Assembly: GCA_028532985.1 (NCBI GenBank)
Contig: JANCIK010000010.1
Coordinates: 806,001 to 870,000 of the forward strand
DNA: 64,000 nucleotides
Source: Stropharia rugosoannulata
Taxonomy: Eukaryota; Basidiomycota; Agaricomycetes; Agaricales; Strophariaceae
Direction of reading: 5' to 3'
Shown: in pieces, positions 1 to 64,000 of the stretch
Layout of the letters: each line of letters begins with the position of its first letter
Numbering within the stretch: the stretch's first letter is position 1
Notes under the pieces: generated by a model
Databases searched by the model: none
The model's input: only the letters and a program-made list of their open reading frames with translations
Told to the model about the DNA's origin: nothing
Translations under genes and position numbers: made by a program

Positions 1-891
1 AGTTTTCGTACATGGTTGCACTGACTCCCCGCTGAGCTCTCCAAATGACCCGGTGGCCAGAAGCTATCCAAAACTTCTATGATTCACAATACACTTCACA
101 GTAAAGACCCTAACAAAAGCTAAACACAGCCCGCTGATGGTCTGGGACGGAGCCCAACACACAGATCTAGTGGGTAGACAATTGCTTGATTTCCGTAGTT
201 ACAATTACAAGTTTATATATACGCGCGCTGTGTACTAATTTAGGTGGAGAGTAAATACTAGCAACGTCGGACCAAAGGTCCGCTGAGCGGATGTGCCTCC
301 GCTGGGCGTTTTGATGACTACTCCGCTGAGCGCGACCTGACCTCGTTGTGTTGCCAGCCTCCGCCAAGAGACGCCATTAAACTCCGCTGAACGGTTCCTT
401 CTTGGTTATTGAGATCTGGTTACCGCTGCCAAAGTTCCCCAGCGGAGCTCGTGCTATGTGCGTTGTTTATTCCTTCGGGCATCACACGCTCCAGCGCGCG
501 TGCCACGGTCACCTGACGAGTGGACTTAGGCAAATTTCGCCTTCGTGATGTGTTCCGCTGAGTCCCTTTGAGACGCCGTCTACACACAGTCCTGCTCGTC
601 GCCTTTGATACTTTCCGCTCAGCTGTACTCCTGCCTTCCGCTGGGACGACAGTAACCGTTATGTGCTCCGCTGACTGCTATTCCGGGTACTTCAGCTGTG
701 TACTTATGGCCTGTACAGTCCACTGAACCCCACACAACCGCCCGCTGAGCACACGCGTGATGATTTGTGATGCACGCGCTGAGCGCTGAGACGGCTGACC
801 AGGCTAGTCACCGCTCCGCTGTACCCCTGCACTCCAGCCCAAACCGCCCGCTGTGGCCACTTACAGCCTTGGTGTAAACGCAGGCCTGTCA
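1..891 (-). repeat. 3' LTR of outer element (partial, cut by window start)
   Basis: This matches 23,458-24,348 almost base for base and ends in CA on the plus strand at 890-891. It holds 13 copies of CCGCTG and one CAGCGG by my count. The only difference I see from the right copy is CCGCCAAGAG here against CCGCTGAGAG there, which removes one copy of the motif. Its boundary is confirmed because the flanking sequences diverge right after CCTGTCA. Confidence 0.92.
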
Positions 892-929
892 TCTCCCCTT
901 CACTAAAAATTTTGACTGTCCTCAGTCAA
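892..929. promoter_or_regulatory. Polypurine tract of outer element (minus) overlapping a putative promoter/hairpin module for gene A (plus)
   Basis: Read on the minus strand, GTGAAGGGGAGA abuts the 3' LTR, as a polypurine tract for plus-strand priming should. On the plus strand the same stretch continues into CACTAAAAATTTT and a perfect 7-bp inverted repeat, TTGACTGTCCTCAGTCAA (912-929, loop TCCT). A second copy of the whole module lies just upstream of gene B. A promoter or 5'-leader role for genes A and B is inferred from position. Confidence 0.6.
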
Positions 930-1323
930 GCTCCTCCTGTATTTTTAGACCTTAGTACTGTCCCCGCATGCACTTTTAGTGCCTCATTTTCTATTTCCAG
1001 CTTCCCCGGCGCCTATTTGCCTATTTTTAGTTCTCAGTCGTCTCCGCTGGTTACTTCCATTGTTATCTGGTTCTTCCTCCGTTTAAGGATATTCCTTCCC
1101 CTTTTCAGCAGTGCACCGTCGCTTCTGAACCGCCGCTCTCCATGTAGATTACCTGAAAGTTTATGTGACGCCGCCACACTTTATTTTATTTCCAGAAAAT
1201 TCTTTCGCTGAGGGAACTGCTGTCTTATAAACATCGCGTACTGCTTTCGGTCCCTCCACATTCTTTCTTTTCCTCCCCCTCCTGCAGACCTCCTGCCCTT
1301 CCCCTTTTCCTTCTCTCGTACTC

Positions 1324-3310
1324 ATGGCTTTCCGAAACTTCGACCGCCGCCAGCGCGAGAAAGAGCGCGTTGAAGCCCAACTCGACCAGGCCGATCGATT
1401 CCGCCGTCTCCGCCCAGCGCTGGTCATATATGGGGAGTTCGAGACACTAGCAGGCGCTGAAGCTCTGGCAGAGGATGGAATGACCCGTTTGGAGGAACTC
1501 CGCAGCGTAATTGATAACGCTGTTGAGAGTCACCTTGCGTCTTATCCTTCCGACGGGCTTTACCACTCTGGAGTCCGCGAGTTCTGCATCATTTTGTCCG
1601 CCATCGCCAATATGCTCATCCGCGACGACCCTCCTCAAGGCCCGCTATTGCAGTCGCGCCGTTGGTTCACAACTGGACACTCCCCCCTCTCGTCCTATAC
1701 TAGCTTCTTCAAGACGGCTTTCCCTACTCAATGGGATGGTACCGATGGCCCCAGGCCGCGCCCGCTGGTGGGTCCCATTCCCCCATCCTCTCCTACTCCG
1801 CCGGTCGTTGAAGTCCCCTTCATTGACCTGTCGGGCGACGTCCACATGTCCTCTGGCGAGGAGTCCCCTCGTGTACCTTCCCCTTCCCCCGTGATCCGCA
1901 AAGATAAACGCAAGCGCGTCGCTAGCCCCCCCGCGGTCGTTGTACCCAAGCGTTCTCGTCAAGCTGCTATCGCCGCCAACGCGGCCATCGCTGGTACGCT
2001 TCTCTTTTCCTTTTTTTTGTTCCTGAGTTCCTACTGATTTATGTTTTATGTCTAGCTGAAATGGCTGAGCAGGTCTCTCCCGATCCCCCGCTACCTCCTT
2101 CTCTACTCAGCGCAGTCGCTTCCGCCGTCATTACCGACAGCGGGATCGAAGAAATCTCCGTTATTCGGGCTGATAGCAACAAGGTCGCTTACAAGTCCAC
2201 CTATCCTATCCTCAATGTTCTCCCCCCTGTTTATTCTGCCAAGATGGCGGTCGCCGGCACACCTCTCCCTGACGCTATTGGCATGGATGCACTTCCCGCT
2301 GAGAATCGCCTTCAGGGCGCCATTATTGTAAGTCCTTCTTTTCTTATTTAATTCCCCCGCTAACTTATGTTTTCAGAAGGGCATGGTCTGTAACCATTGT
2401 GCACGCCCTTTCAACGCCCGCATGAACGAGGGCCTTCACCAGTGCATATGCCGAGGCTGGGCTCGAAACTGCTGTACCTGCAGCAGCCAGCAGAAAGGAA
2501 AGTGTTTATTCTGCTGCGAGCCAGCGGAACTTGACAAGGCCATTGAGGATACCTCCCTCTGGCATCGTACGTCTTTAACTAGTAAGTCTCCTTTTTCTCT
2601 TTTCTTTGTCTTCACTTAATTCCTTTTCTTTCATTTTAGGCCTTCTTTCCGGTTTTGCGCGCCTTAGCGCCTTTACTGAGCAGGCTCGTGCCGCCGAAGA
2701 ACAGCGCCTCTATTTCATCCAGCTCATTGAGCTCGTTCGTCTGGCGCGCGCTATGGCTCTCACTCTCCCCACTGGCGTTGTCATCGGACCCCGTTTTCAC
2801 GACTGCAAAACGTTCGACGCGCTGCGCAGGCTGGACCTCGATCGCCTCCAAGAGGCTTACCATTTCCTCTGCGCCCCCGCCTCCTACGAGGACCCCGCTG
2901 TCGTCGCTCCGTTGGCGAAATTTTATGACCCCAAGTTTCCGTGCTACGATCCCTCGACCTTCATCCCTTCTCCTCAACCTGAACAAGCGCTCACCTTAGA
3001 GGCGTTTAATGCACTGGAGTCTCAGGAATTTGAAGAGGCCGCCAACCGCCAGGCCAGCGAGGCCGACGCTCTTATTGCTGAGGAAAAGAAAAAGAAGAAG
3101 CGCTCCGCTAAGAAACCGGCAGCGGAGCGCCCTCTTTCTGGTTCCCCCCTCGCGGGCCCTTCGCAGCTCCCTCCACCCGTTGCTTCCTCTTCAAAAGGGA
3201 AAACGCCTGCTTCAGCGCGACCCGCCCCGCAGCTCTGTCCTCTCATTTTGACGCCTTCGCGCGTCCCCAGCGAGGCTGACGCCGATGAGGTTCCCACGGA
3301 GAGTGTCTAA
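1324..3310 (+). CDS. Antisense gene A of outer element: about 600-aa cysteine-rich protein with basic clusters
   Basis: Four exons join in frame: 1324-1993, 2056-2327, 2377-2566 (or to 2581 using a better GTAAGT donor) and 2640-3310. This gives about 600-605 residues. The first exon encodes a helical N-terminus and a Pro/Ser-rich linker with basic clusters (KDKRKR, PKRSR) that look like a nuclear localisation signal. Exon 3 encodes a compact Cys cluster starting CNHC and including CCTC and CLFCC, which resembles a metal-binding domain but no family I can name. The last exon is helical, then Lys-rich and low complexity. The gene lies opposite to gag-pol, between pol and the 3' LTR. Introns of 49-73 bp have GT-AG ends and pyrimidine tracts. 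I do not recognise the protein; nuclear nucleic-acid binding is a guess from composition only. Confidence 0.72.
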
Positions 3311-3675
3311 AGTCGAGCGGGCGCTTCTGCTGGTGGTCCAGCCTTTGTGCTTTTGTTTCTTTTATTTTCTTGTCCCCATCTTCCCTTTTACTTTACCTGG
3401 CATATGTAAAGTAGATAATTGTCTTTTATAATTGAATATGCCTTCTTGTTGACTCTCTTTTATTTGTGTGACCTTGCCATTTCTGGAGTCGTTGTTAAGA
3501 TTTCCGCTCCGCTGAGCAGCCTGCAAACTTTTGAGGAGGTATCTTAATTGTTGCCCGGGCTCTCCCACAGCCAATTCTCTTCCGCTGCGTGTTTGCTGGT
3601 TTCTTTCTCTCTTCTCAGGTCCGCTCAGCGGACTTCTTTTCTTCGCACGTGCTCCGCAGTCATATATTTTAGCGG
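3311..3675. other. Spacer between antisense genes A and B
   Basis: I see no convincing reading frame here. The stretch is T-rich after gene A (likely 3' UTR and terminator) and then carries several CCGCTG motifs, including the full palindrome with a C centre at about 3,620-3,631. Confidence 0.5.
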
Positions 3676-3679
3676 GCTC

Positions 3680-3716
3680 TCTCCCCTTCACTATAAAATC
3701 AACTGTCCTCAGTTGA
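3680..3716 (+). promoter_or_regulatory. Putative promoter/hairpin module of gene B, second copy of the LTR-edge module
   Basis: CTCCCCTTCACTATAAAA is followed by TCAACTGTCCTCAGTTGA at 3,699-3,716. The first part repeats 892-908 with a better TATA. The inverted repeat has the same TCCT loop, but both arms are changed so that pairing is kept. It lies about 30-60 bp upstream of the gene B start codon. Confidence 0.55.
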
Positions 3717-3747
3717 CAGGCTCATTAGCCTTCTCCTTCGTTCTGTC

Positions 3748-4219
3748 ATGCAACGCTACCAGCGCACCAATGTCGCCCGCCAGTTCACCATGATCCTCAA
3801 GCAGCTGGCTGTCCATGCTGAGCTCACCGAGGACTCCGCTGAAACTACGATTCACCTGCCTTTGCAGTCAGCGCAGGCCGTTGTCCGCGCGCTGGTAAGG
3901 CTCAGTTTCGTAGATTCCCCTCAGCTGACCATCTCCACAGGACCGCATCGCCCTTCCGCTGAGATTCATCGACTTTAATCGCCAGTTTCTGGCGTTCCTC
4001 ATGACCATCGTGTTTTACGAGGCCCGCGCCCAGCGGAAATTCAGCGATGATCACTTCGACCCCCGCCTACTCAGTAATGCCGCCTTACGTGTTCTCGACC
4101 GATACAGTCATCTGGGCATGCCATTCCATCTGCTGCCTTCTTCTGAGCGAATTGCAGCCGATGTTCAAGAAGTGGACCCTGATGCCGCGCTCATCGTAGA
4201 CGACGTGTGCTCTGATTAA
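3748..4219 (+). CDS. Antisense gene B of outer element: 141-aa protein of unknown function
   Basis: The two exons, 3748-3894 and 3941-4219, join in frame at a 46-bp GT-AG intron with phase-0 junction (49 + 92 residues). The start ATG follows the TATAAAA at 3,692-3,698. The product is predicted mostly helical, with an acidic C-terminus (VDPDAALIVDDVCSD). It has no Cys cluster, signal peptide or membrane segment. It lies 70 bp from gene C in the same direction and opposite to gag-pol. I do not recognise the family. The frame is open across both exons with no disabling change. Confidence 0.65.
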
Positions 4220-4243
4220 GGTGGTCTGCGGCGCTGACCATCT

Positions 4244-4255
4244 ACGTATATAATA
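4244..4255 (+). promoter_or_regulatory. TATA-like core promoter of gene C
   Basis: GTATATAATATA lies about 35-45 bp upstream of the gene C ATG, in the 70-bp gap after gene B. The spacing suits a TATA box with a short 5' UTR. No hairpin module like that of genes A and B is present. Confidence 0.45.
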
Positions 4256-4288
4256 TAACTCCCTCCGTCTGTATTCGTATACGTCAAC

Positions 4289-4833
4289 ATGCCTTCCTTG
4301 TCCGCTGAGAGTAATCTCTTATTACTTGCACATTCCGATCCTCGCATCCTTCGTCTCGATGCTTTGTCTAGACGTCCGCTGAGCGACATTCCTCCCCACG
4401 ATGTAGCCCGAGTATGCCGAATCTATATAACTGCCCTTCACTATATTCTGGACTCCGCTGCAGAGGAACAGCTACCCATGAGTGTCTGCCTCCCGCTGCT
4501 TAACCGAGTTCAAGATCATGCTGTAAGCCCCTTCTCCCCTGTCCATGCACTCCCACTGAGTAGTCCGCGCAGCGCGGCCTAGAGCTGACCGAGTCCACCT
4601 GTCATTCACCGCTTCTTTCTCATCTCTGCGCTCAGCTGTATTACACTGAACTTGTGCTTCGTCTGTGTGGTACCAGCGACGCTGAGCGCTACGGCATCCT
4701 TAATCACACCGAACACTTTCAACGCCTCCATTATGCCGCCCAGCATTTTTACCAGGAGGACTTCTTCCCCGTCTGTCCCCTTTTTTCTTCCTTCTCCGCT
4801 GCGCTGAGACCCGGATTATGTCAGGATGTTTGA
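4289..4833 (+). CDS. Antisense gene C of outer element: 143-aa protein of unknown function
   Basis: The exons 4289-4522 and 4636-4833 join in frame through a 113-bp GT-AG intron (78 + 65 residues). The protein is small and predicted helical (RVCRIYITALHYIL; LHYAAQHFYQEDFF), with no motif I can identify. The CCGCTG motif occurs in both exons, for example in the codons giving LSAES and RPLSDI, so the motif has been accommodated by the coding sequence. Size and one-intron layout resemble gene B, but I cannot align the two convincingly. Confidence 0.62.
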
Positions 4834-5273
4834 GGTATTGCGCCCCTTCCTTGGTTTACTCCGTAGGGTACCCTTGTTACAGTAACCAGAGTAAATGGCT
4901 ATTACATGTGGTGCCTCCTTTGCTATTTGAAATGACAAGTATCTAGTTAGGCACTATGTATTGTCGGTGCCAATACCTGATTTGGACATAATTTTACCAT
5001 ATGCGGTAATCACACGATCAGCATCCGCTGAGCGCTTTCAGCTAGGCGCGCCTCTCCGCTGGATCTCATTTCGTCTATCAACTACTCCTGCTCTGCACCC
5101 CGTTTTACGCGAGCCTTGTCTCTACCTCCAGCGTTCATACCATAACTCCGTTGGGAGTCTGGTCCGCTGGGATGCCACATTCCTCGCCGCTGGCCGCCCC
5201 TCATTAGGTCCTCTGTGCTCCGCTGAGCCTATATATATGCCCTACTCTCCTACTTTGAATCCTTCAGCCACTC
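4834..5273 (+). other. Spacer upstream of gene D with a TATA box
   Basis: I see no gene here. The stretch contains several CCGCTG motifs and TATATATATG at about 5,229-5,238, some 40 bp before the gene D ATG, a plausible core promoter. A readable 115-codon frame at 4,961-5,308 has no coding character and overlaps this promoter, so I do not call it. Confidence 0.45.
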
Positions 5274-7389
5274 ATGTCCAACGCACCCGCTCCGCTGTAC
5301 AACTTTAGTAATGTCAAGCACCAGCTGGCATTAATCCAAGATATCAGAGGCTTGGCTTCCGCCATGCCTTCCAACTATACCGGGAGCCTCGAGCTTCTGG
5401 CTATTGACTTAGTATGCACAGCACTCAGCTGGTCTGCTGGGTCTTTTACTCCGCTGACCACTCGAACTTTTTAGAACCGCTGGCGTGATCCCCACGGCGG
5501 CATTACTCGTATCATTAATAACAGCGAGGCTGTTGATATCCTCAACGAGACGCGTGCCATCTACACCTCCTTAGAGGCGGATCACCACTTCTGCACTTTC
5601 TCTCCCGCTGCCAACGCTTTTATCACTCTGCATGAGCAAGTTTTAAAAGCGAAAGCCGCTGCCTTGCGTCAGCGCATGCATACTCCCACTGGACCAGTAC
5701 GCTGTGTGCTTGCTGCCTCTCTTTATCTTTTTAACCGCCCGCTCAGCGCAACGTTCGCCTCCTCTCGCGCTCCGCTGCCGATCCTGAGACGGTCTCTGCC
5801 CCTGGAGGTACCTCATCCCCCGATTCCGATGATGACAAGGTGTGGCTGACTTCCTTCACCCTTTTAGATATTACTAACATGCAGCTGTACCTCCTCCTTA
5901 AAAAGATGGCCCTCGATGACAAGATCGAGGCTGCCACTGAGGGCGGAGTACCTAGCCGCCAGAATACCCCAGAGCCTAGTCCTTCGAAGAAGCGCTCAGC
6001 GCCTCCTCCCGACACTCCTCGTCAGGTTCGTTCTGTTGCGTCTTCCCTCCCTCGTTACTTTCTTACTTCTATGTCAGCGGGAGCGCACTGAGGCCAGCGG
6101 ACATCGCACTCGTGCGCTTGGCTGCGGCATGACACTCCGCTCCTCTGACAACCGGCGCTCTCTGTTATGGAATATGTGTTGGAAGGATCATATCTCACAA
6201 GAATCGTCTCGACCCTTATTTAAGCGCTTTAAATGTTTAACTAAAAACGAATCAAGCGCCCGTCTTCTATTTATAAAACCTGCACCTATTTATATATGCT
6301 GTGCTAAAACAAAACACCTTAAAGGAACAGCATTAAAAGGCTGTACATTTCATACATGTTTTGAGGAGAAAGCACAGCCTCATAAGTATCAGTATATAAA
6401 CAAAGTTTCAGATGTATTTAAATTACTTCTTAATCTCATACCACCATCATCTCCTCCACTTGAGTGAGTCTCTGCCATTGCAGACAACCAGAACACTGAA
6501 ATTACTTATTCTAATACGGTAAGGTTCTGCTTGCACTAGCTAGTATTACTTTACAAGTCTACACTAACCCACTAACCTTAATAATTAACTAACAAGCTCT
6601 AATAGTCGCGCTCTACCACCCAGTAAGTACTCGTAACAAGTAACTACAGTACATAATTAGTTACACTCTTTGTATTCCGTGCCACAAGCCGTAATACATA
6701 GTAAATCACGCTTAAGCGCCCGTTAAGCGCCCAAGCTCGTAGCACGCCGTTCACGCTCTCAACAACGCGCACTCATCGTGCCACACTACATTTACATCAC
6801 TCACACATATATTAAGCGCCCGTTAAGCGCTCGTGCTCGTTACACGCCTCGTACACGTTAAGCGCCCGTTCAACGTCGTGCCACAATCCACGTAGTATTA
6901 GTATCTTCATTGGAAGACACCAACGTTACTTGTTCACTTAATTTCACATACCATAACACTCTCCGCGCGACACACCGTTCCACGACGCTTCCTCTAAGAA
7001 GGCCCGTCTCGGCGCTGACGGCGTTCCTACCTTCGCTGATTCTCCTTTCATTGTACAAGGTGCGCTCTTTGCCCTTATTCTTCTCTGTTGCGTCCGCTGA
7101 GCTCTTTCATTTTCTTTTAGGTACCAATCTTACTCTCTCGAACGACAAGGTCAATGCCTGTCTCGACGCTGCTACCAACCTCATTAAGGAACCGCTGAAC
7201 ACGGGGAACCCATCCGAGCTCGTCACTCGCCGTCTCATCGGAGACTTGCAAGCTGAGATCATCTGTGACTTGCACAAGATTGACTTCATCCTAAAGCGCC
7301 GCGCTCTGCTCATTAAAGAGTTAGAGACTTTACAGCGCAGCTTGGATTTGACAGGGACCAGCCCCGCTGAGGAGCCCGCGCCGCAGTGA
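5274..7389 (+). pseudogene. Antisense gene D of outer element, 347 aa before interruption by a solo LTR
   Basis: Exons are 5274-5411, 5475-5696, 5747-5839, 5885-6025, 6078-6162 / 6964-7059 (one exon split by a solo LTR) and 7121-7389. Introns are 45-63 bp with GT-AG ends, and the intron at 5,840-5,884 has a textbook ACTAAC branch site. Excising the solo LTR with one CTCTC copy leaves the frame open through the junction to the TGA at 7,387-7,389. The product has a helical N-terminus, a Ser/Asp-rich middle with basic KKR clusters, and a helical, possibly coiled-coil C-terminus (about the last 90 residues). I do not recognise the family. It converges with pol, whose stop lies about 120 bp away. 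Confidence 0.65.
6163..6958. repeat. Solo LTR inserted in gene D
   Basis: The 796-bp unit has TG...CA ends inside an imperfect inverted repeat (TGTTATGG...CCATAACA) and is flanked by a perfect 5-bp target duplication CTCTC (6,158-6,162 and 6,959-6,963). It is A+T-rich compared with its host element and lacks the CCGCTG motif. It repeats its own short motif, TTAAGCGCCCGTTAAGCGC, near 6,712-6,732 and 6,812-6,830, with partial copies at 6,254 and 6,858. There is no internal coding region, so this is the product of LTR-LTR recombination or a short non-autonomous element. The family (Copia- or Ty3-like) cannot be told from the LTR alone. Confidence 0.85.
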
Positions 7390-7509
7390 TGACCCTCTTA
7401 ATTACTCCGCTGAGCGCCTCAAAGTGGTCCTTAACTAGTTTCTTTTGTACCTTTCTCCTTTAGTTTACCCAATATACTCTATTGTGGTCTCCTTTTCTAC
7501 TTTGCGCCT

Positions 7510-8188
7510 CTAAGCATCGGGCTCCGCCCACCCATCCTCATCATCATCTTCTTCGTCCGCTGAGACTCGGCCGCTGCCTGAAACCACTCCTGGTTCATCA
7601 AAGATATAGTCTTTAGGTATGGCCGGCTCGTAGTCTGGCGCTGACATCATCTTGTTGAGGTTCTCGCGCGTTTGATCAATGATATCGTCTAAGTCCGCTG
7701 GCAGCCTCAGCTGGCGCCTGGCAAAGTAGGGTATTAAGCGGAATGCTGCGACTTTGTCTTTCAGCACCGACCCATCCAGCTCAGCGACTAGATAAGCGCC
7801 TCCTTCCTTCCGCGTGATAACAATGTATGGTCCATTCCAGCGCGCCAACATTTTGCGATTTAAGCTGGACTCAATGCCAGAGTTACGCATCAGTACGACA
7901 TCGCCAGGTTTGAACGCATAGTCCCTGATCTTAGCGGAGTGCTTTCGCGCAAACTCTCTGATAGCATCCCGCTTTATCTTTGACACCCGCTGACGCATTT
8001 CCTCTACTGTGTCCCTATGTTTGGCCAGCGCGCGCGCACGATACCCTACTAACTCCTCTGTGGTAAGTACCCGATCTGGTAACTTGACCAGCCACGTCGC
8101 TTCAGCGATGTCCAGCGGTAGTATCGGGTGTGCGCCAGTGACCATGAAGAAGGGTGAACACCCAAATCCGCGGCGCACTGTAACGCGG
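7510..8188 (-). CDS. pol: Outer element pol, C-terminal part of integrase (split by inner element)
   Basis: This minus-strand frame encodes the end of the integrase core and the C-terminal region, including the GPY/F-like stretch (MLARWNGPYIVI) typical of Ty3 integrases, then an acidic tail. Its first codons continue exactly from the frame broken at 16,265 once the inner element and one GCGG target copy are removed, through the join ADR|VTVRR. It therefore belongs to the same pol ORF as 16,265-19,525. The stop is 120 bp from the convergent gene D. Confidence 0.9.
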
Positions 8189-8855
8189 TGTAAGGAAAGG
8201 AACATACCTACGCTCCAAATCGGTCTTCACAGCACACACCGAGACTAATCGCACACGCTAGCACTCACAAGAAACCACATTAGCACCATGGGCCCTGACG
8301 AAAATTTACAAGCCTAGACACTCACCGAACAACCAACAATCAAATTTGGAAAACATTGTGCACCATTGAATAGAAACCACATGTGGGCGCTACACACTTA
8401 GGCAACAACAAACAAATGCGGAACCGGTACCTGACTATAAAACCTTACATAACAGTCACTAAAAGATAAGCAACAATTAAAGAGCTCGGTACGGAGCTCG
8501 GAACTTGACGTACATAGAGAATTATGGGAAGTCTACAAGCATAGAAGCGAGTTACGGAGCTACAGGAATGAGAGCATCCAAAAAGGGGATCGGTGTGCCA
8601 CGTAGTAAACTTGTAGAATTATGGACATCTATGTATTTAAGCACAGAATACTGAACATGGGAGGGCAGCAAAGAGCTCCCCGCATAGTTTTCCCCACAAG
8701 TCTAGTCAGATTCGATACAGGACATTTAAATTCATTCACAACTCTTTTACAAAGTCTACATACACACGCTCACACTACGTGCGCTCCACTTCCTGAAAAA
8801 TCACTCCACGGCGACCTCACCAGCCGCCGCTCGCACCCAAACTACATACCCTTCA
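8189..8855 (+). repeat. 5' LTR of inner element
   Basis: This 667-bp repeat shows no difference from 15,598-16,264 in my comparison. TATAAAA at 8,436-8,442 is a candidate core promoter. A reading frame beginning near 8,621 exists in both LTRs because they are identical and is not treated as a gene. Confidence 0.96.
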
Positions 8856-8857
8856 AC

Positions 8858-8876
8858 TGGAGCCCACCGCGAGGGG
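8858..8876 (+). other. Primer binding site of inner element
   Basis: TGGAGCCCACCGCGAGGGG starts two bases after the LTR end. Its complement ends in CCA with a T (U73) before it, as in tRNA-Cys of many eukaryotes. The same 19 bases occur as the complement at 22,913-22,931, also two bases from the outer LTR, so both elements appear to use the same primer tRNA. Assignment to tRNA-Cys is inference. Confidence 0.75.
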
Positions 8877-9126
8877 GGGTTTCAAAGGAAAACAAAGAGC
8901 CACGGAGTGTTACAGTGATACTGAGGACAACGACAACCTCGAGTTTGGTCCATTGCCATACACACCTCAGTATTACCCACGCCCACAGTTTAGCGCACAA
9001 ACACCAACATCATACACATCATCATCTGACGAAGAATCCACATACCAGCAACCGCAATTTCGCCGTGTAATCTGGACACTCGAAGAAATACAACAAATCC
9101 AATCGGCTACATCACAACTACACGCA

Positions 9127-11304
9127 ATGGCCAACCCTGGACCACCTGTTATGCCAGGACGAAACCATCATACGGCTCCCAAGTTTGATGGTACACCTAC
9201 ACTTCTGGGCCAGTTTTTCGATGAAGTAGAGCAGCTGGCGGACGCATGTCAGCTCACTGAGAAACAGAAGATTGAGTGGACAATCCGTTATGCACCTGTA
9301 GATGATGCCGAGTTATGGAGGCTATGCAGTAGTGCCAAAGGAGCAGACTGGAACGCATTCAAGACAGAAATATATGCATTATATCCTGGATCTACCGGAG
9401 ACCGTAAATACTCCGTGGCCAATCTAGAAATGTTGACAGAAAAACAGGCCGCATCACCGATGGAAACATCGATCCAATTTGGGAAGTATTACAGGTCATT
9501 CTGCAAGATTGCACATTTCCTTAAGGAAAAAGGCAGGCTTACAGAGCGCGAAATAAGTGCCCATTTCCTCCAAGGGTTTAGCTTCGCATTCCGCAACAAG
9601 GTCCGCGCACAGCTTCGCGCAGAGAATCCGACACACCATACAGATGATCCCTTTAAACTGGAACAAATCACATCAGCCGCATTATTTGTGCTCTCATGCA
9701 ACAAGGGAGATACAGTCCAAGTACCTGCACAAGAAGATAATGCTGCAGTTAAACGAGAACACTTCGACATATCAGATCTAAAACAGTTTGCTGAGCCAAT
9801 GGCAGGTAAATTTAATATGACAGTCCTCGCACAAGAAGTGGCAAAGATCATGGCATTGAACGCGCAAGCGGGGCCAGTAATGCAGCAATATTCAGGGACT
9901 CAGTCGTACCCAATACAGGGAAATATGGGAGGACAACAACAGTACCAGCCAGCACCCAGGCCGAGAAGTAACAACTGTATGTTCTGTGGAGAGATTGGGC
10001 ATTTTATCAACAGCTGCCTGCTTGCTATGGAATACGTACGAAACGGGAGGTGCATGCGAAATCTCGAAGGACAAATAATTCTACCCAACGGAGAGCGAGT
10101 GAATCCTAGAATTCACTTTGGGACTAACATCAAGGAACGTGTCGATAACTGGCACGCAATGAACACACAGAATAAAGTCTCTACAAACCTAGTCAGCATC
10201 TCTGAGACACCCGAAGTATTGACAGAGTTGACTACCAAATTTGAACCCACCAAATCGCAGTTTGTGTGGATAGAAGTCCCAGATGAAGAAGATGCAACAG
10301 AGCCTGTGCCGTCAGCAAAAGACATTGAAGACCTCCGCCTCATGGAGTCGTTACTTAATAGTACTCAGAAGAAAGTTGACGAGGCAAGGCGCAAGGTTGG
10401 TCAGCCAAAAAGCGGCCCAGTAACCCGAAGTGCAGCACAGAAACAGCACACAAAAGATGCCACAAAGGACACGGCACAAAAGGGACCTGCAAAACCAAGC
10501 ATGGCGGCAACTGACTTAGCCAAGAAGCCAACAATCGCACACGGCACACAGCCGCAGAATCAACATGACAGTGTACAAGTACCGCAGTTCAAATATGTCA
10601 CACCAATCGAGAATGCGGCAGTTCTGGAACGGGTAACCAAAACTGCTATGGACACAAGCATGCAGCTTACTGTGCGCGAGCTCCTCGCCGTTGCACCTGA
10701 TATACGCAAAGCCATAAAAGAGCAAGTATCCACCAAACGCATAGGGACTGGTGACACCATAGCTCAGACTAACCTGGTTGAAAGACACCCCGAGACATTG
10801 GTAAATACCTTAATGGCATCGTTGCCCGAGCGTTCCGATGGGATTGTGGTATCTAACCACTCAGAGAAATTGAGGGCAATCGACGTTGTCTTGAACGGTA
10901 ACATAACTGTGGAAGCAATTCTTGATGAAGGCTCGCAAATCATAGGACTCAACAAGAGCATATGGGAGAAATTGGGACTTGCTGTACGATCGGATCACCT
11001 TGTTAGGATGGAATCTGCAAACAGCTCACAGAACACATCTATGGGCCTGCTTCAGGACTTAAAACTTACCACTGGTGGATATGACTTCTACTTACAGGTA
11101 CAAGTCATTGAAGATGCGGCATACGAGATGCTTCTGGGCTTGCCATTCCATGTACTCACACGCTTAGCTGCACAATTCTTTGAGGACGGATCGTCACACA
11201 TTACACTCAGCGACCCAAACACCGGAGCAGTCATTAAGATGCCAACCAGGGAACGTAACAAGCAGGGTTGTAGCACGGGCAACCATCTTTTGTCGGGTTT
11301 TTAG
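9127..11304 (+). CDS. gag-pro: Inner element Gag-protease polyprotein
   Basis: The first in-frame ATG is 9,127, but the frame is open with coding-like sequence (about 58 codons from 8,953, and further back towards the PBS), so the true start may be non-AUG or spliced. Order: capsid-like helical region with the FDGTPTLLGQFFDEVEQL type motif, a zinc knuckle near 9,978-10,019 (CMFCGEIGHFINSC, C-x2-C-x4-H-x4-C), a long linker, and a retropepsin-like domain near 10,880-11,200. The protease active site reads DEG (10,924-10,932) where the outer element has DSG. The ORF ends TAG directly after a -1 slippery heptamer. Confidence 0.9.
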   Translation: MANPGPPVMPGRNHHTAPKFDGTPTLLGQFFDEVEQLADACQLTEKQKIEWTIRYAPVDDAELWRLCSSAKGADWNAFKTEIYALYPGSTGDRKYSVANLEMLTEKQAASPMETSIQFGKYYRSFCKIAHFLKEKGRLTEREISAHFLQGFSFAFRNKVRAQLRAENPTHHTDDPFKLEQITSAALFVLSCNKGDTVQVPAQEDNAAVKREHFDISDLKQFAEPMAGKFNMTVLAQEVAKIMALNAQAGPVMQQYSGTQSYPIQGNMGGQQQYQPAPRPRSNNCMFCGEIGHFINSCLLAMEYVRNGRCMRNLEGQIILPNGERVNPRIHFGTNIKERVDNWHAMNTQNKVSTNLVSISETPEVLTELTTKFEPTKSQFVWIEVPDEEDATEPVPSAKDIEDLRLMESLLNSTQKKVDEARRKVGQPKSGPVTRSAAQKQHTKDATKDTAQKGPAKPSMAATDLAKKPTIAHGTQPQNQHDSVQVPQFKYVTPIENAAVLERVTKTAMDTSMQLTVRELLAVAPDIRKAIKEQVSTKRIGTGDTIAQTNLVERHPETLVNTLMASLPERSDGIVVSNHSEKLRAIDVVLNGNITVEAILDEGSQIIGLNKSIWEKLGLAVRSDHLVRMESANSSQNTSMGLLQDLKLTTGGYDFYLQVQVIEDAAYEMLLGLPFHVLTRLAAQFFEDGSSHITLSDPNTGAVIKMPTRERNKQGCSTGNHLLSGF
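11295..11301 (+). promoter_or_regulatory. -1 ribosomal frameshift site, inner gag-pro to pol
   Basis: GGGTTTT is in the correct register (G GGT TTT) immediately before the gag-pro TAG at 11,302-11,304. A one-base back-slip continues as TTA GGT GTC in the pol frame, which is open from 11,274. This fits the X XXY YYZ rule exactly. Confidence 0.8.
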
Positions 11305-11375
11305 GTGTCGATGAACCGTGCCACACACGGGGAGATAAGATCCCCCAACAAGCCATTTTACCAGAACAGTTAGAT

Positions 11376-14300
11376 ATGTCTATTATTCATTTTAATCAAT
11401 CCAGTGCTTTCAGTTACCCATATATTTGCCCACAGATTAGTACAGAATCAGCTAGAACAGATACAACACACATGGAAGTCAATGCCTACAAGAAGGTAGA
11501 AAACCGAGTCAAGCCAGTTGCAACAACACTGCCAGAACAGTTCCGCATAGTCAGACGCATTCCCAGTGACCCACTAGCACAGCTACCAGTTATGCCAGTA
11601 CACCCGCCAGAGTTCAGTGCCGGAAAACGATACACACTAGAAAGAAAAGAAAATATGCCCATCAATGCCGAGGGATTTCTATGGCCAGAAGAAGAGAAGC
11701 TAGTCCACTACCTAATACGAGTCCACGAAGATGCATTTGCATGGGACGAAACCGAGAAAGGAAAATTCTCTGATGAGTACTTCGATCCGGTGGTTATTCC
11801 AACTATAGAACACATACCGTGGGTTTTGCGCAATATCCCAATACCGCCCGGAATATATGACCAGGTCATTGAAGTCATCAAGAATAAAATTGAATCAGGA
11901 ATCTATGAAGCGTCAAACTCATCATATCGCTCGAGGTGGTTCTGTGTACTGAAAAAGGACGGAAAATCACTTCGAATTGTTCATGACCTACAGCCACTAA
12001 ATGCAGTATCAATAAAAGACAGTGCCGTACCCCCAATGGTAGAGCAATATGCTGAAGGTTTTGGTGGCCGAGCCTGTTATGCTGTCTTCGATTTATTTGT
12101 TGGATTTGACCAAAGGGCACTGGCGCAAGAATCTCGAGACTTAACTACATTTCAGACACCACTGGGAACATTCAGGTTAACTTCCATACCCATGGGATAT
12201 ACTAATTCAATGCAAATACAGCATGGTGACATTACCTTTATTCTACAAGAAGAAATTCCCCATGTCACAGTGCCGTTTGTTGATGATATCACGGTCAAGG
12301 GGCCATCTACTCGATACCAAGACGAAAATGGAAACTATGAAACTATTCCAGGAAACTCAGGCATACGACGTTTTGTATGGGAGCATTTACTCAATGTTAA
12401 CCGTGTCATTCAGAGAATAAAGCATGCCGGTGGCACGTTCTCTGCAAAGAAATCATTCCTGTGTGTGGAGTTCGCGGTTATTGTAGGGCACAGGTGTACC
12501 TCAGATGGGCGGGTAATTGATGGAGGCCGCTTGCAGAAGATCCTCGATTGGCCTATATGCCGCAACCTCACGGAAGTGCGAGGATTCTTGGGAACACTGG
12601 GAACAGTCAGAATATTTATTAAGGATTTTGCTGTGCACGCGAAGCCCTTAATACAATTGACCAAGAAAGATGAAGACTTCACATTTGATGTCAAGCACCT
12701 CGAGGCCATGGAAAAACTGAAAATGCTTGCCAGTGACAGCCCTGCAATCAGAGCAATTAACTATCGATCTAAGAATGAGGTTACCCTTGCAGTGGACTCA
12801 TCATGGATTGCAGTTGGGTATATTCTATCACAGAAAGGGGACGATGGCAAGAGGTATCCATCAAGATATGGCTCTATAACTTGGAATGACCGAGAACAAA
12901 AATACTCGCAGGCAAAAATCGAGCTTTATGGACTCTTTCGTGCATTAAAGGCAGTCAAGATATTTGTCATTGGGATCTCAAACTTTACCGTGGAGGTCGA
13001 TGCAAAATACATAAAGGGAATGATAAATAACCCCGACATACAGCCAAGTGCTGCAATCAACAGGTGGATTGCAGGGATACTGTTATTCGACTTTAAACTA
13101 CGACATGTGCCAGGGAAGATGCACGGGCCCGCTGATGGCCTATCTCGGTGACCAAGAGCACCACAAGATAAAGAAGAGGCAGAAGATCCTGATGAGTGGA
13201 TTGACAATGCGTATTCATTTGCAGTAGAACTGTTGAACGAGACAGTTCTGGGAATGCGCAGTGTTGGATTGGTAAAAGAGAAAAATCCACGTCCTCTTGG
13301 ACTGTATGAATTGTTACAGTCATTTGTTCTTGACGGAAGCGAAATACAAATTCCTAGAAATGAAAAGTCCAAGCAACGGGACGAGGAGCTGGGAACAATA
13401 AGGGCATACCTGGATGACCCACTATGTCTACCAAAGGACATGACGATGCAGCAGACGGAACAGTTTATCAAGCGGGCAGCAAACTTCTTTAAAGCTCGTG
13501 GGCAGCTGTGGCGAAGACAACAAGAAGGAAAGCACCAATTAGTAGTGCCAGAAGAACGCCGCCTGAAATTGCTTGTTGAAGCACACGACAATTTAGGGCA
13601 CAAAGGCATATTCTCAGTCAGAACCAAGCTACTGCTCCGGTTTTGGTGGCCAGATATGGATCGAGACGTTAAGTGGTTTGTTAGCACTTGCCATGAGTGC
13701 CAGATACGGAAATTTCAGAAATTTTCAATACCTGCTACGGTAGCAATGCCTGGAGGACTCTTCAGAAAGGTGTATGTCGACACTATGCTCATGCCAAAGT
13801 CAAAAGGGTACCGGTACATCATACATGCAAGATGTTCACTTACTGCATATCCTGAATGGGCTATGGTCCGCAACGAAAATGAATACACCATCGCAAAATT
13901 TCTCTTGGACATAATTCACAGGTGGGGTGCCATTGAGACAATTGTCACGGACAATGCACCACAATTCTTGCTAGCAGCCGAAGTTCTTGTGCAGAAGTAT
14001 CACGTCCACCATATTCGCATTTCTCCATACAATTCCCGTGGTGCGGGTGTGATTGAACGGCGACATCTAGATGTTAGAGAAGCACTTGTCAAGGCAGCAG
14101 AAGGTGATGAATCAAAGTGGACAGATGTTGCCCCAGCTGTATTTTGGGCAGAACGGGTAACCATTATAAAGTCCGTGGGATACTCCCCATACTACATGGC
14201 GCACGGTGTCGAGCCTCTGCTTCCGTTTGACCTCGCAGAAGCTACATACCTGGCAGAGTCATTGAATGGACCCATATCCACAGAGTCACTGATAGCTGAG

Positions 14301-14726
14301 CGTGCAAAAATGCTTATGAAGCGCCCTCAAGATCTACAGCGCGTACGTGAAGAAGTTGTAAAGGCAAGATGGCAGGCAATACAACAGCTAGAAAAAGGAG
14401 CAGAAAACAAAATACAAGACTTCAATTTTTCGCCAGGGACACTGGTCTTGGTACGGAACTCACGGTTTGACAAAGGACTAGCAAACAAGACAAAACCACG
14501 ATATCTCGGGCCAATGATAGTACTTAGACGAACCACGGGAGGATCATATATACTAGGAGAACTAGATGGCGCAATCTCTAAGCTACGCTTTGCAGCTTTC
14601 CGTCTAATCCCGTACTTGCCTCGCAATATCAAGTCCGTCCCAGTCACACGGTTAGAAGAAGGCTTAAGCGAGGATTTGGAAGAAGCAACACATGAAACAT
14701 CCAATGAATATGACTTAGAGCCATGA
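11376..14726 (+). CDS. pol: Inner element Pol: RT, RNase H, integrase, with one in-frame TGA
   Basis: The frame is open upstream to 11,274, so Pol is probably made as a frameshift fusion; 11,376 is the first ATG. RT spans about 11,600-12,700, with FVDD at 12,276-12,287. RNase H follows with its Asp and Glu motifs (LAVDSS, IELYGL, VEVDAKY). A TGA at 13,149-13,151 interrupts the tether right after ADGLSR, where the outer element has a second Arg; the frame then continues without break. Integrase has the HHCC zinc site (HDNLGHKG...CHECQ) near 13,580-13,710, the D-D-E core (VDTM, VTDNAP, VIERRH), and a GPY/F-like end. CGA to TGA is the simplest origin of the stop. Confidence 0.93.
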
Positions 14727-14803
14727 ATTCTATATGTTCAATACACCCATGGTCACCAACTAATTCAGAACACTAATCTACTATATGTAATCCGCTAATT
14801 CAA

Positions 14804-15580
14804 CTAGGACAAGGACGCTGAAGAATCCCTGGTGCTACTATCAACAAAAATATCATTATCCTCCATGCCACCTTCATAATCAACGGATTGGTAGCGATAT
14901 TCATGAGTGTCGACTTCGCTCTCGCTATCATATGGACGGTACAATGGGCTATTGGGTGGGATGGTTTCCAAATCGGGCATGTCGTCATAGAAATCCTCAG
15001 GCACAGCAGGCTGCGCATGATGGGCGTTATACCACGGTGTCGCAATGGGACCGGGAATACCATGGCAGTACATTTCATAAAACCCCGCAAAGTCATAAAC
15101 ATCGTGCTGCACAGGCGACATAAGAGCATGAAGATCGATGAGCATGTCGAGGTGATAATCACGGAAACGGTCAAATCGAGACCCATACGCAATAACGGCC
15201 ATGATGCTGGTAACATCGTCACCAGTAATGTGTACAGTTAATCCAAAGTCGTCCAAGGCATGAGCAGCATCGCACAGGCGCGCCTAAAGACCACAACTCA
15301 GAAATATAAACACTAAGAACAAAGAAGAATCACTACACACCAGAACTCGGGCAAATGTGATGTAATAATCGTGATAGATCGGACCGTAGATCAGGTTCTC
15401 TGCAGCAGTGGAGCGCATGAGAGCCTGGATGCCATAATAGTCGCAAAGAAGAGCATGGCGTGCATGCTCAAGAGATGAATGGAAAACGGTGATATTGCTG
15501 CGGATAGGAAGATCCATGGAATAAACAAAGCGCCGATTGACGGTGTGGAAGACAGGGAAGGCTGAGGCGGAGCTCAGCAT
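14804..15580 (-). CDS. Antisense gene of inner element, 239-aa protein of unknown function
   Basis: The exons 15,580-15,341 and 15,283-14,804 join in frame across a 57-bp intron (GTGTGT...TTTAG). The start ATG is only 17 bp from the 3' LTR, so any promoter must lie in the LTR or polypurine region. The product has a helical N-terminal half and an acidic, Pro/Tyr/Ser-rich C-terminal third (YDSESEVD, DSSTRDSS). I see no known domain, signal peptide or membrane segment. Position and strand match those of antisense genes A-D in the outer element, between pol and the 3' LTR. The end of pol at 14,726 is about 80 bp away and convergent. Confidence 0.7.
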
Positions 15581-15583
15581 TTA

Positions 15584-15597
15584 AAGTGGGTGGGTGA
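15584..15597 (+). other. Polypurine-like tract of inner element
   Basis: AAGTGGGTGGGTGA, purine-rich with three T, abuts the 3' LTR at 15,598, where a plus-strand primer is expected. Confidence 0.6.
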
Positions 15598-16264
15598 TGT
15601 AAGGAAAGGAACATACCTACGCTCCAAATCGGTCTTCACAGCACACACCGAGACTAATCGCACACGCTAGCACTCACAAGAAACCACATTAGCACCATGG
15701 GCCCTGACGAAAATTTACAAGCCTAGACACTCACCGAACAACCAACAATCAAATTTGGAAAACATTGTGCACCATTGAATAGAAACCACATGTGGGCGCT
15801 ACACACTTAGGCAACAACAAACAAATGCGGAACCGGTACCTGACTATAAAACCTTACATAACAGTCACTAAAAGATAAGCAACAATTAAAGAGCTCGGTA
15901 CGGAGCTCGGAACTTGACGTACATAGAGAATTATGGGAAGTCTACAAGCATAGAAGCGAGTTACGGAGCTACAGGAATGAGAGCATCCAAAAAGGGGATC
16001 GGTGTGCCACGTAGTAAACTTGTAGAATTATGGACATCTATGTATTTAAGCACAGAATACTGAACATGGGAGGGCAGCAAAGAGCTCCCCGCATAGTTTT
16101 CCCCACAAGTCTAGTCAGATTCGATACAGGACATTTAAATTCATTCACAACTCTTTTACAAAGTCTACATACACACGCTCACACTACGTGCGCTCCACTT
16201 CCTGAAAAATCACTCCACGGCGACCTCACCAGCCGCCGCTCGCACCCAAACTACATACCCTTCA
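15598..16264 (+). repeat. 3' LTR of inner element
   Basis: Same 667-bp sequence as 8,189-8,855, with no difference that I can see. It is followed by the GCGG target copy and then directly by outer pol codons. Confidence 0.96.
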
Positions 16265-19200
16265 GCGGTCCGCCCACAGCACATGGTAGAAGAACTTGCT
16301 CCAGCGCTTATGTGCGCCCTCGGTACCTCCACACGCTTTCCACAACATTTGTCTGATGTCCCAATGGGGCCGCTCTATCTTTCCGTTCGCCTGAGAGTTG
16401 TACGCTGAGATGGTAATCCCTGTAATACCATACTTCTTTTCTAAGTACTTGAGCGCTGCGCGGAACGGTCCACCGTTATCTGTGATTATTTCTCTAAGAC
16501 ATCCCCAGCGGCAGATAATATCCTCAAACATCCACTGCGCTATCGCCCTTGCATTCTCTTTCTTCAGCGGACGACCTTCCACCCATGAGCTCAGCGCACA
16601 CCGTCCGTGCACTATGTAGTTGTACCCATTTGAGGCAGGTGACATGTGCATAGTGTCTGCGTGCAGCTGCTGGAAGATGGAAGGCGTATGTGTCTCCGTC
16701 CGCGGAATCTGGATGATGGTCTTTTGCCTCAGCTGACACACATGGCATGTCTTGACATACCAGTAGACATCCCGCTCCAGCTCTGGCCACCAGAAGCGCT
16801 CCATCAGCAGTTTGCGCGTGGCGTATGCGCCTCTGTGCCCCAGGCTGTCATGCGCAGCGCGCAACATGCGCATCCGCTGAGCGGGATCTATGACCAGCTT
16901 ATGTGCCTCGTCCACTGAGCGCCGGTACATCCGCCCATCCTTGTCTAAGAAGAAGTTTCGTGCGTTACAGATGAAATTCTGATACTCCCGCTCGCTCATA
17001 TCCTTGGGTCTTGTACTGGGATTTTGCAGCCAATACCTTATCATTGGCAGCTTATCATCCATGTCCTTCCCCGCTGACGTTCGATTCTGCTCATCGTACT
17101 CTTCGTCTTCCAACTCCTCTATCTTTGACTCTGGAATTACATGTGCCAGAACAAATTTCTCTAAGTACGCGCGCTGAGCGGGCGACACCTCCTCTGTCTG
17201 TAGGAAGTTACGCACTGTCCGCTGTTCTTCTCTCGTCTCTTTTCTCGCCCGCTCCAGTTCTAACTGGAAACAGTCAACCGAATGTGCCTCCGTTCTAGCT
17301 GGCTCAGCGGGACCATCAAACAACTCGTTGAGGAATCCAGCTTGTAGATACCCTCCGCGGTCATCGATCTGGTCCTTGAACTCTTCTAAACTCAGCGGAT
17401 CGGGATCCTCTTCATACACTTTTTCGTACTCCAGCGGCCCTACTTCTTGGTCATCATCCTCCGCTGAGTGCTCATACTCTTCATCTCCTGGTTGTCCTTC
17501 TCGTCGCGACAGGCCGTCCGCGCCAAACGTTTTGCCTGCTACATGCTTCAGCTGAAAGTGGTACATAAGGATCTTGTCTATCCAGCAGTTAATGGTAGCG
17601 TTAGGTCCCATGCCCGGATTATCCAACATCCCTTTGAGATACTTGGCATCCGTCTCCACTACCAACTTCCGCGCTCTGATGAGCCAGTAATAGCACGCCT
17701 GCAGCGCTCGCAATAGCCCGTATAGCTCTCTCTTTGGTTGTGAGAACCGCTGTTCCCTCTCAGTTAACAGAATTGACCCAAAGCGGGCGTACACACGCTT
17801 CTTCGCGTTCAGCGGATCTTGCTGGTAGATATAAAATCCTACAGCGCGCCAAGACGTATCTACTGCCAGCGTGATCGGTCCTGGCAGTGTGTAGTCCAGC
17901 GGCTTGACACAGTGTGCGTTCCGCGCTCCATCCTTCAGTGCATCCATACTGGCTTGCTGTGCTGGCCCCCACTCGAAGGGTTCTTTCCCACGCAACAATC
18001 GCTGTATGTGCTCCGCTCGCTTAGCGTAGTCTGAGATGTAAATACGCAAGAGTCCCATCGTACCCATGAAGGCGCGCACATCGCTGACATTCTTACACGG
18101 CCCCCAGTTGAGGATGGCGTGTACTTTATCTGGCGCTGGCTTTCGACCCTCATAGGTACATAAGTGTCCCACCACCACAATCTCCACTGCACACAATATG
18201 GATTTCTTTCCGCTGAAAGTCCCTCCTGAGTACTTCATCCGCTGAACTATCCGATTCACATTCTGCATGTGTTCCCACACGAAACGCCTGATTCCGCTGT
18301 TCTCTGGAATTGTCTCGTACCCTCCATCCTCTAATTCGTACCGTGTCTTCGGTCCGCGGATAGGCACATTGTCAATGTACGGCTCCGTGACATCTGGTAT
18401 TTCATCGCAGAGAATATAAGTTACATCTTCATGAAAGATGGGTACAGAATTGGTCCAGCCCATTGGCAAGGTCACTAAGCGGAGCGCACCAAACGGTGTC
18501 TGGAATGTTGTTAAGTCGCGAGACGACTCCGCTAAGAGCCGCTCGTCGTAGCCTACATACAAGTCCAGTATTCCGCCGCACGCACGCCCAGCGAAGTGTT
18601 CTGCCAGACTCTCCGCTGCCGGTGGCAATCCTGAGTGCGCGATGGTAACAGCGTTCAGCGGCTCTAAGCTATGTACTATTCTAAAGGACACCCCGTCTTT
18701 CTTTGTTACTGTGAACCAGCGCGACCGGTATGATGAACTGGACGGTTCATAAGTCCCAGCACGGATCTTAGTAGCGATGAACTCGCACACCCGCTCGTAC
18801 ATGCCTGGCGGAATGGGTATATTTTTCAGTACCCACGGCGTATGTTCTACCGTTGGAATATCCACCGGCGGGAAGAAGTCTGTTCTAAACCTCCCTTTTT
18901 CCGTGTCATCCCACGCGAACGCCTCATTCTGCTGCATGAACACCTGATGTACTAGCTTGCGCTCCTCTGGCCACAGGAAATCTCCTCCATGCGCTTTATC
19001 TATTTCCTCCTTCTGCTCCGCTGTGTACCTTCCCGTGGGTACAAACTCTGGTGGGTGTACCGTCAGCGGAGGCATTTCCTTCAGCGGATCTCCCTTTATC
19101 TCTCTCACTATTCTGAATTTCTCTGGTAGCTCTTGGTAAACGGGTCTGACCTTGTCAGCGACCGGCTTATATTTCTTTCCTGCAAAGACGGTTACCGTAG

Positions 19201-19525
19201 TGGCATTTTTACCAGTTAACCGCTTTCTAGTTACTCGTTTCCGCGCTGACTGGCTTTGCTCGGGGTCCGCTGAGCGGAATTGCCCCCTCGGCTCGCCTTT
19301 CACCGTCTCTTTTTCTCGCCATTCTTTTTGCTGAAAGTACTTATAAATTGATGCTTTCTCTTTATCCTCCATTTTAGCCTCGTGCACAGCTTGAGCCATG
19401 TACACATCTCTCAGCTCAGCGGAGCCAAATCTCCCTCCATTCTTTGGCAACGCATACCCCGCTATCTCTATCTTTCCAGTCCTATCATCCCGCTCGAACA
19501 TTAACGCGACCTCTCCTTGACGCAT
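16265..19525 (-). CDS. pol: Outer element Pol: RT, RNase H and integrase (N-terminal and central part)
   Basis: The frame is open from about 19,624, but the ATG at 19,525-19,523 overlaps the TGA of the protease ORF (TGATG), the likeliest start. RT follows, with FRIVHSLEPLNAV, ILDLYVGYDERL and PMGWTNS. The catalytic box, however, reads YIDN rather than YxDD, with N at 18,370-18,368. RNase H (LAVDTS, RELYGLLRAL, VETDAKY), a tether, and integrase with HHCC (HDSLGHRG...CHVCQ) and D-D-E (HADTM, ITDNGG, KIERPH) are otherwise intact. The frame is cut by the inner element and resumes at 8,188. The D to N change should abolish or cripple polymerisation unless RT is supplied in trans. Confidence 0.92.
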
Positions 19526-20793
19526 CAAATCATCGAGGACTGAAAATCCTGGTCGGCGTGCGGCTCCTCCGCTGCGCTGGAGTCCTGCACATCTGGCTCC
19601 CGCTGAAGTATCTTCGGCCCGCACCCCCGATTATACGTAGGTACCACTAGCTTCCGCTGAGTGTTTGGGTCCGTCAGCGTAAGTTCCACTGTGCCATCCC
19701 CGCGCGTCTTCACATTGCTTTCAGTGAGAATCTCAAACGGCTTCCCCAACAGAACCTTGTAAGCGGCCGCGCTGATAACGTGCACTTGTAGGTACACTGT
19801 CAGTCCGCTGAACACAAAAGGTACATTCCGCGCTAAGCCCTTAGTCGACTCGACTTGTTTGTTAGCGCTCTGCATCCTAATGGTAAAGTCAGGATCCCAG
19901 CTTAAGCCTAGTCGCTCCGCGGTATCTTGCGCCATAGACACTATTTGTGATCCGCTGTCAAGCAGAGTCTCTGCATGGCCTTTCCCATTAATCAGCGGAA
20001 ATACCGCCTTGAGATGGTGCGACTCTCGTGCCACAATTAATCCCTTGGGCTTTTCGCCTGGTTGTAGCGCCGAGATATACTGCTCATAGGGATCCTCCAT
20101 GATTATTGTGCCGGGTTGTAAGCCACTGCACTCCTCCGCGCAAGTGAGGAATGTCGCCGCTGGGAGCTCGTCCATTCGCATGAACTCTTCTTCTTCGTTC
20201 TCCTGTTTCAGCTGGGCGATGGCCTCGTCCATCTCCCACTCCTCTGCCTCATAATCCAGCTGCAAAACCCGCATGGTATTTACATCCAGCGGAACCTTGC
20301 GCGGTATGATGCGCTCAACAAACTTCCTCCTAAACCCCGCTGTAGAGATCCCCAATAATTGTCCTTGAGTGATCTCTATTTTCTGGCTCTCTAAACGCTT
20401 AAGGACTTCGTCCGCTTGCGCTTCATCCTCAATGGCTGCGCGCAACTTATACGCTGGCTTCTTCTTCTCTATTACTGGCATCGGCGCCTCTCTTACAGGC
20501 GGCCGACTCTTTTCTGGTACGCGCAGTGGAGGAACCATTACATATGGCACCTGCGCTGGCTTTTTATTCTCCCCAATTTTCTGCGCTGGCGCTGCGAAGC
20601 TTACTTTCTTTTTCTCCGCTCCGCTGGGCGCTTGTCTACTGATCTCTTCTATAAACTCTTCCTTGTCTCCGCTGTCGACCTCCTCGATAGTTGTCCTTGG
20701 TGTACTTCTTACTGGTAGCTTCTTATTTACGTCTTCCGGGTTCTTGGGTTTATCAGAGCCGCTACGCTGAACTCTGCCCGCGCTTCCCTTCAT
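19525..20793 (-). CDS. pro: Outer element protease ORF (ORF2), about 425 aa
   Basis: The first ATG is at 20,793, five bases after the Gag TGA, but the frame is open upstream of it and joins Gag through the slippery site at 20,805-20,811, so Gag-Pro is likely a frameshift product. The N-terminal half is low complexity and charged. The C-terminal half is a retropepsin-like domain with LLDSGSQI as active site (DSG intact), flap-like residues, and LLGKPF near the end, as in the related inner protein. ORF2 ends in TGA sharing bases with the ORF3 ATG. Splitting protease from both Gag and RT is unlike the inner element, where protease is fused to Gag. Confidence 0.85.
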   Translation of the reverse strand: MKGSAGRVQRSGSDKPKNPEDVNKKLPVRSTPRTTIEEVDSGDKEEFIEEISRQAPSGAEKKKVSFAAPAQKIGENKKPAQVPYVMVPPLRVPEKSRPPVREAPMPVIEKKKPAYKLRAAIEDEAQADEVLKRLESQKIEITQGQLLGISTAGFRRKFVERIIPRKVPLDVNTMRVLQLDYEAEEWEMDEAIAQLKQENEEEEFMRMDELPAATFLTCAEECSGLQPGTIIMEDPYEQYISALQPGEKPKGLIVARESHHLKAVFPLINGKGHAETLLDSGSQIVSMAQDTAERLGLSWDPDFTIRMQSANKQVESTKGLARNVPFVFSGLTVYLQVHVISAAAYKVLLGKPFEILTESNVKTRGDGTVELTLTDPNTQRKLVVPTYNRGCGPKILQREPDVQDSSAAEEPHADQDFQSSMI

Positions 20794-20798
20794 CAGAC

Positions 20799-22271
20799 TC
20801 AATCGAAACCCTGGCTCAGCGCTGCATCCCGCTCCGCTTTCATGGTCGCGATCAGCTGCTGCTGTTCCTCTATCACCTCCTCTGGCGTTTTGACCGCTGA
20901 GCGCTCCTTTAAGAACGCCTTCCGACTGTCCAGCTCCTGTTGTAGTGTTCGAATTTGCTCCTCATAAGTCTCATCGAGAGAGCTGGCTGGTTGGTAGACC
21001 TGGGCATACACCATACTCGGCGGAGTCCCCATGTACGCTGGGTGTACCGGCGCCATGTAGGTCTGCTGCGCTGGCGGCCCATTCTTCTTATGCCACTCAT
21101 CTACACGTTCTTTGATAGCGCGCGAAGGATCCCAAGGTAATGACGATCCATCTGGGAGTTGGAGCCTTCCAGCTTCCGTGATGATTATCTTCCCAGCGGA
21201 CAGATCCTGTTGTCTCACAATACACTCCGCTACGATGTGTCCCGTCTGTTTACAATAGAAGCACCTCGGTTCAGGTCGCTGTTGGTATTGAAACGGACGC
21301 GGCGGCGCTCCGCTGAAACCTGGTCCTCCCATTGGCATCATAGGTACCGCTGGCTGGACTGGCGCAGCTACAGGCGCTGCCCGTGACGACATTACATTGC
21401 GCAGAATATCTTCCAACTCCTTCTTATTGGTCTCCTTTGACTTCGACACCGTCTTTTCTACCAGCGACAACGTATCTTTAAACGACGCTACAAAACCCTT
21501 CAAGTCCTCAATTTCCCCGCGCAGCGTATGCACCTCCGCTGACTCGGTCTTGATAGCAGGCACAGGCATGAGCCCGTCCGCTGAGTCCCAACTCAAGCTG
21601 AGCGACGTGCTAGGATTCTTGGTGCGCGCCATCTGCTCTGCCATTTCCGCCACCTGTTTCAGCGGATACATGTCCTCAGTCCGCGCTTCCACCTGAATCC
21701 CTGCTGGCGCCATAAAGGGTATATTGCGTTCCTTTAGGTACTTGTCAAACGACGTTCTCGTAGTGTAGTCGATATCCAGCTTGTTAAACAACCTCTCCCT
21801 GAACCCCGCTGTGAGACTGTTGGTGAAGTAGGTCACCAGCGTATGATTGGCCAGCAAGGTAGGCGCCTTGGTCAACTTCGCTGCCTCCGCTAAGAATGCC
21901 CGCTTGAAGTCCAACAGCACCTGGAGGTCTTCCTCCGAGATGCGCTGGTTCTCCTTGCACAGCTTCTTTAGGCGCGCGATGGACCCTGTCTGAATACTGA
22001 TCACCTCAGGATATTCATTGAGGATCATCTTCTTCAGCTCAGCGTAACTCTTGGTGTCATAGCCTGGTAAATTCTTCCACTCCTCCGCTGTCTGCATGGG
22101 TACATATTTGATTACATATCCTCTCCTCTCATCATCCTCCGTCACCTCAGCGCGCTTGAACCAATCCTCTAAGTCCTCGAAGTAGCGTGGGAGTTCATCA
22201 CGCTCAGCGGAGGGGTCGAAGCTTGGTGCACCGCGCGCTCTGCGCACAGGCATAGACGTTTCCTTAGGCAT
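20799..22271 (-). CDS. gag: Outer element Gag
   Basis: The first ATG is at 22,271, but the same frame is open to 22,868 with about 200 codons of Ser/Glu-rich, coding-like sequence lacking ATG, so the start is uncertain. From the ATG: a capsid-like domain beginning with FEDLEDWFKRAEV, a coiled-coil-like stretch (LRGEIEDLKGFVASFKD), a Pro/Met-rich linker, one zinc knuckle (CFYCKQTGHIVAEC) near 21,264-21,223, and a C-terminal Glu/Gln-rich coiled coil. Gag stops with TGA at 20,801-20,799 just after the slippery heptamer. Confidence 0.88.
   Translation of the reverse strand: MPKETSMPVRRARGAPSFDPSAERDELPRYFEDLEDWFKRAEVTEDDERRGYVIKYVPMQTAEEWKNLPGYDTKSYAELKKMILNEYPEVISIQTGSIARLKKLCKENQRISEEDLQVLLDFKRAFLAEAAKLTKAPTLLANHTLVTYFTNSLTAGFRERLFNKLDIDYTTRTSFDKYLKERNIPFMAPAGIQVEARTEDMYPLKQVAEMAEQMARTKNPSTSLSLSWDSADGLMPVPAIKTESAEVHTLRGEIEDLKGFVASFKDTLSLVEKTVSKSKETNKKELEDILRNVMSSRAAPVAAPVQPAVPMMPMGGPGFSGAPPRPFQYQQRPEPRCFYCKQTGHIVAECIVRQQDLSAGKIIITEAGRLQLPDGSSLPWDPSRAIKERVDEWHKKNGPPAQQTYMAPVHPAYMGTPPSMVYAQVYQPASSLDETYEEQIRTLQQELDSRKAFLKERSAVKTPEEVIEEQQQLIATMKAERDAALSQGFD
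20805..20811 (-). promoter_or_regulatory. -1 ribosomal frameshift site, outer gag to protease
   Basis: On the minus strand, GGGTTTC sits in Gag register as G GGT TTC, followed by GAT and the Gag stop TGA. Slipping back one base gives CGA TTG AGT CTG ATG, which is the ORF2 frame. The heptamer obeys X XXY YYZ. Confidence 0.8.
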
Positions 22272-22912
22272 GGTGATAATTTCAGGGGGCGGTTCGTGTT
22301 CACTTGTGGAAAGGTCTGACAAGTCCCCTTCAAATATATCTCTGGCCACGCGCTCGGCCTCACTCTCACTATTATCTGTCGTCCGCTGAGCGGATCTCTT
22401 AGTAGTCTCGAATACTTCCGAAAACGGAGGAGGTGTGTCTTGAGTAGCTTGGCTATCTGATGAGCCAAATGGTGCAACTTCAAGCGTAATGTCTCCGTCC
22501 GCTGAGCGGTCGTCTGTTTCAATTCCAGAAGGTGGTCCCCAGAATCTGCTGGGCCCGTCCTCCCGCTCTGAGTCACTCTCTGTAAGCGCTCCTGGTACGC
22601 GCTGAGCAAGATCCTGCGTTTCTATCTGTAGCCACGCCTCTTCCCTTGCTTTCCTCTTCGCTTTTCTATCTCGAGTAGGTGTAATTACCAATGGTTCCAC
22701 AAGCTCAGCGTCTTTCTTGCTCCTAGTCGATCGCCCGCTTGGAGGCAATATACCAAATGATGGTCTAGCCTCCGCTGGTTCTGCTAGCGACGACGGTGCA
22801 GGAAATTTGCCTCGCTTGTTACTCGTCCCCGTTGTATTTGAAATTTTTGAAATGTTTTGTAATAGGCGCTAAGCCGTGGTCCCCGAAACACTATATGAGA
22901 TTTCTGAACCTA

Positions 22913-22931
22913 CCCCTCGCGGTGGGCTCCA
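22913..22931 (-). other. Primer binding site of outer element
   Basis: The minus strand reads TGGAGCCCACCGCGAGGGG, two bases from the LTR edge at 22,934. It is identical over 19 bases to the inner element's site at 8,858-8,876. The first ATG of Gag is more than 600 bp downstream. Confidence 0.75.
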
Positions 22932-22933
22932 GA

Positions 22934-24348
22934 TGAGAGGTCTGCCGCGGGGCTAGACTCAAATCACAAGAAACACAACACACACAACCCCAGCGGAGCG
23001 AGATCCTATCCCCTAGATCGAGCGACGCTCTTCAGCTAAACGGAATATAGATGTCTATGCTTTTCCTGGTCCTCTCCGCTGAGCAGACTGTGATGTTTTA
23101 AGAGTCTCGTAAGTTCAGTCCAGATGTCCGCTGTACAGTGCCTGCAAGTTCGTTTTTAAGGAGGGGTTTAATTCTAGAAGTCTCAGATTGATGTCTGGGC
23201 GACCTCCGCTGAGCGCAGGGTATCGATAGTAATGTATAGTTTTGATGGTGGCTCCGCGGGGCTTATTCCGCTGAGTGGGTTTGAGGTCCGGTGACCGATG
23301 CAGATGCTCACACAAGCTGGTATTCCCAATTGTGCCTCGCTCCGCTGACTATCCAAAGTCGTTCTGCTGGGACTGTCCAAAGTCCTATTCCGCTGAGGCT
23401 ATCCAGAACCTCGTTCACCCGGTGGTGCAGTCTCAATTCACAAAACACTACAGCGCGAGTTTTCGTACATGGTTGCACTGACTCCCCGCTGAGCTCTCCA
23501 AATGACCCGGTGGCCAGAAGCTATCCAAAACTTCTATGATTCACAATACACTTCACAGTAAAGACCCTAACAAAAGCTAAACACAGCCCGCTGATGGTCT
23601 GGGACGGAGCCCAACACACAGATCTAGTGGGTAGACAATTGCTTGATTTCCGTAGTTACAATTACAAGTTTATATATACGCGCGCTGTGTACTAATTTAG
23701 GTGGAGAGTAAATACTAGCAACGTCGGACCAAAGGTCCGCTGAGCGGATGTGCCTCCGCTGGGCGTTTTGATGACTACTCCGCTGAGCGCGACCTGACCT
23801 CGTTGTGTTGCCAGCCTCCGCTGAGAGACGCCATTAAACTCCGCTGAACGGTTCCTTCTTGGTTATTGAGATCTGGTTACCGCTGCCAAAGTTCCCCAGC
23901 GGAGCTCGTGCTATGTGCGTTGTTTATTCCTTCGGGCATCACACGCTCCAGCGCGCGTGCCACGGTCACCTGACGAGTGGACTTAGGCAAATTTCGCCTT
24001 CGTGATGTGTTCCGCTGAGTCCCTTTGAGACGCCGTCTACACACAGTCCTGCTCGTCGCCTTTGATACTTTCCGCTCAGCTGTACTCCTGCCTTCCGCTG
24101 GGACGACAGTAACCGTTATGTGCTCCGCTGACTGCTATTCCGGGTACTTCAGCTGTGTACTTATGGCCTGTACAGTCCACTGAACCCCACACAACCGCCC
24201 GCTGAGCACACGCGTGATGATTTGTGATGCACGCGCTGAGCGCTGAGACGGCTGACCAGGCTAGTCACCGCTCCGCTGTACCCCTGCACTCCAGCCCAAA
24301 CCGCCCGCTGTGGCCACTTACAGCCTTGGTGTAAACGCAGGCCTGTCA
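22934..24348 (-). repeat. 5' LTR of outer element (complete, 1,415 bp)
   Basis: The plus strand begins TGAGAGG and ends CCTGTCA, near-perfect inverted termini. The right part (23,458-24,348) matches the left LTR in the window. The minus strand reads TATATATAA at 23,678-23,670, a candidate TATA box for the gag-pol transcript. The LTR holds many CCGCTG motifs, several as CCGCTGAGC(G). The flank ACGTT (24,349-24,353) should be the target duplication; the partner copy is outside the window. Confidence 0.88.
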
Positions 24349-27256
24349 ACGTTAGGTGCACATCCTGCTTGTTATCCCGCTTCGCATGTCCTCCCCTTCA
24401 GATTACCTCATCTCCACATGACAGCTTCCATGTTTCATTCACTACGGAACCACCACACGCACATACGGGAGGTCGGACGAATGGGATGCGTTGGAGGAGA
24501 CAGAGGACACCAGGGACAACCTATGGGCTCGGTATCAAGACCAAAGCATGTTACAAGTCCCAGAATAACGTAAGTACGTGTATACTAACTATGATTCTCC
24601 GAATCGTACGCAGCCGCGAGCACAACTCAACTGACTCAACCGCAAAACCGAAACAGCATCCTTGAGAGACCGTGAAAGCGGGAGCAAGAAGCGAATGGCC
24701 TCCATGCTAATTTCATGGATAAAGTCGTGCTTGCGGTTCCCCAGGTTAGGGATCGTCGTGCTGTACTTCAGGAGGTAGTATAGGAGGCGGTATGCTCGCA
24801 AACATGGGCGAAACTTATGTAGTGGATGTATCCATGACCCGGGAGCAGAGGGGGAGGCGACTGGACTGCGCTCCGTCTACTCTATCGTCTTCCGTGTGTC
24901 GCTATCTGCAGTAGCAAAAATGGGACGATCATGAATCTGGGGTGGGTATATGCGCGCTTATTGCAGCAGCCCGCCTGTGTGTCCGAGCGCAAATTCAACG
25001 TGCCATGTCTACTATGCGGGTTAGTCGTCGTTACCTACTGGTTAGATCCAAAACCTATGCAGGGAAAGAGGTGGATTGATGGACAGGGAGCAGAGAAGAG
25101 GAGGACATGCAATTAATGGATTGTGCATCATCTGCTCCAAGGCTTTGCATTGTCTTTGACCAATCTTGCCCGTGCCTTTCTCTATGACAAGCAAGATAGA
25201 ATAGTTATGTGTCTTGCATTAATCATCCTGAGCAAAGGGAGGGAGGGCGCATACATAGACTTCCAGTATATGGCCGGACACATATAGACGGATCAGAATG
25301 GCTCGCCCCGTCTCCTGGCAAGCGGGGTGCTTGTCGAATCACAGTTCGCTTTGGCAAAGAAAGCTATGAATTTGTAATCTAGACTCCCCAGTTTCCAGAT
25401 CCAGTAACTAGTACATATATGCACCACTGAGTATGAATATGATGAGTGAGCGGGGATGCGCACGGTGGGGCCTGGTAGAGGTCCTGAGGGAGAGCTCTGG
25501 AGTCGACATGGTGATGCCCATCGGCGGTGGTAGGACACGGCCTTGGATCAGTGAGACTTGTTCCTCATGCTTACCATAGTGCTTGGAGACATCATATCTT
25601 GGGGAAGACACATGCAGACCCAAGTACCAGGAGAGGCGGAGTATTAAGCCAGACAGCCGCAAGGAACACGGGTTGAAGAAGAGTGCCACGCCTATTTTCA
25701 GGGAAGACAACGAGGGTCGAATTAACCATGCGACGTGCCTAATAGTCATTATACTACCGGGCCTGATAAATGAAAGAGACGCAGAGGAGAATGGGACGTA
25801 GGGGTGACGGCGGGCAGAATGAGTGCTGTAGTATGGCTGTGTCGTGTACTTTGCGCTGATTCATGCTCGATATCTCTTGAATAACCAAGTGTATTTATAT
25901 TTAGCAAGGACTTTTCTTTAGCTTCCGATAGCGCGACACGCCCGAGGCCTGATAATTTAGAGTGTGTGGATCCTCTTGGTTTTTGGTGACAATGGAGTGG
26001 AATAAGGAATAGTGCCGGCCGCAAATGCCGGGCCGTGCATTACCTTATCACGAGCACCGGCACGGGTGGGCTTCGGGATGTGCCGGATAGCCGGAACGTT
26101 CTCTCAACGTTGACTTGCGTTTCTGTTTTGACTTCACCCGCTACGACGAGGCGACAAAAACGCGGTTTGCGTCGATGCCAGGCGTAGGCCGCGCTACAGA
26201 GGCGGTGCTACAAACTTGACATGGCGCTCCGTCTCAGTTCTCCTATGATAATGTTCTACATGGAACATAAACCCTTGTTCGCAATCATTTTACTTATTAA
26301 TATTGGACGATCAAATATTGTGCCCAGGCGTCCAATGGGCGTTTATGAACATGTAAAGTTGGGCGGATGTTCTCATCCGGGCTTTGCAATTGATTTCGTT
26401 TCAAAAATAGTTATTTATACTCTACACTCTACTCAGTATTTATAGATCGTACAGTGACAGTGGGAATGGGAAGATCCATTCGATTAACGGTGTGCAGTGG
26501 TACCCAGTCTCACGGTTGAACGCAGTTCATTACAACCTCCTGCAGACAGCATCCACAGATATGCCAGTGTGGTGCATACCGAAACGTAGCCAAAAGTCTC
26601 AAAACCGAGTATCCAAGGTTATAGGGAAGCTTCCATTAGTCCTGTCTGCAAGCTCACAAGCTCGCTTCCGTCCCTAGGATGCCGTTCAAGGTCCGCCAAC
26701 CAAAACTATGTACGTTCTCGAAGCAACAAAAGCCACATCAACTACTTTGAAGAACCTGTTGAGCTTCATTCCTGTCCCAGCGCTGAGTCCAGTATTGGAA
26801 CTTGCTATCCGTATTGTCGAAGCATGCGAGGTAAGTCATATTTGTGCTGAAATGGGTCACGCTAATTTGAACGAAAAGGACGCAACTTCGATCAAAGAAG
26901 ATGTTGAAGAGCTTCGCAAGCGGGTTGTTTCCCTGAGCATTTTAATCGTCAACAACATTCCATCGGATCGCAATATCAGCAAAGAACTTCAAAGTAGAAT
27001 CGACAGTCTTGCATCGTGCGTTCAGTCTTATCCCTCCTGATTCACCTTAATTACCACGGTTTTCAATAGCATCCTGGAAGAAATCGAGAGCGCGTTGAAC
27101 GCTATCAAGCAGCAATGGAGATGGCTTCTGGTCATATTTCCGCAGCTGAACAAAGAGAGGGTCAATAAGTGTGTCAAGGATCTTGGTGTCGCACTTGAAG
27201 CATTTGATGTATGTCTTCTCCCTACTACACCGTCATAAATAACAATCCCTGTCCAG
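24349..27256 (+). repeat. Direct segmental duplication, copy 1 (partner 58,095-60,935)
   Basis: The sequence starting ACGTTAGGTGCAC matches 58,095 onward with few substitutions and some indels (one of about 100 bp near 26,280-26,340). It includes the upstream region and first three exons of the NLR gene. Between 24,349 and 26,700 I find no gene I can support. Frames near 24,931, 25,293 and 25,408 recur in copy 2, but the copies are too similar for that to mean selection. The outer retroelement sits exactly at its left edge. Confidence 0.85.
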
Positions 27257-29494
27257 ATGTCTCATAGGCTCCAAGTCGAGGGAATACTCGACAGCATTTT
27301 AAGAAGCACTAGCGACATACGCGAGGATATGAAAGAGATGAAGACAGAGTTCAAAAAACTGGCGGAGTCTCTACGACCCCATGCATCTCCGTACGCTGTT
27401 GGTCGACAGGACATGCCATCTTTACCCAAGATATTTTTTGGGCGTGACAACGATGTTTCCACCATTGTTAAACGTCTCTCAACCGATGACGGGTCGCATG
27501 TGTGTATTACTGCGTCCGGTGGAATGGGCAAAACACGGCTAGCGCTCGCTGTAATTCATGATCCTACCATATGTAACACCTTTGGGCGCTATCGATTCTG
27601 GGTTCCGTGTGTAACGGCAACAACGGCAGATGCGCTCCGCCGACTGCTATATATCCAGCTTTCCATTACAGCAGAAAACTTTGACAGCCTCGACATCCTC
27701 GTCACTGAGCTGAAGGCTACAGAGGATAAACGGCTTATCCTACTGGATAACTTCGAAACCCCTTGGCAGTCGAACGGAGAAGAAGATAAAATTAGTGATA
27801 TCCTTATCAAGATTGCCGACGTCCCCCATGTTACTCTCCTAGTCACGATGACCTCCGCATTTCCTCCCATGCAGGATATTGACTGGAAGCATCACCATCT
27901 CCGTCCGCTGGATGGCCTGGCTGCGCAAAAGGCTTTCTTGGCAGAGTGTCCGTCCTCGTCGTCAGATTTGGCAGGTGTCAACAAGCTCATAAGCGCCGTT
28001 GGGTATGTACCGTTGGCCATCAACCTAATGGCGCGCGCTGGACAGGGATCCCATTTGCCTACGGAATACCTTCTAGCGGACTGGAAATTGAGTGGAATCG
28101 GCATGCTAAGCGGCCTGGACGACCGGATTCGACGATCCATAGATCTCGTAAGCACTGAACACTCGGCACTCACCGTCCTGGCTATCCTGTCTATATTTCC
28201 ATTGGGGACTTCCATGAAAAATCTAAATTCATTATGGGCTACTGAAGTACGACCAATCTCTAGTGCTCTCAGCACTTTGCGTCGCACAGCGCTTGTAGAA
28301 TGCGACGATGGAGGGTCAGGCCACGTCTACATTATTCCGACTATTCAAGCATTCATGAGTCAGCACGGGCTCATATCAAAGGAGGTTCGAATACACGGTC
28401 GACGTACTTGTTATGAATTTGTCATCAAAAACAAATTCCACCTCGGTGATGAGCCTGATTACCGAGAAAGGGTGACAGCGCTTTCTGAGGAACACAACAA
28501 CATAGAGGTTCTTTTGTTGCAGGATGATGTCGAAGATGACCAGGAACGTCTGCGGCGCGCTGAGGCACTCGTAGCGTTTTGTTCCTATTTATGCGACATC
28601 AAACCGAGTATCATAATTGCCCAGGTGGCACTAGAAGCCGCGGAAGCTACCAAGAACCGTCGCTGCATAGCTGAAGCACACCAAGTTCTTGCGGATATGT
28701 ACGTCATAGCTAATCGGTTTGACACAACCTATCATCATTATGAGAAAGCCCATCAGCACTTCATTGATATAGAAGACTTTGCGAGGGCAGGCGAGTGCAC
28801 CTATGGCATGATGATTTCCTCCATGTTTTCGAGCGGTTCTTTAGCACCAGGACTGACAGTCAAATCACTCGCTGATCAAGCACAGGCCGAGCTATCCCAT
28901 GACCAGGGTGATGAATACAGTATGGCTCGTGGCATGCTAGTACGCGGATATTACCTTTGGTATACCAGCACAATGGACAATGCTCGGACAACATTAAGCA
29001 ACGCGCTGCGTTTGTTCAAGGTGTTGAAGTGCTCGGCCAGCACTGTTCACTGTCTCCAACTACTTGCTAGGACAGAAGCAATAAGCGGAAACTACAAACT
29101 CGCACTTGACCTATGTTGCGAAGCACTGGAAATTACAGAACGGCATGGTCTCAGCACTGGATCCACTGGCTTATCATTACGCCTACAGTCATCGTACTTG
29201 ATAGTCCTGGAGCGCTATGACGAGGCTGAAGATGCACTTCAAAAGTCCCTCAAATTTGCACAAATTGAAGGCTCATTCCTGAGCATTGCACAGGTTCTGG
29301 ATCAGCTTGCCTATATCTCTACCAAACGAGGGGATATAGACCAAGCAATTCAATTCTACACCGAGGCAAAGGTACATTTCAGCAAGGTGCAATCACAATC
29401 AAATGGAGAAGAGGAAAAGCAGAGATGTGAAAGGAATGTTCAAGCACTAGCTAGTGGTCGCCTTGATGATATTGAAGAGCACATGCTCTTTTAG
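26708..29494 (+). CDS. NLR-type protein: N-terminal helical domain, NB-ARC, TPR-like repeats
   Basis: Four exons, 26708-26830, 26879-27015, 27070-27208 and 27257-29494, join in frame to 878 residues. Introns are 48, 54 and 48 bp, and the first two exon lengths are preserved in the truncated paralogue. Residues 1 to about 150 are all-helical, resembling the four-helix (MLKL/HeLo-like) N-termini common in basidiomycete NLRs, which is a family-level inference. NB-ARC follows: P-loop GGMGKT at about 221-226, Walker B LILLDN near 293-298, a sensor-like TLLVTMTS near 326-333, and GYVPLAI in place of GLPL near 382-388. The C-terminal 400 residues look like TPR helices (AEAHQVLADMY, GDIDQAIQFYTEAK). 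In fungi such proteins act in non-self recognition or regulated cell death. No frame break is seen. Confidence 0.9.
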
Positions 29495-30600
29495 CTTTTT
29501 TTGTTCATGTATGCCATGTATCAATTAACCTCTTTTTATGCAACCAGTCATCGAAAATTGGCGGTTTACGTCATCCTGAAGCCATCACAAGTTGCTAGCT
29601 GAACTTTATACTATGACTTTCTGTTATTATCATTGTTGCATAACATTCAGAAAGCTTTCAGATGGAAAATTATGTGCACCATATAGAACCTGCCCGTGCT
29701 TCTACACATCTTTCAAGGCCGGTTGTTTGATCTCGTTGAATATACAATTATTGTGAAAATTAGGTCTACCATGTACCATGATTAGCTCAACAAGTGGCCA
29801 ACGCCGATGTACTACTCTACGGTAGTATAAAATGGTAGCGTGGGCAAGCGGCCTCTATGCGGATTTCTGCAACATGTTGCGCACTGCGCTCAGTTACAAG
29901 TATATATTAAAACTCACATTTCTTAAAACAAGTTATTCCCGAGCTGGATCTGCCTATACGCATATCCCATAATTTTTCCACTCGCCATACCTGGTCCGCA
30001 TCGTGCATGCAGAACAAGTTGCAAGAACCCTCTCCTCGAGCGCACCTTCTCGACTTTCGCAAAAGAACGTCTTGAAAACGTGTGGACGTTTCGGCAGTTA
30101 TATGTAGAATAGTGAACCACGTAGCACTCATGGGATGGATGCTGCCACAGAAGATAACCAGTAAGGGAAAACTGAGAGCGATCTGACCAGGGAGCATAAA
30201 CAGGACATACGTAAATAACAAAATGTACGACAAAGACGACAAGCGCGCAGGGACGATGCCACGGTGCAGACTGGTACTAGTGGGCGGGAGAGCACGGGAA
30301 GAAACAAACTTGTAATGCAGGAGTTCCGGGGTTGACACGGCAGTGTTCCCCAACGGGTGCAAGAGTTAGACGAAGACATACTCTAGACGCTGCGGTGGAA
30401 CCACAGGCGCAGATCCGGAAACGGCAGCATATAATAACAGCACTACTTGCGTGTGTACATAACGATTTCCACCCTCCCGTCACGCCCTGCGTTTCTGTCG
30501 CTCCTGCCTTGGCCTGCTGCACTCCCAGGTAAGTAAATCACAGCCTCGGGGCCCACCGTACGCCATTTCCCCCGTTCCCATTAGTAATGTTCGCTGTGTG
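29495..30600. other. Intergenic sequence after the NLR gene
   Basis: A+T-rich up to about 29,900, consistent with the 3' UTR and spacer. Short frames at 29,900-30,530 overlap each other on several frames without coding character. I see nothing I can name. Confidence 0.4.
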
Positions 30601-30679
30601 GGTTTATCACCAAATCAGTATACGCGCGGCTAGGGCTCAATGGAGGGGAGCCCGAGGTACAGGGGGACTAGACATCGGT

Positions 30680-32300
30680 CAACTCAGAGAGCATAGGCGG
30701 ATTAGAGCCGCTCGAATCGTGCCCTGGCGTGTAGGCATGTATAGACATATATAGACAAATGAACGAGAAATAGGGAGGCCTGACCACGAGGCGAAGCGGC
30801 TACCGAGCCAATCTAACATGTATGCGACGCCAAGAGCGCGCCACATTCGCCAGTGTCGCGTCTTCACGAGGAGAGAAGGAAAGGACGACGGAGACCTGCG
30901 AGAACAGGAGATGCGTAGGGAGAGACTATACGGGAGAGAAGGACCGATTAGGGAAAATGGGGTAGATGCACCCCACTTCGTAGTTCGGGTGGTAGACGTG
31001 CGGTCCAGGAATCTATATCAGAGCAGGCTTCAGGAGACAGTGAGAGATGTAGTGCGGCATGGACGCAAAAGCGAACGCGAACTCTGATGCAGGGGTAGCC
31101 GTAGAGACGAGCATGCAGAATACGTCCATGGTAGAGCGGGAAGAACGTGGAGGAAGCGAGCTTTCGTGCGGACTCGGACGCTGGTATGGTGCGTGGGCAG
31201 TTCCAGGCTCGAGATCGTGGCGTACGTCTGGACACAGTGAGTGGGGTAGTCACGGCGGGGGTTATGCACGCAAATGGACGGGCTTCAGGGCGAAGGCGCT
31301 AGAGCAAGTCCATGATCTCGTTTTTCTTGCTGCTCGTCGTATACCCATGTCCGGAAATCTTTAGGCAAATAACAGATAAGTGCGGGAGCCTTACTATGAG
31401 ATGAAGCGGCTAACCGGGTGCGCAGGCAAAAGTTCAAGAGCGCGCTGTATACGCCAATGTCACGAAGAAGGAGAGGAGAGCGAGGCAACGTGCAAAGATG
31501 GCGGGGGTCTCGTTCATATTTACATGCATCCTGCGTGCAGCATGTGGTCTGTGATAGGTCGCGCAACGTGAGTTATGCAGAATCCGAGTCAGAGCTGGGA
31601 TACGGTCAAGAACCAAGACCACCAGGACGCGCTATATACTCGAGAGTTAAGTTATCCCAACGGGGATAGAAGAAACCGCCACGCGACCGTGACGCGCATA
31701 CTCTTTGAAGTTGACTGTATCTTGAGCTGGAAAGGGGGCCCATAAGTCCACGAGACGTAGGGAGAACGATTACAAAGGGAAGTAGATACACTTCTTGCAG
31801 GCTTCGCAGGTGGCCGTGGCTAGGGTGGTGTATGCGCGGTGCCGAGCGCGAGATAGTCGCATACTTCTAGACGGGATGAGAGGCTTGGTCGCGGCAGGGG
31901 GTATGCACACGAACGGACCGGATTCAGGCAGTGAGCCTCGCTACTAGAAGAAGCGGCTAGTCAAGGGAACAGAAGAGGGCAACTAAGAGCGGTGTATATG
32001 GCATTGTCGCGCCTTCACGGGGAGAAAAGGAGGGGACGACGGAGACGTTCGAGACGAGTGGATGTGTTGGTAGAGATTAGACGGCATGGAAGGGATGTTG
32101 GGAAAGGCGTTCATGCTGACTTGGTACATGACTAGGCGTGGAAGGTCCCGGACTCGGGACTGCAGGGGGCATGTTTCAGAACAGGGTGAGGAACGCGAGG
32201 TAGGGCGGGAACACGATCACATTGCACTAAGATGCAGCGAACGAGGCAGAGTCCAAGGGCTAGGAGCAGAGCGAACGGCCGCGCGGCGTCTACTCAGCTG
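30680..32300 (+). repeat. Degenerate tandem repeat of roughly 0.6 kb
   Basis: A purine-rich block built around GAAGCGGCTA followed by a CGCCA(A/G)TGTC-like stretch recurs near 30,785, 31,395 and 31,950. Related blocks lie at about 57,288-57,430 (same strand) and 53,960-54,100 (opposite strand). The copies are diverged and no frame is shared, so this is probably decayed mobile or duplicated DNA. Confidence 0.5.
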
Positions 32301-32369
32301 TTTCAAGCATATGCATGGCTTTATCTTCAGAAGAATAACGGAAAGTATGAGTATGAGATCTGGCATTTA

Positions 32370-32820
32370 GGTACTAGGTGTATGCATGCTTACCGTCATG
32401 GAACTTGGAAGCCTGTGCTTAATCTCAGGCTATGCTTACTAGGCATACTACTACTACCTATTCACGCATGTGCTGTGTGTTTTCAGCGTTGTGTGCAAGT
32501 TGTATGGCATGAATCCGGTCCCATCCGGTTGGTGCATCGTGATTCATTGGGGAGACGTCAAGGAGACGTCGTAGTTGCGTTACAGCGGAAGCACAACGGT
32601 GGAAGACAAGTGGAAGACGGCCGCAATTGCTTATGTCATCAGTTGGCACCATCGAGGATTCCAAACAACGCGACGCGTGTTCTTGGTATTCCGAGCTGTT
32701 CACTGCGTCCACGTCTTGCTATGCCCGTCCTTCTTGCTTCTTGCTTGAACGTACCATTGTCTATGGTACACGTCCCCTGCGTCGATGTTCCCTGAAGACG
32801 TGTCCCTTTATCCCATAATG
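32370..32820 (+). repeat. Dispersed repeat R1, copy 1
   Basis: Contains GGTGTATGCATGCTTACC...CTAGGCAT and then a TTATGTCAT...CCAAACAACGCG block. The same order of blocks is seen near 34,030-34,440, 50,090-50,530 and 57,630-57,950, and reversed near 53,430-53,600 and 55,880-55,960. No coding function is apparent. Confidence 0.55.
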
Positions 32821-34029
32821 GATGTTCTCCGGCGCGCGGCCCTGCTTCGGAGTCAGAGTCAAAGGTAGTAATGGACCCCTCGGGAACGCTGCTCACTGTA
32901 TGCTGTTTCGGAGTTGCTGTCCTGCATCTCCCTCGGCCCGTCGTCCACCTCGCTCTCCTCTGCCTACGTCACGAGTGTCCCATAGGCCCATACTCCAGTT
33001 CTCGCCCGTACTTGCTTACAGTTAGGCCTGCAGCTTACAACACCACCTGCGCACATATCCCATCCCTCTTCAGTTCCCCATACTCACATAGGCCGTCCCG
33101 CCAAATCCCGCATCTCGTCATGTCACGTCCGCAGAACTCTCGCCCATGTGCGCTCCGGTCATCACCTGGCCCTGCCCATACTTCCGGACCCATGTGCCCC
33201 GCCTGGTTGCAGCATCTCTGTGCTTTCTGTAGCCTCCCCCATGTTCCTGTCTCATATTGCATGATGGCCCGCACCGTCTCCCGCACTGAGCGTAGGCACA
33301 AGCGCCTAGCTCTGTCTTCTCACAGACCGCACCTGTGTCGCTTCTCCCCCGGCCGCCCGTCCCCGCTTAGTACCACGCACCTAGTCCTGCATGGCATGTC
33401 TCATCAGTGTCACCTTCCGACAGCCCGTATCACTTAAGTGCCCCCTGCTGCTCGTACCACTACATGAGGCCCCCTGCCCCGCCCGTGCATCTCCACTGCG
33501 ACTCCTTCCCGATCTGTCCTGCTCCTTCCGTGCCCTTCGCTCGACAGCTCCCGCTTCACCCGCTTCCTGCACGGGCGTGCACCCACCAGGCCCATACACC
33601 CCACTGCATGTAGCATGCACGTTATTCATCCACATCGCGCCTGCTCGTTGTGCCCCGCCCACAACTGCGTTCAAAAGAGTGGGTTAATGCCCGCCCCGTC
33701 CCGCTGAGGTCCTGTTGTCGCTCATGTGTTTCATGCTTCACGCCTACCCCCGTCCATTCCCTATAGCACCCCTCTCGCATCTTACAGCTCCCCAAGCTGT
33801 GCCCATTCGCCTCCTATCCCATATCCCAGCATGTTACTCACGCCCCAATCACTTGAGGGCCCACTACCTTCTATCGCCCATTCATCCGTCTAACGCAGAA
33901 GTAAGGTCCTGTATTGCTGTGAACTCAAATGCGGGGACGGAGACAGAACCGGATGGAGAATGCGACCACAGAGTTGTTCAATGCATGGCTTTATCTTCGG
34001 AAGCGGGACAGAGAGGATTGGTATGAGAT

Positions 34030-34440
34030 CTGACATTGGTAGAGGTAGTAGGATGCATGCTTACCATCATATTCATGGAAGCCTGCCTGTGCCCAGTACT
34101 AGGCATTCTACTACTAGTACTACCTATTCACATGTGTGTGGGCGTGTTTTCAGCCTTGTATGGCGCGAATTCAGACATGTCCGGTTGGTGGATGATGATT
34201 GTTGGGGAGACGTTGTAGTGAGGGCAAAGTGGAAGAGTTGGGAAGAGGGGAGCGTACGCCGGGCCGCGCTTATGTCATTACTTGACACTGTCGGGCATTC
34301 CAAACAACGCGTGCGCGTATTCTTGGCGTTCATTGGTCCTTCATCTCTCTATGAGCCCTGGTTCTCTATGCCCGTCCTTTCTGGTTCTTCCTTGGACTGC
34401 ACCACTGTCTAGAGTACGTGTCTCGTCCCTTCTCGGATGC
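34030..34440 (+). repeat. Dispersed repeat R1, copy 2
   Basis: GGATGCATGCTTACCATC...CTAGGCATTC, then TTATGTCATTACTTGACACTG and CATTCCAAACAACGCG, in the same order as copy 1, about 1.65 kb away. Confidence 0.55.
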
Positions 34441-36219
34441 TCGGTGTCTATTTGCATCTAGTCGTGAATACTTATAAATGCTTGCTCCCCGGAGCGCGGA
34501 CCTGGGCATGCTGTGTGCTCGGAGATTATACCATCCTAGACCTCCGAGGCTTGTGCCTTCCCCCTTATCCCCGTCCAATAGGCACGTGTATGCCCGGTAC
34601 GCTCCGCTTCATCAGCCTTGTTCTAGACCCCCGTTCTCGCCTGTACGTGCTTACTGCCGTCCGCAGGACCTGTGCTCCGAGTACCGCCACTGCACCTCTA
34701 TCTCGACGCTCGCCTCAAAGCAGATCCCTTCTTATTTACGATCCCCCCCGCCCTCCGACGCTCAGCACCGTGCGGCCCTGCCTCACTGTTGCTGTGAGCC
34801 TGTCTGTACCCCTCCCACGCACACCGGCTGAACATAGTAGATGAACGTATAGTTACATGTACATGAGGCCCCAGTGAATGTTCTACCCTCTACCGACGAC
34901 CCTGCGCACCATATCCTGCGGCTGAATCCATGCCCCTGCTCGGGTTGCATCGCAGTCCCCTATGCTTGCCCATCCCGCCCTGCATCGTCCAACACGCTTG
35001 CGCACCCGTGCATATCACAAACCGAGCTACCTGAGCCACCAATTCCCCGTGCCCCACCCACGTGTACAACCGTACACCACCAAAAGCCGAATACTATGTT
35101 CAACACCCTTATCAACACAGGCCGTGTCCTCCCCTCCAAGTCCCTCCGCTCTGCGCATCGGCGACCATCTTCTATTCAATGCGGCACCGTGACCCCGCGA
35201 CGAAATTGGGCAGGACCGCAGGCACGGAATATCTTGATGACGGCTCACAGGTGCTGGACGTGTGCCCGCCCCTCCGTGCTCTGACAATTCCCGTATCTTC
35301 GCTGCGACATGCTGCGATTATAAAGTCAGAATTTCTAGTTCTTCACCGCGACATCGCCAACTGTCTCCATGGCCGAGCCCATTCAAGGTAACACCATCTT
35401 CGTGGATGCTGTCCATAGTTATCTATAACGTATCATGTCCCAGACACACAAAGGGGTTACTTTCAAGTAGAACTTCCCCTCTAAATGGTAATACATATAG
35501 TAGGAAAAGTAGCTGGCACAAGTTTGGGCAGTTTGCCGGCCACATCAATGTGACCCGCTAAGAGTGACTTTCAGAGGGATAGTTGATAAATGAGCAGTTC
35601 GTGAGTCAGTCTTTCGTAGCGCACACCTAGAACTTTTCTTCGAGCCTTGTGCAAGTACCAAAGCAGCGTGAGAACCTGTCCGGAACATGACAGCTACTCG
35701 TGGAGAGTTAGGCACAAACAGAAGCTGCGGTACCGTGTAACATTAAGGGTAGAACAGAACACATTGACATCATCAAGTGGAACTGCCCGAACTAACGTTG
35801 AACAGCATATATAATAACACTAGACTACTTCCAATCCGCCGTGGGTCTGCTTGCCCTTGCCTCCGTAGAAATTAGTCGTATGTTATATATTTAGCAGTGA
35901 GAATCTGAGATACGAATAGACTGACCAAGACGATTTGTATGGCTTTTGATTGCTCAAACGGAGCAAGAAAGTGAACGCCATACCCATCACAATCCCAGAA
36001 TCAATTACAACTTAAAATCCGTACTCGTTCCTGCAAATCACTCACAAGAATAACAACGACTATTGAAATATAGATTTGTTTTACAAAATAGCATGCCAGT
36101 ATATACCGTTTCAGCATAAGACCCCGAGAAGCCTACTACGGGTATACTAGTTGAGAGAAAGGACATTATACATCTTTGCACGCTTAGCTCGAATCCAGAA
36201 CTCAGAAATACACCGACTA

Positions 36220-36441
36220 TCAATTGATGATAATAGGCTGGCCTGGGATAGCAAGGACAACTTCAAGGGGCGCTCCTCCGGCTGGGTTCCCCGCAATGGA
36301 AGCAACCTGCCAGTTGTTCCTTTGCCACACGTCAGCGCCGCCTGCGGGGACCACGAAGAAGCCAGCAGCGCCGATATCGTTGATGTTGGTGATAGAGACA
36401 TTGACATCCGCAGCGGTGTTGTTTATAACGTTAACGTTCAT
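36220..36441 (-). CDS. Small conserved protein, 73 aa (left copy)
   Basis: The ORF MNVNVINNTAADVNVSITNI to AIPGQPIIIN aligns end to end with the 72-aa ORF at 51,762-51,980. There are about a dozen and a half amino-acid differences, one length change at the N-terminus, and no stop or frameshift. The pattern of alternating hydrophobic residues suggests an all-beta fold. There is no Cys, no signal peptide and no membrane segment. Upstream, an intron-like CAG acceptor occurs before the ATG, so a 5' UTR intron is possible. I do not recognise the family. Confidence 0.6.
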   Translation of the reverse strand: MNVNVINNTAADVNVSITNINDIGAAGFFVVPAGGADVWQRNNWQVASIAGNPAGGAPLEVVLAIPGQPIIIN

Positions 36442-36532
36442 GGTTTATATGTCTGAAGGTCAAGTGAACTTTACAATCTGTATACATCGTCAACAGGTAA
36501 TAGTGGTAGTACTCACTGTGATACAAGTCAAT

Positions 36533-36736
36533 TTATCGGGTGGGGTGCACTGTGTGATGAGTGAGATGGCGTATTGTATCAGAGCAGGGGTGAAGGTCGC
36601 TTACAGTTGTTCGTCCTCTGAAGCACTGGATGAGGTCCTTGACGATTTTCAAGACATTATATACATCCCAGCACACGTATGTAAATTTTATTATTATCTT
36701 TGCTGTTTTACGTGTTGTACCGAATAGTACATGCAT
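36533..36736 (-). other. Conserved upstream frame of the small-protein gene (67 codons)
   Basis: This frame recurs at 51,467-51,670 with only two residue changes. It ends 91 bp before the small-protein ATG and contains GTAAGC, a possible donor, after a helical stretch (NVLKIVKDLIQCF). It may be a 5' exon, a uORF-bearing leader, or merely conserved by recent duplication. I could not find a splice that joins it in frame to the small protein. Confidence 0.25.
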
Positions 36737-37887
36737 GTAGAATCATGCCATAGAGTGACGTTCTATGACTTGCCTGATGTATTCCTCATCAGGTCACATC
36801 GTTCACTTGCCCCAGTAATGCGGCGGAAAGCCAGAATTTTACTGTTACTCTTCTGTCGAGGTTAGAGATCTGTAAATGAACAAAGTATCCCCATGTTAAT
36901 CTCTAATATTATTCTTTGAGCAACTGTCAACGTAGATGGCTAGACTACTCATCCCAGTCTGACTTGGACATCACCTACGTACAAGGTCATGAAGAGAAAA
37001 GGTCGACATGATTAACAAAACGGTTAGCTCCGAAGCCAAACAGTATCAGCACATTACATATTGTATTCTGATCAATTCATGTATTTTTCACGGAAGCTGT
37101 TATGCGCCGAGTACTAACTGGACTGAATTGCTTGAATGAATGGAAGTATCACACACTCTCTGGTCTTGTTCAATAGAACAAATAGTTGCATCGATTTTCA
37201 AATACAAGTGGCGCTGCTTCTTGTCATCTGAGCATCTTCTACCCGGGCGTTGAACCTCACGAAATTTAATATCAAGACAAGATTGTTCAACTGTTTCTTA
37301 TTGTATCGATGCGAGTAAGTCCCGCCGCAATACACTTTTTCTGGCAGAAGGTGGAGTGGAATATTCCAGTCTTTCATATTATGATTACGATACCTATTGC
37401 AGGATGTAGTAAGCAAACACTTTCATCTTACCAAACATTTGTTCATAAGGCAGGGGGTGCGGTCGTATACTAGTCCAAGGATCTGATTAGCATTGTGGGA
37501 AATTCACAGTTCAATATCACTTAATAAGCTATGTTTATATGAGTGGCTTATTAAAACCATGTACGGTTGTCGAGCAGGGCCTGGTCTATTCGTTCGTTGC
37601 GTAGCTCGGGTACATGAAGACTGAAAATGTTTCAAGGCGTGCGTCCCAGGTAGTGTCGCCACACTGCGGCCTATGAGACGGTCCAGCGAACGGCCCCATG
37701 TGTACGAATGAGTCGACTCCAGCGAACTCGCCCAATCTCCCAACTTCACATTCCAAATTGGGAAAGCGCCGAGATGTCCAAAACGCCGAGTGTGTCTTAC
37801 TACAATTATATTATATTAGATGTTGTATGTAGTATATTCATGCACTAGTACTAGTATGATCAATAAATGCTTGACCATTGGAAGCGT

Positions 37888-38210
37888 GAATACTCGGCCA
37901 TAGCAAGTTTACATACTCGGCCATAGAAAGCATATATACTCGGCCATAAATGTGTAGATACTTGGCTATAAAAGTGCAGAAACTCGACCATAAAATCATA
38001 AATGCTCATCTACAAAATGCATGAATACTCGGCGATAAATAGTGTAAATACTCGGCCATAAATATGTAGTAGATACTCGGCCATAAAAGTTTAGATACTC
38101 ATTTACAAAATAAATAAATACTCGGCTATAAAATGCATAAATACTCGGCCATAAAGATTGTAGATATTCGACCATAGAATGGATGGGTACTCGGCCATAA
38201 ATATGTAGAT
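37888..38210. repeat. Minisatellite, left part, interrupted by chromovirus
   Basis: More than ten degenerate copies of a unit of about 20-30 bp, consensus near ATACTCGGCCATAAA plus a short variable tail (TGTAGAT, TGCATAA). It stops abruptly at the chromovirus LTR and resumes on the other side at 46,419. Units are direct repeats of uneven spacing without conserved spacers, so this is not a CRISPR array. Confidence 0.9.
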
Positions 38211-38536
38211 TGTAAGCCCGCCGTAGCGAAGCTCACAACCGCGCGCTAATGCGCTGACACTCACCCCTAAGCATCTATCCTTTTCCGTACTCATACACAC
38301 AACGCGTACACAACGCACTCGACACCATGCCCTTTTCTTATATCACATGACAACCAGTACTTAGGCGCGCACCCAGATACTCGAAGGCCAACTTACCTTC
38401 GAATATCTAGGTGCGCCATACACAGTAGAATATTCTCAGATGTACGAACTTACCTTCGAATATCTAGACTTGATCCTCTCATTATCATCTGACCGCTAAA
38501 CGTAGTGAGGCTGCCCCCAACAGGGACAGCCTTTCA
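38211..38536 (+). repeat. 5' LTR of chromovirus
   Basis: 326 bp, preceded by TAGAT. It contains an internal inverted motif around ATACTCGAAGG / CCTTCGAATATCT. No TGG-type primer site follows; the next bases are a T-run, so priming may be non-canonical or the site is decayed. Confidence 0.93.
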
Positions 38537-38629
38537 CTTTTTTTTTGAGATCGATACAAGACAAAATCACACCACCCTCACACAACATCATCCACCCGTA
38601 ATCTCTTCCATCCATCCCAACCTCACCTC

Positions 38630-39697
38630 ATGTCGAGACGTCAGCCCTCGGAAGCGTCGCCAGCAGTAACCCGTGCCCGACAACATCGGATGCCAGGCGG
38701 CGCTAGCCCCGAGCACAGCGAAGGAACCGACGAGGGAGATGTCACACGAGACGAGTTGCCTTTGGGAGAGTTGGAGCTGCTACTCCTACCCGAGACAAAT
38801 GACGAGTCTGAAACCACACCATATCCCTCCCCAGTCGAGCCAGACACCGAACCATCACCTGCCTCATCCCAGATCTCTCTGCTTAACCATCATCAGCCAA
38901 GCGAAAGTCCACGGTCGCTTAACTCGCCTAACTCGCCATCACCAACCGCATCAACCGTGAGTGACCGGACATCTTCTTCCAGCGACGCAGATCCCTACGG
39001 GCGCCAATTCACCCACACAGGCTCCAACATGCAGCCCGGACCCAACGGAGAAGCTCAGATTGCGGGACTCTCGAGAGCAAAGGAATGCCCTGTCCTCGGA
39101 CCGGGGAAGATGACTCCAGAACTCGTCTACCAGTGGCACCGGTTGGTACGCCGCTACCAACTCCTCAACAAGCTAGACGACACCGAGACTATCCGCCATG
39201 TTGGGGGAAGTGTCCAGGAACCCCGTCTCACTCGCTGGTGGGACGCCAAACACAAGGCTCTGGTGGCTGGCACAGTCGACAACTACCTCAAGGAGTTCAC
39301 CAAGGAGGCGCTGCCGGCACGCTGGGGAAACCGAATTCAGGACCAGGTCAACTCGGCACTGCAGGGCGACAAGGAGTTCAACACGTGGAGATACGAAATT
39401 CAGAACTTGAATGCCATGCTGGAAATGGACGAGAAAATCCCTCCGCTAACGGATACCGAGCTCCGTTCCCAGCTCAAGGCACATATCAGCACCGACTTGC
39501 GTGACTATATCCAAGCCGCAGGCCTCGATCGAGTAGAGGACTTTGAAGAATGGGCCCAGGCAGTTGCGGAGAAAGACGAGAGCCTTCGTGCTGAAAAGGA
39601 GCGCAATAGGAAGGCAGCACGTCAGGCATACGCTGAGTGGTCTGGATCAGGAAAAAAGAGCATCACGAAAAAGACTTTTGATCGGAGGGCACTTTAG
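38630..39697 (+). CDS. gag: Chromovirus Gag, N-terminal part (355 codons before inserted stop)
   Basis: The ATG at 38,630 is 93 bp after the LTR. The N-terminal 150 residues are Ser/Pro-rich and disordered. The rest is a capsid-like helical domain (ARWGNRIQDQVNSALQ; ELRSQLKAHISTDLRDYIQAAG) of the retrotransposon Gag type. The ORF ends in sequence that belongs to the following insertion (after about AEWSGSGKK), so the last dozen or so residues and the TAG are not native. The zinc knuckle of this Gag is found 2.4 kb downstream at about 42,220-42,270, in the same phase. Confidence 0.88.
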   Translation: MSRRQPSEASPAVTRARQHRMPGGASPEHSEGTDEGDVTRDELPLGELELLLLPETNDESETTPYPSPVEPDTEPSPASSQISLLNHHQPSESPRSLNSPNSPSPTASTVSDRTSSSSDADPYGRQFTHTGSNMQPGPNGEAQIAGLSRAKECPVLGPGKMTPELVYQWHRLVRRYQLLNKLDDTETIRHVGGSVQEPRLTRWWDAKHKALVAGTVDNYLKEFTKEALPARWGNRIQDQVNSALQGDKEFNTWRYEIQNLNAMLEMDEKIPPLTDTELRSQLKAHISTDLRDYIQAAGLDRVEDFEEWAQAVAEKDESLRAEKERNRKAARQAYAEWSGSGKKSITKKTFDRRAL

Positions 39698-42075
39698 GAA
39701 AGTGCGATCAGATCATCAATTGATGGGGCCTTTAACTACTTTAGGATGTCATGAGATGCCTTGGCATGTCCTGGCATGCCCTGGCATGCTTTGAATTTCC
39801 ATGCAACATGGGGAAATAAAGCCAGCTTGAACGACTTTTCCCACCTTCATTGTTGATTTTCAAACATTAAAATTATACACATTATGTGGGTGACATGCCC
39901 ATTTAAGTACTTCAAATAGTGCGATAATTTGATTATGTAAGCCTATCCAATATCACACTAAGTCGACTAAGTCCTCTAAGTTCACTTGCACTTCACTCTT
40001 GTCTTCCCCACCCCCCTCACCCAACTTTACTTGTATGCTTGGGCTTCACTCTACTCAGGCAGTTTTGATGGCTGCTACCTTGTTGGATCCTGACCTGGGC
40101 TTAGGGCAGACAAGGATGGATCATGGAATGGGCCTGTTCCAATAGAGATTGCTGTATATCGTCGGAACGGTGAACCGCATTATAAAGCGGTTTTTTGGTA
40201 CATTTTTAGCTCGTCTATACGTTTCTAACGCACCCAAGAACACTCCAAACGAACCAGTATTCGACGTGCAAACTTAACACCATCTGGAGACCCCTATTGG
40301 TACAGTTCACCATTTCCCTTCTCATCCGTTTATTCCGAGCCTTCGGTCGCCCCAGATTCAGAATGTGGGCAATTATGCGATTCTAACGAGCTCAATACCA
40401 ATGGATTTGGTCGCCTGGAAGGCGAGAACCGGCTATGTTACCCTCCTTCCCCCAATTTCCGATGTTTTATTGATTTTAAAGGTATGTGTTGGGTTTATTG
40501 TGTCATTCTTTTCACATATGAGCTCCTGAAGATTAGAGGATTCCATCGAGTGCTTGAACGTTCGATTCCGACGCCTGGAAGCCATACAACTGTGATGTGC
40601 TCCTCCTGCCCCTGGACTTCCTCTGCTTGAAAGTGCCATAACTTCGGATCCTGTCCACCTTCACTCCTAATTTCTTTTGCACCTTCAAGACCATCTTAGT
40701 CCTCTGCAAACCGTCTCGAAGATCATGCCAAATCATCCAGTACTTGCCAAGTATCATCTTATAGGTGTCAAGTCCCCCTAGGACACATTTTCCCTCATAT
40801 ATCTGTCAATACCCGGCCAAACAGTATGATCTTTGCATTTCCTGGTTCGTCTCATTAATACCTATCGAACAGTACCATTAATTGCGCGATTTGACAAGCT
40901 TGAGGGCGATCTCACTCTGTGTGTCCTCCTACCCCTAGGTGGGACAAATTAATTCATAGGTGCGCTTCTAGATGTCCTGAGTGTCTCAAACTTTGGGAAA
41001 ACTTACTAAACTACATAAGGTACCCTTTCCTGTGACGGATTAATTTTTGGGGCCACCAAGCGTCCTTCATCTCAAGTTGCTAGTCAACTTCGGAGTTTTG
41101 GAGTATTTCTTTGATTCTGACATAGGTTCGTCTCCAATCTCCTTAATTCTTTCTATGATGAACTCACCTTGATTGTAGCTTTCTAACGAGCCCTTAAACG
41201 CTATATATTGTTGCTTGGAATCCAAAAATCCGCCATGTGCTCCTCCTCCCCCTCCCTCCTCCAGGTAAAGTACTTCATATCTTGGGTTCCTGTTTGTATT
41301 TTTGGCTAATTCTTTTTGGAGTCTCTTACTATAGATATGTATTGACTAATCGACCAGTTTACGGCGTCCGATATGCCCTCAATATCCGATGTCCTTAATG
41401 ACCATATAACTACTATTGCAGACTTAAATATCATCTCCCTCCTTTAATTTTCAACAAAGGCTTTCGAAATTTGGCATGTTCATTCACCATTTATGTTGGG
41501 TCTGAACACGTTCCTTACACAAATTTTGAGACTCCTGGATGCCTGTGAGTAGCCATGTCCTCCTCCATCTCCCTGTCTTGGACTAATTTTGCTCTAAGTC
41601 AGGAACAACTTCTTCAATTGCGTCGCGGTTTTTTTCAGCTTCTTCGCGTTAATTCAGGCTTTCTAACGAGCCCCCGAACACGTTATTCCAAGCAGAATTA
41701 CCATCTTCATAAGCGCCCTATCACTGTGTTGTATTATATGTATCTACATGAATACTGTATTATCTAGTCTAGTTAGAGTCAATATATAACTTGTTTTTTA
41801 TAAGAAGTTTGAATAGTACTTGTTAAATGGCATTATATATAAACATCTTTGAATGATACAAGGCCCATCTGGTGGATCCTAGGATGCCTTGAGCTGCCCT
41901 GGATTGCCTTGGGAAAGTTGTACCTGGTAGTTTGCAGAGGGACCTTGCCCTGAGTGCACCTAAGGGCCCTGGCTGCTTTGCATGCCCTGGCTGCCTTAGG
42001 ATCTCTAAGGCTGTGCCAGGGAGATACAAAGCCCCTGGGGACAAAAGTCATTTTCCTGATGAGGTCACTCATGGA
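39670..42075. mobile_element. Unclassified insertion of about 2.4 kb between chromovirus gag and pol
   Basis: It interrupts one reading frame that resumes in the same phase. Ends are approximate. Near the left end GACTTTTGATCGGAGGG and, reversed, near the right end GACTTTTGTCCCCAGGGG could be imperfect terminal inverted repeats. Subterminal CCCTGGCATG / CCCTGGCTG repeats occur at 39,755-39,790 and 41,890-42,000. It has no convincing ORF. It looks like a non-autonomous DNA element, but I could not fix a target duplication. Confidence 0.55.
40220..41700 (+). repeat. Degenerate tandem repeat inside the 2.4-kb insertion, spacing about 320 bp
   Basis: A TGCTCCTCCT-like block lies near 40,600, 40,922, 41,238 and 41,557, i.e. 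steps of about 316-322 bp. A second block, TTCTAACG(A/C), occurs at 40,222, 40,381, 41,181 and 41,661, steps that are near multiples of 160 bp. This suggests an ancestral unit of about 160 or 320 bp. Confidence 0.6.
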
Positions 42076-42084
42076 AAGGCTTGG

Positions 42085-45000
42085 AGTACAGGAACCTGCG
42101 ACGGCCGCGACAGCAAGTAGCCCCGGCACGGGAGCATCATCGCAGCCACCCACCGCTCGCCGCATTCTCCCCAAGCTCACCATGGAGGAACGTGAGCTCC
42201 TCGACAAGCACGACGGCTGTCGCCGATGCCGCATCTTTTATGCAGGCCACACATCGGAGACCTGCCCCATGAAGGCCAACAACACATGGCCCAACGCCGA
42301 AACCTACAAACCGCTCACAGCTGCCATGGCCACAGCCGCAAAGGCAGCACGCGACAAGCGGGCTGCTGTCGCAGGTGCGGGGATCGCAGCCAGCCCCCCC
42401 ATCGAGGAGATGGAATTCATCCAAGGCGAGGGCTCGGAGGTAGAAGAGTACCCGTTCGACGATCCAACGGACTCGTACGTCTCTCCCCTTGTTTTTTCAG
42501 CCCCCCATCAGATTATATCCATTGAACTTCTCGATTTATCCCCCACGTCGGGGAATGTTTATACTATGGCAATGCTTGACTCAGGTTGCCCTTCAGTGAC
42601 GATTGACGAAGCCCTCGCAACAAGAATGTGTCTCAAACAATTCGAGCTACCTGAAGACGAAAAGAACTTGATTTCTCTCTCTGGGCTACCGATAGGAAAT
42701 GGCAAATACGTAAAACTGAAGTTAGCAGTGGGGTCGGGCACTTGGTCATCGAAAACATTTATAGCGAAAATTGTAAAAGACTTACCTGTACAACTATTGC
42801 TTGGTTTATCCTTTCTGACTCCGCATGGCATCGTTCTGGACCCAGCTGAAGGCTCTGCACGTTGCAAGCGAACAGGAGTCGATCTTTGCAACCCCGCGAA
42901 GCCACCTCGAGCCGCCCCCGCAAATAAGCGCCCAGATGTCTCACCACTGAACTCCACAAACGTCAGCGGCCCCAGAGACACACCACTTCCAGGTTTCATA
43001 AATCCCAGACCAGTAATGGCAGCAATACGTCAGAAGATTGAAGAGCTATCAGCACAGGAGCACTTACAGGCAAAGAATAAGGAGTATCTAGCTCGCTTTG
43101 CAGACCGCTTTCCAGACAAGCTCCCGGACCTCATAGACGACATCCCCTCCAACATCTACCACAGAATCAAGCTTAAGGACCCGGACCTGGTCACGAAGCA
43201 ACGCGCATATGCAGTCCCCAAGCGATTCCTCGAGGCATGGAAGCGAGTCCTTGACGAGCACCTCCGCGCCGGACGGATCAGGCCCTCATCCTCCCCATAC
43301 AGCTCCCCCGCCTTCTGCATCCCCAAGCACCGAGACGGCGTTCCAGACCTCTCAATCGACCCACGATGGGTCAACGACTATCGAGCCCTCAATGCAAATA
43401 CCATCAAGGATACATTCCCGCTCCCAAGAATCGAGGATATCCTCGCTGATTGCGGCAAGGGAAAAATCTTCGGGAAGATGGACATGACTAATTCATTCTT
43501 CCAGACCCGCGTCCACCCTGACGACATCCACCTCACAGCGGTCAGGACACCTTGGGGCCTCTACGAATGGGTTGTCATGCCCATGGGCGGATGTAATGCC
43601 CCGTCAACCCATCAACGACGTATGACAGACGCTCTGCGCCACCTTATTGGCACCGTGTGTCACGTCTACATGGACGACATAATCATCTGGTCGCAGACAC
43701 TCGAGGAACACGAGCAGCAAGTGGTGCAAGTATTGGAGGCACTGCGAGCGGCTGGACTGTACTGCAACCCTTCAAAATCTCAGCTCTTCGCTGCTGAAGT
43801 AACCTTTTTAGGGCACATTATATCAGCTTCAGGAATTAAGGCGGACCCACGAAAGGTGGACCGCGTTGCCGACTGGCCCACTCCTACGACCGCCACCAAT
43901 GTCCGCGGGTTCCTTGGACTCACCCGCTACCTAGCGGCTTTCATCCCCGCCCTTGCTGAACATACTGCCATACTAACGCCACTCACAAACAAAGAGTGCG
44001 ACAAACACTTCCCAACCTGGACGACCCAACACCAGCATGCCTTTGACGAAATCAAGCGCTTGGTCACCAGCACGGAATGCCTTACAGTTATCAATTATGA
44101 CCACCCTACCCACCGTATATTTGTCACCACCGACGCGAGCGACAGACGGACAGGAGCCGTCCTCAGTTTTGGGGACACCTGGGAAGCTGCGCGGCCAGTG
44201 GCATATGACTCCTACCAACTGAATAGCGCGGAGAAGAACTACCCGGTACATGAGCGTGAACTTCTTGCAATAGTCAAAGCACTGAAGAAATGGCGCACCT
44301 CGCTCCTGGGCGTACACTTCACGGTCTTGACGGACCACCGCACGCTAGAATTCTTCAACAGCCAACGCGACCTATCTGCACGACAGCTCCGCTGGTCGAC
44401 CTTCCTCTCGAACTTCGATTTCGACATCCGCTACATCCGGGGGGAGGAGAACACGGCGGCGGATGCACTGTCGCGAATGCCCGACTCGCCGCCGTCCTCC
44501 ATGCTGGCAGCATGTGGTCTGGCTTATACCCGCTCACCCCGAATACCTCAGCTCGCAGGCGGGGTCCTCAAAATTACCACACATGACTCGCTCCTGAAGG
44601 ACATCCGAGAGGGCTACCTGACAGATGCCCATGCAATACAGGTCAGGGACGGCATACAGGCGGGCAGCATCGAAGGAGCGGACGAGCGCGATGGACTGTT
44701 ATATGTGGGAAACCGCCTCCTCATCCCTACCAACAACACCATACGGGAGGTCTTCTATCACCTGGCCCACGACGTACTCGGCCATTATGGGTTCGATAAG
44801 TCATATGAATCATTGCGAGGCTCGTATTACTGGCCCAACATGCGACGAGACCTAGAGTCAGCATACATTCCGTCCTGCCTCGACTGCCAGCGCAACAAGG
44901 ATAGGAATACAAAGCCCACGGGACCCCTTCACCCTCTACCAGTTCCGGACGACCGCCTATCCCGTGTTGGCCTGGATTTCATCGGACCCCTGCCCACAGA

Positions 45001-46060
45001 CGACGGCTTCGACACTATCCTGACAATGACCGACTTGCTTGGCGCGGACCTACAGTTAGCACCCACAACGGCCAAGGCATCAGCAGCCCAGACCGCCGCG
45101 CTCGTTTTCGAATACTGGTACTGCGAAAATGGGCTTATGGACGAGCTTGTGTCAGACCGCGACCCACTCTTCATCGCTGCCGTCTGGAAGGAATTGCACA
45201 AACTCACAGGTGTTAAACTCAAAATGTCCTCGGCATACCATCCGGAGACTGACGGAGGGAGTGAACGGACAAACAGGACGCTGATTCAAGGTATTAGATA
45301 CATGGTCGACCAGAACCAAAAAGGGTGGGCTTCCAAACTGAAGCAGTTCCGATTCGCTTTCATGTGCACGGTCAATGCCTCAACAGGTTTCTCCCCAGCC
45401 CAGTTGAAAACAGGACGATCTCCGCGCCTCATTCCACCTCTCACCCCACTTCCGCCCGACGCCTCGACAGCGCAGATCACAGCACACGAAGTCATTCAGA
45501 AGATCAACCTTGACGTGAAGGAGGCACAGGACCACCTTCAGGCAGCGAAGATCCGCCAGGCATACCACGCAAACCAGCATCGAGGTCCAGAGATTCCATA
45601 CAAGGTGGGCGACCGAGTCATGTTATCCACGGCTCATCGCAGATGCAACTACAAACGGAAAGGCAAGAAGCGGGCAGCCAAATTCATGCCCAGATACGAC
45701 GGGCCGTACACAGTGGTTGCAGCTCACCCCGAGAAATCGGAGTACACACTTCAGCTACCCAACAACCCTACTGCGTACCCCGGCTTCCATGCGAGCCTGC
45801 TCAAACCATTCATTCCCAACGACCCCGACCTTTTTCCGGGCCGTGTTCACCCTCGCCCCGGTCCAGTCGTCACAGAAGACGGCATGGAAGAACATGTCAT
45901 CGATAGGATCCTCGACGCAAAGTTGCTGCGCGGAAAGAAATGGTACCTGGTTCGCTGGTCGGGATATGGCGAAGAAGACGACGAATGGAAACCGTACGCA
46001 GAAATGAAGAACACGGCCGCACTGGATGTGTGGGAAGCAGCCCACGGCACGGACGTTTGA
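42085..46060 (+). CDS. pol: Chromovirus Gag C-terminus and Pol: protease, RT, RNase H, integrase, chromodomain
   Basis: The open frame begins at 41,954, but the first 40-odd codons are insertion sequence. Native sequence starts near 42,085. Order: zinc-knuckle-like CRRCRIFYAGHTSETC, protease with LDSG (42,575-42,586), RT with DMTNSF and YMDD (43,667-43,678) intact, RNase H (TTDAS, ERELLAI, TDHRTLEF, DALSR), integrase HHCC (HDVLGHYG...CLDCQ) and D-D-E (GLDFIG, VSDRDP, GGSERTNR), and a C-terminal chromodomain (VIDRILDAK...WYLVRWSGYG...DEWKP) near 45,895-46,045. Chromodomains of this class steer integration to marked chromatin. All catalytic residues are present, so only the 5' insertion disables it. 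Confidence 0.94.
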
Positions 46061-46077
46061 ACCTGTGGGTTCCATTT

Positions 46078-46092
46078 CGGAGGGGGGAGGAG
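46078..46092 (+). other. Polypurine tract of chromovirus
   Basis: CGGAGGGGGGAGGAG abuts the 3' LTR TG at 46,093, about 20 bp after the pol stop. Confidence 0.8.
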
Positions 46093-46418
46093 TGTAAGCC
46101 CGCCGTAGCGAAGCTCACAACCGCGCGCTAATGCGCTGACACTCACCCCTAAGCATCTATCCTTTTCCGTACTCATACACACAACGCGTACACAACGCAC
46201 TCGACACCATGCCCTTTTCTTATATCACATGACAACCAGTACTTAGGCGCGCACCCAGATACTCGAAGGCCAACTTACCTTCGAATATCTAGGTGCGCCA
46301 TACACAGTAGAATATTCTCAGATGTACGAACTTACCTTCGAATATCTAGACTTGATCCTCTCATTATCGTCTGACCGCTAAACGTAGTGAGGCTGCCCCC
46401 AACAGGGACAGCCTTTCA
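46093..46418 (+). repeat. 3' LTR of chromovirus
   Basis: 326 bp, one difference from the 5' copy, followed by TAGAT. Confidence 0.95.
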
Positions 46419-46672
46419 TAGATACTCGGCCATAAAAGTTTAGATACTCATCTACAAAATAAATAAATACTCGGCTATAAAATGCATAAATACTCGGCCA
46501 TAGAATGGATGGATACTCGGCCATAAATATGTAAATACTCGGCCATAAAAGCATAAATACTCGGCATAAATACTCGGCCATAAAAGTTTAGATACTCATC
46601 TACAAAATGCATAAATAGTTGGCTATAAATGCATAAATACTCGGCCATAAAAAGTGTAAATACTTGGTCATT
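46419..46672. repeat. Minisatellite, right part
   Basis: Continues the ACTCGGCCATAAA array of 37,888-38,210 after the chromovirus. It includes longer repeated blocks such as AAAAGTTTAGATACTCATCT, also seen left of the element. Confidence 0.9.
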
Positions 46673-47435
46673 TCCTGCAGCTAATTGGTAACCAGCAGCA
46701 TGAATTCTGATGCTTATTCTCTTATGTAGTCATTGGCCATTTCATATTAGAATGCTTAATATATAAGCATAATGGCTGATGATCACAATTTACTTAGAGA
46801 TATTGTAGCCTAGTGTAGTAATTGAATTAAGTGCCAAGTGTGCTAATAGCAAAAGTCATGGTGTACTCAGAGATATTAACCTACTATGGCTTTCAAAGCA
46901 TGATGTGGGGCCTGTTAACAGAGCAGGTTACAGAAAATAGAAGTTTTAAGGTGTTTTGATGTATGACCTTACCCAGTGGTTACAAGTAAGGCCTGTAAGA
47001 AATAAACTCTGGATATAAAAAAGATGGGGTTACATGATCCATGGAGATGCGAGTACATACTAATAGAGAGAGTAAAAATATAGTAAAGAGGGATGGCAGA
47101 AGTATGTGCAATATAGAAGGGTGCACGAAAGTGGGCATAACTATACCATGGGGAGGATATAACAGTTTTGCAAGCCAGAGGTGGGTTATCTTTGTCTTTT
47201 CCTCTAGCAATGGTACAAGAATATTGTGTGTCTCACTCAATAATAACTCCAGATTGCTGCTGAGTGGACAAGATATATAAACCATGAACAGTTGTATACA
47301 GCTGTCATAGAGACACACCCTGCCCTTCCTTCTCATTCTAAACAACTGTTAAATACCATATCTCTCTATTCTAATTCATCTATGGACCTGCAAAGTATAT
47401 GTTTGGCTATACATTTAAGCAGCTTGAATTAAGGC
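46673..47435. other. A+T-rich spacer
   Basis: I see no supportable gene. A 121-codon minus-strand frame at 46,980-47,345 is of hydrophobic, low-complexity composition with no partner or intron signals and is not called. Confidence 0.4.
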
Positions 47436-48215
47436 TGATGTTTTTACTATTAATGGCTGACAATGTTAATAGTAACAGTTAATGTTTTTACTATTAACTA
47501 GTACCGGCCGATGTTTTTACTATAATTATTAACTAGTACCAGCCAATGTTTCTACTATTAATGATCAACTAGTACCGGCCGATGTTTTTACTATAATTAT
47601 TATTTAGTACCAGCCGACATTTCTACTATTAATGATTAACTAGTACCGGCCGATGTTTTTACTATTAATGGCTGACACTTTTACTAGTACTGGCCGATGT
47701 TTTACTATTAATGATTAACTAGTTAACTAGTACCGGTCGATGTTTTTACTATTAATGGCCGACACTTTTACTAGTATTGGCTGATGCTTCTACTATTAAT
47801 GGCTGACACTTTTATTAGTATTGGCCGATGTTTTTATCATTAATAGCTGATACTTATACTGATATTGGCTGATGTTTTTTTTTTTTTTTTGCAATAATGG
47901 CCGACATTTTCAGTCAACATTTCTACTAGTAACAGCCAGTGTATTTCTATGTAGCAGCCAATATCTTTGATAGTACAAGCTCATGTCTTACTAGTAGCAG
48001 CCAATATGCTAGTTACAGCCATACTAGTCACAGGCAACATTTTCTACAAGAATTTTTACTAGTAATGGCCGATGTTTATGCTAGTGATTTCTGCTAGTAA
48101 TGGTCAATGTATTTGCTAGTAACAGTTGGCATATTGACTAGTACCGGCCGATGTTCTTACTAGTAAATGACCAATGATTTTACTACTTATGGCCGATGTT
48201 TTATAGTGCTCAATA
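47436..48215. repeat. Second minisatellite (TACTAGTACCGGCCGATGTT type)
   Basis: Degenerate direct repeats of a unit of about 35-45 bp combining TTTTTACTATTAAT, GGCTGACA and ACTAGTACCGGCCGATG. Copies near 47,500-47,760 are closest; those after 47,900 are worn. A T-run of about 14 lies at about 47,875-47,890. GGCCGA is shared with the first minisatellite's CTCGGCC. Confidence 0.8.
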
Positions 48216-50085
48216 TCAGTTATTATTGCAGCACACTAAAATTAACTATCCTTGATGCACAAATTTTATGCCGCGTGTTCCAGGCTCCAACCTGGTAAAC
48301 AAAAATACTTATATTTTGTGGCTATAGACACTAGTATATTTACTAGCTAATCGGCCTTGAGGAATATTATTCTCGGCCGTCTCGGCCCCCGACCTTTATT
48401 GAGGGGGGTTCGCTGGAGCCGTATGATGCAGCTACAGTGTAGCACGACCTAATTAGGCTTGTGCTCGAGAGAACGAGCGAATTCTCTGGAGTCGACTGAT
48501 ACGACTACATTGGGACTGTTCTCTCATACGTCTTGTACGGTCCAGTGTAGCTACGGTATGTGTGCGTCCGCGGCTCTGTACACTACGAAGATGGCGTGAC
48601 AGCGGGATGCGACCAGAGGACGCCGGAGTAGACGGTGATGCACGGATATAGGACATCATGCATCAGGCTACGCGAGCTTAAACACTGGGATCGCAATATG
48701 CGTGAGAAATGTTTTCTGCGACCGTTGTGAAGAGTATAATTTCTCGAGAGGGCACAGTCAGATAACGGACACGAGAAGATTTGGCATATTTGTACCAGTG
48801 AAAATCAAAGGGGATGAAAGGAAAGAAGGTTCTGCGCACTAAGAGCGTTAACAATGGGCAGGAACGGAGACGCTGTAGCAGCCACTAGACGGCTAGCACC
48901 ACGTATGAGCACTGTTTTCTATATATGGGGAACCCACCAGATGGCAGGTACGCAAGAACAGTGGAAGCGAAGCCAGCAGTGAAAATCAAGCGTGCAGTCC
49001 TGGAACGCAGGCGGCTGTCAAATTAAATTACCAAGCATTCATTAAAGGACCGTCATACACTTGCTGAAAATCGTAGCCGGGTGTGTGAATGGGAAATAGG
49101 ACGATCATTGGTCAACTTGAGCTGCGATGGAGGAATCGGCCTAGTATGGAATGGCAGTGTTATCCTTCCCCATGTCCATTCTCAACCGTATCACAGTCAT
49201 GCAATACCAGTATCTAAGGTCATGCCAGCTTAAGATAGAAAGCCGACTCTCGGAAATTGCGACGAAATAGAAGCGTTTTTGTACAGCTGAGTCTGCTTGT
49301 GTATTGCCATGAGCGGAGATATGTGAGCATGGTCATGCTCAGAGAGACATAGAAGAAAGAAATAATGCGCTGTACAGAGGATGCCTACCAATAAGGACGC
49401 ACACGACAAGGCAAAATAATGGGATCCCCAGGAGCAGGGGCTAAGCAGGCTGTCCTGGATGCAGCGGTACATGAGCCCGACATAAGCGCACACCAGACGA
49501 CTTAAAGGCGCTGCATCTCTCTTCTTTCCCGCATACTGTAATATTTTAAGTGGTTACTCAAGCGAGTGGGCATAGGATGTGTATGCATAAACTTGCTATG
49601 TGGGTCGGAAACGTGTACCAGGCAGGGGGATGCAGAGACGTGACAACTAGAGAAGGCGGGTAACAATTCAGAAACGATGTAAAACAACATGGGCAAGGCC
49701 AGCGGTATGTGTCGTACCCTCCGGGATTTCATCTCTGCAAGGGAGCCGGGGAAGATGGCCCCACGACCGCGACATGCACATATTTTTGAGAGTCAACTGT
49801 GCCCAGGGGACACGTAGGTCAACGGGACGTAGGGACGAAGGCGGGCGGGAAGCGGATAGGGTGGTACGTGCCTAGTGTTGGACTCGATATCATGGCATAC
49901 TTCGGGATGCGGTGAGAGACATGGTGGGGCGGGAGCACGGACGCGAACTCACAATGCAGGGATGCAGAATTCGTCCATGGGCCGAGACTCGGGCGCAGCG
50001 CCGAAGAGGACCAGACTTCTCATTGGCTGCTCTATCACCTTTTCATGCGTCGTTAACTGAGGTAGTGGGTGAGACAGGGTAGATA
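48216..50085. other. Gene-free stretch before R1 copy 3
   Basis: I find no reading frame with coding character. Parts after about 49,740 resemble the repeats at 30.6-32.3 and 56.7-57.6 kb (GGGACGTAGGGA, GCATACTTC...GGTGAGAG). Confidence 0.4.
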
Positions 50086-50089
50086 TAGT

Positions 50090-50530
50090 ATGAGGTTAGA
50101 GTAGTAGGTGTATGCATACTTATCATGGCAGCCTGCCTGTGTCTACTAGGCATTCCGTCTTGATTCCATCACGCTATAACAACTTATCCTACTATCCATG
50201 TGTATTCTCCGTTCAATTGTTCTCTGCTTTCAATGGTGCGACATCGGTCGTTTCTGGGGTGCATTGTGATTTGGTGGTGAGGCGTTGTACGACAAGCAAG
50301 GCGCGTATGCCATGCCCCGCTTACGTCATATCCCGGCACCGTCGAGCATACCAAACAATGCTTCCGCGCTTCCTTGGCGTTCTCTGCTTCTGCGTCTCTT
50401 TGAGGTGTCTACATCACTTGAGCCTGAGTTCTCTATGTCTATCCTCCCTGTTTCTTGTTTTAATGGTTCTGTCGTCCACAGAACGCGTGCCGCTAATTGT
50501 TCGGATGATTTCAACGCAGGAGCATTGAAG
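50090..50530 (+). repeat. Dispersed repeat R1, copy 3
   Basis: GTAGGTGTATGCATACTTATC...CTAGGCATTCC, then CTTACGTCATATCCCGGCACCGTCGAGCATACCAAACAATG, in the order seen in copies 1 and 2. It lies just outside the inner edge of the inverted repeat's right arm. Confidence 0.55.
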
Positions 50531-51466
50531 CGGAATTTTCGAGGTAAACAGATGCAAACTTGAATCTGCTCCGCCGCTTGTGCCCTATCTGTGTTTGGCC
50601 GAAACATACTCTCGCTATATTCACACCTCACACCTGATATATATGGAGTTTATGAGCCACTCATATAAACATAGCTTATTAAGTGATATTGAACTGTGAA
50701 TTTCCCACAATGCTAATCAGATCCTTGGACTAGTATACGACCGCACCCCCTGCCTTATGAACAAATGTTTGGTAAGATGAAAGTGTTTGCTTACTACATC
50801 CTGCAATAGGTATCGTAATCATAATATGAAAGACTGGAATATTCCACTCCACCTTCTGCCAGAAAAAGTGTATTGCGGCGGGACTTACTCGCATCGATAC
50901 AATAAGAAACAGTTGAACAATCTTGTCTTGATATTAAATTTCGTGAGGTTCAACGCCCGGGTAGAAGATGCTCAGATGACAAGAAGCAGCGCCACTTGTA
51001 TTTGAAAATCGATGCAACTATTTGTTCTATTGAACAAGACCAGAGAGTGTGTGATACTTCCATTCATTCAAGCAATTCAGTCCAGTTAGTACTCGGCGCA
51101 TAACAGCTTCCGTGAAAAATACATGAATTGATCAGAATACAATATGTAATGTGCTGATACTGTTTGGCTTCGGAGCTAACCGTTTTGTTAATCATGTCAA
51201 CCTTTTCTCTTCATGACCTTTTACGTAGGTGATGTCCAAGTCAGACTGGGATGAGTAGTCTAGCCATCTACGTTGACAGTTGCTCAAAGAATAATATTAG
51301 AGATTAACATGGGGATACTTTGTTCATTTACAGATCTCTAACCTCGACAGAAGAGTAACAGTAAAATTCTGGCTTTCCGCCGCATTACTGGGGCAAGTGA
51401 ACGATGTGACCTGATGAGGAATACATCAGGCAAGTCATAGAACGTCACTCTATGGCATGATTCTAC

Positions 51467-51670
51467 ATGCATGTACTATTCGGTACAACACGTAAAACAG
51501 CAAAGATAATAATAAAATTTACATACGTGTGCTGGGATGTATATAATGTCTTGAAAATCGTCAAGGACCTCATCCAGTGCTTCAGAGGACGAACAACTGT
51601 AAGCGACCTTCACTCCTGCTCTGATACAATACGCCATCTCACGCATAACACAGTGCACCCCACCCGATAA
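51467..51670 (+). other. Conserved upstream frame of the small-protein gene, right copy
   Basis: Partner of 36,533-36,736 with two residue changes. Same caveats: leader, lost exon, or simply recent duplication. Confidence 0.25.
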
Positions 51671-51761
51671 ATTGACTTGTATCACAGTGAGTACTACCAC
51701 TACTACCTATTGACGATGTATACAGATTGTAAAGTTCACTTGACCTTCAGACATATCAACC

Positions 51762-51980
51762 ATGGATAACGTTATAAACAACAGCGGTGCGGATGTCAAT
51801 GTCTCTATCACCAACATCGACGATATCGGCAATGCTGCCTTCTTCACGGTCCCCGCAGGCGGCGCTGAGGTGTGGGCAAGGAACAACCGGCAGGTTGCTT
51901 TCATTGCGAGGATCCTGGCCGGAGGAGCGCCCCTTGAAGTTGTCCTTGCTATCCCAGGCCAGGATATTATCATCAATTGA
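51762..51980 (+). CDS. Small conserved protein, 72 aa (right copy)
   Basis: The ORF runs from MDNVINNSGADVNVSITNI to AIPGQDIIIN and is homologous to 36,220-36,441 along its whole length. Substitutions such as AGNPAGG to ARILAGG and WQRNNW to WARNNR change residues but not frame. The ATG stands in ACCATGG, a good fungal start context. Function unknown; beta-rich and soluble by composition. Confidence 0.6.
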   Translation: MDNVINNSGADVNVSITNIDDIGNAAFFTVPAGGAEVWARNNRQVAFIARILAGGAPLEVVLAIPGQDIIIN

Positions 51981-53429
51981 TAGTCGGTGTATCTCCAAGT
52001 TGTGTATTTGAGCTGAGCGTGCAAAGATGTTTCTCTCAACTAGTATACCCGTAGTAGGCTTGTCACGGTCTCGTGCTGAAGCGGTATATACTGGCACGCT
52101 ATTTTGTAAAACAAATCTATATTTCAATTGTCGTTGTTATTCTTGTGCGTGATTTGCAGGAGCGGGTAACCATTTTAACAATTCAAAGACGTGTAATTGA
52201 TTCTGGGAATGTGCTGGGCATGGCGCTCAATTTTCTGTTCCGTTTGAGCAATCAAAAGCCATACAAATCGTCTTGGTCACTCTATTTGTATCTCAGATTC
52301 TCACTGCTAAATATATAACATACAACTAATTTCTGCGGACGCAAGGACAAGGAGACGCACGGCAGCTTGGAGGTGGTCTAGTGTTATTCTATTTACCTTT
52401 CAATGTTAGTCCGGCAGTTCCACTTGATGATTTCAATGTGTTCTGTTCCTCCCTTGGTGTTACACTGTGCCGCAGCCCCTGTTTTTGTTCGTGTCCAAAT
52501 CTCTCCGAGCAGTTATCATGTTCCGGACAGGGTCTCACTCTGCTTTGGTACTCGCACAAGGATCGACGAAAAGTTTTAGGTGTGCACTACGAGAGACTGA
52601 CTCACGAACTGCTCATTTAACAACTATCTCTTTGAAAGTCACTCTTAGGGGGCCACATTGATGTGACCGGCAAACTCACCCGACCTTATTTGCCACCTAC
52701 TTTTCATTTATGTGTTACCATTTAGAGGGGAAGTTCTCCTTGAGAGTAACCTTTGTGCGCCAGGGACATCATGATCCGCTATAGATAACTATGGATAACG
52801 TCCTCGAATTTATAACATGGGCTCGGCCATGATGGGGATAGTTGACAACATGGTTGCGGCGAAGAACTAGAACTGACGACTTGATAAGCACAAGTCGCCA
52901 ATGCATGTCGCAGCAGCAGTCAAAGATGCAGGTCGTACCTGCGGACGGAAAGGCAGGCACCTAATGAGCCATCATCAAGATATTCCGCGCCTGCGGTCCT
53001 GCCCAATTTTGTCTCGAGGTCACGGTGCCGTAGTGAATCGAAGATGGACGCCAAAGTGCAGAGAGGATGGTGATTGCGGTGTGAGATGGAGACGTCCCGG
53101 GGCGCGGGACTACGAGAGGGCCGCAGCGAGAGCGGTAGAGGCTGCAGTCTGTAAGCTGTAAGAGCAGAGTGGCAACGAGAGCATGCGAAAAAATCCGGCG
53201 CTTGCATGTTGCGCCCAGAGAAGGAGATGAGGCTTCATGTGTATATGTCAGTAGACTTGTTATGTGCAGCGGGCGTGAGGCAGGGGTTCAAGTGAGCACT
53301 GTATGAGGCTTGAATGGGAAAGGGTGTGGCGGGGCGAGGTGGGTGCCGAAGCGCGGGACAGTCGGGGCACGGGACCTGCAGACGGGACGGGGCGCAGTAT
53401 GGATGGTACTGCTGGTGTATGCAGACGCA

Positions 53430-53600
53430 CGGCACGGCATTGCAAGAAACCAAAAGGACGGGCAAGGCTGAGCACTGAACGCCAAGGACACGCGTCCGCG
53501 TTGTTTGGAACGCCTGACAGTGTCAAGCAATGACATAAGCGCGGCTGGCATACGGGCCCTGCTCTCGGTCACTCTCTCTCTCTTCCACTTTGCTTCCTTG
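53430..53600 (-). repeat. Dispersed repeat R1, copy 4 (reverse)
   Basis: GAACGCCAAGGACACGCG followed by GTTGTTTGGAACGCCTGACAG and ATGACATAAG: the reverse complement of the block in copies 1-3. Confidence 0.5.
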
Positions 53601-55945
53601 TTGCTTCCACTACAACGTCTCTTTTACGTCTCCCATCCTGTCTCACCCACTGCTTCAGATAGATATGTGTACAATGCAATAGACCAGACGGTATGCAGTC
53701 CGGTCCGCTTCCGCTCTGGTCACAGCTCATGGACAGATTCTGTATCCCGTTCTAACTTTCAAGTTCCTGTGTTTGAGTTCGTGCTCATCCCTTCCACCAC
53801 GTCTCTCACCTCGCCCGGGACCACACACCTACCACCCTAGTCACGAAGCGGGGTGTATCTACTCCATTTTTCTGCATCTGTCCTTGTCTCCCGTCCAGTC
53901 TGTACCAATGCATCCTACTCTCCTCTACGGCTCCATTGACCTCCAGCCATCGCAGCACATTGCCTCGCTCTCCCCTACTTCGCTCCATGAAGACGCCACA
54001 TTGGCGTATTCGGCGCGCGCTGTTGATCTTACACCCGTGTTTCTGCGGTTGACTTGACTCGGGTAGCCGCTTCACCTCGTAGTGAGATCCCCGCATTTAC
54101 TTATTATTGGATTATATATAGGTATAACATGGAAAACGAGAGCAGGGACTCGCTCTAGCGCCTTCGCCAAGGCTCACTGCCCTAAATCCCGTCAATTTGC
54201 GTGCATATCCCCCTGCCGCGACCACGCCACTCACTGTGTCCAGTTGAAGTTCGCCACAAGCTCTATCCCGGGACTGGGACCAATCAAGCACTACCCCAGC
54301 GTCCGAGGTCTGCATGAAAGTTTGTTTCCTCCGCGTTCTCCGCCTCTACACCATGGATGTACTCTGCATCTTTGTCCCTCCGCCTGTCCCTGCATCAGAG
54401 CTTGCGTTTGCACCCTTACCCCACCACATGTCTCACCATTCCCTGAAGCCTGCTCTGACATACTAGATTCCAGGGTGACCCGCCCACCACTCTAGCAACA
54501 AAGCGGAGTGCATCCACTTCATTTTCTCGCATCTGTCCTCGTCTCCCGTCCAGTCTCTACCTACGCAACCCCTGATCCCGCACGTCTCCATCGTCCACTC
54601 ACCCTCTCCCCCTGAAGACTATGTGGCGCGCTCTTGATTTCGCATCCATGTTCCTTTGGTTTGATTGGCTTGGTAGCCGCTTCTCCTCGTGGCCAGGTCT
54701 CCCAACTTTTCGTTCATTTGTCTAGAGATTCTCCGACATGCGCATGTCTACAAGCACGAAGAAAAACATGACCACAAGATCGCACCGGCCACATCTACAC
54801 CTACGCCTTCAGCTTGGCCGAGTCTCACTGCTGTGAAGCCCGTACGTTCTCGTCCACGCCCCCACCGCGAAGTGCGAATCCACAATGGGCACATGGGAGG
54901 AAATAAATCATATGCTACCCGAGACATTCACCTGCATATTCTCTGTCTCCTTTGGTTCTTACACTCAAATCTTCAACGGACTGTGAAAGACAAATCTCCA
55001 AAATTGTGATACCAGAAAACGAGTTGAAGTTTCAGTCTACGTCATACGACATTGCAAGTATTTGTGAATGCATCCCAATTTTGTATCGAAAACTATTATG
55101 TCAACTGTTATTCACGTGCAGCACCCTAATGAGCCATGATCAACGCCTGCAGTGCTGGCCGATTAGTGAATAGAAGGCGGCCGCCAAAGTGCGGAGGGGG
55201 AGCGCAGTGTTTTGCATGGAGGGTGCCAGCGGGGGCGAGGGGTCGCCCGGGAGCAGGAGGTGCGTCAGCATGTAATATAGGCTGTCGGAAGGTGACGCTA
55301 GTTCGGCGTGCCATGCGGGACTATGAGATGGGCGCCGGGCTGTGAATTACTATGTATAGTTGGCCGGGGGGAAATGGGCACGGGTGTAGTCTATGAGCAG
55401 AGAGAACTAGGAAAGTCCTGGCGCTTGCACTGATGTATGCTCAGCGCGGGAGACTGTATCATCCACAGTGTCCGGCAGGCACCATATGAGACTAGGTACA
55501 GACAGGACAGATGGACTGTAGTCAGGAGGGGCGTGCGGGTCCGGAAGCGTGGGAGAGGGCGGCGTGGTGGTGACCGGAGCGCGCATGGGGCAGGCGCAAC
55601 GCGGCGGCGGGAGGTATGGCACGGGCCGTGCGGACGGGACATGACGAGTTGCGGGACTTGGCGGGACGGACCGTGTGATTATGGGGCGGCTGTGGAGAGA
55701 CAGGGTGTATTTGCAAGTGGGTGCCGTAGTGGCGTTGTAGGTAGGCAGGCCTCATGTGCAGCTGCAGACACAGCCGTCAGCGCTGGTGTAAAATGTGATG
55801 TAGGCAGAGGTTAGCGAGGTGAACGACGGACGAAGGGAGACACAGGACTGCAACTCCAAAACACCCAGAAGCAACGTCGACACAGCATCCTACAGTCCGA
55901 GCAAGAGACGTGGACGCATTGAACACCAAGAATACGCGTCTGCAC

Positions 55946-57625
55946 TGTTTTGCCTGCTCCGTATTAGGCGAAGACACGCCCGCACCTTCCGTGCGTTCAG
56001 GGGACGAGGGTAGAGCGAGATCATACTGTAAGGTGCGCTATTTGCGCGCGCGCAGAAAAGATCCATTTGGTATAGGTCCACGGAATATCTTTAGGTCTCG
56101 GGCATAATAGCAAGAATATTCTGGAGAGAACTCGGTTGGTCCTCAGGAGTTAGGAGAAGTTCTATATTTTATTTATATATACATGCTTTTACAGTATAAA
56201 AGGACTCCGTGTACATGTAGCTAGGCAGTTAATTTACGACCCACCTTCGTTTTACCATCCACAGCTCAGTTGCAATCAGTTTATAGAGCCTTACCTCGTC
56301 AAATTCACTCTACATTAGTCGATCATTTATTTTCTTATTTCTCTGCCTTGAACCACCCTCAAGACGACCACACAAGTCGTCGCTCGCACTTACACAAACA
56401 TTATCAATCTTACAATACCTATGAGGAATACGAATCCATATCCACACTTTCTCTAGTGCTTGCAGATACGCGTATGTCGGGAACACGAAGGCGGATGCGG
56501 AGACTTGACTAAGTAGGTGGGGATCCAACTACTTGCCCGGAAATAACGAGAAATAACAGGCTGAGAACTGAGACTCAAAACAAGCAGTATGAGCCGTATG
56601 TTTCAAAAACGCGTTCTGAAACGCGGCTCAGAGGAGACAGCCATGTACCATGCACCTTCACTGGAGGTTTATAATACTAGGTAAAACGCCATAAGAGCTA
56701 GTAGGGCAGTGCTCAGTCGGGATATGGGCATGCTTTATGATAGGTATACGTACTAATCAAGCTAACTGCGGCGGGGTGTATAGATGCGAACATGAGCTCA
56801 AATGCGGGGACAGAGCCAGAAGCAAATGTAGAATCCGACTCGGGGCCGGGATAGAAGATGCGGATGTGCAGACTTGACAAGGACGAGGTGCGGACACCCA
56901 TTCAGAAACGACGCAAACGGATGTAGGCCAAGTTCAGCAGGACGCACTGTATACACTAGAATTGCGTTATTGCAACGGAGACTAAGAAATTTGCCACACG
57001 GACGTGACGCGCATCCATTTTGGAGTCTAATGTGTCCTAGGCGTGGGAGGGGGTCCATAGGTCCATGAAACGTAGGGAGGACTACGGGAGAAAGGGAAGC
57101 AGACACACTCCTTGCAGACTTCGGAGGTGGCCGACAGGGTTGTATATGCGCGGTCCCAGGCTCGAGATCATAGCGTACTTCTGAACATGGTGGGAGGCGG
57201 GTTCGCGGCAAGGGATATTGCTGCTTCGTGATATAACCATACAGTGGAACCTGGAACAAATAACAGGTAAATTTTGGTGACCAGGACTTCACGAGGTGAA
57301 ACGGCTACCTGAGTCAAGCCAACCGAAGAAGCGGGGGTGAAACCCCAAGACTGTGCCGTATACGCCAATATCACGTCTTCATAGGGCGAGGGAGGGGAGA
57401 GCGAGGTAATGTGCAGACATGGCAGGGGGTCGCTGTATCCGTAAGAGGAGACTTGTATGCATTGTTAAATACCAGACGGGGAGCAGGAACAGTTTCAGGA
57501 CAAAGGAGCAGGTAGATGACGAGGGTGGTAGGTGTTAGTGAGGCTGGAGTATAGGTGCAGTGAACTCAGATGCAGGGACAGACGCAGAACCTGATGAAGA
57601 ATCCGTCCATGGACTGGGAGCAGAG
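55946..57625. other. Gene-poor stretch outside the inverted repeat
   Basis: No supportable gene. TATAAAAGG at about 56,195 is a good TATA-like box, but the frames after it are short and do not join through introns that I can find. 56,750-57,470 carries the purine-rich degenerate repeat also seen at 30.7-32.3 kb. Confidence 0.4.
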
Positions 57626-57629
57626 CGAA

Positions 57630-57950
57630 CAATTGACCATTTATGCGTGCTTACCGTAGATGCCTGCCTGTGCCTCTTAGGCATTTCTTGACGTTTACAT
57701 GTATCTTGCGTACAGTGTATTGTCCGCAATGGATAATCTGTACATCGTGGTTGGGTACATATTCTATTGTTGTTATTCTAGTTGAAAGACAGAGATCAGC
57801 GGAGAGAGCAGGCAAGAGCAGGGCACGTATGCCGGGACATGCTTATGTCATTGCTTGACACCGTCGAGCATTCCAAACAAGTTGAAACAACGCGTCCGCG
57901 CTTCCTTGGCGTTCTCTGCTTCTGCTTAGTTCTCTATGCGCGGTCTCCTG
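57630..57950 (+). repeat. Dispersed repeat R1, copy 5
   Basis: ATGCGTGCTTACCGTAGATGC...TTAGGCATTTC, then CTTATGTCATTGCTTGACACCG and CATTCCAAACAAGTTG, in the standard order. Confidence 0.55.
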
Positions 57951-58094
57951 ACTAGATGACTCACCCAACGCAGCGCCATCCATTGCTCAAGCTCAAGCAC
58001 AATAACAGACAATCACCCATATGCCTAAGTACTTGGACCAGTCCAATCATTCAAGAAACGGCGAAAGATGACCCGCCCGTGTCACATTGGTCTC

Positions 58095-60935
58095 ACGTTA
58101 GGTGCACGTCCTGCTTGTTATCCCGCTTCGCACATCCTCCCCTTCAGATTCCCTCATCTCCGCATGACAGCTTCCATGTTTCATTAACTACGGAACTACC
58201 ACACGCACATACGGGAGTCGGATGAGCGGCATGCGTTGGAGGAGACAGAGGACACCGGGGACAACCAATGGGCTCGGGGTCAAGATCAAAGCATGCTGCA
58301 GGTCCCAGAATAACGTACGTGTATGTTAAGTATCAGCCATTGATTCTCCGGATTGTACGCAGCCGCGAGCACGACTGAACTGACTCAACTGCAAAACAAA
58401 AACAGCATCCTTGAGGGACTGTGAAGGCGGGAGCAAGAAGCGAATGCCATCCATGCTGATTTTGTGGGTAAAGTCGTGCTTGCAGTTCCCCAGGTTCGGG
58501 ATCGTCGTTGTGTACTTCAGGAGGTAGTATAGGAGGCGGTGAGGCCGGGGGTGGTATGCTCGCAAACATGGGCGAAACTTATGTAGTGGATGTATTCATG
58601 ACCCGGGAGCAGAGGGAGAGGCGACTGGACTGCGCTCTGTTTGCTCTATCGTCTTCCGCGTGTCGCTATCTGCAGTAGCAAAAATGGGACGATCATGAAT
58701 CTGGGGTGGGTATATGCGCGCTTATTGCAGCAGCCCGCCTGTGCGTCCGAGCGCAAATTCAACGTGCCATGTCTACTATGCGGGTTAGTCGTCGTTACCT
58801 ACTGGTTAGATCCAAAACTTATGCAGGGAAAGAGGTGGATTGATGGACAGGGAGCAGAGAAGAGGAGGACATGCAATTAACGGATTGTGCATCATCTGCT
58901 CCAAGGCTTTGCATTGTCTTTGACCAATCTTGCCCGCGCCTTTCTCTATGACAAGCAAGATAGAATAGTTATGTGTCTTGCATTAATCATCCTGAGCGAA
59001 GGGAGGGAGGGCGCATACATAGACTTCCAGTATATGGCCGGACACAGATAGACGGATCAGAATGGCTCGCCCCGTCTCCTGGCAAGCGGGGTGCTTGTCA
59101 AATCACAGTTCGCTTTGGCAAAGAAAGCTATGAATTTGTAATCTAGACTCCCCAGTTTCCAGATCCAGTAACTAGTACACATATGCACCACTGAGTATGA
59201 ATATGATGAGTGAGCGGGGATGCGCACGGTGGGGCCTGGTAGAGGTCCTGAGGGAGAGCTCTGGAGTCGACATGGTGATGCCCATCGGCGGTGGTAGGAC
59301 ACAGCCTTGGATCAGTGAGACTTGTTCCTCACGCTTACCGTAGTGCTTGGAGACGTCATATCTTGGGCAAGACACATGCAGACCCAAGTACCAGGAGAGG
59401 CGGAGTATTAAGCCAGACAGCCGCAAGGAACACGGGTTGAAGAAGAGTGCCACGCCTATTTTCAGGGAAGACAACGAGGGTCGAATTAACCATGCGACGT
59501 GCCTAATAGTCATTATACTACCGGGCCTGGTAAATGAAAGAGACTCAGAGGAGAATGGGACGTAGGGGTGACGGCGGGCAGAATGAGTGCTGTAGTATGG
59601 CTGTGTCGTGTACTTTGCGCTGATTCATGCTCGATATCTCTTGAATAACCAAGTGTATTTATATTTAGCAAGAACTTTTCTTTAGCTTCTGATAGCGTGA
59701 CACGCCTGATAATTTAGAGTGGGTGGATCCTCTCGGTTTTTGGTGACAATGGAGTGGAATAAGGAATACTTAGTGCCGGCCGCATATGACGGGCCGTGCA
59801 TTACCTTATCACGAGCACCGGCACGGGTGGGCTGCGGGATGTGCCGGATAGCCGGAACGTTCTCTCAACGTTGACTTGCGTTTCTGTTTTGACATCACCC
59901 GCTACGCCGAGGCGACAAAAACGCGGGTTGCGTCGATGCCGGGCGTAGGCCGCGCTACAGAGGCGGTGCTACGAACTTGACATGGCGCTTCGTCTCATCT
60001 CCCTATGATAATGTTCTACATGGAACGTAAACCGATTATGAACAAGGTATTCTGTAAAGTTGGTTGGATGCTCTCATGCGGGTTTTGCATTGGATTTCGT
60101 TTCAAAAATAGTTATTTATACACTCTACTCAGTATTTATAGATCGTACGGTGACAGTGGGAAGATTAATTCGATTAACGGTGTGCTGTGGTACCCAGTCT
60201 CACAGTTGAACGCAGTTCATTACAACCTCCCGCAGACAGCATCCACAGATATGCCAGCGTGGAGCATACAAAAACGCAGCCAAAAGTCTCAAAACCGAGT
60301 ATCCAAGGTAATAGGGAAGCTTCCATTAGTCCTGGCTCCAAGCTGACGAGGACTGTTCTTCCATCCCTAGGATGCCATTCACGGTCCGCCAACCAAAACT
60401 ATGTACGTTCTCGAAGCAACAAAAGCCACTTCAACTGCTTTGAAAAGTTTGTCGAGCTTCATTCCAGTACCAGCGCTGAGTCCAGTATTGGAACTTGCTA
60501 TCCGTATTGTTGAAGCATGCGAGGTAAGTCAGACATGCGCTAATATGGGCCGCGCTAATTTGTACTAAAAGAATAGAACTTCGATCGAGGAGGATGTCGA
60601 CGAGCTTCGCAAGCGGGTTGTTTCCCTGAGTGTTCTTATCGTCAACAAGGTCCCATCGGATCGCAGTGTCAACGAAGAACTGCAGGCCAGAATCAACAGT
60701 CTTCAGTTGTGCGTGATGTTCTATAGATTATTCTGAGTCACTAAAGTTCCGGGTTTCCTAGGGTACTGGTAGAGATTGAACGAGCTCTAAACGCCATCAA
60801 GAATCAGCGGAGATTGCTTCTGGTTCTTTTCCCGCAGTTGAATAAGGACAGAGTTGATAAGTGTGTCAGAGATCTGGGTATCGCTCTCGAAACATTTGAT
60901 GTAGGTTTTTGCTCTACTGTGTCGGAAACTTCAAA
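58095..60935 (+). repeat. Direct segmental duplication, copy 2
   Basis: Matches 24,349 to about 27,230 throughout, ending inside the third NLR intron. It lacks the outer retroelement, so 58,085-58,110 (TTGGTCTCACGTTAGGTGC) may be an empty target site. Confidence 0.85.
60401..60900 (+). pseudogene. Truncated NLR paralogue: N-terminal domain only (exons 1-3)
   Basis: Exons 60401-60523, 60572-60708 and 60762-60900 correspond one to one to those of the gene at 26,708, with equal lengths (123, 137, 139 bp) and intact frames, giving 133 residues. After the third donor (GTAGGT at 60,901) the intron is recognisable for about 35 bases and then gives way to unrelated DNA, so NB-ARC and TPR parts are missing. 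Most substitutions are conservative (RDLGIALETFD against KDLGVALEAFD). It may be a relic, or a stand-alone signalling domain if transcribed with a new terminator. Confidence 0.8.
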
Positions 60936-61590
60936 CTAGCCTGATCAGGCAAGTCCCTTGATCAGGCCAGTCCTCCGGCTGATCAGACTAGTGCCAGGCC
61001 ATGATTAGCTGAGATTTCGCATAATCATGCCAGGTCGATCTAATCATTAAGCGAGGGATATAAATAGGCGTAATTGAAGTCGGACATTCCCACACATTGA
61101 CCTTCACCTCACCTCATTCATGTTGTAGCTCACCAGGTAAGGACCGGTATTACAAGATACTTTACATACCAGCTAGTGTACATTAGATATATATCCCTAT
61201 GTAGTTTAATAGAGGACCCCTCCATATCTAGTCCTTCAAACTTACAAATGATTCTGTGACTATGATGTGAAGTCCATTGGCAGTCCGTGTGAAAGTAACT
61301 TTGATGCAGCTGAATAGCACTCATCCCAACCTCATTCATGTTGTAGCTCACTTGTTAGGGACCAGTATTATGAGAGAAGTGCTATAGTTTATTCTAAGTA
61401 GTATATGTACATTATTCTCAAGTTGAATAGAGAACCCCTGCTTTCCTACTATTTAAATCAATAACTTCACGCGTACTGACTTGATAAGTCTCATGTCATG
61501 TTGTATTATCTGATGTCTATCTTTACTCCGCTTTCATATCACTGGCTTCAGTGAATAGTATGCTTTCTTTCTTTCCCCCCACATCATACT
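60936..61590 (+). promoter_or_regulatory. Upstream region of the right-edge gene: TATA box and local duplication
   Basis: Starts with repeated TGATCAGG/CTGATCAG palindromes (60,940-61,000). TATAAATAGG lies at about 61,060. The block ACCTCATTCATGTTGTAGCTCAC followed by GGACC(G/A)GTATTA occurs twice, at about 61,112 and 61,328, roughly 216 bp apart. This could be a leader with alternative first exons. Confidence 0.4.
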
Positions 61591-61596
61591 AGTACC

Positions 61597-64000
61597 ATGC
61601 CTGAATACCGGGAGTGCTTAGCTCATTATTTATACTTGAAATCAGCCTTCAACTACATGAAAGATAAAGGCTATGATCTTTCGGTTCAACAATTGTGGGC
61701 AGATGAAACAAAGCCTAAAACTAGTACTGGGAAACAGCGTAGCAAAAACAGCTTAGTCACTCCTTTAGAAAATACCTCTACTGCTAAACGAGGCAGCCAG
61801 TATAATATGGCTAGTCTTTTTCCTCCAGCTCTACTTCTTACAAAAAGCAACCCAAATCCACCGGAGGTTAACACACTTGTATGGAGAGGTTTATGGTCAA
61901 CTCCAAGATCTGTTATCTTGGATTTTACTTCTCAAGTATTTCAAGTAAGCTTATTAAATCTTTATATGCTAGTAAAAATAACCACCATTTTACAGTTGGC
62001 CTACCTAACTCATACATCCGTCCAATGGTACAATAAAGACACCTGGAATAATGTTGTCAAGATAACTCCAAATGCAAGGCGAGGTACAGAATTGCTATAG
62101 CATTTGAGTTTCCAAATAGTGTCATAGCCTTTCTTTCTCTTGATAACTTGTTTCAAGTTTGTAGTATCTTTATTATGTTTATCATGAGTATTTACTTACA
62201 GTATCTGTCTTAGCCGCAATGGGCAACGCTAAAGTCAGGGCTCAAATTACCGCCAGCAGATGTATACAATTTCAAGGACTTTCTTCAAGTTGTTGCCAAT
62301 TGGATTGAATCCAGGCTTGACTTGGCCGATTCTAGAAGATTATCCTATGCATGTACTGTTATCAGAGGAGCAAATGAGGTATTTGGAGGAGTTGGAGTTT
62401 ACACAATCAATGAAATATTCTTTGATGCAGGTATGTATTGTAATAATGTTTAACAGTCTCTTATAATCTAACCAGTGACTAGGACTGTCTCCATATCTTA
62501 CTGAGTCGGAAATATTCAATTGTCCTTCTCGAGTGGCCCGGTTATGTGAGGCCTTCTGGGAATTTGCATACAAGTCGCACACTAAATTACCGTATGCAAC
62601 TTATCCTTAAAATCATGTATGTAAATAACTAATTACATATAGAAACCTTTTGTCCAAGACATCGCAGGGGGGCATTATTGCTCCTACAAATAGGCAAAGA
62701 AAGGAATACAATAGCTGGCTACATGTATATGCAAGAGAGTACTCTGCATTATCTCATCGCATGTATGCGCTAGCAGACACCTATAATGTATGTTGGCCTC
62801 TATTGTTCATAATGTACATACACTAATATTGAGTCCAGAGTGTCTTAAATAATTTGGAGAACAATGGTCAGCCGTGGTATCGGAATGACAAAGGAAATGG
62901 CTTGTTTGACATTTTCGATCCTGATTTAATTGAAAATGCACTGAATACTTCTCTGAAAGAGTTGAATCTTGGACACTTAATCTTTGGAGAAGAGCAGTGG
63001 AAGGGCTTCGGTCAATCTATGCCGACTAGAGATGATCCAATAACAGCATTGTATCGTAGGATGGGTATGTTCTTAAATTTACATTTGGTGTTATCTTAAC
63101 ATAATGCTCATGTTAAACTAGGCTGGATAGGTGTCTCAACGCACCTCAGCCAGTATGTGGATCTTTTTCAACAACAGAATCCAAAACCCGAAAGAAATGG
63201 ACAACAAAAACTTCCCGGATTAGCTCAAAACAAATCTGGTCAATATCTCCTCCTTTTTCTGCGAACTCATTTGCATATAAAGGTGCCGCACAGCCTAAAG
63301 GTCTTGAGCCCGTAGCAGAAGCTCAAAGATCATCAATGTTTTTCTTAAACATGATTAAAGCCAAGAATGGTGTTGCAGTAGGGCCATTGGAATATTGCGG
63401 CCATGGTTTAGTTGTGAAGACAACACACAGTAAAAAACGGTACACTCCTATTTCTTTTTCAATCCATATTTTGATTCCATATTTTTTAGTGTTTCTGCTA
63501 TACGTGCTACTCGAGACGAAATACTTGCACAGCCCATGTCTTCCACAAAGCCTATACAGTATGGATATTTGTCACCGAAGAAGAAATCTGTGCTGGACGA
63601 GAATAGGCCAGTATCCGATGATCAGCCTACCACAGAAGAAGAAAGCGACCATAGTGCAGCTGTCAATGATGCAGAAACCAAGGACAATAGGACAGAAGAA
63701 ACAGAGGACAAGCTAGAGTCCGAACAAAAACCAGAGTTATATTGGCAATATGGCCCAGAATACCCTCATGAGGAAACACCTCAATTTCCCCACCTATTGT
63801 CATCTTCTTCAGTAATTCAGTCTGAAGATCAGTACTCCTCAGAAGCTATTGATGCGTCCAGCAGTCAAGATGAAAATCAGTATTCCTCTGCAATTTCTGA
63901 GATTTCTGACAACCAAGACGACGACTTGCAGTCATTACTTAACCCTATTGAAAGGCTTTCATACTCATCAAGGAACGTCTCACCATCTTCTGCATTGACT
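61597..64000 (+). CDS. Multi-exon gene of unknown function, 3' end beyond window
   Basis: Exons inferred: 61597-61944 and about 61996-62089, about 62216-62430, 62483-62592, about 62642-62788, 62838-63063, about 63122-63237, about 63283-63437, and about 63491-64000, where the frame is still open. Most GT-AG junctions join in frame. The one between 62,089 and 62,216 does not by my reading, so a micro-exon, another splice site or a frameshift must exist there. The protein has no domain I recognise. The last exon is acidic and Ser/Glu-rich (EEESDHSAAVND; repeated DQYSSEA / ENQYSSA), like a disordered tail. The A+T-rich codon use differs from that of the outer element. It could be host or transposon-borne. 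Confidence 0.5.

What the first reader, a model, noticed from the sequence alone, without database searches (positions are those of the whole stretch)
892..7389. A retrotransposon with a block of four spliced antisense genes
Between pol and the 3' LTR of the outer Ty3-type element, about 6.6 kb carry genes A-D on the opposite strand. Every frame can be followed through GT-AG introns (3, 1, 1 and 5 introns), with TATA-like boxes before B, C and D. Retroelement genes must survive reverse transcription of the genomic RNA; antisense introns are not removed from the gag-pol transcript, so antisense orientation is the way spliced cargo can be propagated. Four intact genes in a young element imply they serve the element or were maintained by it. 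I know of antisense ORFs in some LTR elements, but a four-gene block of this kind is not something I recognise.
Basis: partly seen in the sequence, partly recalled or inferred. Interest (0 to 1): 0.92.

Follow-up and report, generated by a model that had tools for sequence, protein, structure and literature searches.

The report
Jumping gene with four reversed genes
A fungal retrotransposon family with about ninety copies carries four intron-containing genes written backwards, and each of its two branches is peppered, even inside its protein genes, with its own short DNA word, which suggests a self-recognition system that may protect the element from being silenced.

Summary
The block is real and belongs to the element. 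In a 48-Mb fungal genome, 91 of 93 close relatives of this Ty3 pol have the last gene-D exon within 3 kb; 0 of 48 listed distant relatives do. All nine other loci read at length keep A-B-C-D antisense in the same order; one is cut after D's first exon. A-D are under purifying selection (dN/dS 0.06-0.18), like gag-pol. Corrections: in this copy D is broken by a 796-bp solo LTR and pol by a nested Ty3 element.

The unreported surprise is a short word. CAGCGG occurs 122 times in the element, once in the nested Ty3, far above codon-preserving shuffles of gag-pol. A sister branch, with a diverged cysteine-rich exon in gene A, carries another word, GCGCGCA, strongly near gene A and more weakly in gag-pol.

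My best reading: gene A encodes a DNA-binding protein that marks the element's own copies, perhaps against silencing, working like Arabidopsis VANC. Binding and anti-silencing are inferred; no chimera isolates gene A, and exon 3 also diverges without a change of word. Single antisense genes are known in plant elements and fungal Boty. Verdict: new variant of a known kind.

The parts
1..891 (-). 3' LTR (part inside the window; the LTR starts 523 bases left of it)
   Evidence: identical to 23458-24348 but for 2 bases; left edge from neighbouring DNA
892..932 (.). polypurine tract (- strand) overlapping the gene A promoter: TATA-like box and a 7-bp stem palindrome with TCCT loop
   Evidence: sequence; the palindrome was found at the gene A promoter in the fetched loci of both branches that cover it, except L025 and L029
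1324..3310 (+). gene A, 4 exons (1324-1993, 2056-2327, 2377-2581, 2640-3310), 605 aa; exon 3 carries six invariant cysteines
   Evidence: alignments; dN/dS 0.06-0.16 by exon
2377..2581 (+). gene A exon 3, cysteine-rich candidate DNA-binding exon (C-x2-C-x14-C-x8-C-x2-C-x7-C)
   Evidence: cysteines invariant in 14 of 14 aligned exons; no Pfam family over its cut-off
3676..3722 (+). gene B promoter with the same PPT-like, TATA-like and palindrome module as gene A
   Evidence: found at B in the window, L011, L015, L021, L025, L027, L029, not in L013, L017, L019, L023
3748..4219 (+). gene B, 2 exons, 141 aa
4289..4833 (+). gene C, 2 exons, 143 aa
5274..7389 (+). gene D, 6 exons, interrupted in exon 5
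   Evidence: last exon beside 91 of 93 close pol relatives
6163..6958 (.). solo LTR inside gene D exon 5, CTCTC duplications at 6158-6162 and 6959-6963
   Evidence: absent from the C2 copy; 5-base overlap in alignment
7510..8188 (-). pol 3' part (integrase C-terminal region)
   Evidence: ORF; 92-100% alike in 28 of the 29 branch-1 gene-A loci that have it, 86% in one
8189..16264 (+). nested Ty3 element splitting pol; LTRs 8189-8855 and 15598-16264 identical
   Evidence: Pfam; no dispersed word
16265..22748 (-). gag (20799-22748), protease (19525-20802), RT-RNaseH-integrase (16265-19624) of the outer element
22912..22933 (-). primer binding site next to the 5' LTR
   Evidence: sequence only; tRNA not identified
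22934..24348 (-). 5' LTR, 1415 bp
1..24348 (.). dispersed word CAGCGG/CCGCTG (often CCGCTGAG or CCGCTSAGCGG) through LTRs, introns, leader and coding sequence, not in the nested element
   Evidence: 122 in the outer element vs 1 in the nested one; codon-preserving shuffles

Best explanation
Shown: the A-D block is a resident accessory module of one Ty3 lineage of about 93 copies, kept in order and under purifying selection. Shown: the two branches of the lineage are each enriched in a private short word (branch 1 CAGCGG, often CCGCTGAG or near-palindromic CCGCTSAGCGG; branch 2 GCGCGCA, often palindromic GATGCGCGCATC), also at synonymous sites of gag-pol, strongly in branch 1 and more weakly in branch 2. 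Inferred: gene A, the block protein with a cysteine cluster, is made from its own promoter just inside the 3' LTR boundary, enters the nucleus and binds the word all over the element's copies. Inferred: this keeps those copies open or unmethylated so that gag-pol can be transcribed, with B-D as helpers. It would work like the VANC proteins of Arabidopsis VANDAL transposons, in a retrotransposon, with sites embedded in coding sequence. Antisense orientation lets these spliced genes pass through the genomic RNA with introns intact.
For: Block tied to one pol lineage: 91 of 93 vs 0 of 48. dN/dS A 0.06-0.16, B 0.18, C 0.17, D 0.11, gag-pol 0.10-0.14. Word 1 in gag 12 vs 2.4 expected, protease 11 vs 2.9, RT-IN 24 vs 4.7, none of 1000 codon-preserving shuffles reaching it; word 2 there 1 vs 0.7, 2 vs 0.3 (44 of 1000) and 2 vs 1.9. 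In three branch-2 pol stretches the reverse: L026 RT word 2 10 vs 1.9 (0 of 1000), word 1 3 vs 2.3; L018 RT 5 vs 1.5 (12 of 500), word 1 1 vs 1.7; L016 RT 3 vs 0.6 (9 of 500), word 1 3 vs 1.2. Of 21 distinct elements whose gene-A end was read, 14 with branch-1 exon 3 have word 1 at 2.1-8.6 per kb and word 2 at 0-1.6; 7 with branch-2 exon 3 have word 2 at 4.6-11.2 and word 1 at 0.4-1.2. Genome-wide CCGCTSAGCGGA 363 matches (both strands, so one site can count twice) vs 7 for the reversed pattern; GATGCGCGCATC 62, that is 31 sites, vs 2. GATGCGCGCATC lies within 3 kb of 23 of 63 branch-2 and 0 of 31 branch-1 exon-3 loci. Within branch 1, exon 3 is the least changed exon of A (pN 0.048 vs 0.133-0.202); between branches (window against L030-L032) it is more changed than exons 2 and 4 (0.44-0.49 vs 0.28-0.33). 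Most intact copies show no CpG depletion (o/e 0.93-0.99); two decayed relatives and the nested Ty3 do (0.50-0.75).
Against: Branches differ in every gene, and none of the 77 loci with both A and pol is a convincing chimera, so the word could follow B, C, D or pol as well as A. Two sub-branches share word 2 although their exon 3 is only 52-55% alike and changes faster than exon 4 (pN 0.28-0.29 vs 0.12-0.15). Between branches exon 1 is about as changed as exon 3. The word-2 excess in gag-pol is modest. In non-coding parts the word is strongly oriented (LTR 13:1), which a non-polar DNA site does not predict. The exon-3 model is poor (mean pLDDT 48.5), with no Pfam family. The CpG contrast is weak: L025 (0.79) and L030 (0.86) are lower, the host part of the window is 0.85-0.87, and branch age is not controlled. 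In the A coding sequence the excess is modest (6 vs 2.8, 20 of 500 shuffles). A lone decayed gene-A locus carries neither word; one branch-2 locus, C3:3561926, has a word-1 palindrome within 3 kb. No expression, methylation or binding data.
Confidence: 0.4

Rival explanations
1. The word is read in RNA: genomic RNA carries many copies of CAGCGG, bound by protein A or by Gag for export, packaging, stability or evasion of RNA silencing.
For: Strong strand bias in non-coding parts: CCGCTG on the A-D strand 13:1 in the LTR and 6:0 outside B-D coding sequence, so CAGCGG in the genomic RNA; branch 2 GATGCGC 42 vs GCGCATC 17 summed over 7 loci. Exon 3 could be an RNA-binding cysteine motif.
Against: In gag-pol the word is used on both strands (29:16); branch 2's core word is palindromic and full palindromes are enriched, which fits double-stranded DNA better.
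Confidence: 0.2
2. The word is bound by a host factor (transcription factor or chromatin protein) to which each branch adapted; genes A-D do something else, for example particle or targeting functions.
For: No link between any one gene and the word can be isolated; exon 3 diverges within branch 2 without a word change.
Against: Two branches of one lineage in one genome use different words, while the nested Ty3 element has none; a high density in coding sequence is more than a promoter needs.
Confidence: 0.2
3. Mutational or compositional artefact: the word is a by-product of base composition, codon use or tandem duplication.
For: The outer element is GC-richer than the nested one (0.53 vs 0.46); some other families show words due to tandem arrays (L012).
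Against: Second-order Markov expectation 5.1 vs 67 observed for CAGCGGA; codon-preserving shuffles; no repeats of 60 bases or more in window 1-40000 other than the two LTR pairs at the settings; reciprocal words in homologous genes.
Confidence: 0.06
4. A-D are recently captured host genes carried as passengers.
For: Spliced, promoter-bearing, gene-like.
Against: Last D exon beside 91 of 93 close pol relatives, synonymous divergence in A near saturation between copies and purifying selection; no host homologue recognised in the genome searches, though most loci without pol nearby were not read.
Confidence: 0.03

Closest known systems
VANDAL transposons and VANC anti-silencing proteins (Arabidopsis; Hosaka 2017 PMC5735166, abstract and section 9 read; Sasaki 2023 PMC10398659, passages seen)
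   Same: Element-encoded accessory protein; related families carry different short words repeated within their own copies; protein and word differ together between related families.
   Different: Those are DNA transposons; words sit in tandem repeats in non-coding regions; VANC binding and demethylation are demonstrated. Here: LTR retrotransposon, words dispersed and also in coding sequence, nothing demonstrated, no DUF1985 or DUF287 match in the block exons scanned.
Plant Retand/Grande/RIRE2 Ty3 elements with antisense ORFs between pol and 3' LTR (PMC11963269, PMC7264820; passages seen)
   Same: Antisense genes in the same place, in all or most copies; own promoter known for Grande gene23; putative DNA-binding TRP28 protein in Retand.
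   Different: At least one antisense ORF per Retand element, TRP28 domain in most, tandem repeats in the region of about half; the word 'intron' occurs in neither text; no dispersed word in the passages seen.
Boty/BcGypsy1 of Botrytis cinerea with antisense gene brtn (Zhao 2011, title in reference lists only; PMC8365987 passages)
   Same: Fungal LTR element of the Gypsy type with an additional antisense gene.
   Different: One additional gene named; similarity to A-D not tested (brtn sequence not held here).
TET/JBP-encoding DNA transposons of fungi (PMC12730594; passages seen)
   Same: Fungal mobile elements proposed to counter methylation-linked silencing or mutation.
   Different: Enzyme, not a sequence-specific binder; that paper found no retrotransposon encoding it.

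Membership tests
Ty3/Gypsy LTR retrotransposon | LTRs, target duplication, gag-protease-RT-RNaseH-integrase order | tested here: met
   LTRs and empty site; protease, RNaseH and integrase zinc domain by Pfam in that order; RT itself gave no Pfam match in the outer element
Chromovirus (chromodomain Ty3) | chromodomain at the integrase end | tested here: not met
   no chromodomain in window:7510-8205
VANDAL/VANC anti-silencing system | Mutator-like DNA transposon with VANC (DUF1985/DUF287) | tested here: not met
   LTR element; no such Pfam match in the block exons scanned (B exon 1 and D exons 3-5 not scanned)
VANDAL/VANC anti-silencing system | words in tandem repeats in non-coding regions | tested here: not met
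   dispersed, also at synonymous sites of gag-pol
VANDAL/VANC anti-silencing system | related families with different proteins and different words | tested here: met
   two branches, two words; that the protein causes the difference is not shown
VANDAL/VANC anti-silencing system | protein binds the word and removes methylation | not testable with these tools
   needs binding and methylation assays
Retand-type antisense aORF elements | antisense coding region between pol and 3' LTR | tested here: met
Retand-type antisense aORF elements | TRP28 (PF04195) domain | tested here: not met
   no such Pfam match in the block exons scanned; D exons 3-5 and B exon 1 not scanned
Fungal Zn2Cys6 transcription factors | C-x2-C-x6-C-x5-12-C-x2-C-x6-8-C (recalled) | tested here: not met
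   six invariant Cys but second spacing 14-16, no Pfam match
Boty brtn | sequence similarity to brtn | not tested
   sequence not available here

The most novel reading that the evidence does not exclude
Fungal Ty3 retrotransposons carry a self-identity system: an antisense, spliced, multi-gene block whose gene A protein binds a private word written over and over across the family, including into gag-pol by synonymous change, and so shields the element's own copies from silencing; branches diverge by changing protein and word together, an arms race that rewrites the coding sequence of the element.
Probability: 0.33. Interest if true: 0.93.

Novelty: new variant of a known kind. Interest (0 to 1): 0.78.

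Why it matters
If right, it extends sequence-specific anti-silencing, shown for plant DNA transposons, to retrotransposons and fungi, and shows selection rewriting synonymous sites of an element to keep protein-binding words. It would also make testable what the long-unexplained antisense ORFs of LTR elements are for. Even if the mechanism is wrong, a four-gene, ten-intron antisense block kept in about ninety copies and a branch-specific word inside gag-pol need an explanation.

Tried and rejected
Homologues elsewhere: gene A exon 1 and an exon-4 alignment found nothing in the large protein database, and the exon-4 alignment none in viral contigs; coverage of fungi there is unknown, so this says little. 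Pfam, solved-structure and AlphaFold attempts on exon 3 were uninformative (pLDDT 48.5; 18 chain matches at E 0.038 or worse, nearly all zinc-finger proteins). Exon 4 gave helices only (mean pLDDT 65.5); I did no fold search. A third word: the L036 word ACCGGC probably belongs to other DNA upstream of a lone decayed A; L040, tried as a third type, is a decayed branch-1 relic in which no A was found; L012's words are a tandem array. The idea that exon 3 alone sets the word is weakened. In pol, word sites are lost between branches (1 of 21 and 1 of 15 kept exactly, random 6-mers 18%), which is suggestive but small. Rows dropped before counts: gag-pol pieces under 93% identity (to keep out branch-2 neighbours, which lowers pol divergence); saturated pairs from mean dS; second pieces of one copy. 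The pol search scored 150 of 187 candidates, so distant relatives are under-counted. The long loci were taken from the best gene-A matches, not at random. In the clustering test the length of contig C5 was a guess.
Full report
What is there. The window lies in a 48-Mb, 20-contig genome, fungal by 46 exon matches to hydrophobins; host species unknown. The outer element reads right to left: 5' LTR 22934-24348, gag, protease, RT-RNaseH-integrase, then the antisense block, then the 3' LTR that ends at 891 and begins 523 bases left of the window. The LTRs are 1415 bp with three mismatches. A second copy of the flanking DNA at about 58.1 kb shows the unoccupied site with one ACGT, so the insertion and its 4-bp duplication are exact. 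Pol is split by a nested Ty3 element, 8189-16264, with identical LTRs.

The block. Genes A (4 exons, 605 aa), B (2, 141 aa), C (2, 143 aa) and D (6 exons) lie on the + strand with GT-AG introns (D's fourth intron ends at 6077; D's fifth intron I read by eye). D exon 5 is interrupted by a 796-bp solo LTR, 6163-6958, flanked by CTCTC, absent from the C2 copy.

Is it part of the element? Nine other loci, chosen from the best gene-A matches, were read at length; all keep A-B-C-D in order, antisense; in eight the block is followed by pol, and the ninth (C6) is cut after D's first exon. Several carry damage: frame breaks in D of the C7 copy and an interruption in A exon 2 of the C12 copy. Genome-wide, exon 3 of A gave 94-95 loci, B exon 2 gave 95 rows, D's last exon 95 rows, 93 loci. 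Of 93 integrase-end matches at 79% or more, 91 have D's last exon within 3 kb; of 48 matches at 38-52%, none has (second pieces of one copy left out; the search scored 150 of 187 candidates). Of 95 exon-3 loci, 77 have antisense pol within 12 kb downstream, four of them at 9-11 kb. The block is therefore a property of one Ty3 lineage.

Selection and history. Across ten branch-1 copies (45 pairs) dN/dS is 0.16, 0.09, 0.06 and 0.14 for A exons 1-4, 0.18 for B, 0.17 for C, 0.11 for D (without exon 5), against 0.10-0.14 for gag-pol (6-9 copies, pieces under 93% identity left out). Mean dS falls from about 1.4-1.6 in A exons 1, 2 and 4 to 0.39 in B, 0.23 in C and 0.09 in D, with 0.07-0.12 in gag-pol; saturated pairs were dropped, which makes the exon-3 value (0.78) unreliable. 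Elements with nearly identical pol thus carry old, diverged A alleles, which points to modular exchange near the 3' LTR. That is inference.

The word. Counting words for the anatomy showed that CAGCGG occurs 122 times in the outer element (16.3 kb, both LTRs as far as the window holds them), once in the nested 8.1 kb and 15 times in the other 39.7 kb. Without the second LTR, CAGCGGA is 67 against 5.1 expected from a second-order Markov model; the strongest word of the nested element reaches z 5. Shuffling synonymous codons within each gene gives 2.4, 2.9 and 4.7 against 12, 11 and 24 observed in gag, protease and RT-IN, never reached in 1000 shuffles. B and C also exceed (1 and 0 of 500), A only mildly (20 of 500). 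Favoured flanks give CCGCTGAG and the near-palindrome CCGCTSAGCGG; the genome holds 363 matches of CCGCTSAGCGGA against 7 of the reversed control.

A second branch, a second word. Loci whose exon 3 is only 30-49% like the window's (63 of 94) carry GCGCGCA where read, often GATGCGCGCATC (62 matches against 2). In the homologous RT of a branch-2 element, GCGCGCA is 10 against 1.9 expected and CAGCGG 3 against 2.3; in its gag 4 against 1.0 (12 of 1000 shuffles) and 1 against 1.2. Two more branch-2 pol stretches show the same at lower strength: RT 5 against 1.5 (12 of 500) in L018; RT 3 against 0.6 (9 of 500) and gag 3 against 1.0 (24 of 500) in L016, where CAGCGG in RT is also 3 against 1.2 (49 of 500). 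Of 21 distinct elements whose gene-A end was read, 14 of branch 1 and 7 of branch 2 follow the rule; the lowest is a decayed copy at 2.1-3.0 per kb, in which CAGCAGA, the CpG-decayed form, is the commonest 7-mer. L029 is telling: A exon 1 is 42% and exon 3 about 72% like the window's, and the word is still CAGCGG. Position tests agree: GATGCGCGCATC lies within 3 kb of 23 of 63 branch-2 loci and 0 of 31 branch-1 loci (p 2e-5); on contigs C1-C3, CCGCTSAGCGGA lies within 3 kb of 8 of 8 branch-1 and 1 of 13 branch-2 loci (p 4e-5; only the first 100 places were listed). The one exception within 3 kb, C3:3561926, I did not resolve; a second within 5 kb, at C3:1838955, probably belongs to a neighbouring branch-1 pol element. 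These tests treat copies as independent, which they are not: the change of word may be one event.

Mechanism. Exon 3 of A has six invariant cysteines, C-x2-C-x14-C-x8-C-x2-C-x7-C (14 of 14), no Pfam family, and could not be modelled well. It is the most conserved part of A where the word is constant (branch 1) and diverges more than exons 2 and 4, about as much as exon 1, between branches. That fits a binder of the word. Against it: sub-branches of branch 2 share the word with exon 3 only 52-55% alike, all genes differ between branches, and there is no clear chimera. Most intact copies keep CpG at 0.93-0.99 of expectation, while two decayed relatives and the nested element are at 0.50-0.75, as expected if intact copies escape methylation-driven decay; age is not controlled, two loci are lower (0.79, 0.86) and the host part of the window is 0.85-0.87.

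Comparison. Hosaka 2017 (abstract and section 9) and Sasaki 2023 (passages) describe VANC proteins bound to family-specific words in non-coding tandem repeats, differing between related VANDALs. The present case works like that on paper, but is not a member: it is an LTR element and the words are dispersed and coding. [quoted passage not shown] I saw no report of a multi-gene spliced antisense block or of such a word in LTR elements in the listings, which cover open-licence papers only and show at most 20 papers each.

Verdict. The module is as good as certain; the anti-silencing mechanism is the best of several readings at about 0.4.

Noticed in passing
window 892-932 and 3676-3722: The promoters of A and B share a module: PPT-like TCTCCCC, TATA-like box and a perfect palindrome TTGACTG-TCCT-CAGTCAA (A) or TCAACTG-TCCT-CAGTTGA (B), with paired changes. 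Found at A in both branches (not in L025, L029) and at B in some branch-1 copies; the B copy puts a second PPT-like tract inside the element.
   Followed up: partly
window 8189-16264: Nested Ty3 element with identical 667-bp LTRs and the same primer binding site letters as the outer element (by eye), no antisense block, no enriched word.
   Followed up: partly
94 exon-3 loci genome-wide: Copies cluster: median nearest-neighbour distance 60 kb against 163 kb for random placement per contig; perhaps centromeric or TE-rich islands (one contig length guessed).
   Followed up: partly
L013:4000-9997 and L040: Decayed branch-1 copies in which CAGCGGA has often become CAGCAGA and CCGCTGA CTGCTGA, that is CpG decay.
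   Followed up: partly
L014 (C6:2625861-2635860) and L013:1-1330: Other DNA beside a copy, partly retroelement-like, with dispersed words of its own (GTCTGCA 21 times; CCGCCGG 11 times in 1.3 kb); may be further word-bearing families.
   Followed up: no
window 361-367 vs 23818-23824: The two neighbouring differences between the LTRs fall in one instance of the word (CCGCCAA vs CCGCTGA).
   Followed up: no
L036-L038 (C8:147800-153800): Lone gene-A relative with neither word and strong CpG depletion (0.50), the intron between exons 2 and 3 readable without stops; probably an old decayed copy.
   Followed up: partly
window 37860-38210, 46417-46670, 47430-48330: Tandem repeat arrays outside the element (self-comparison; positions).
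   Followed up: no
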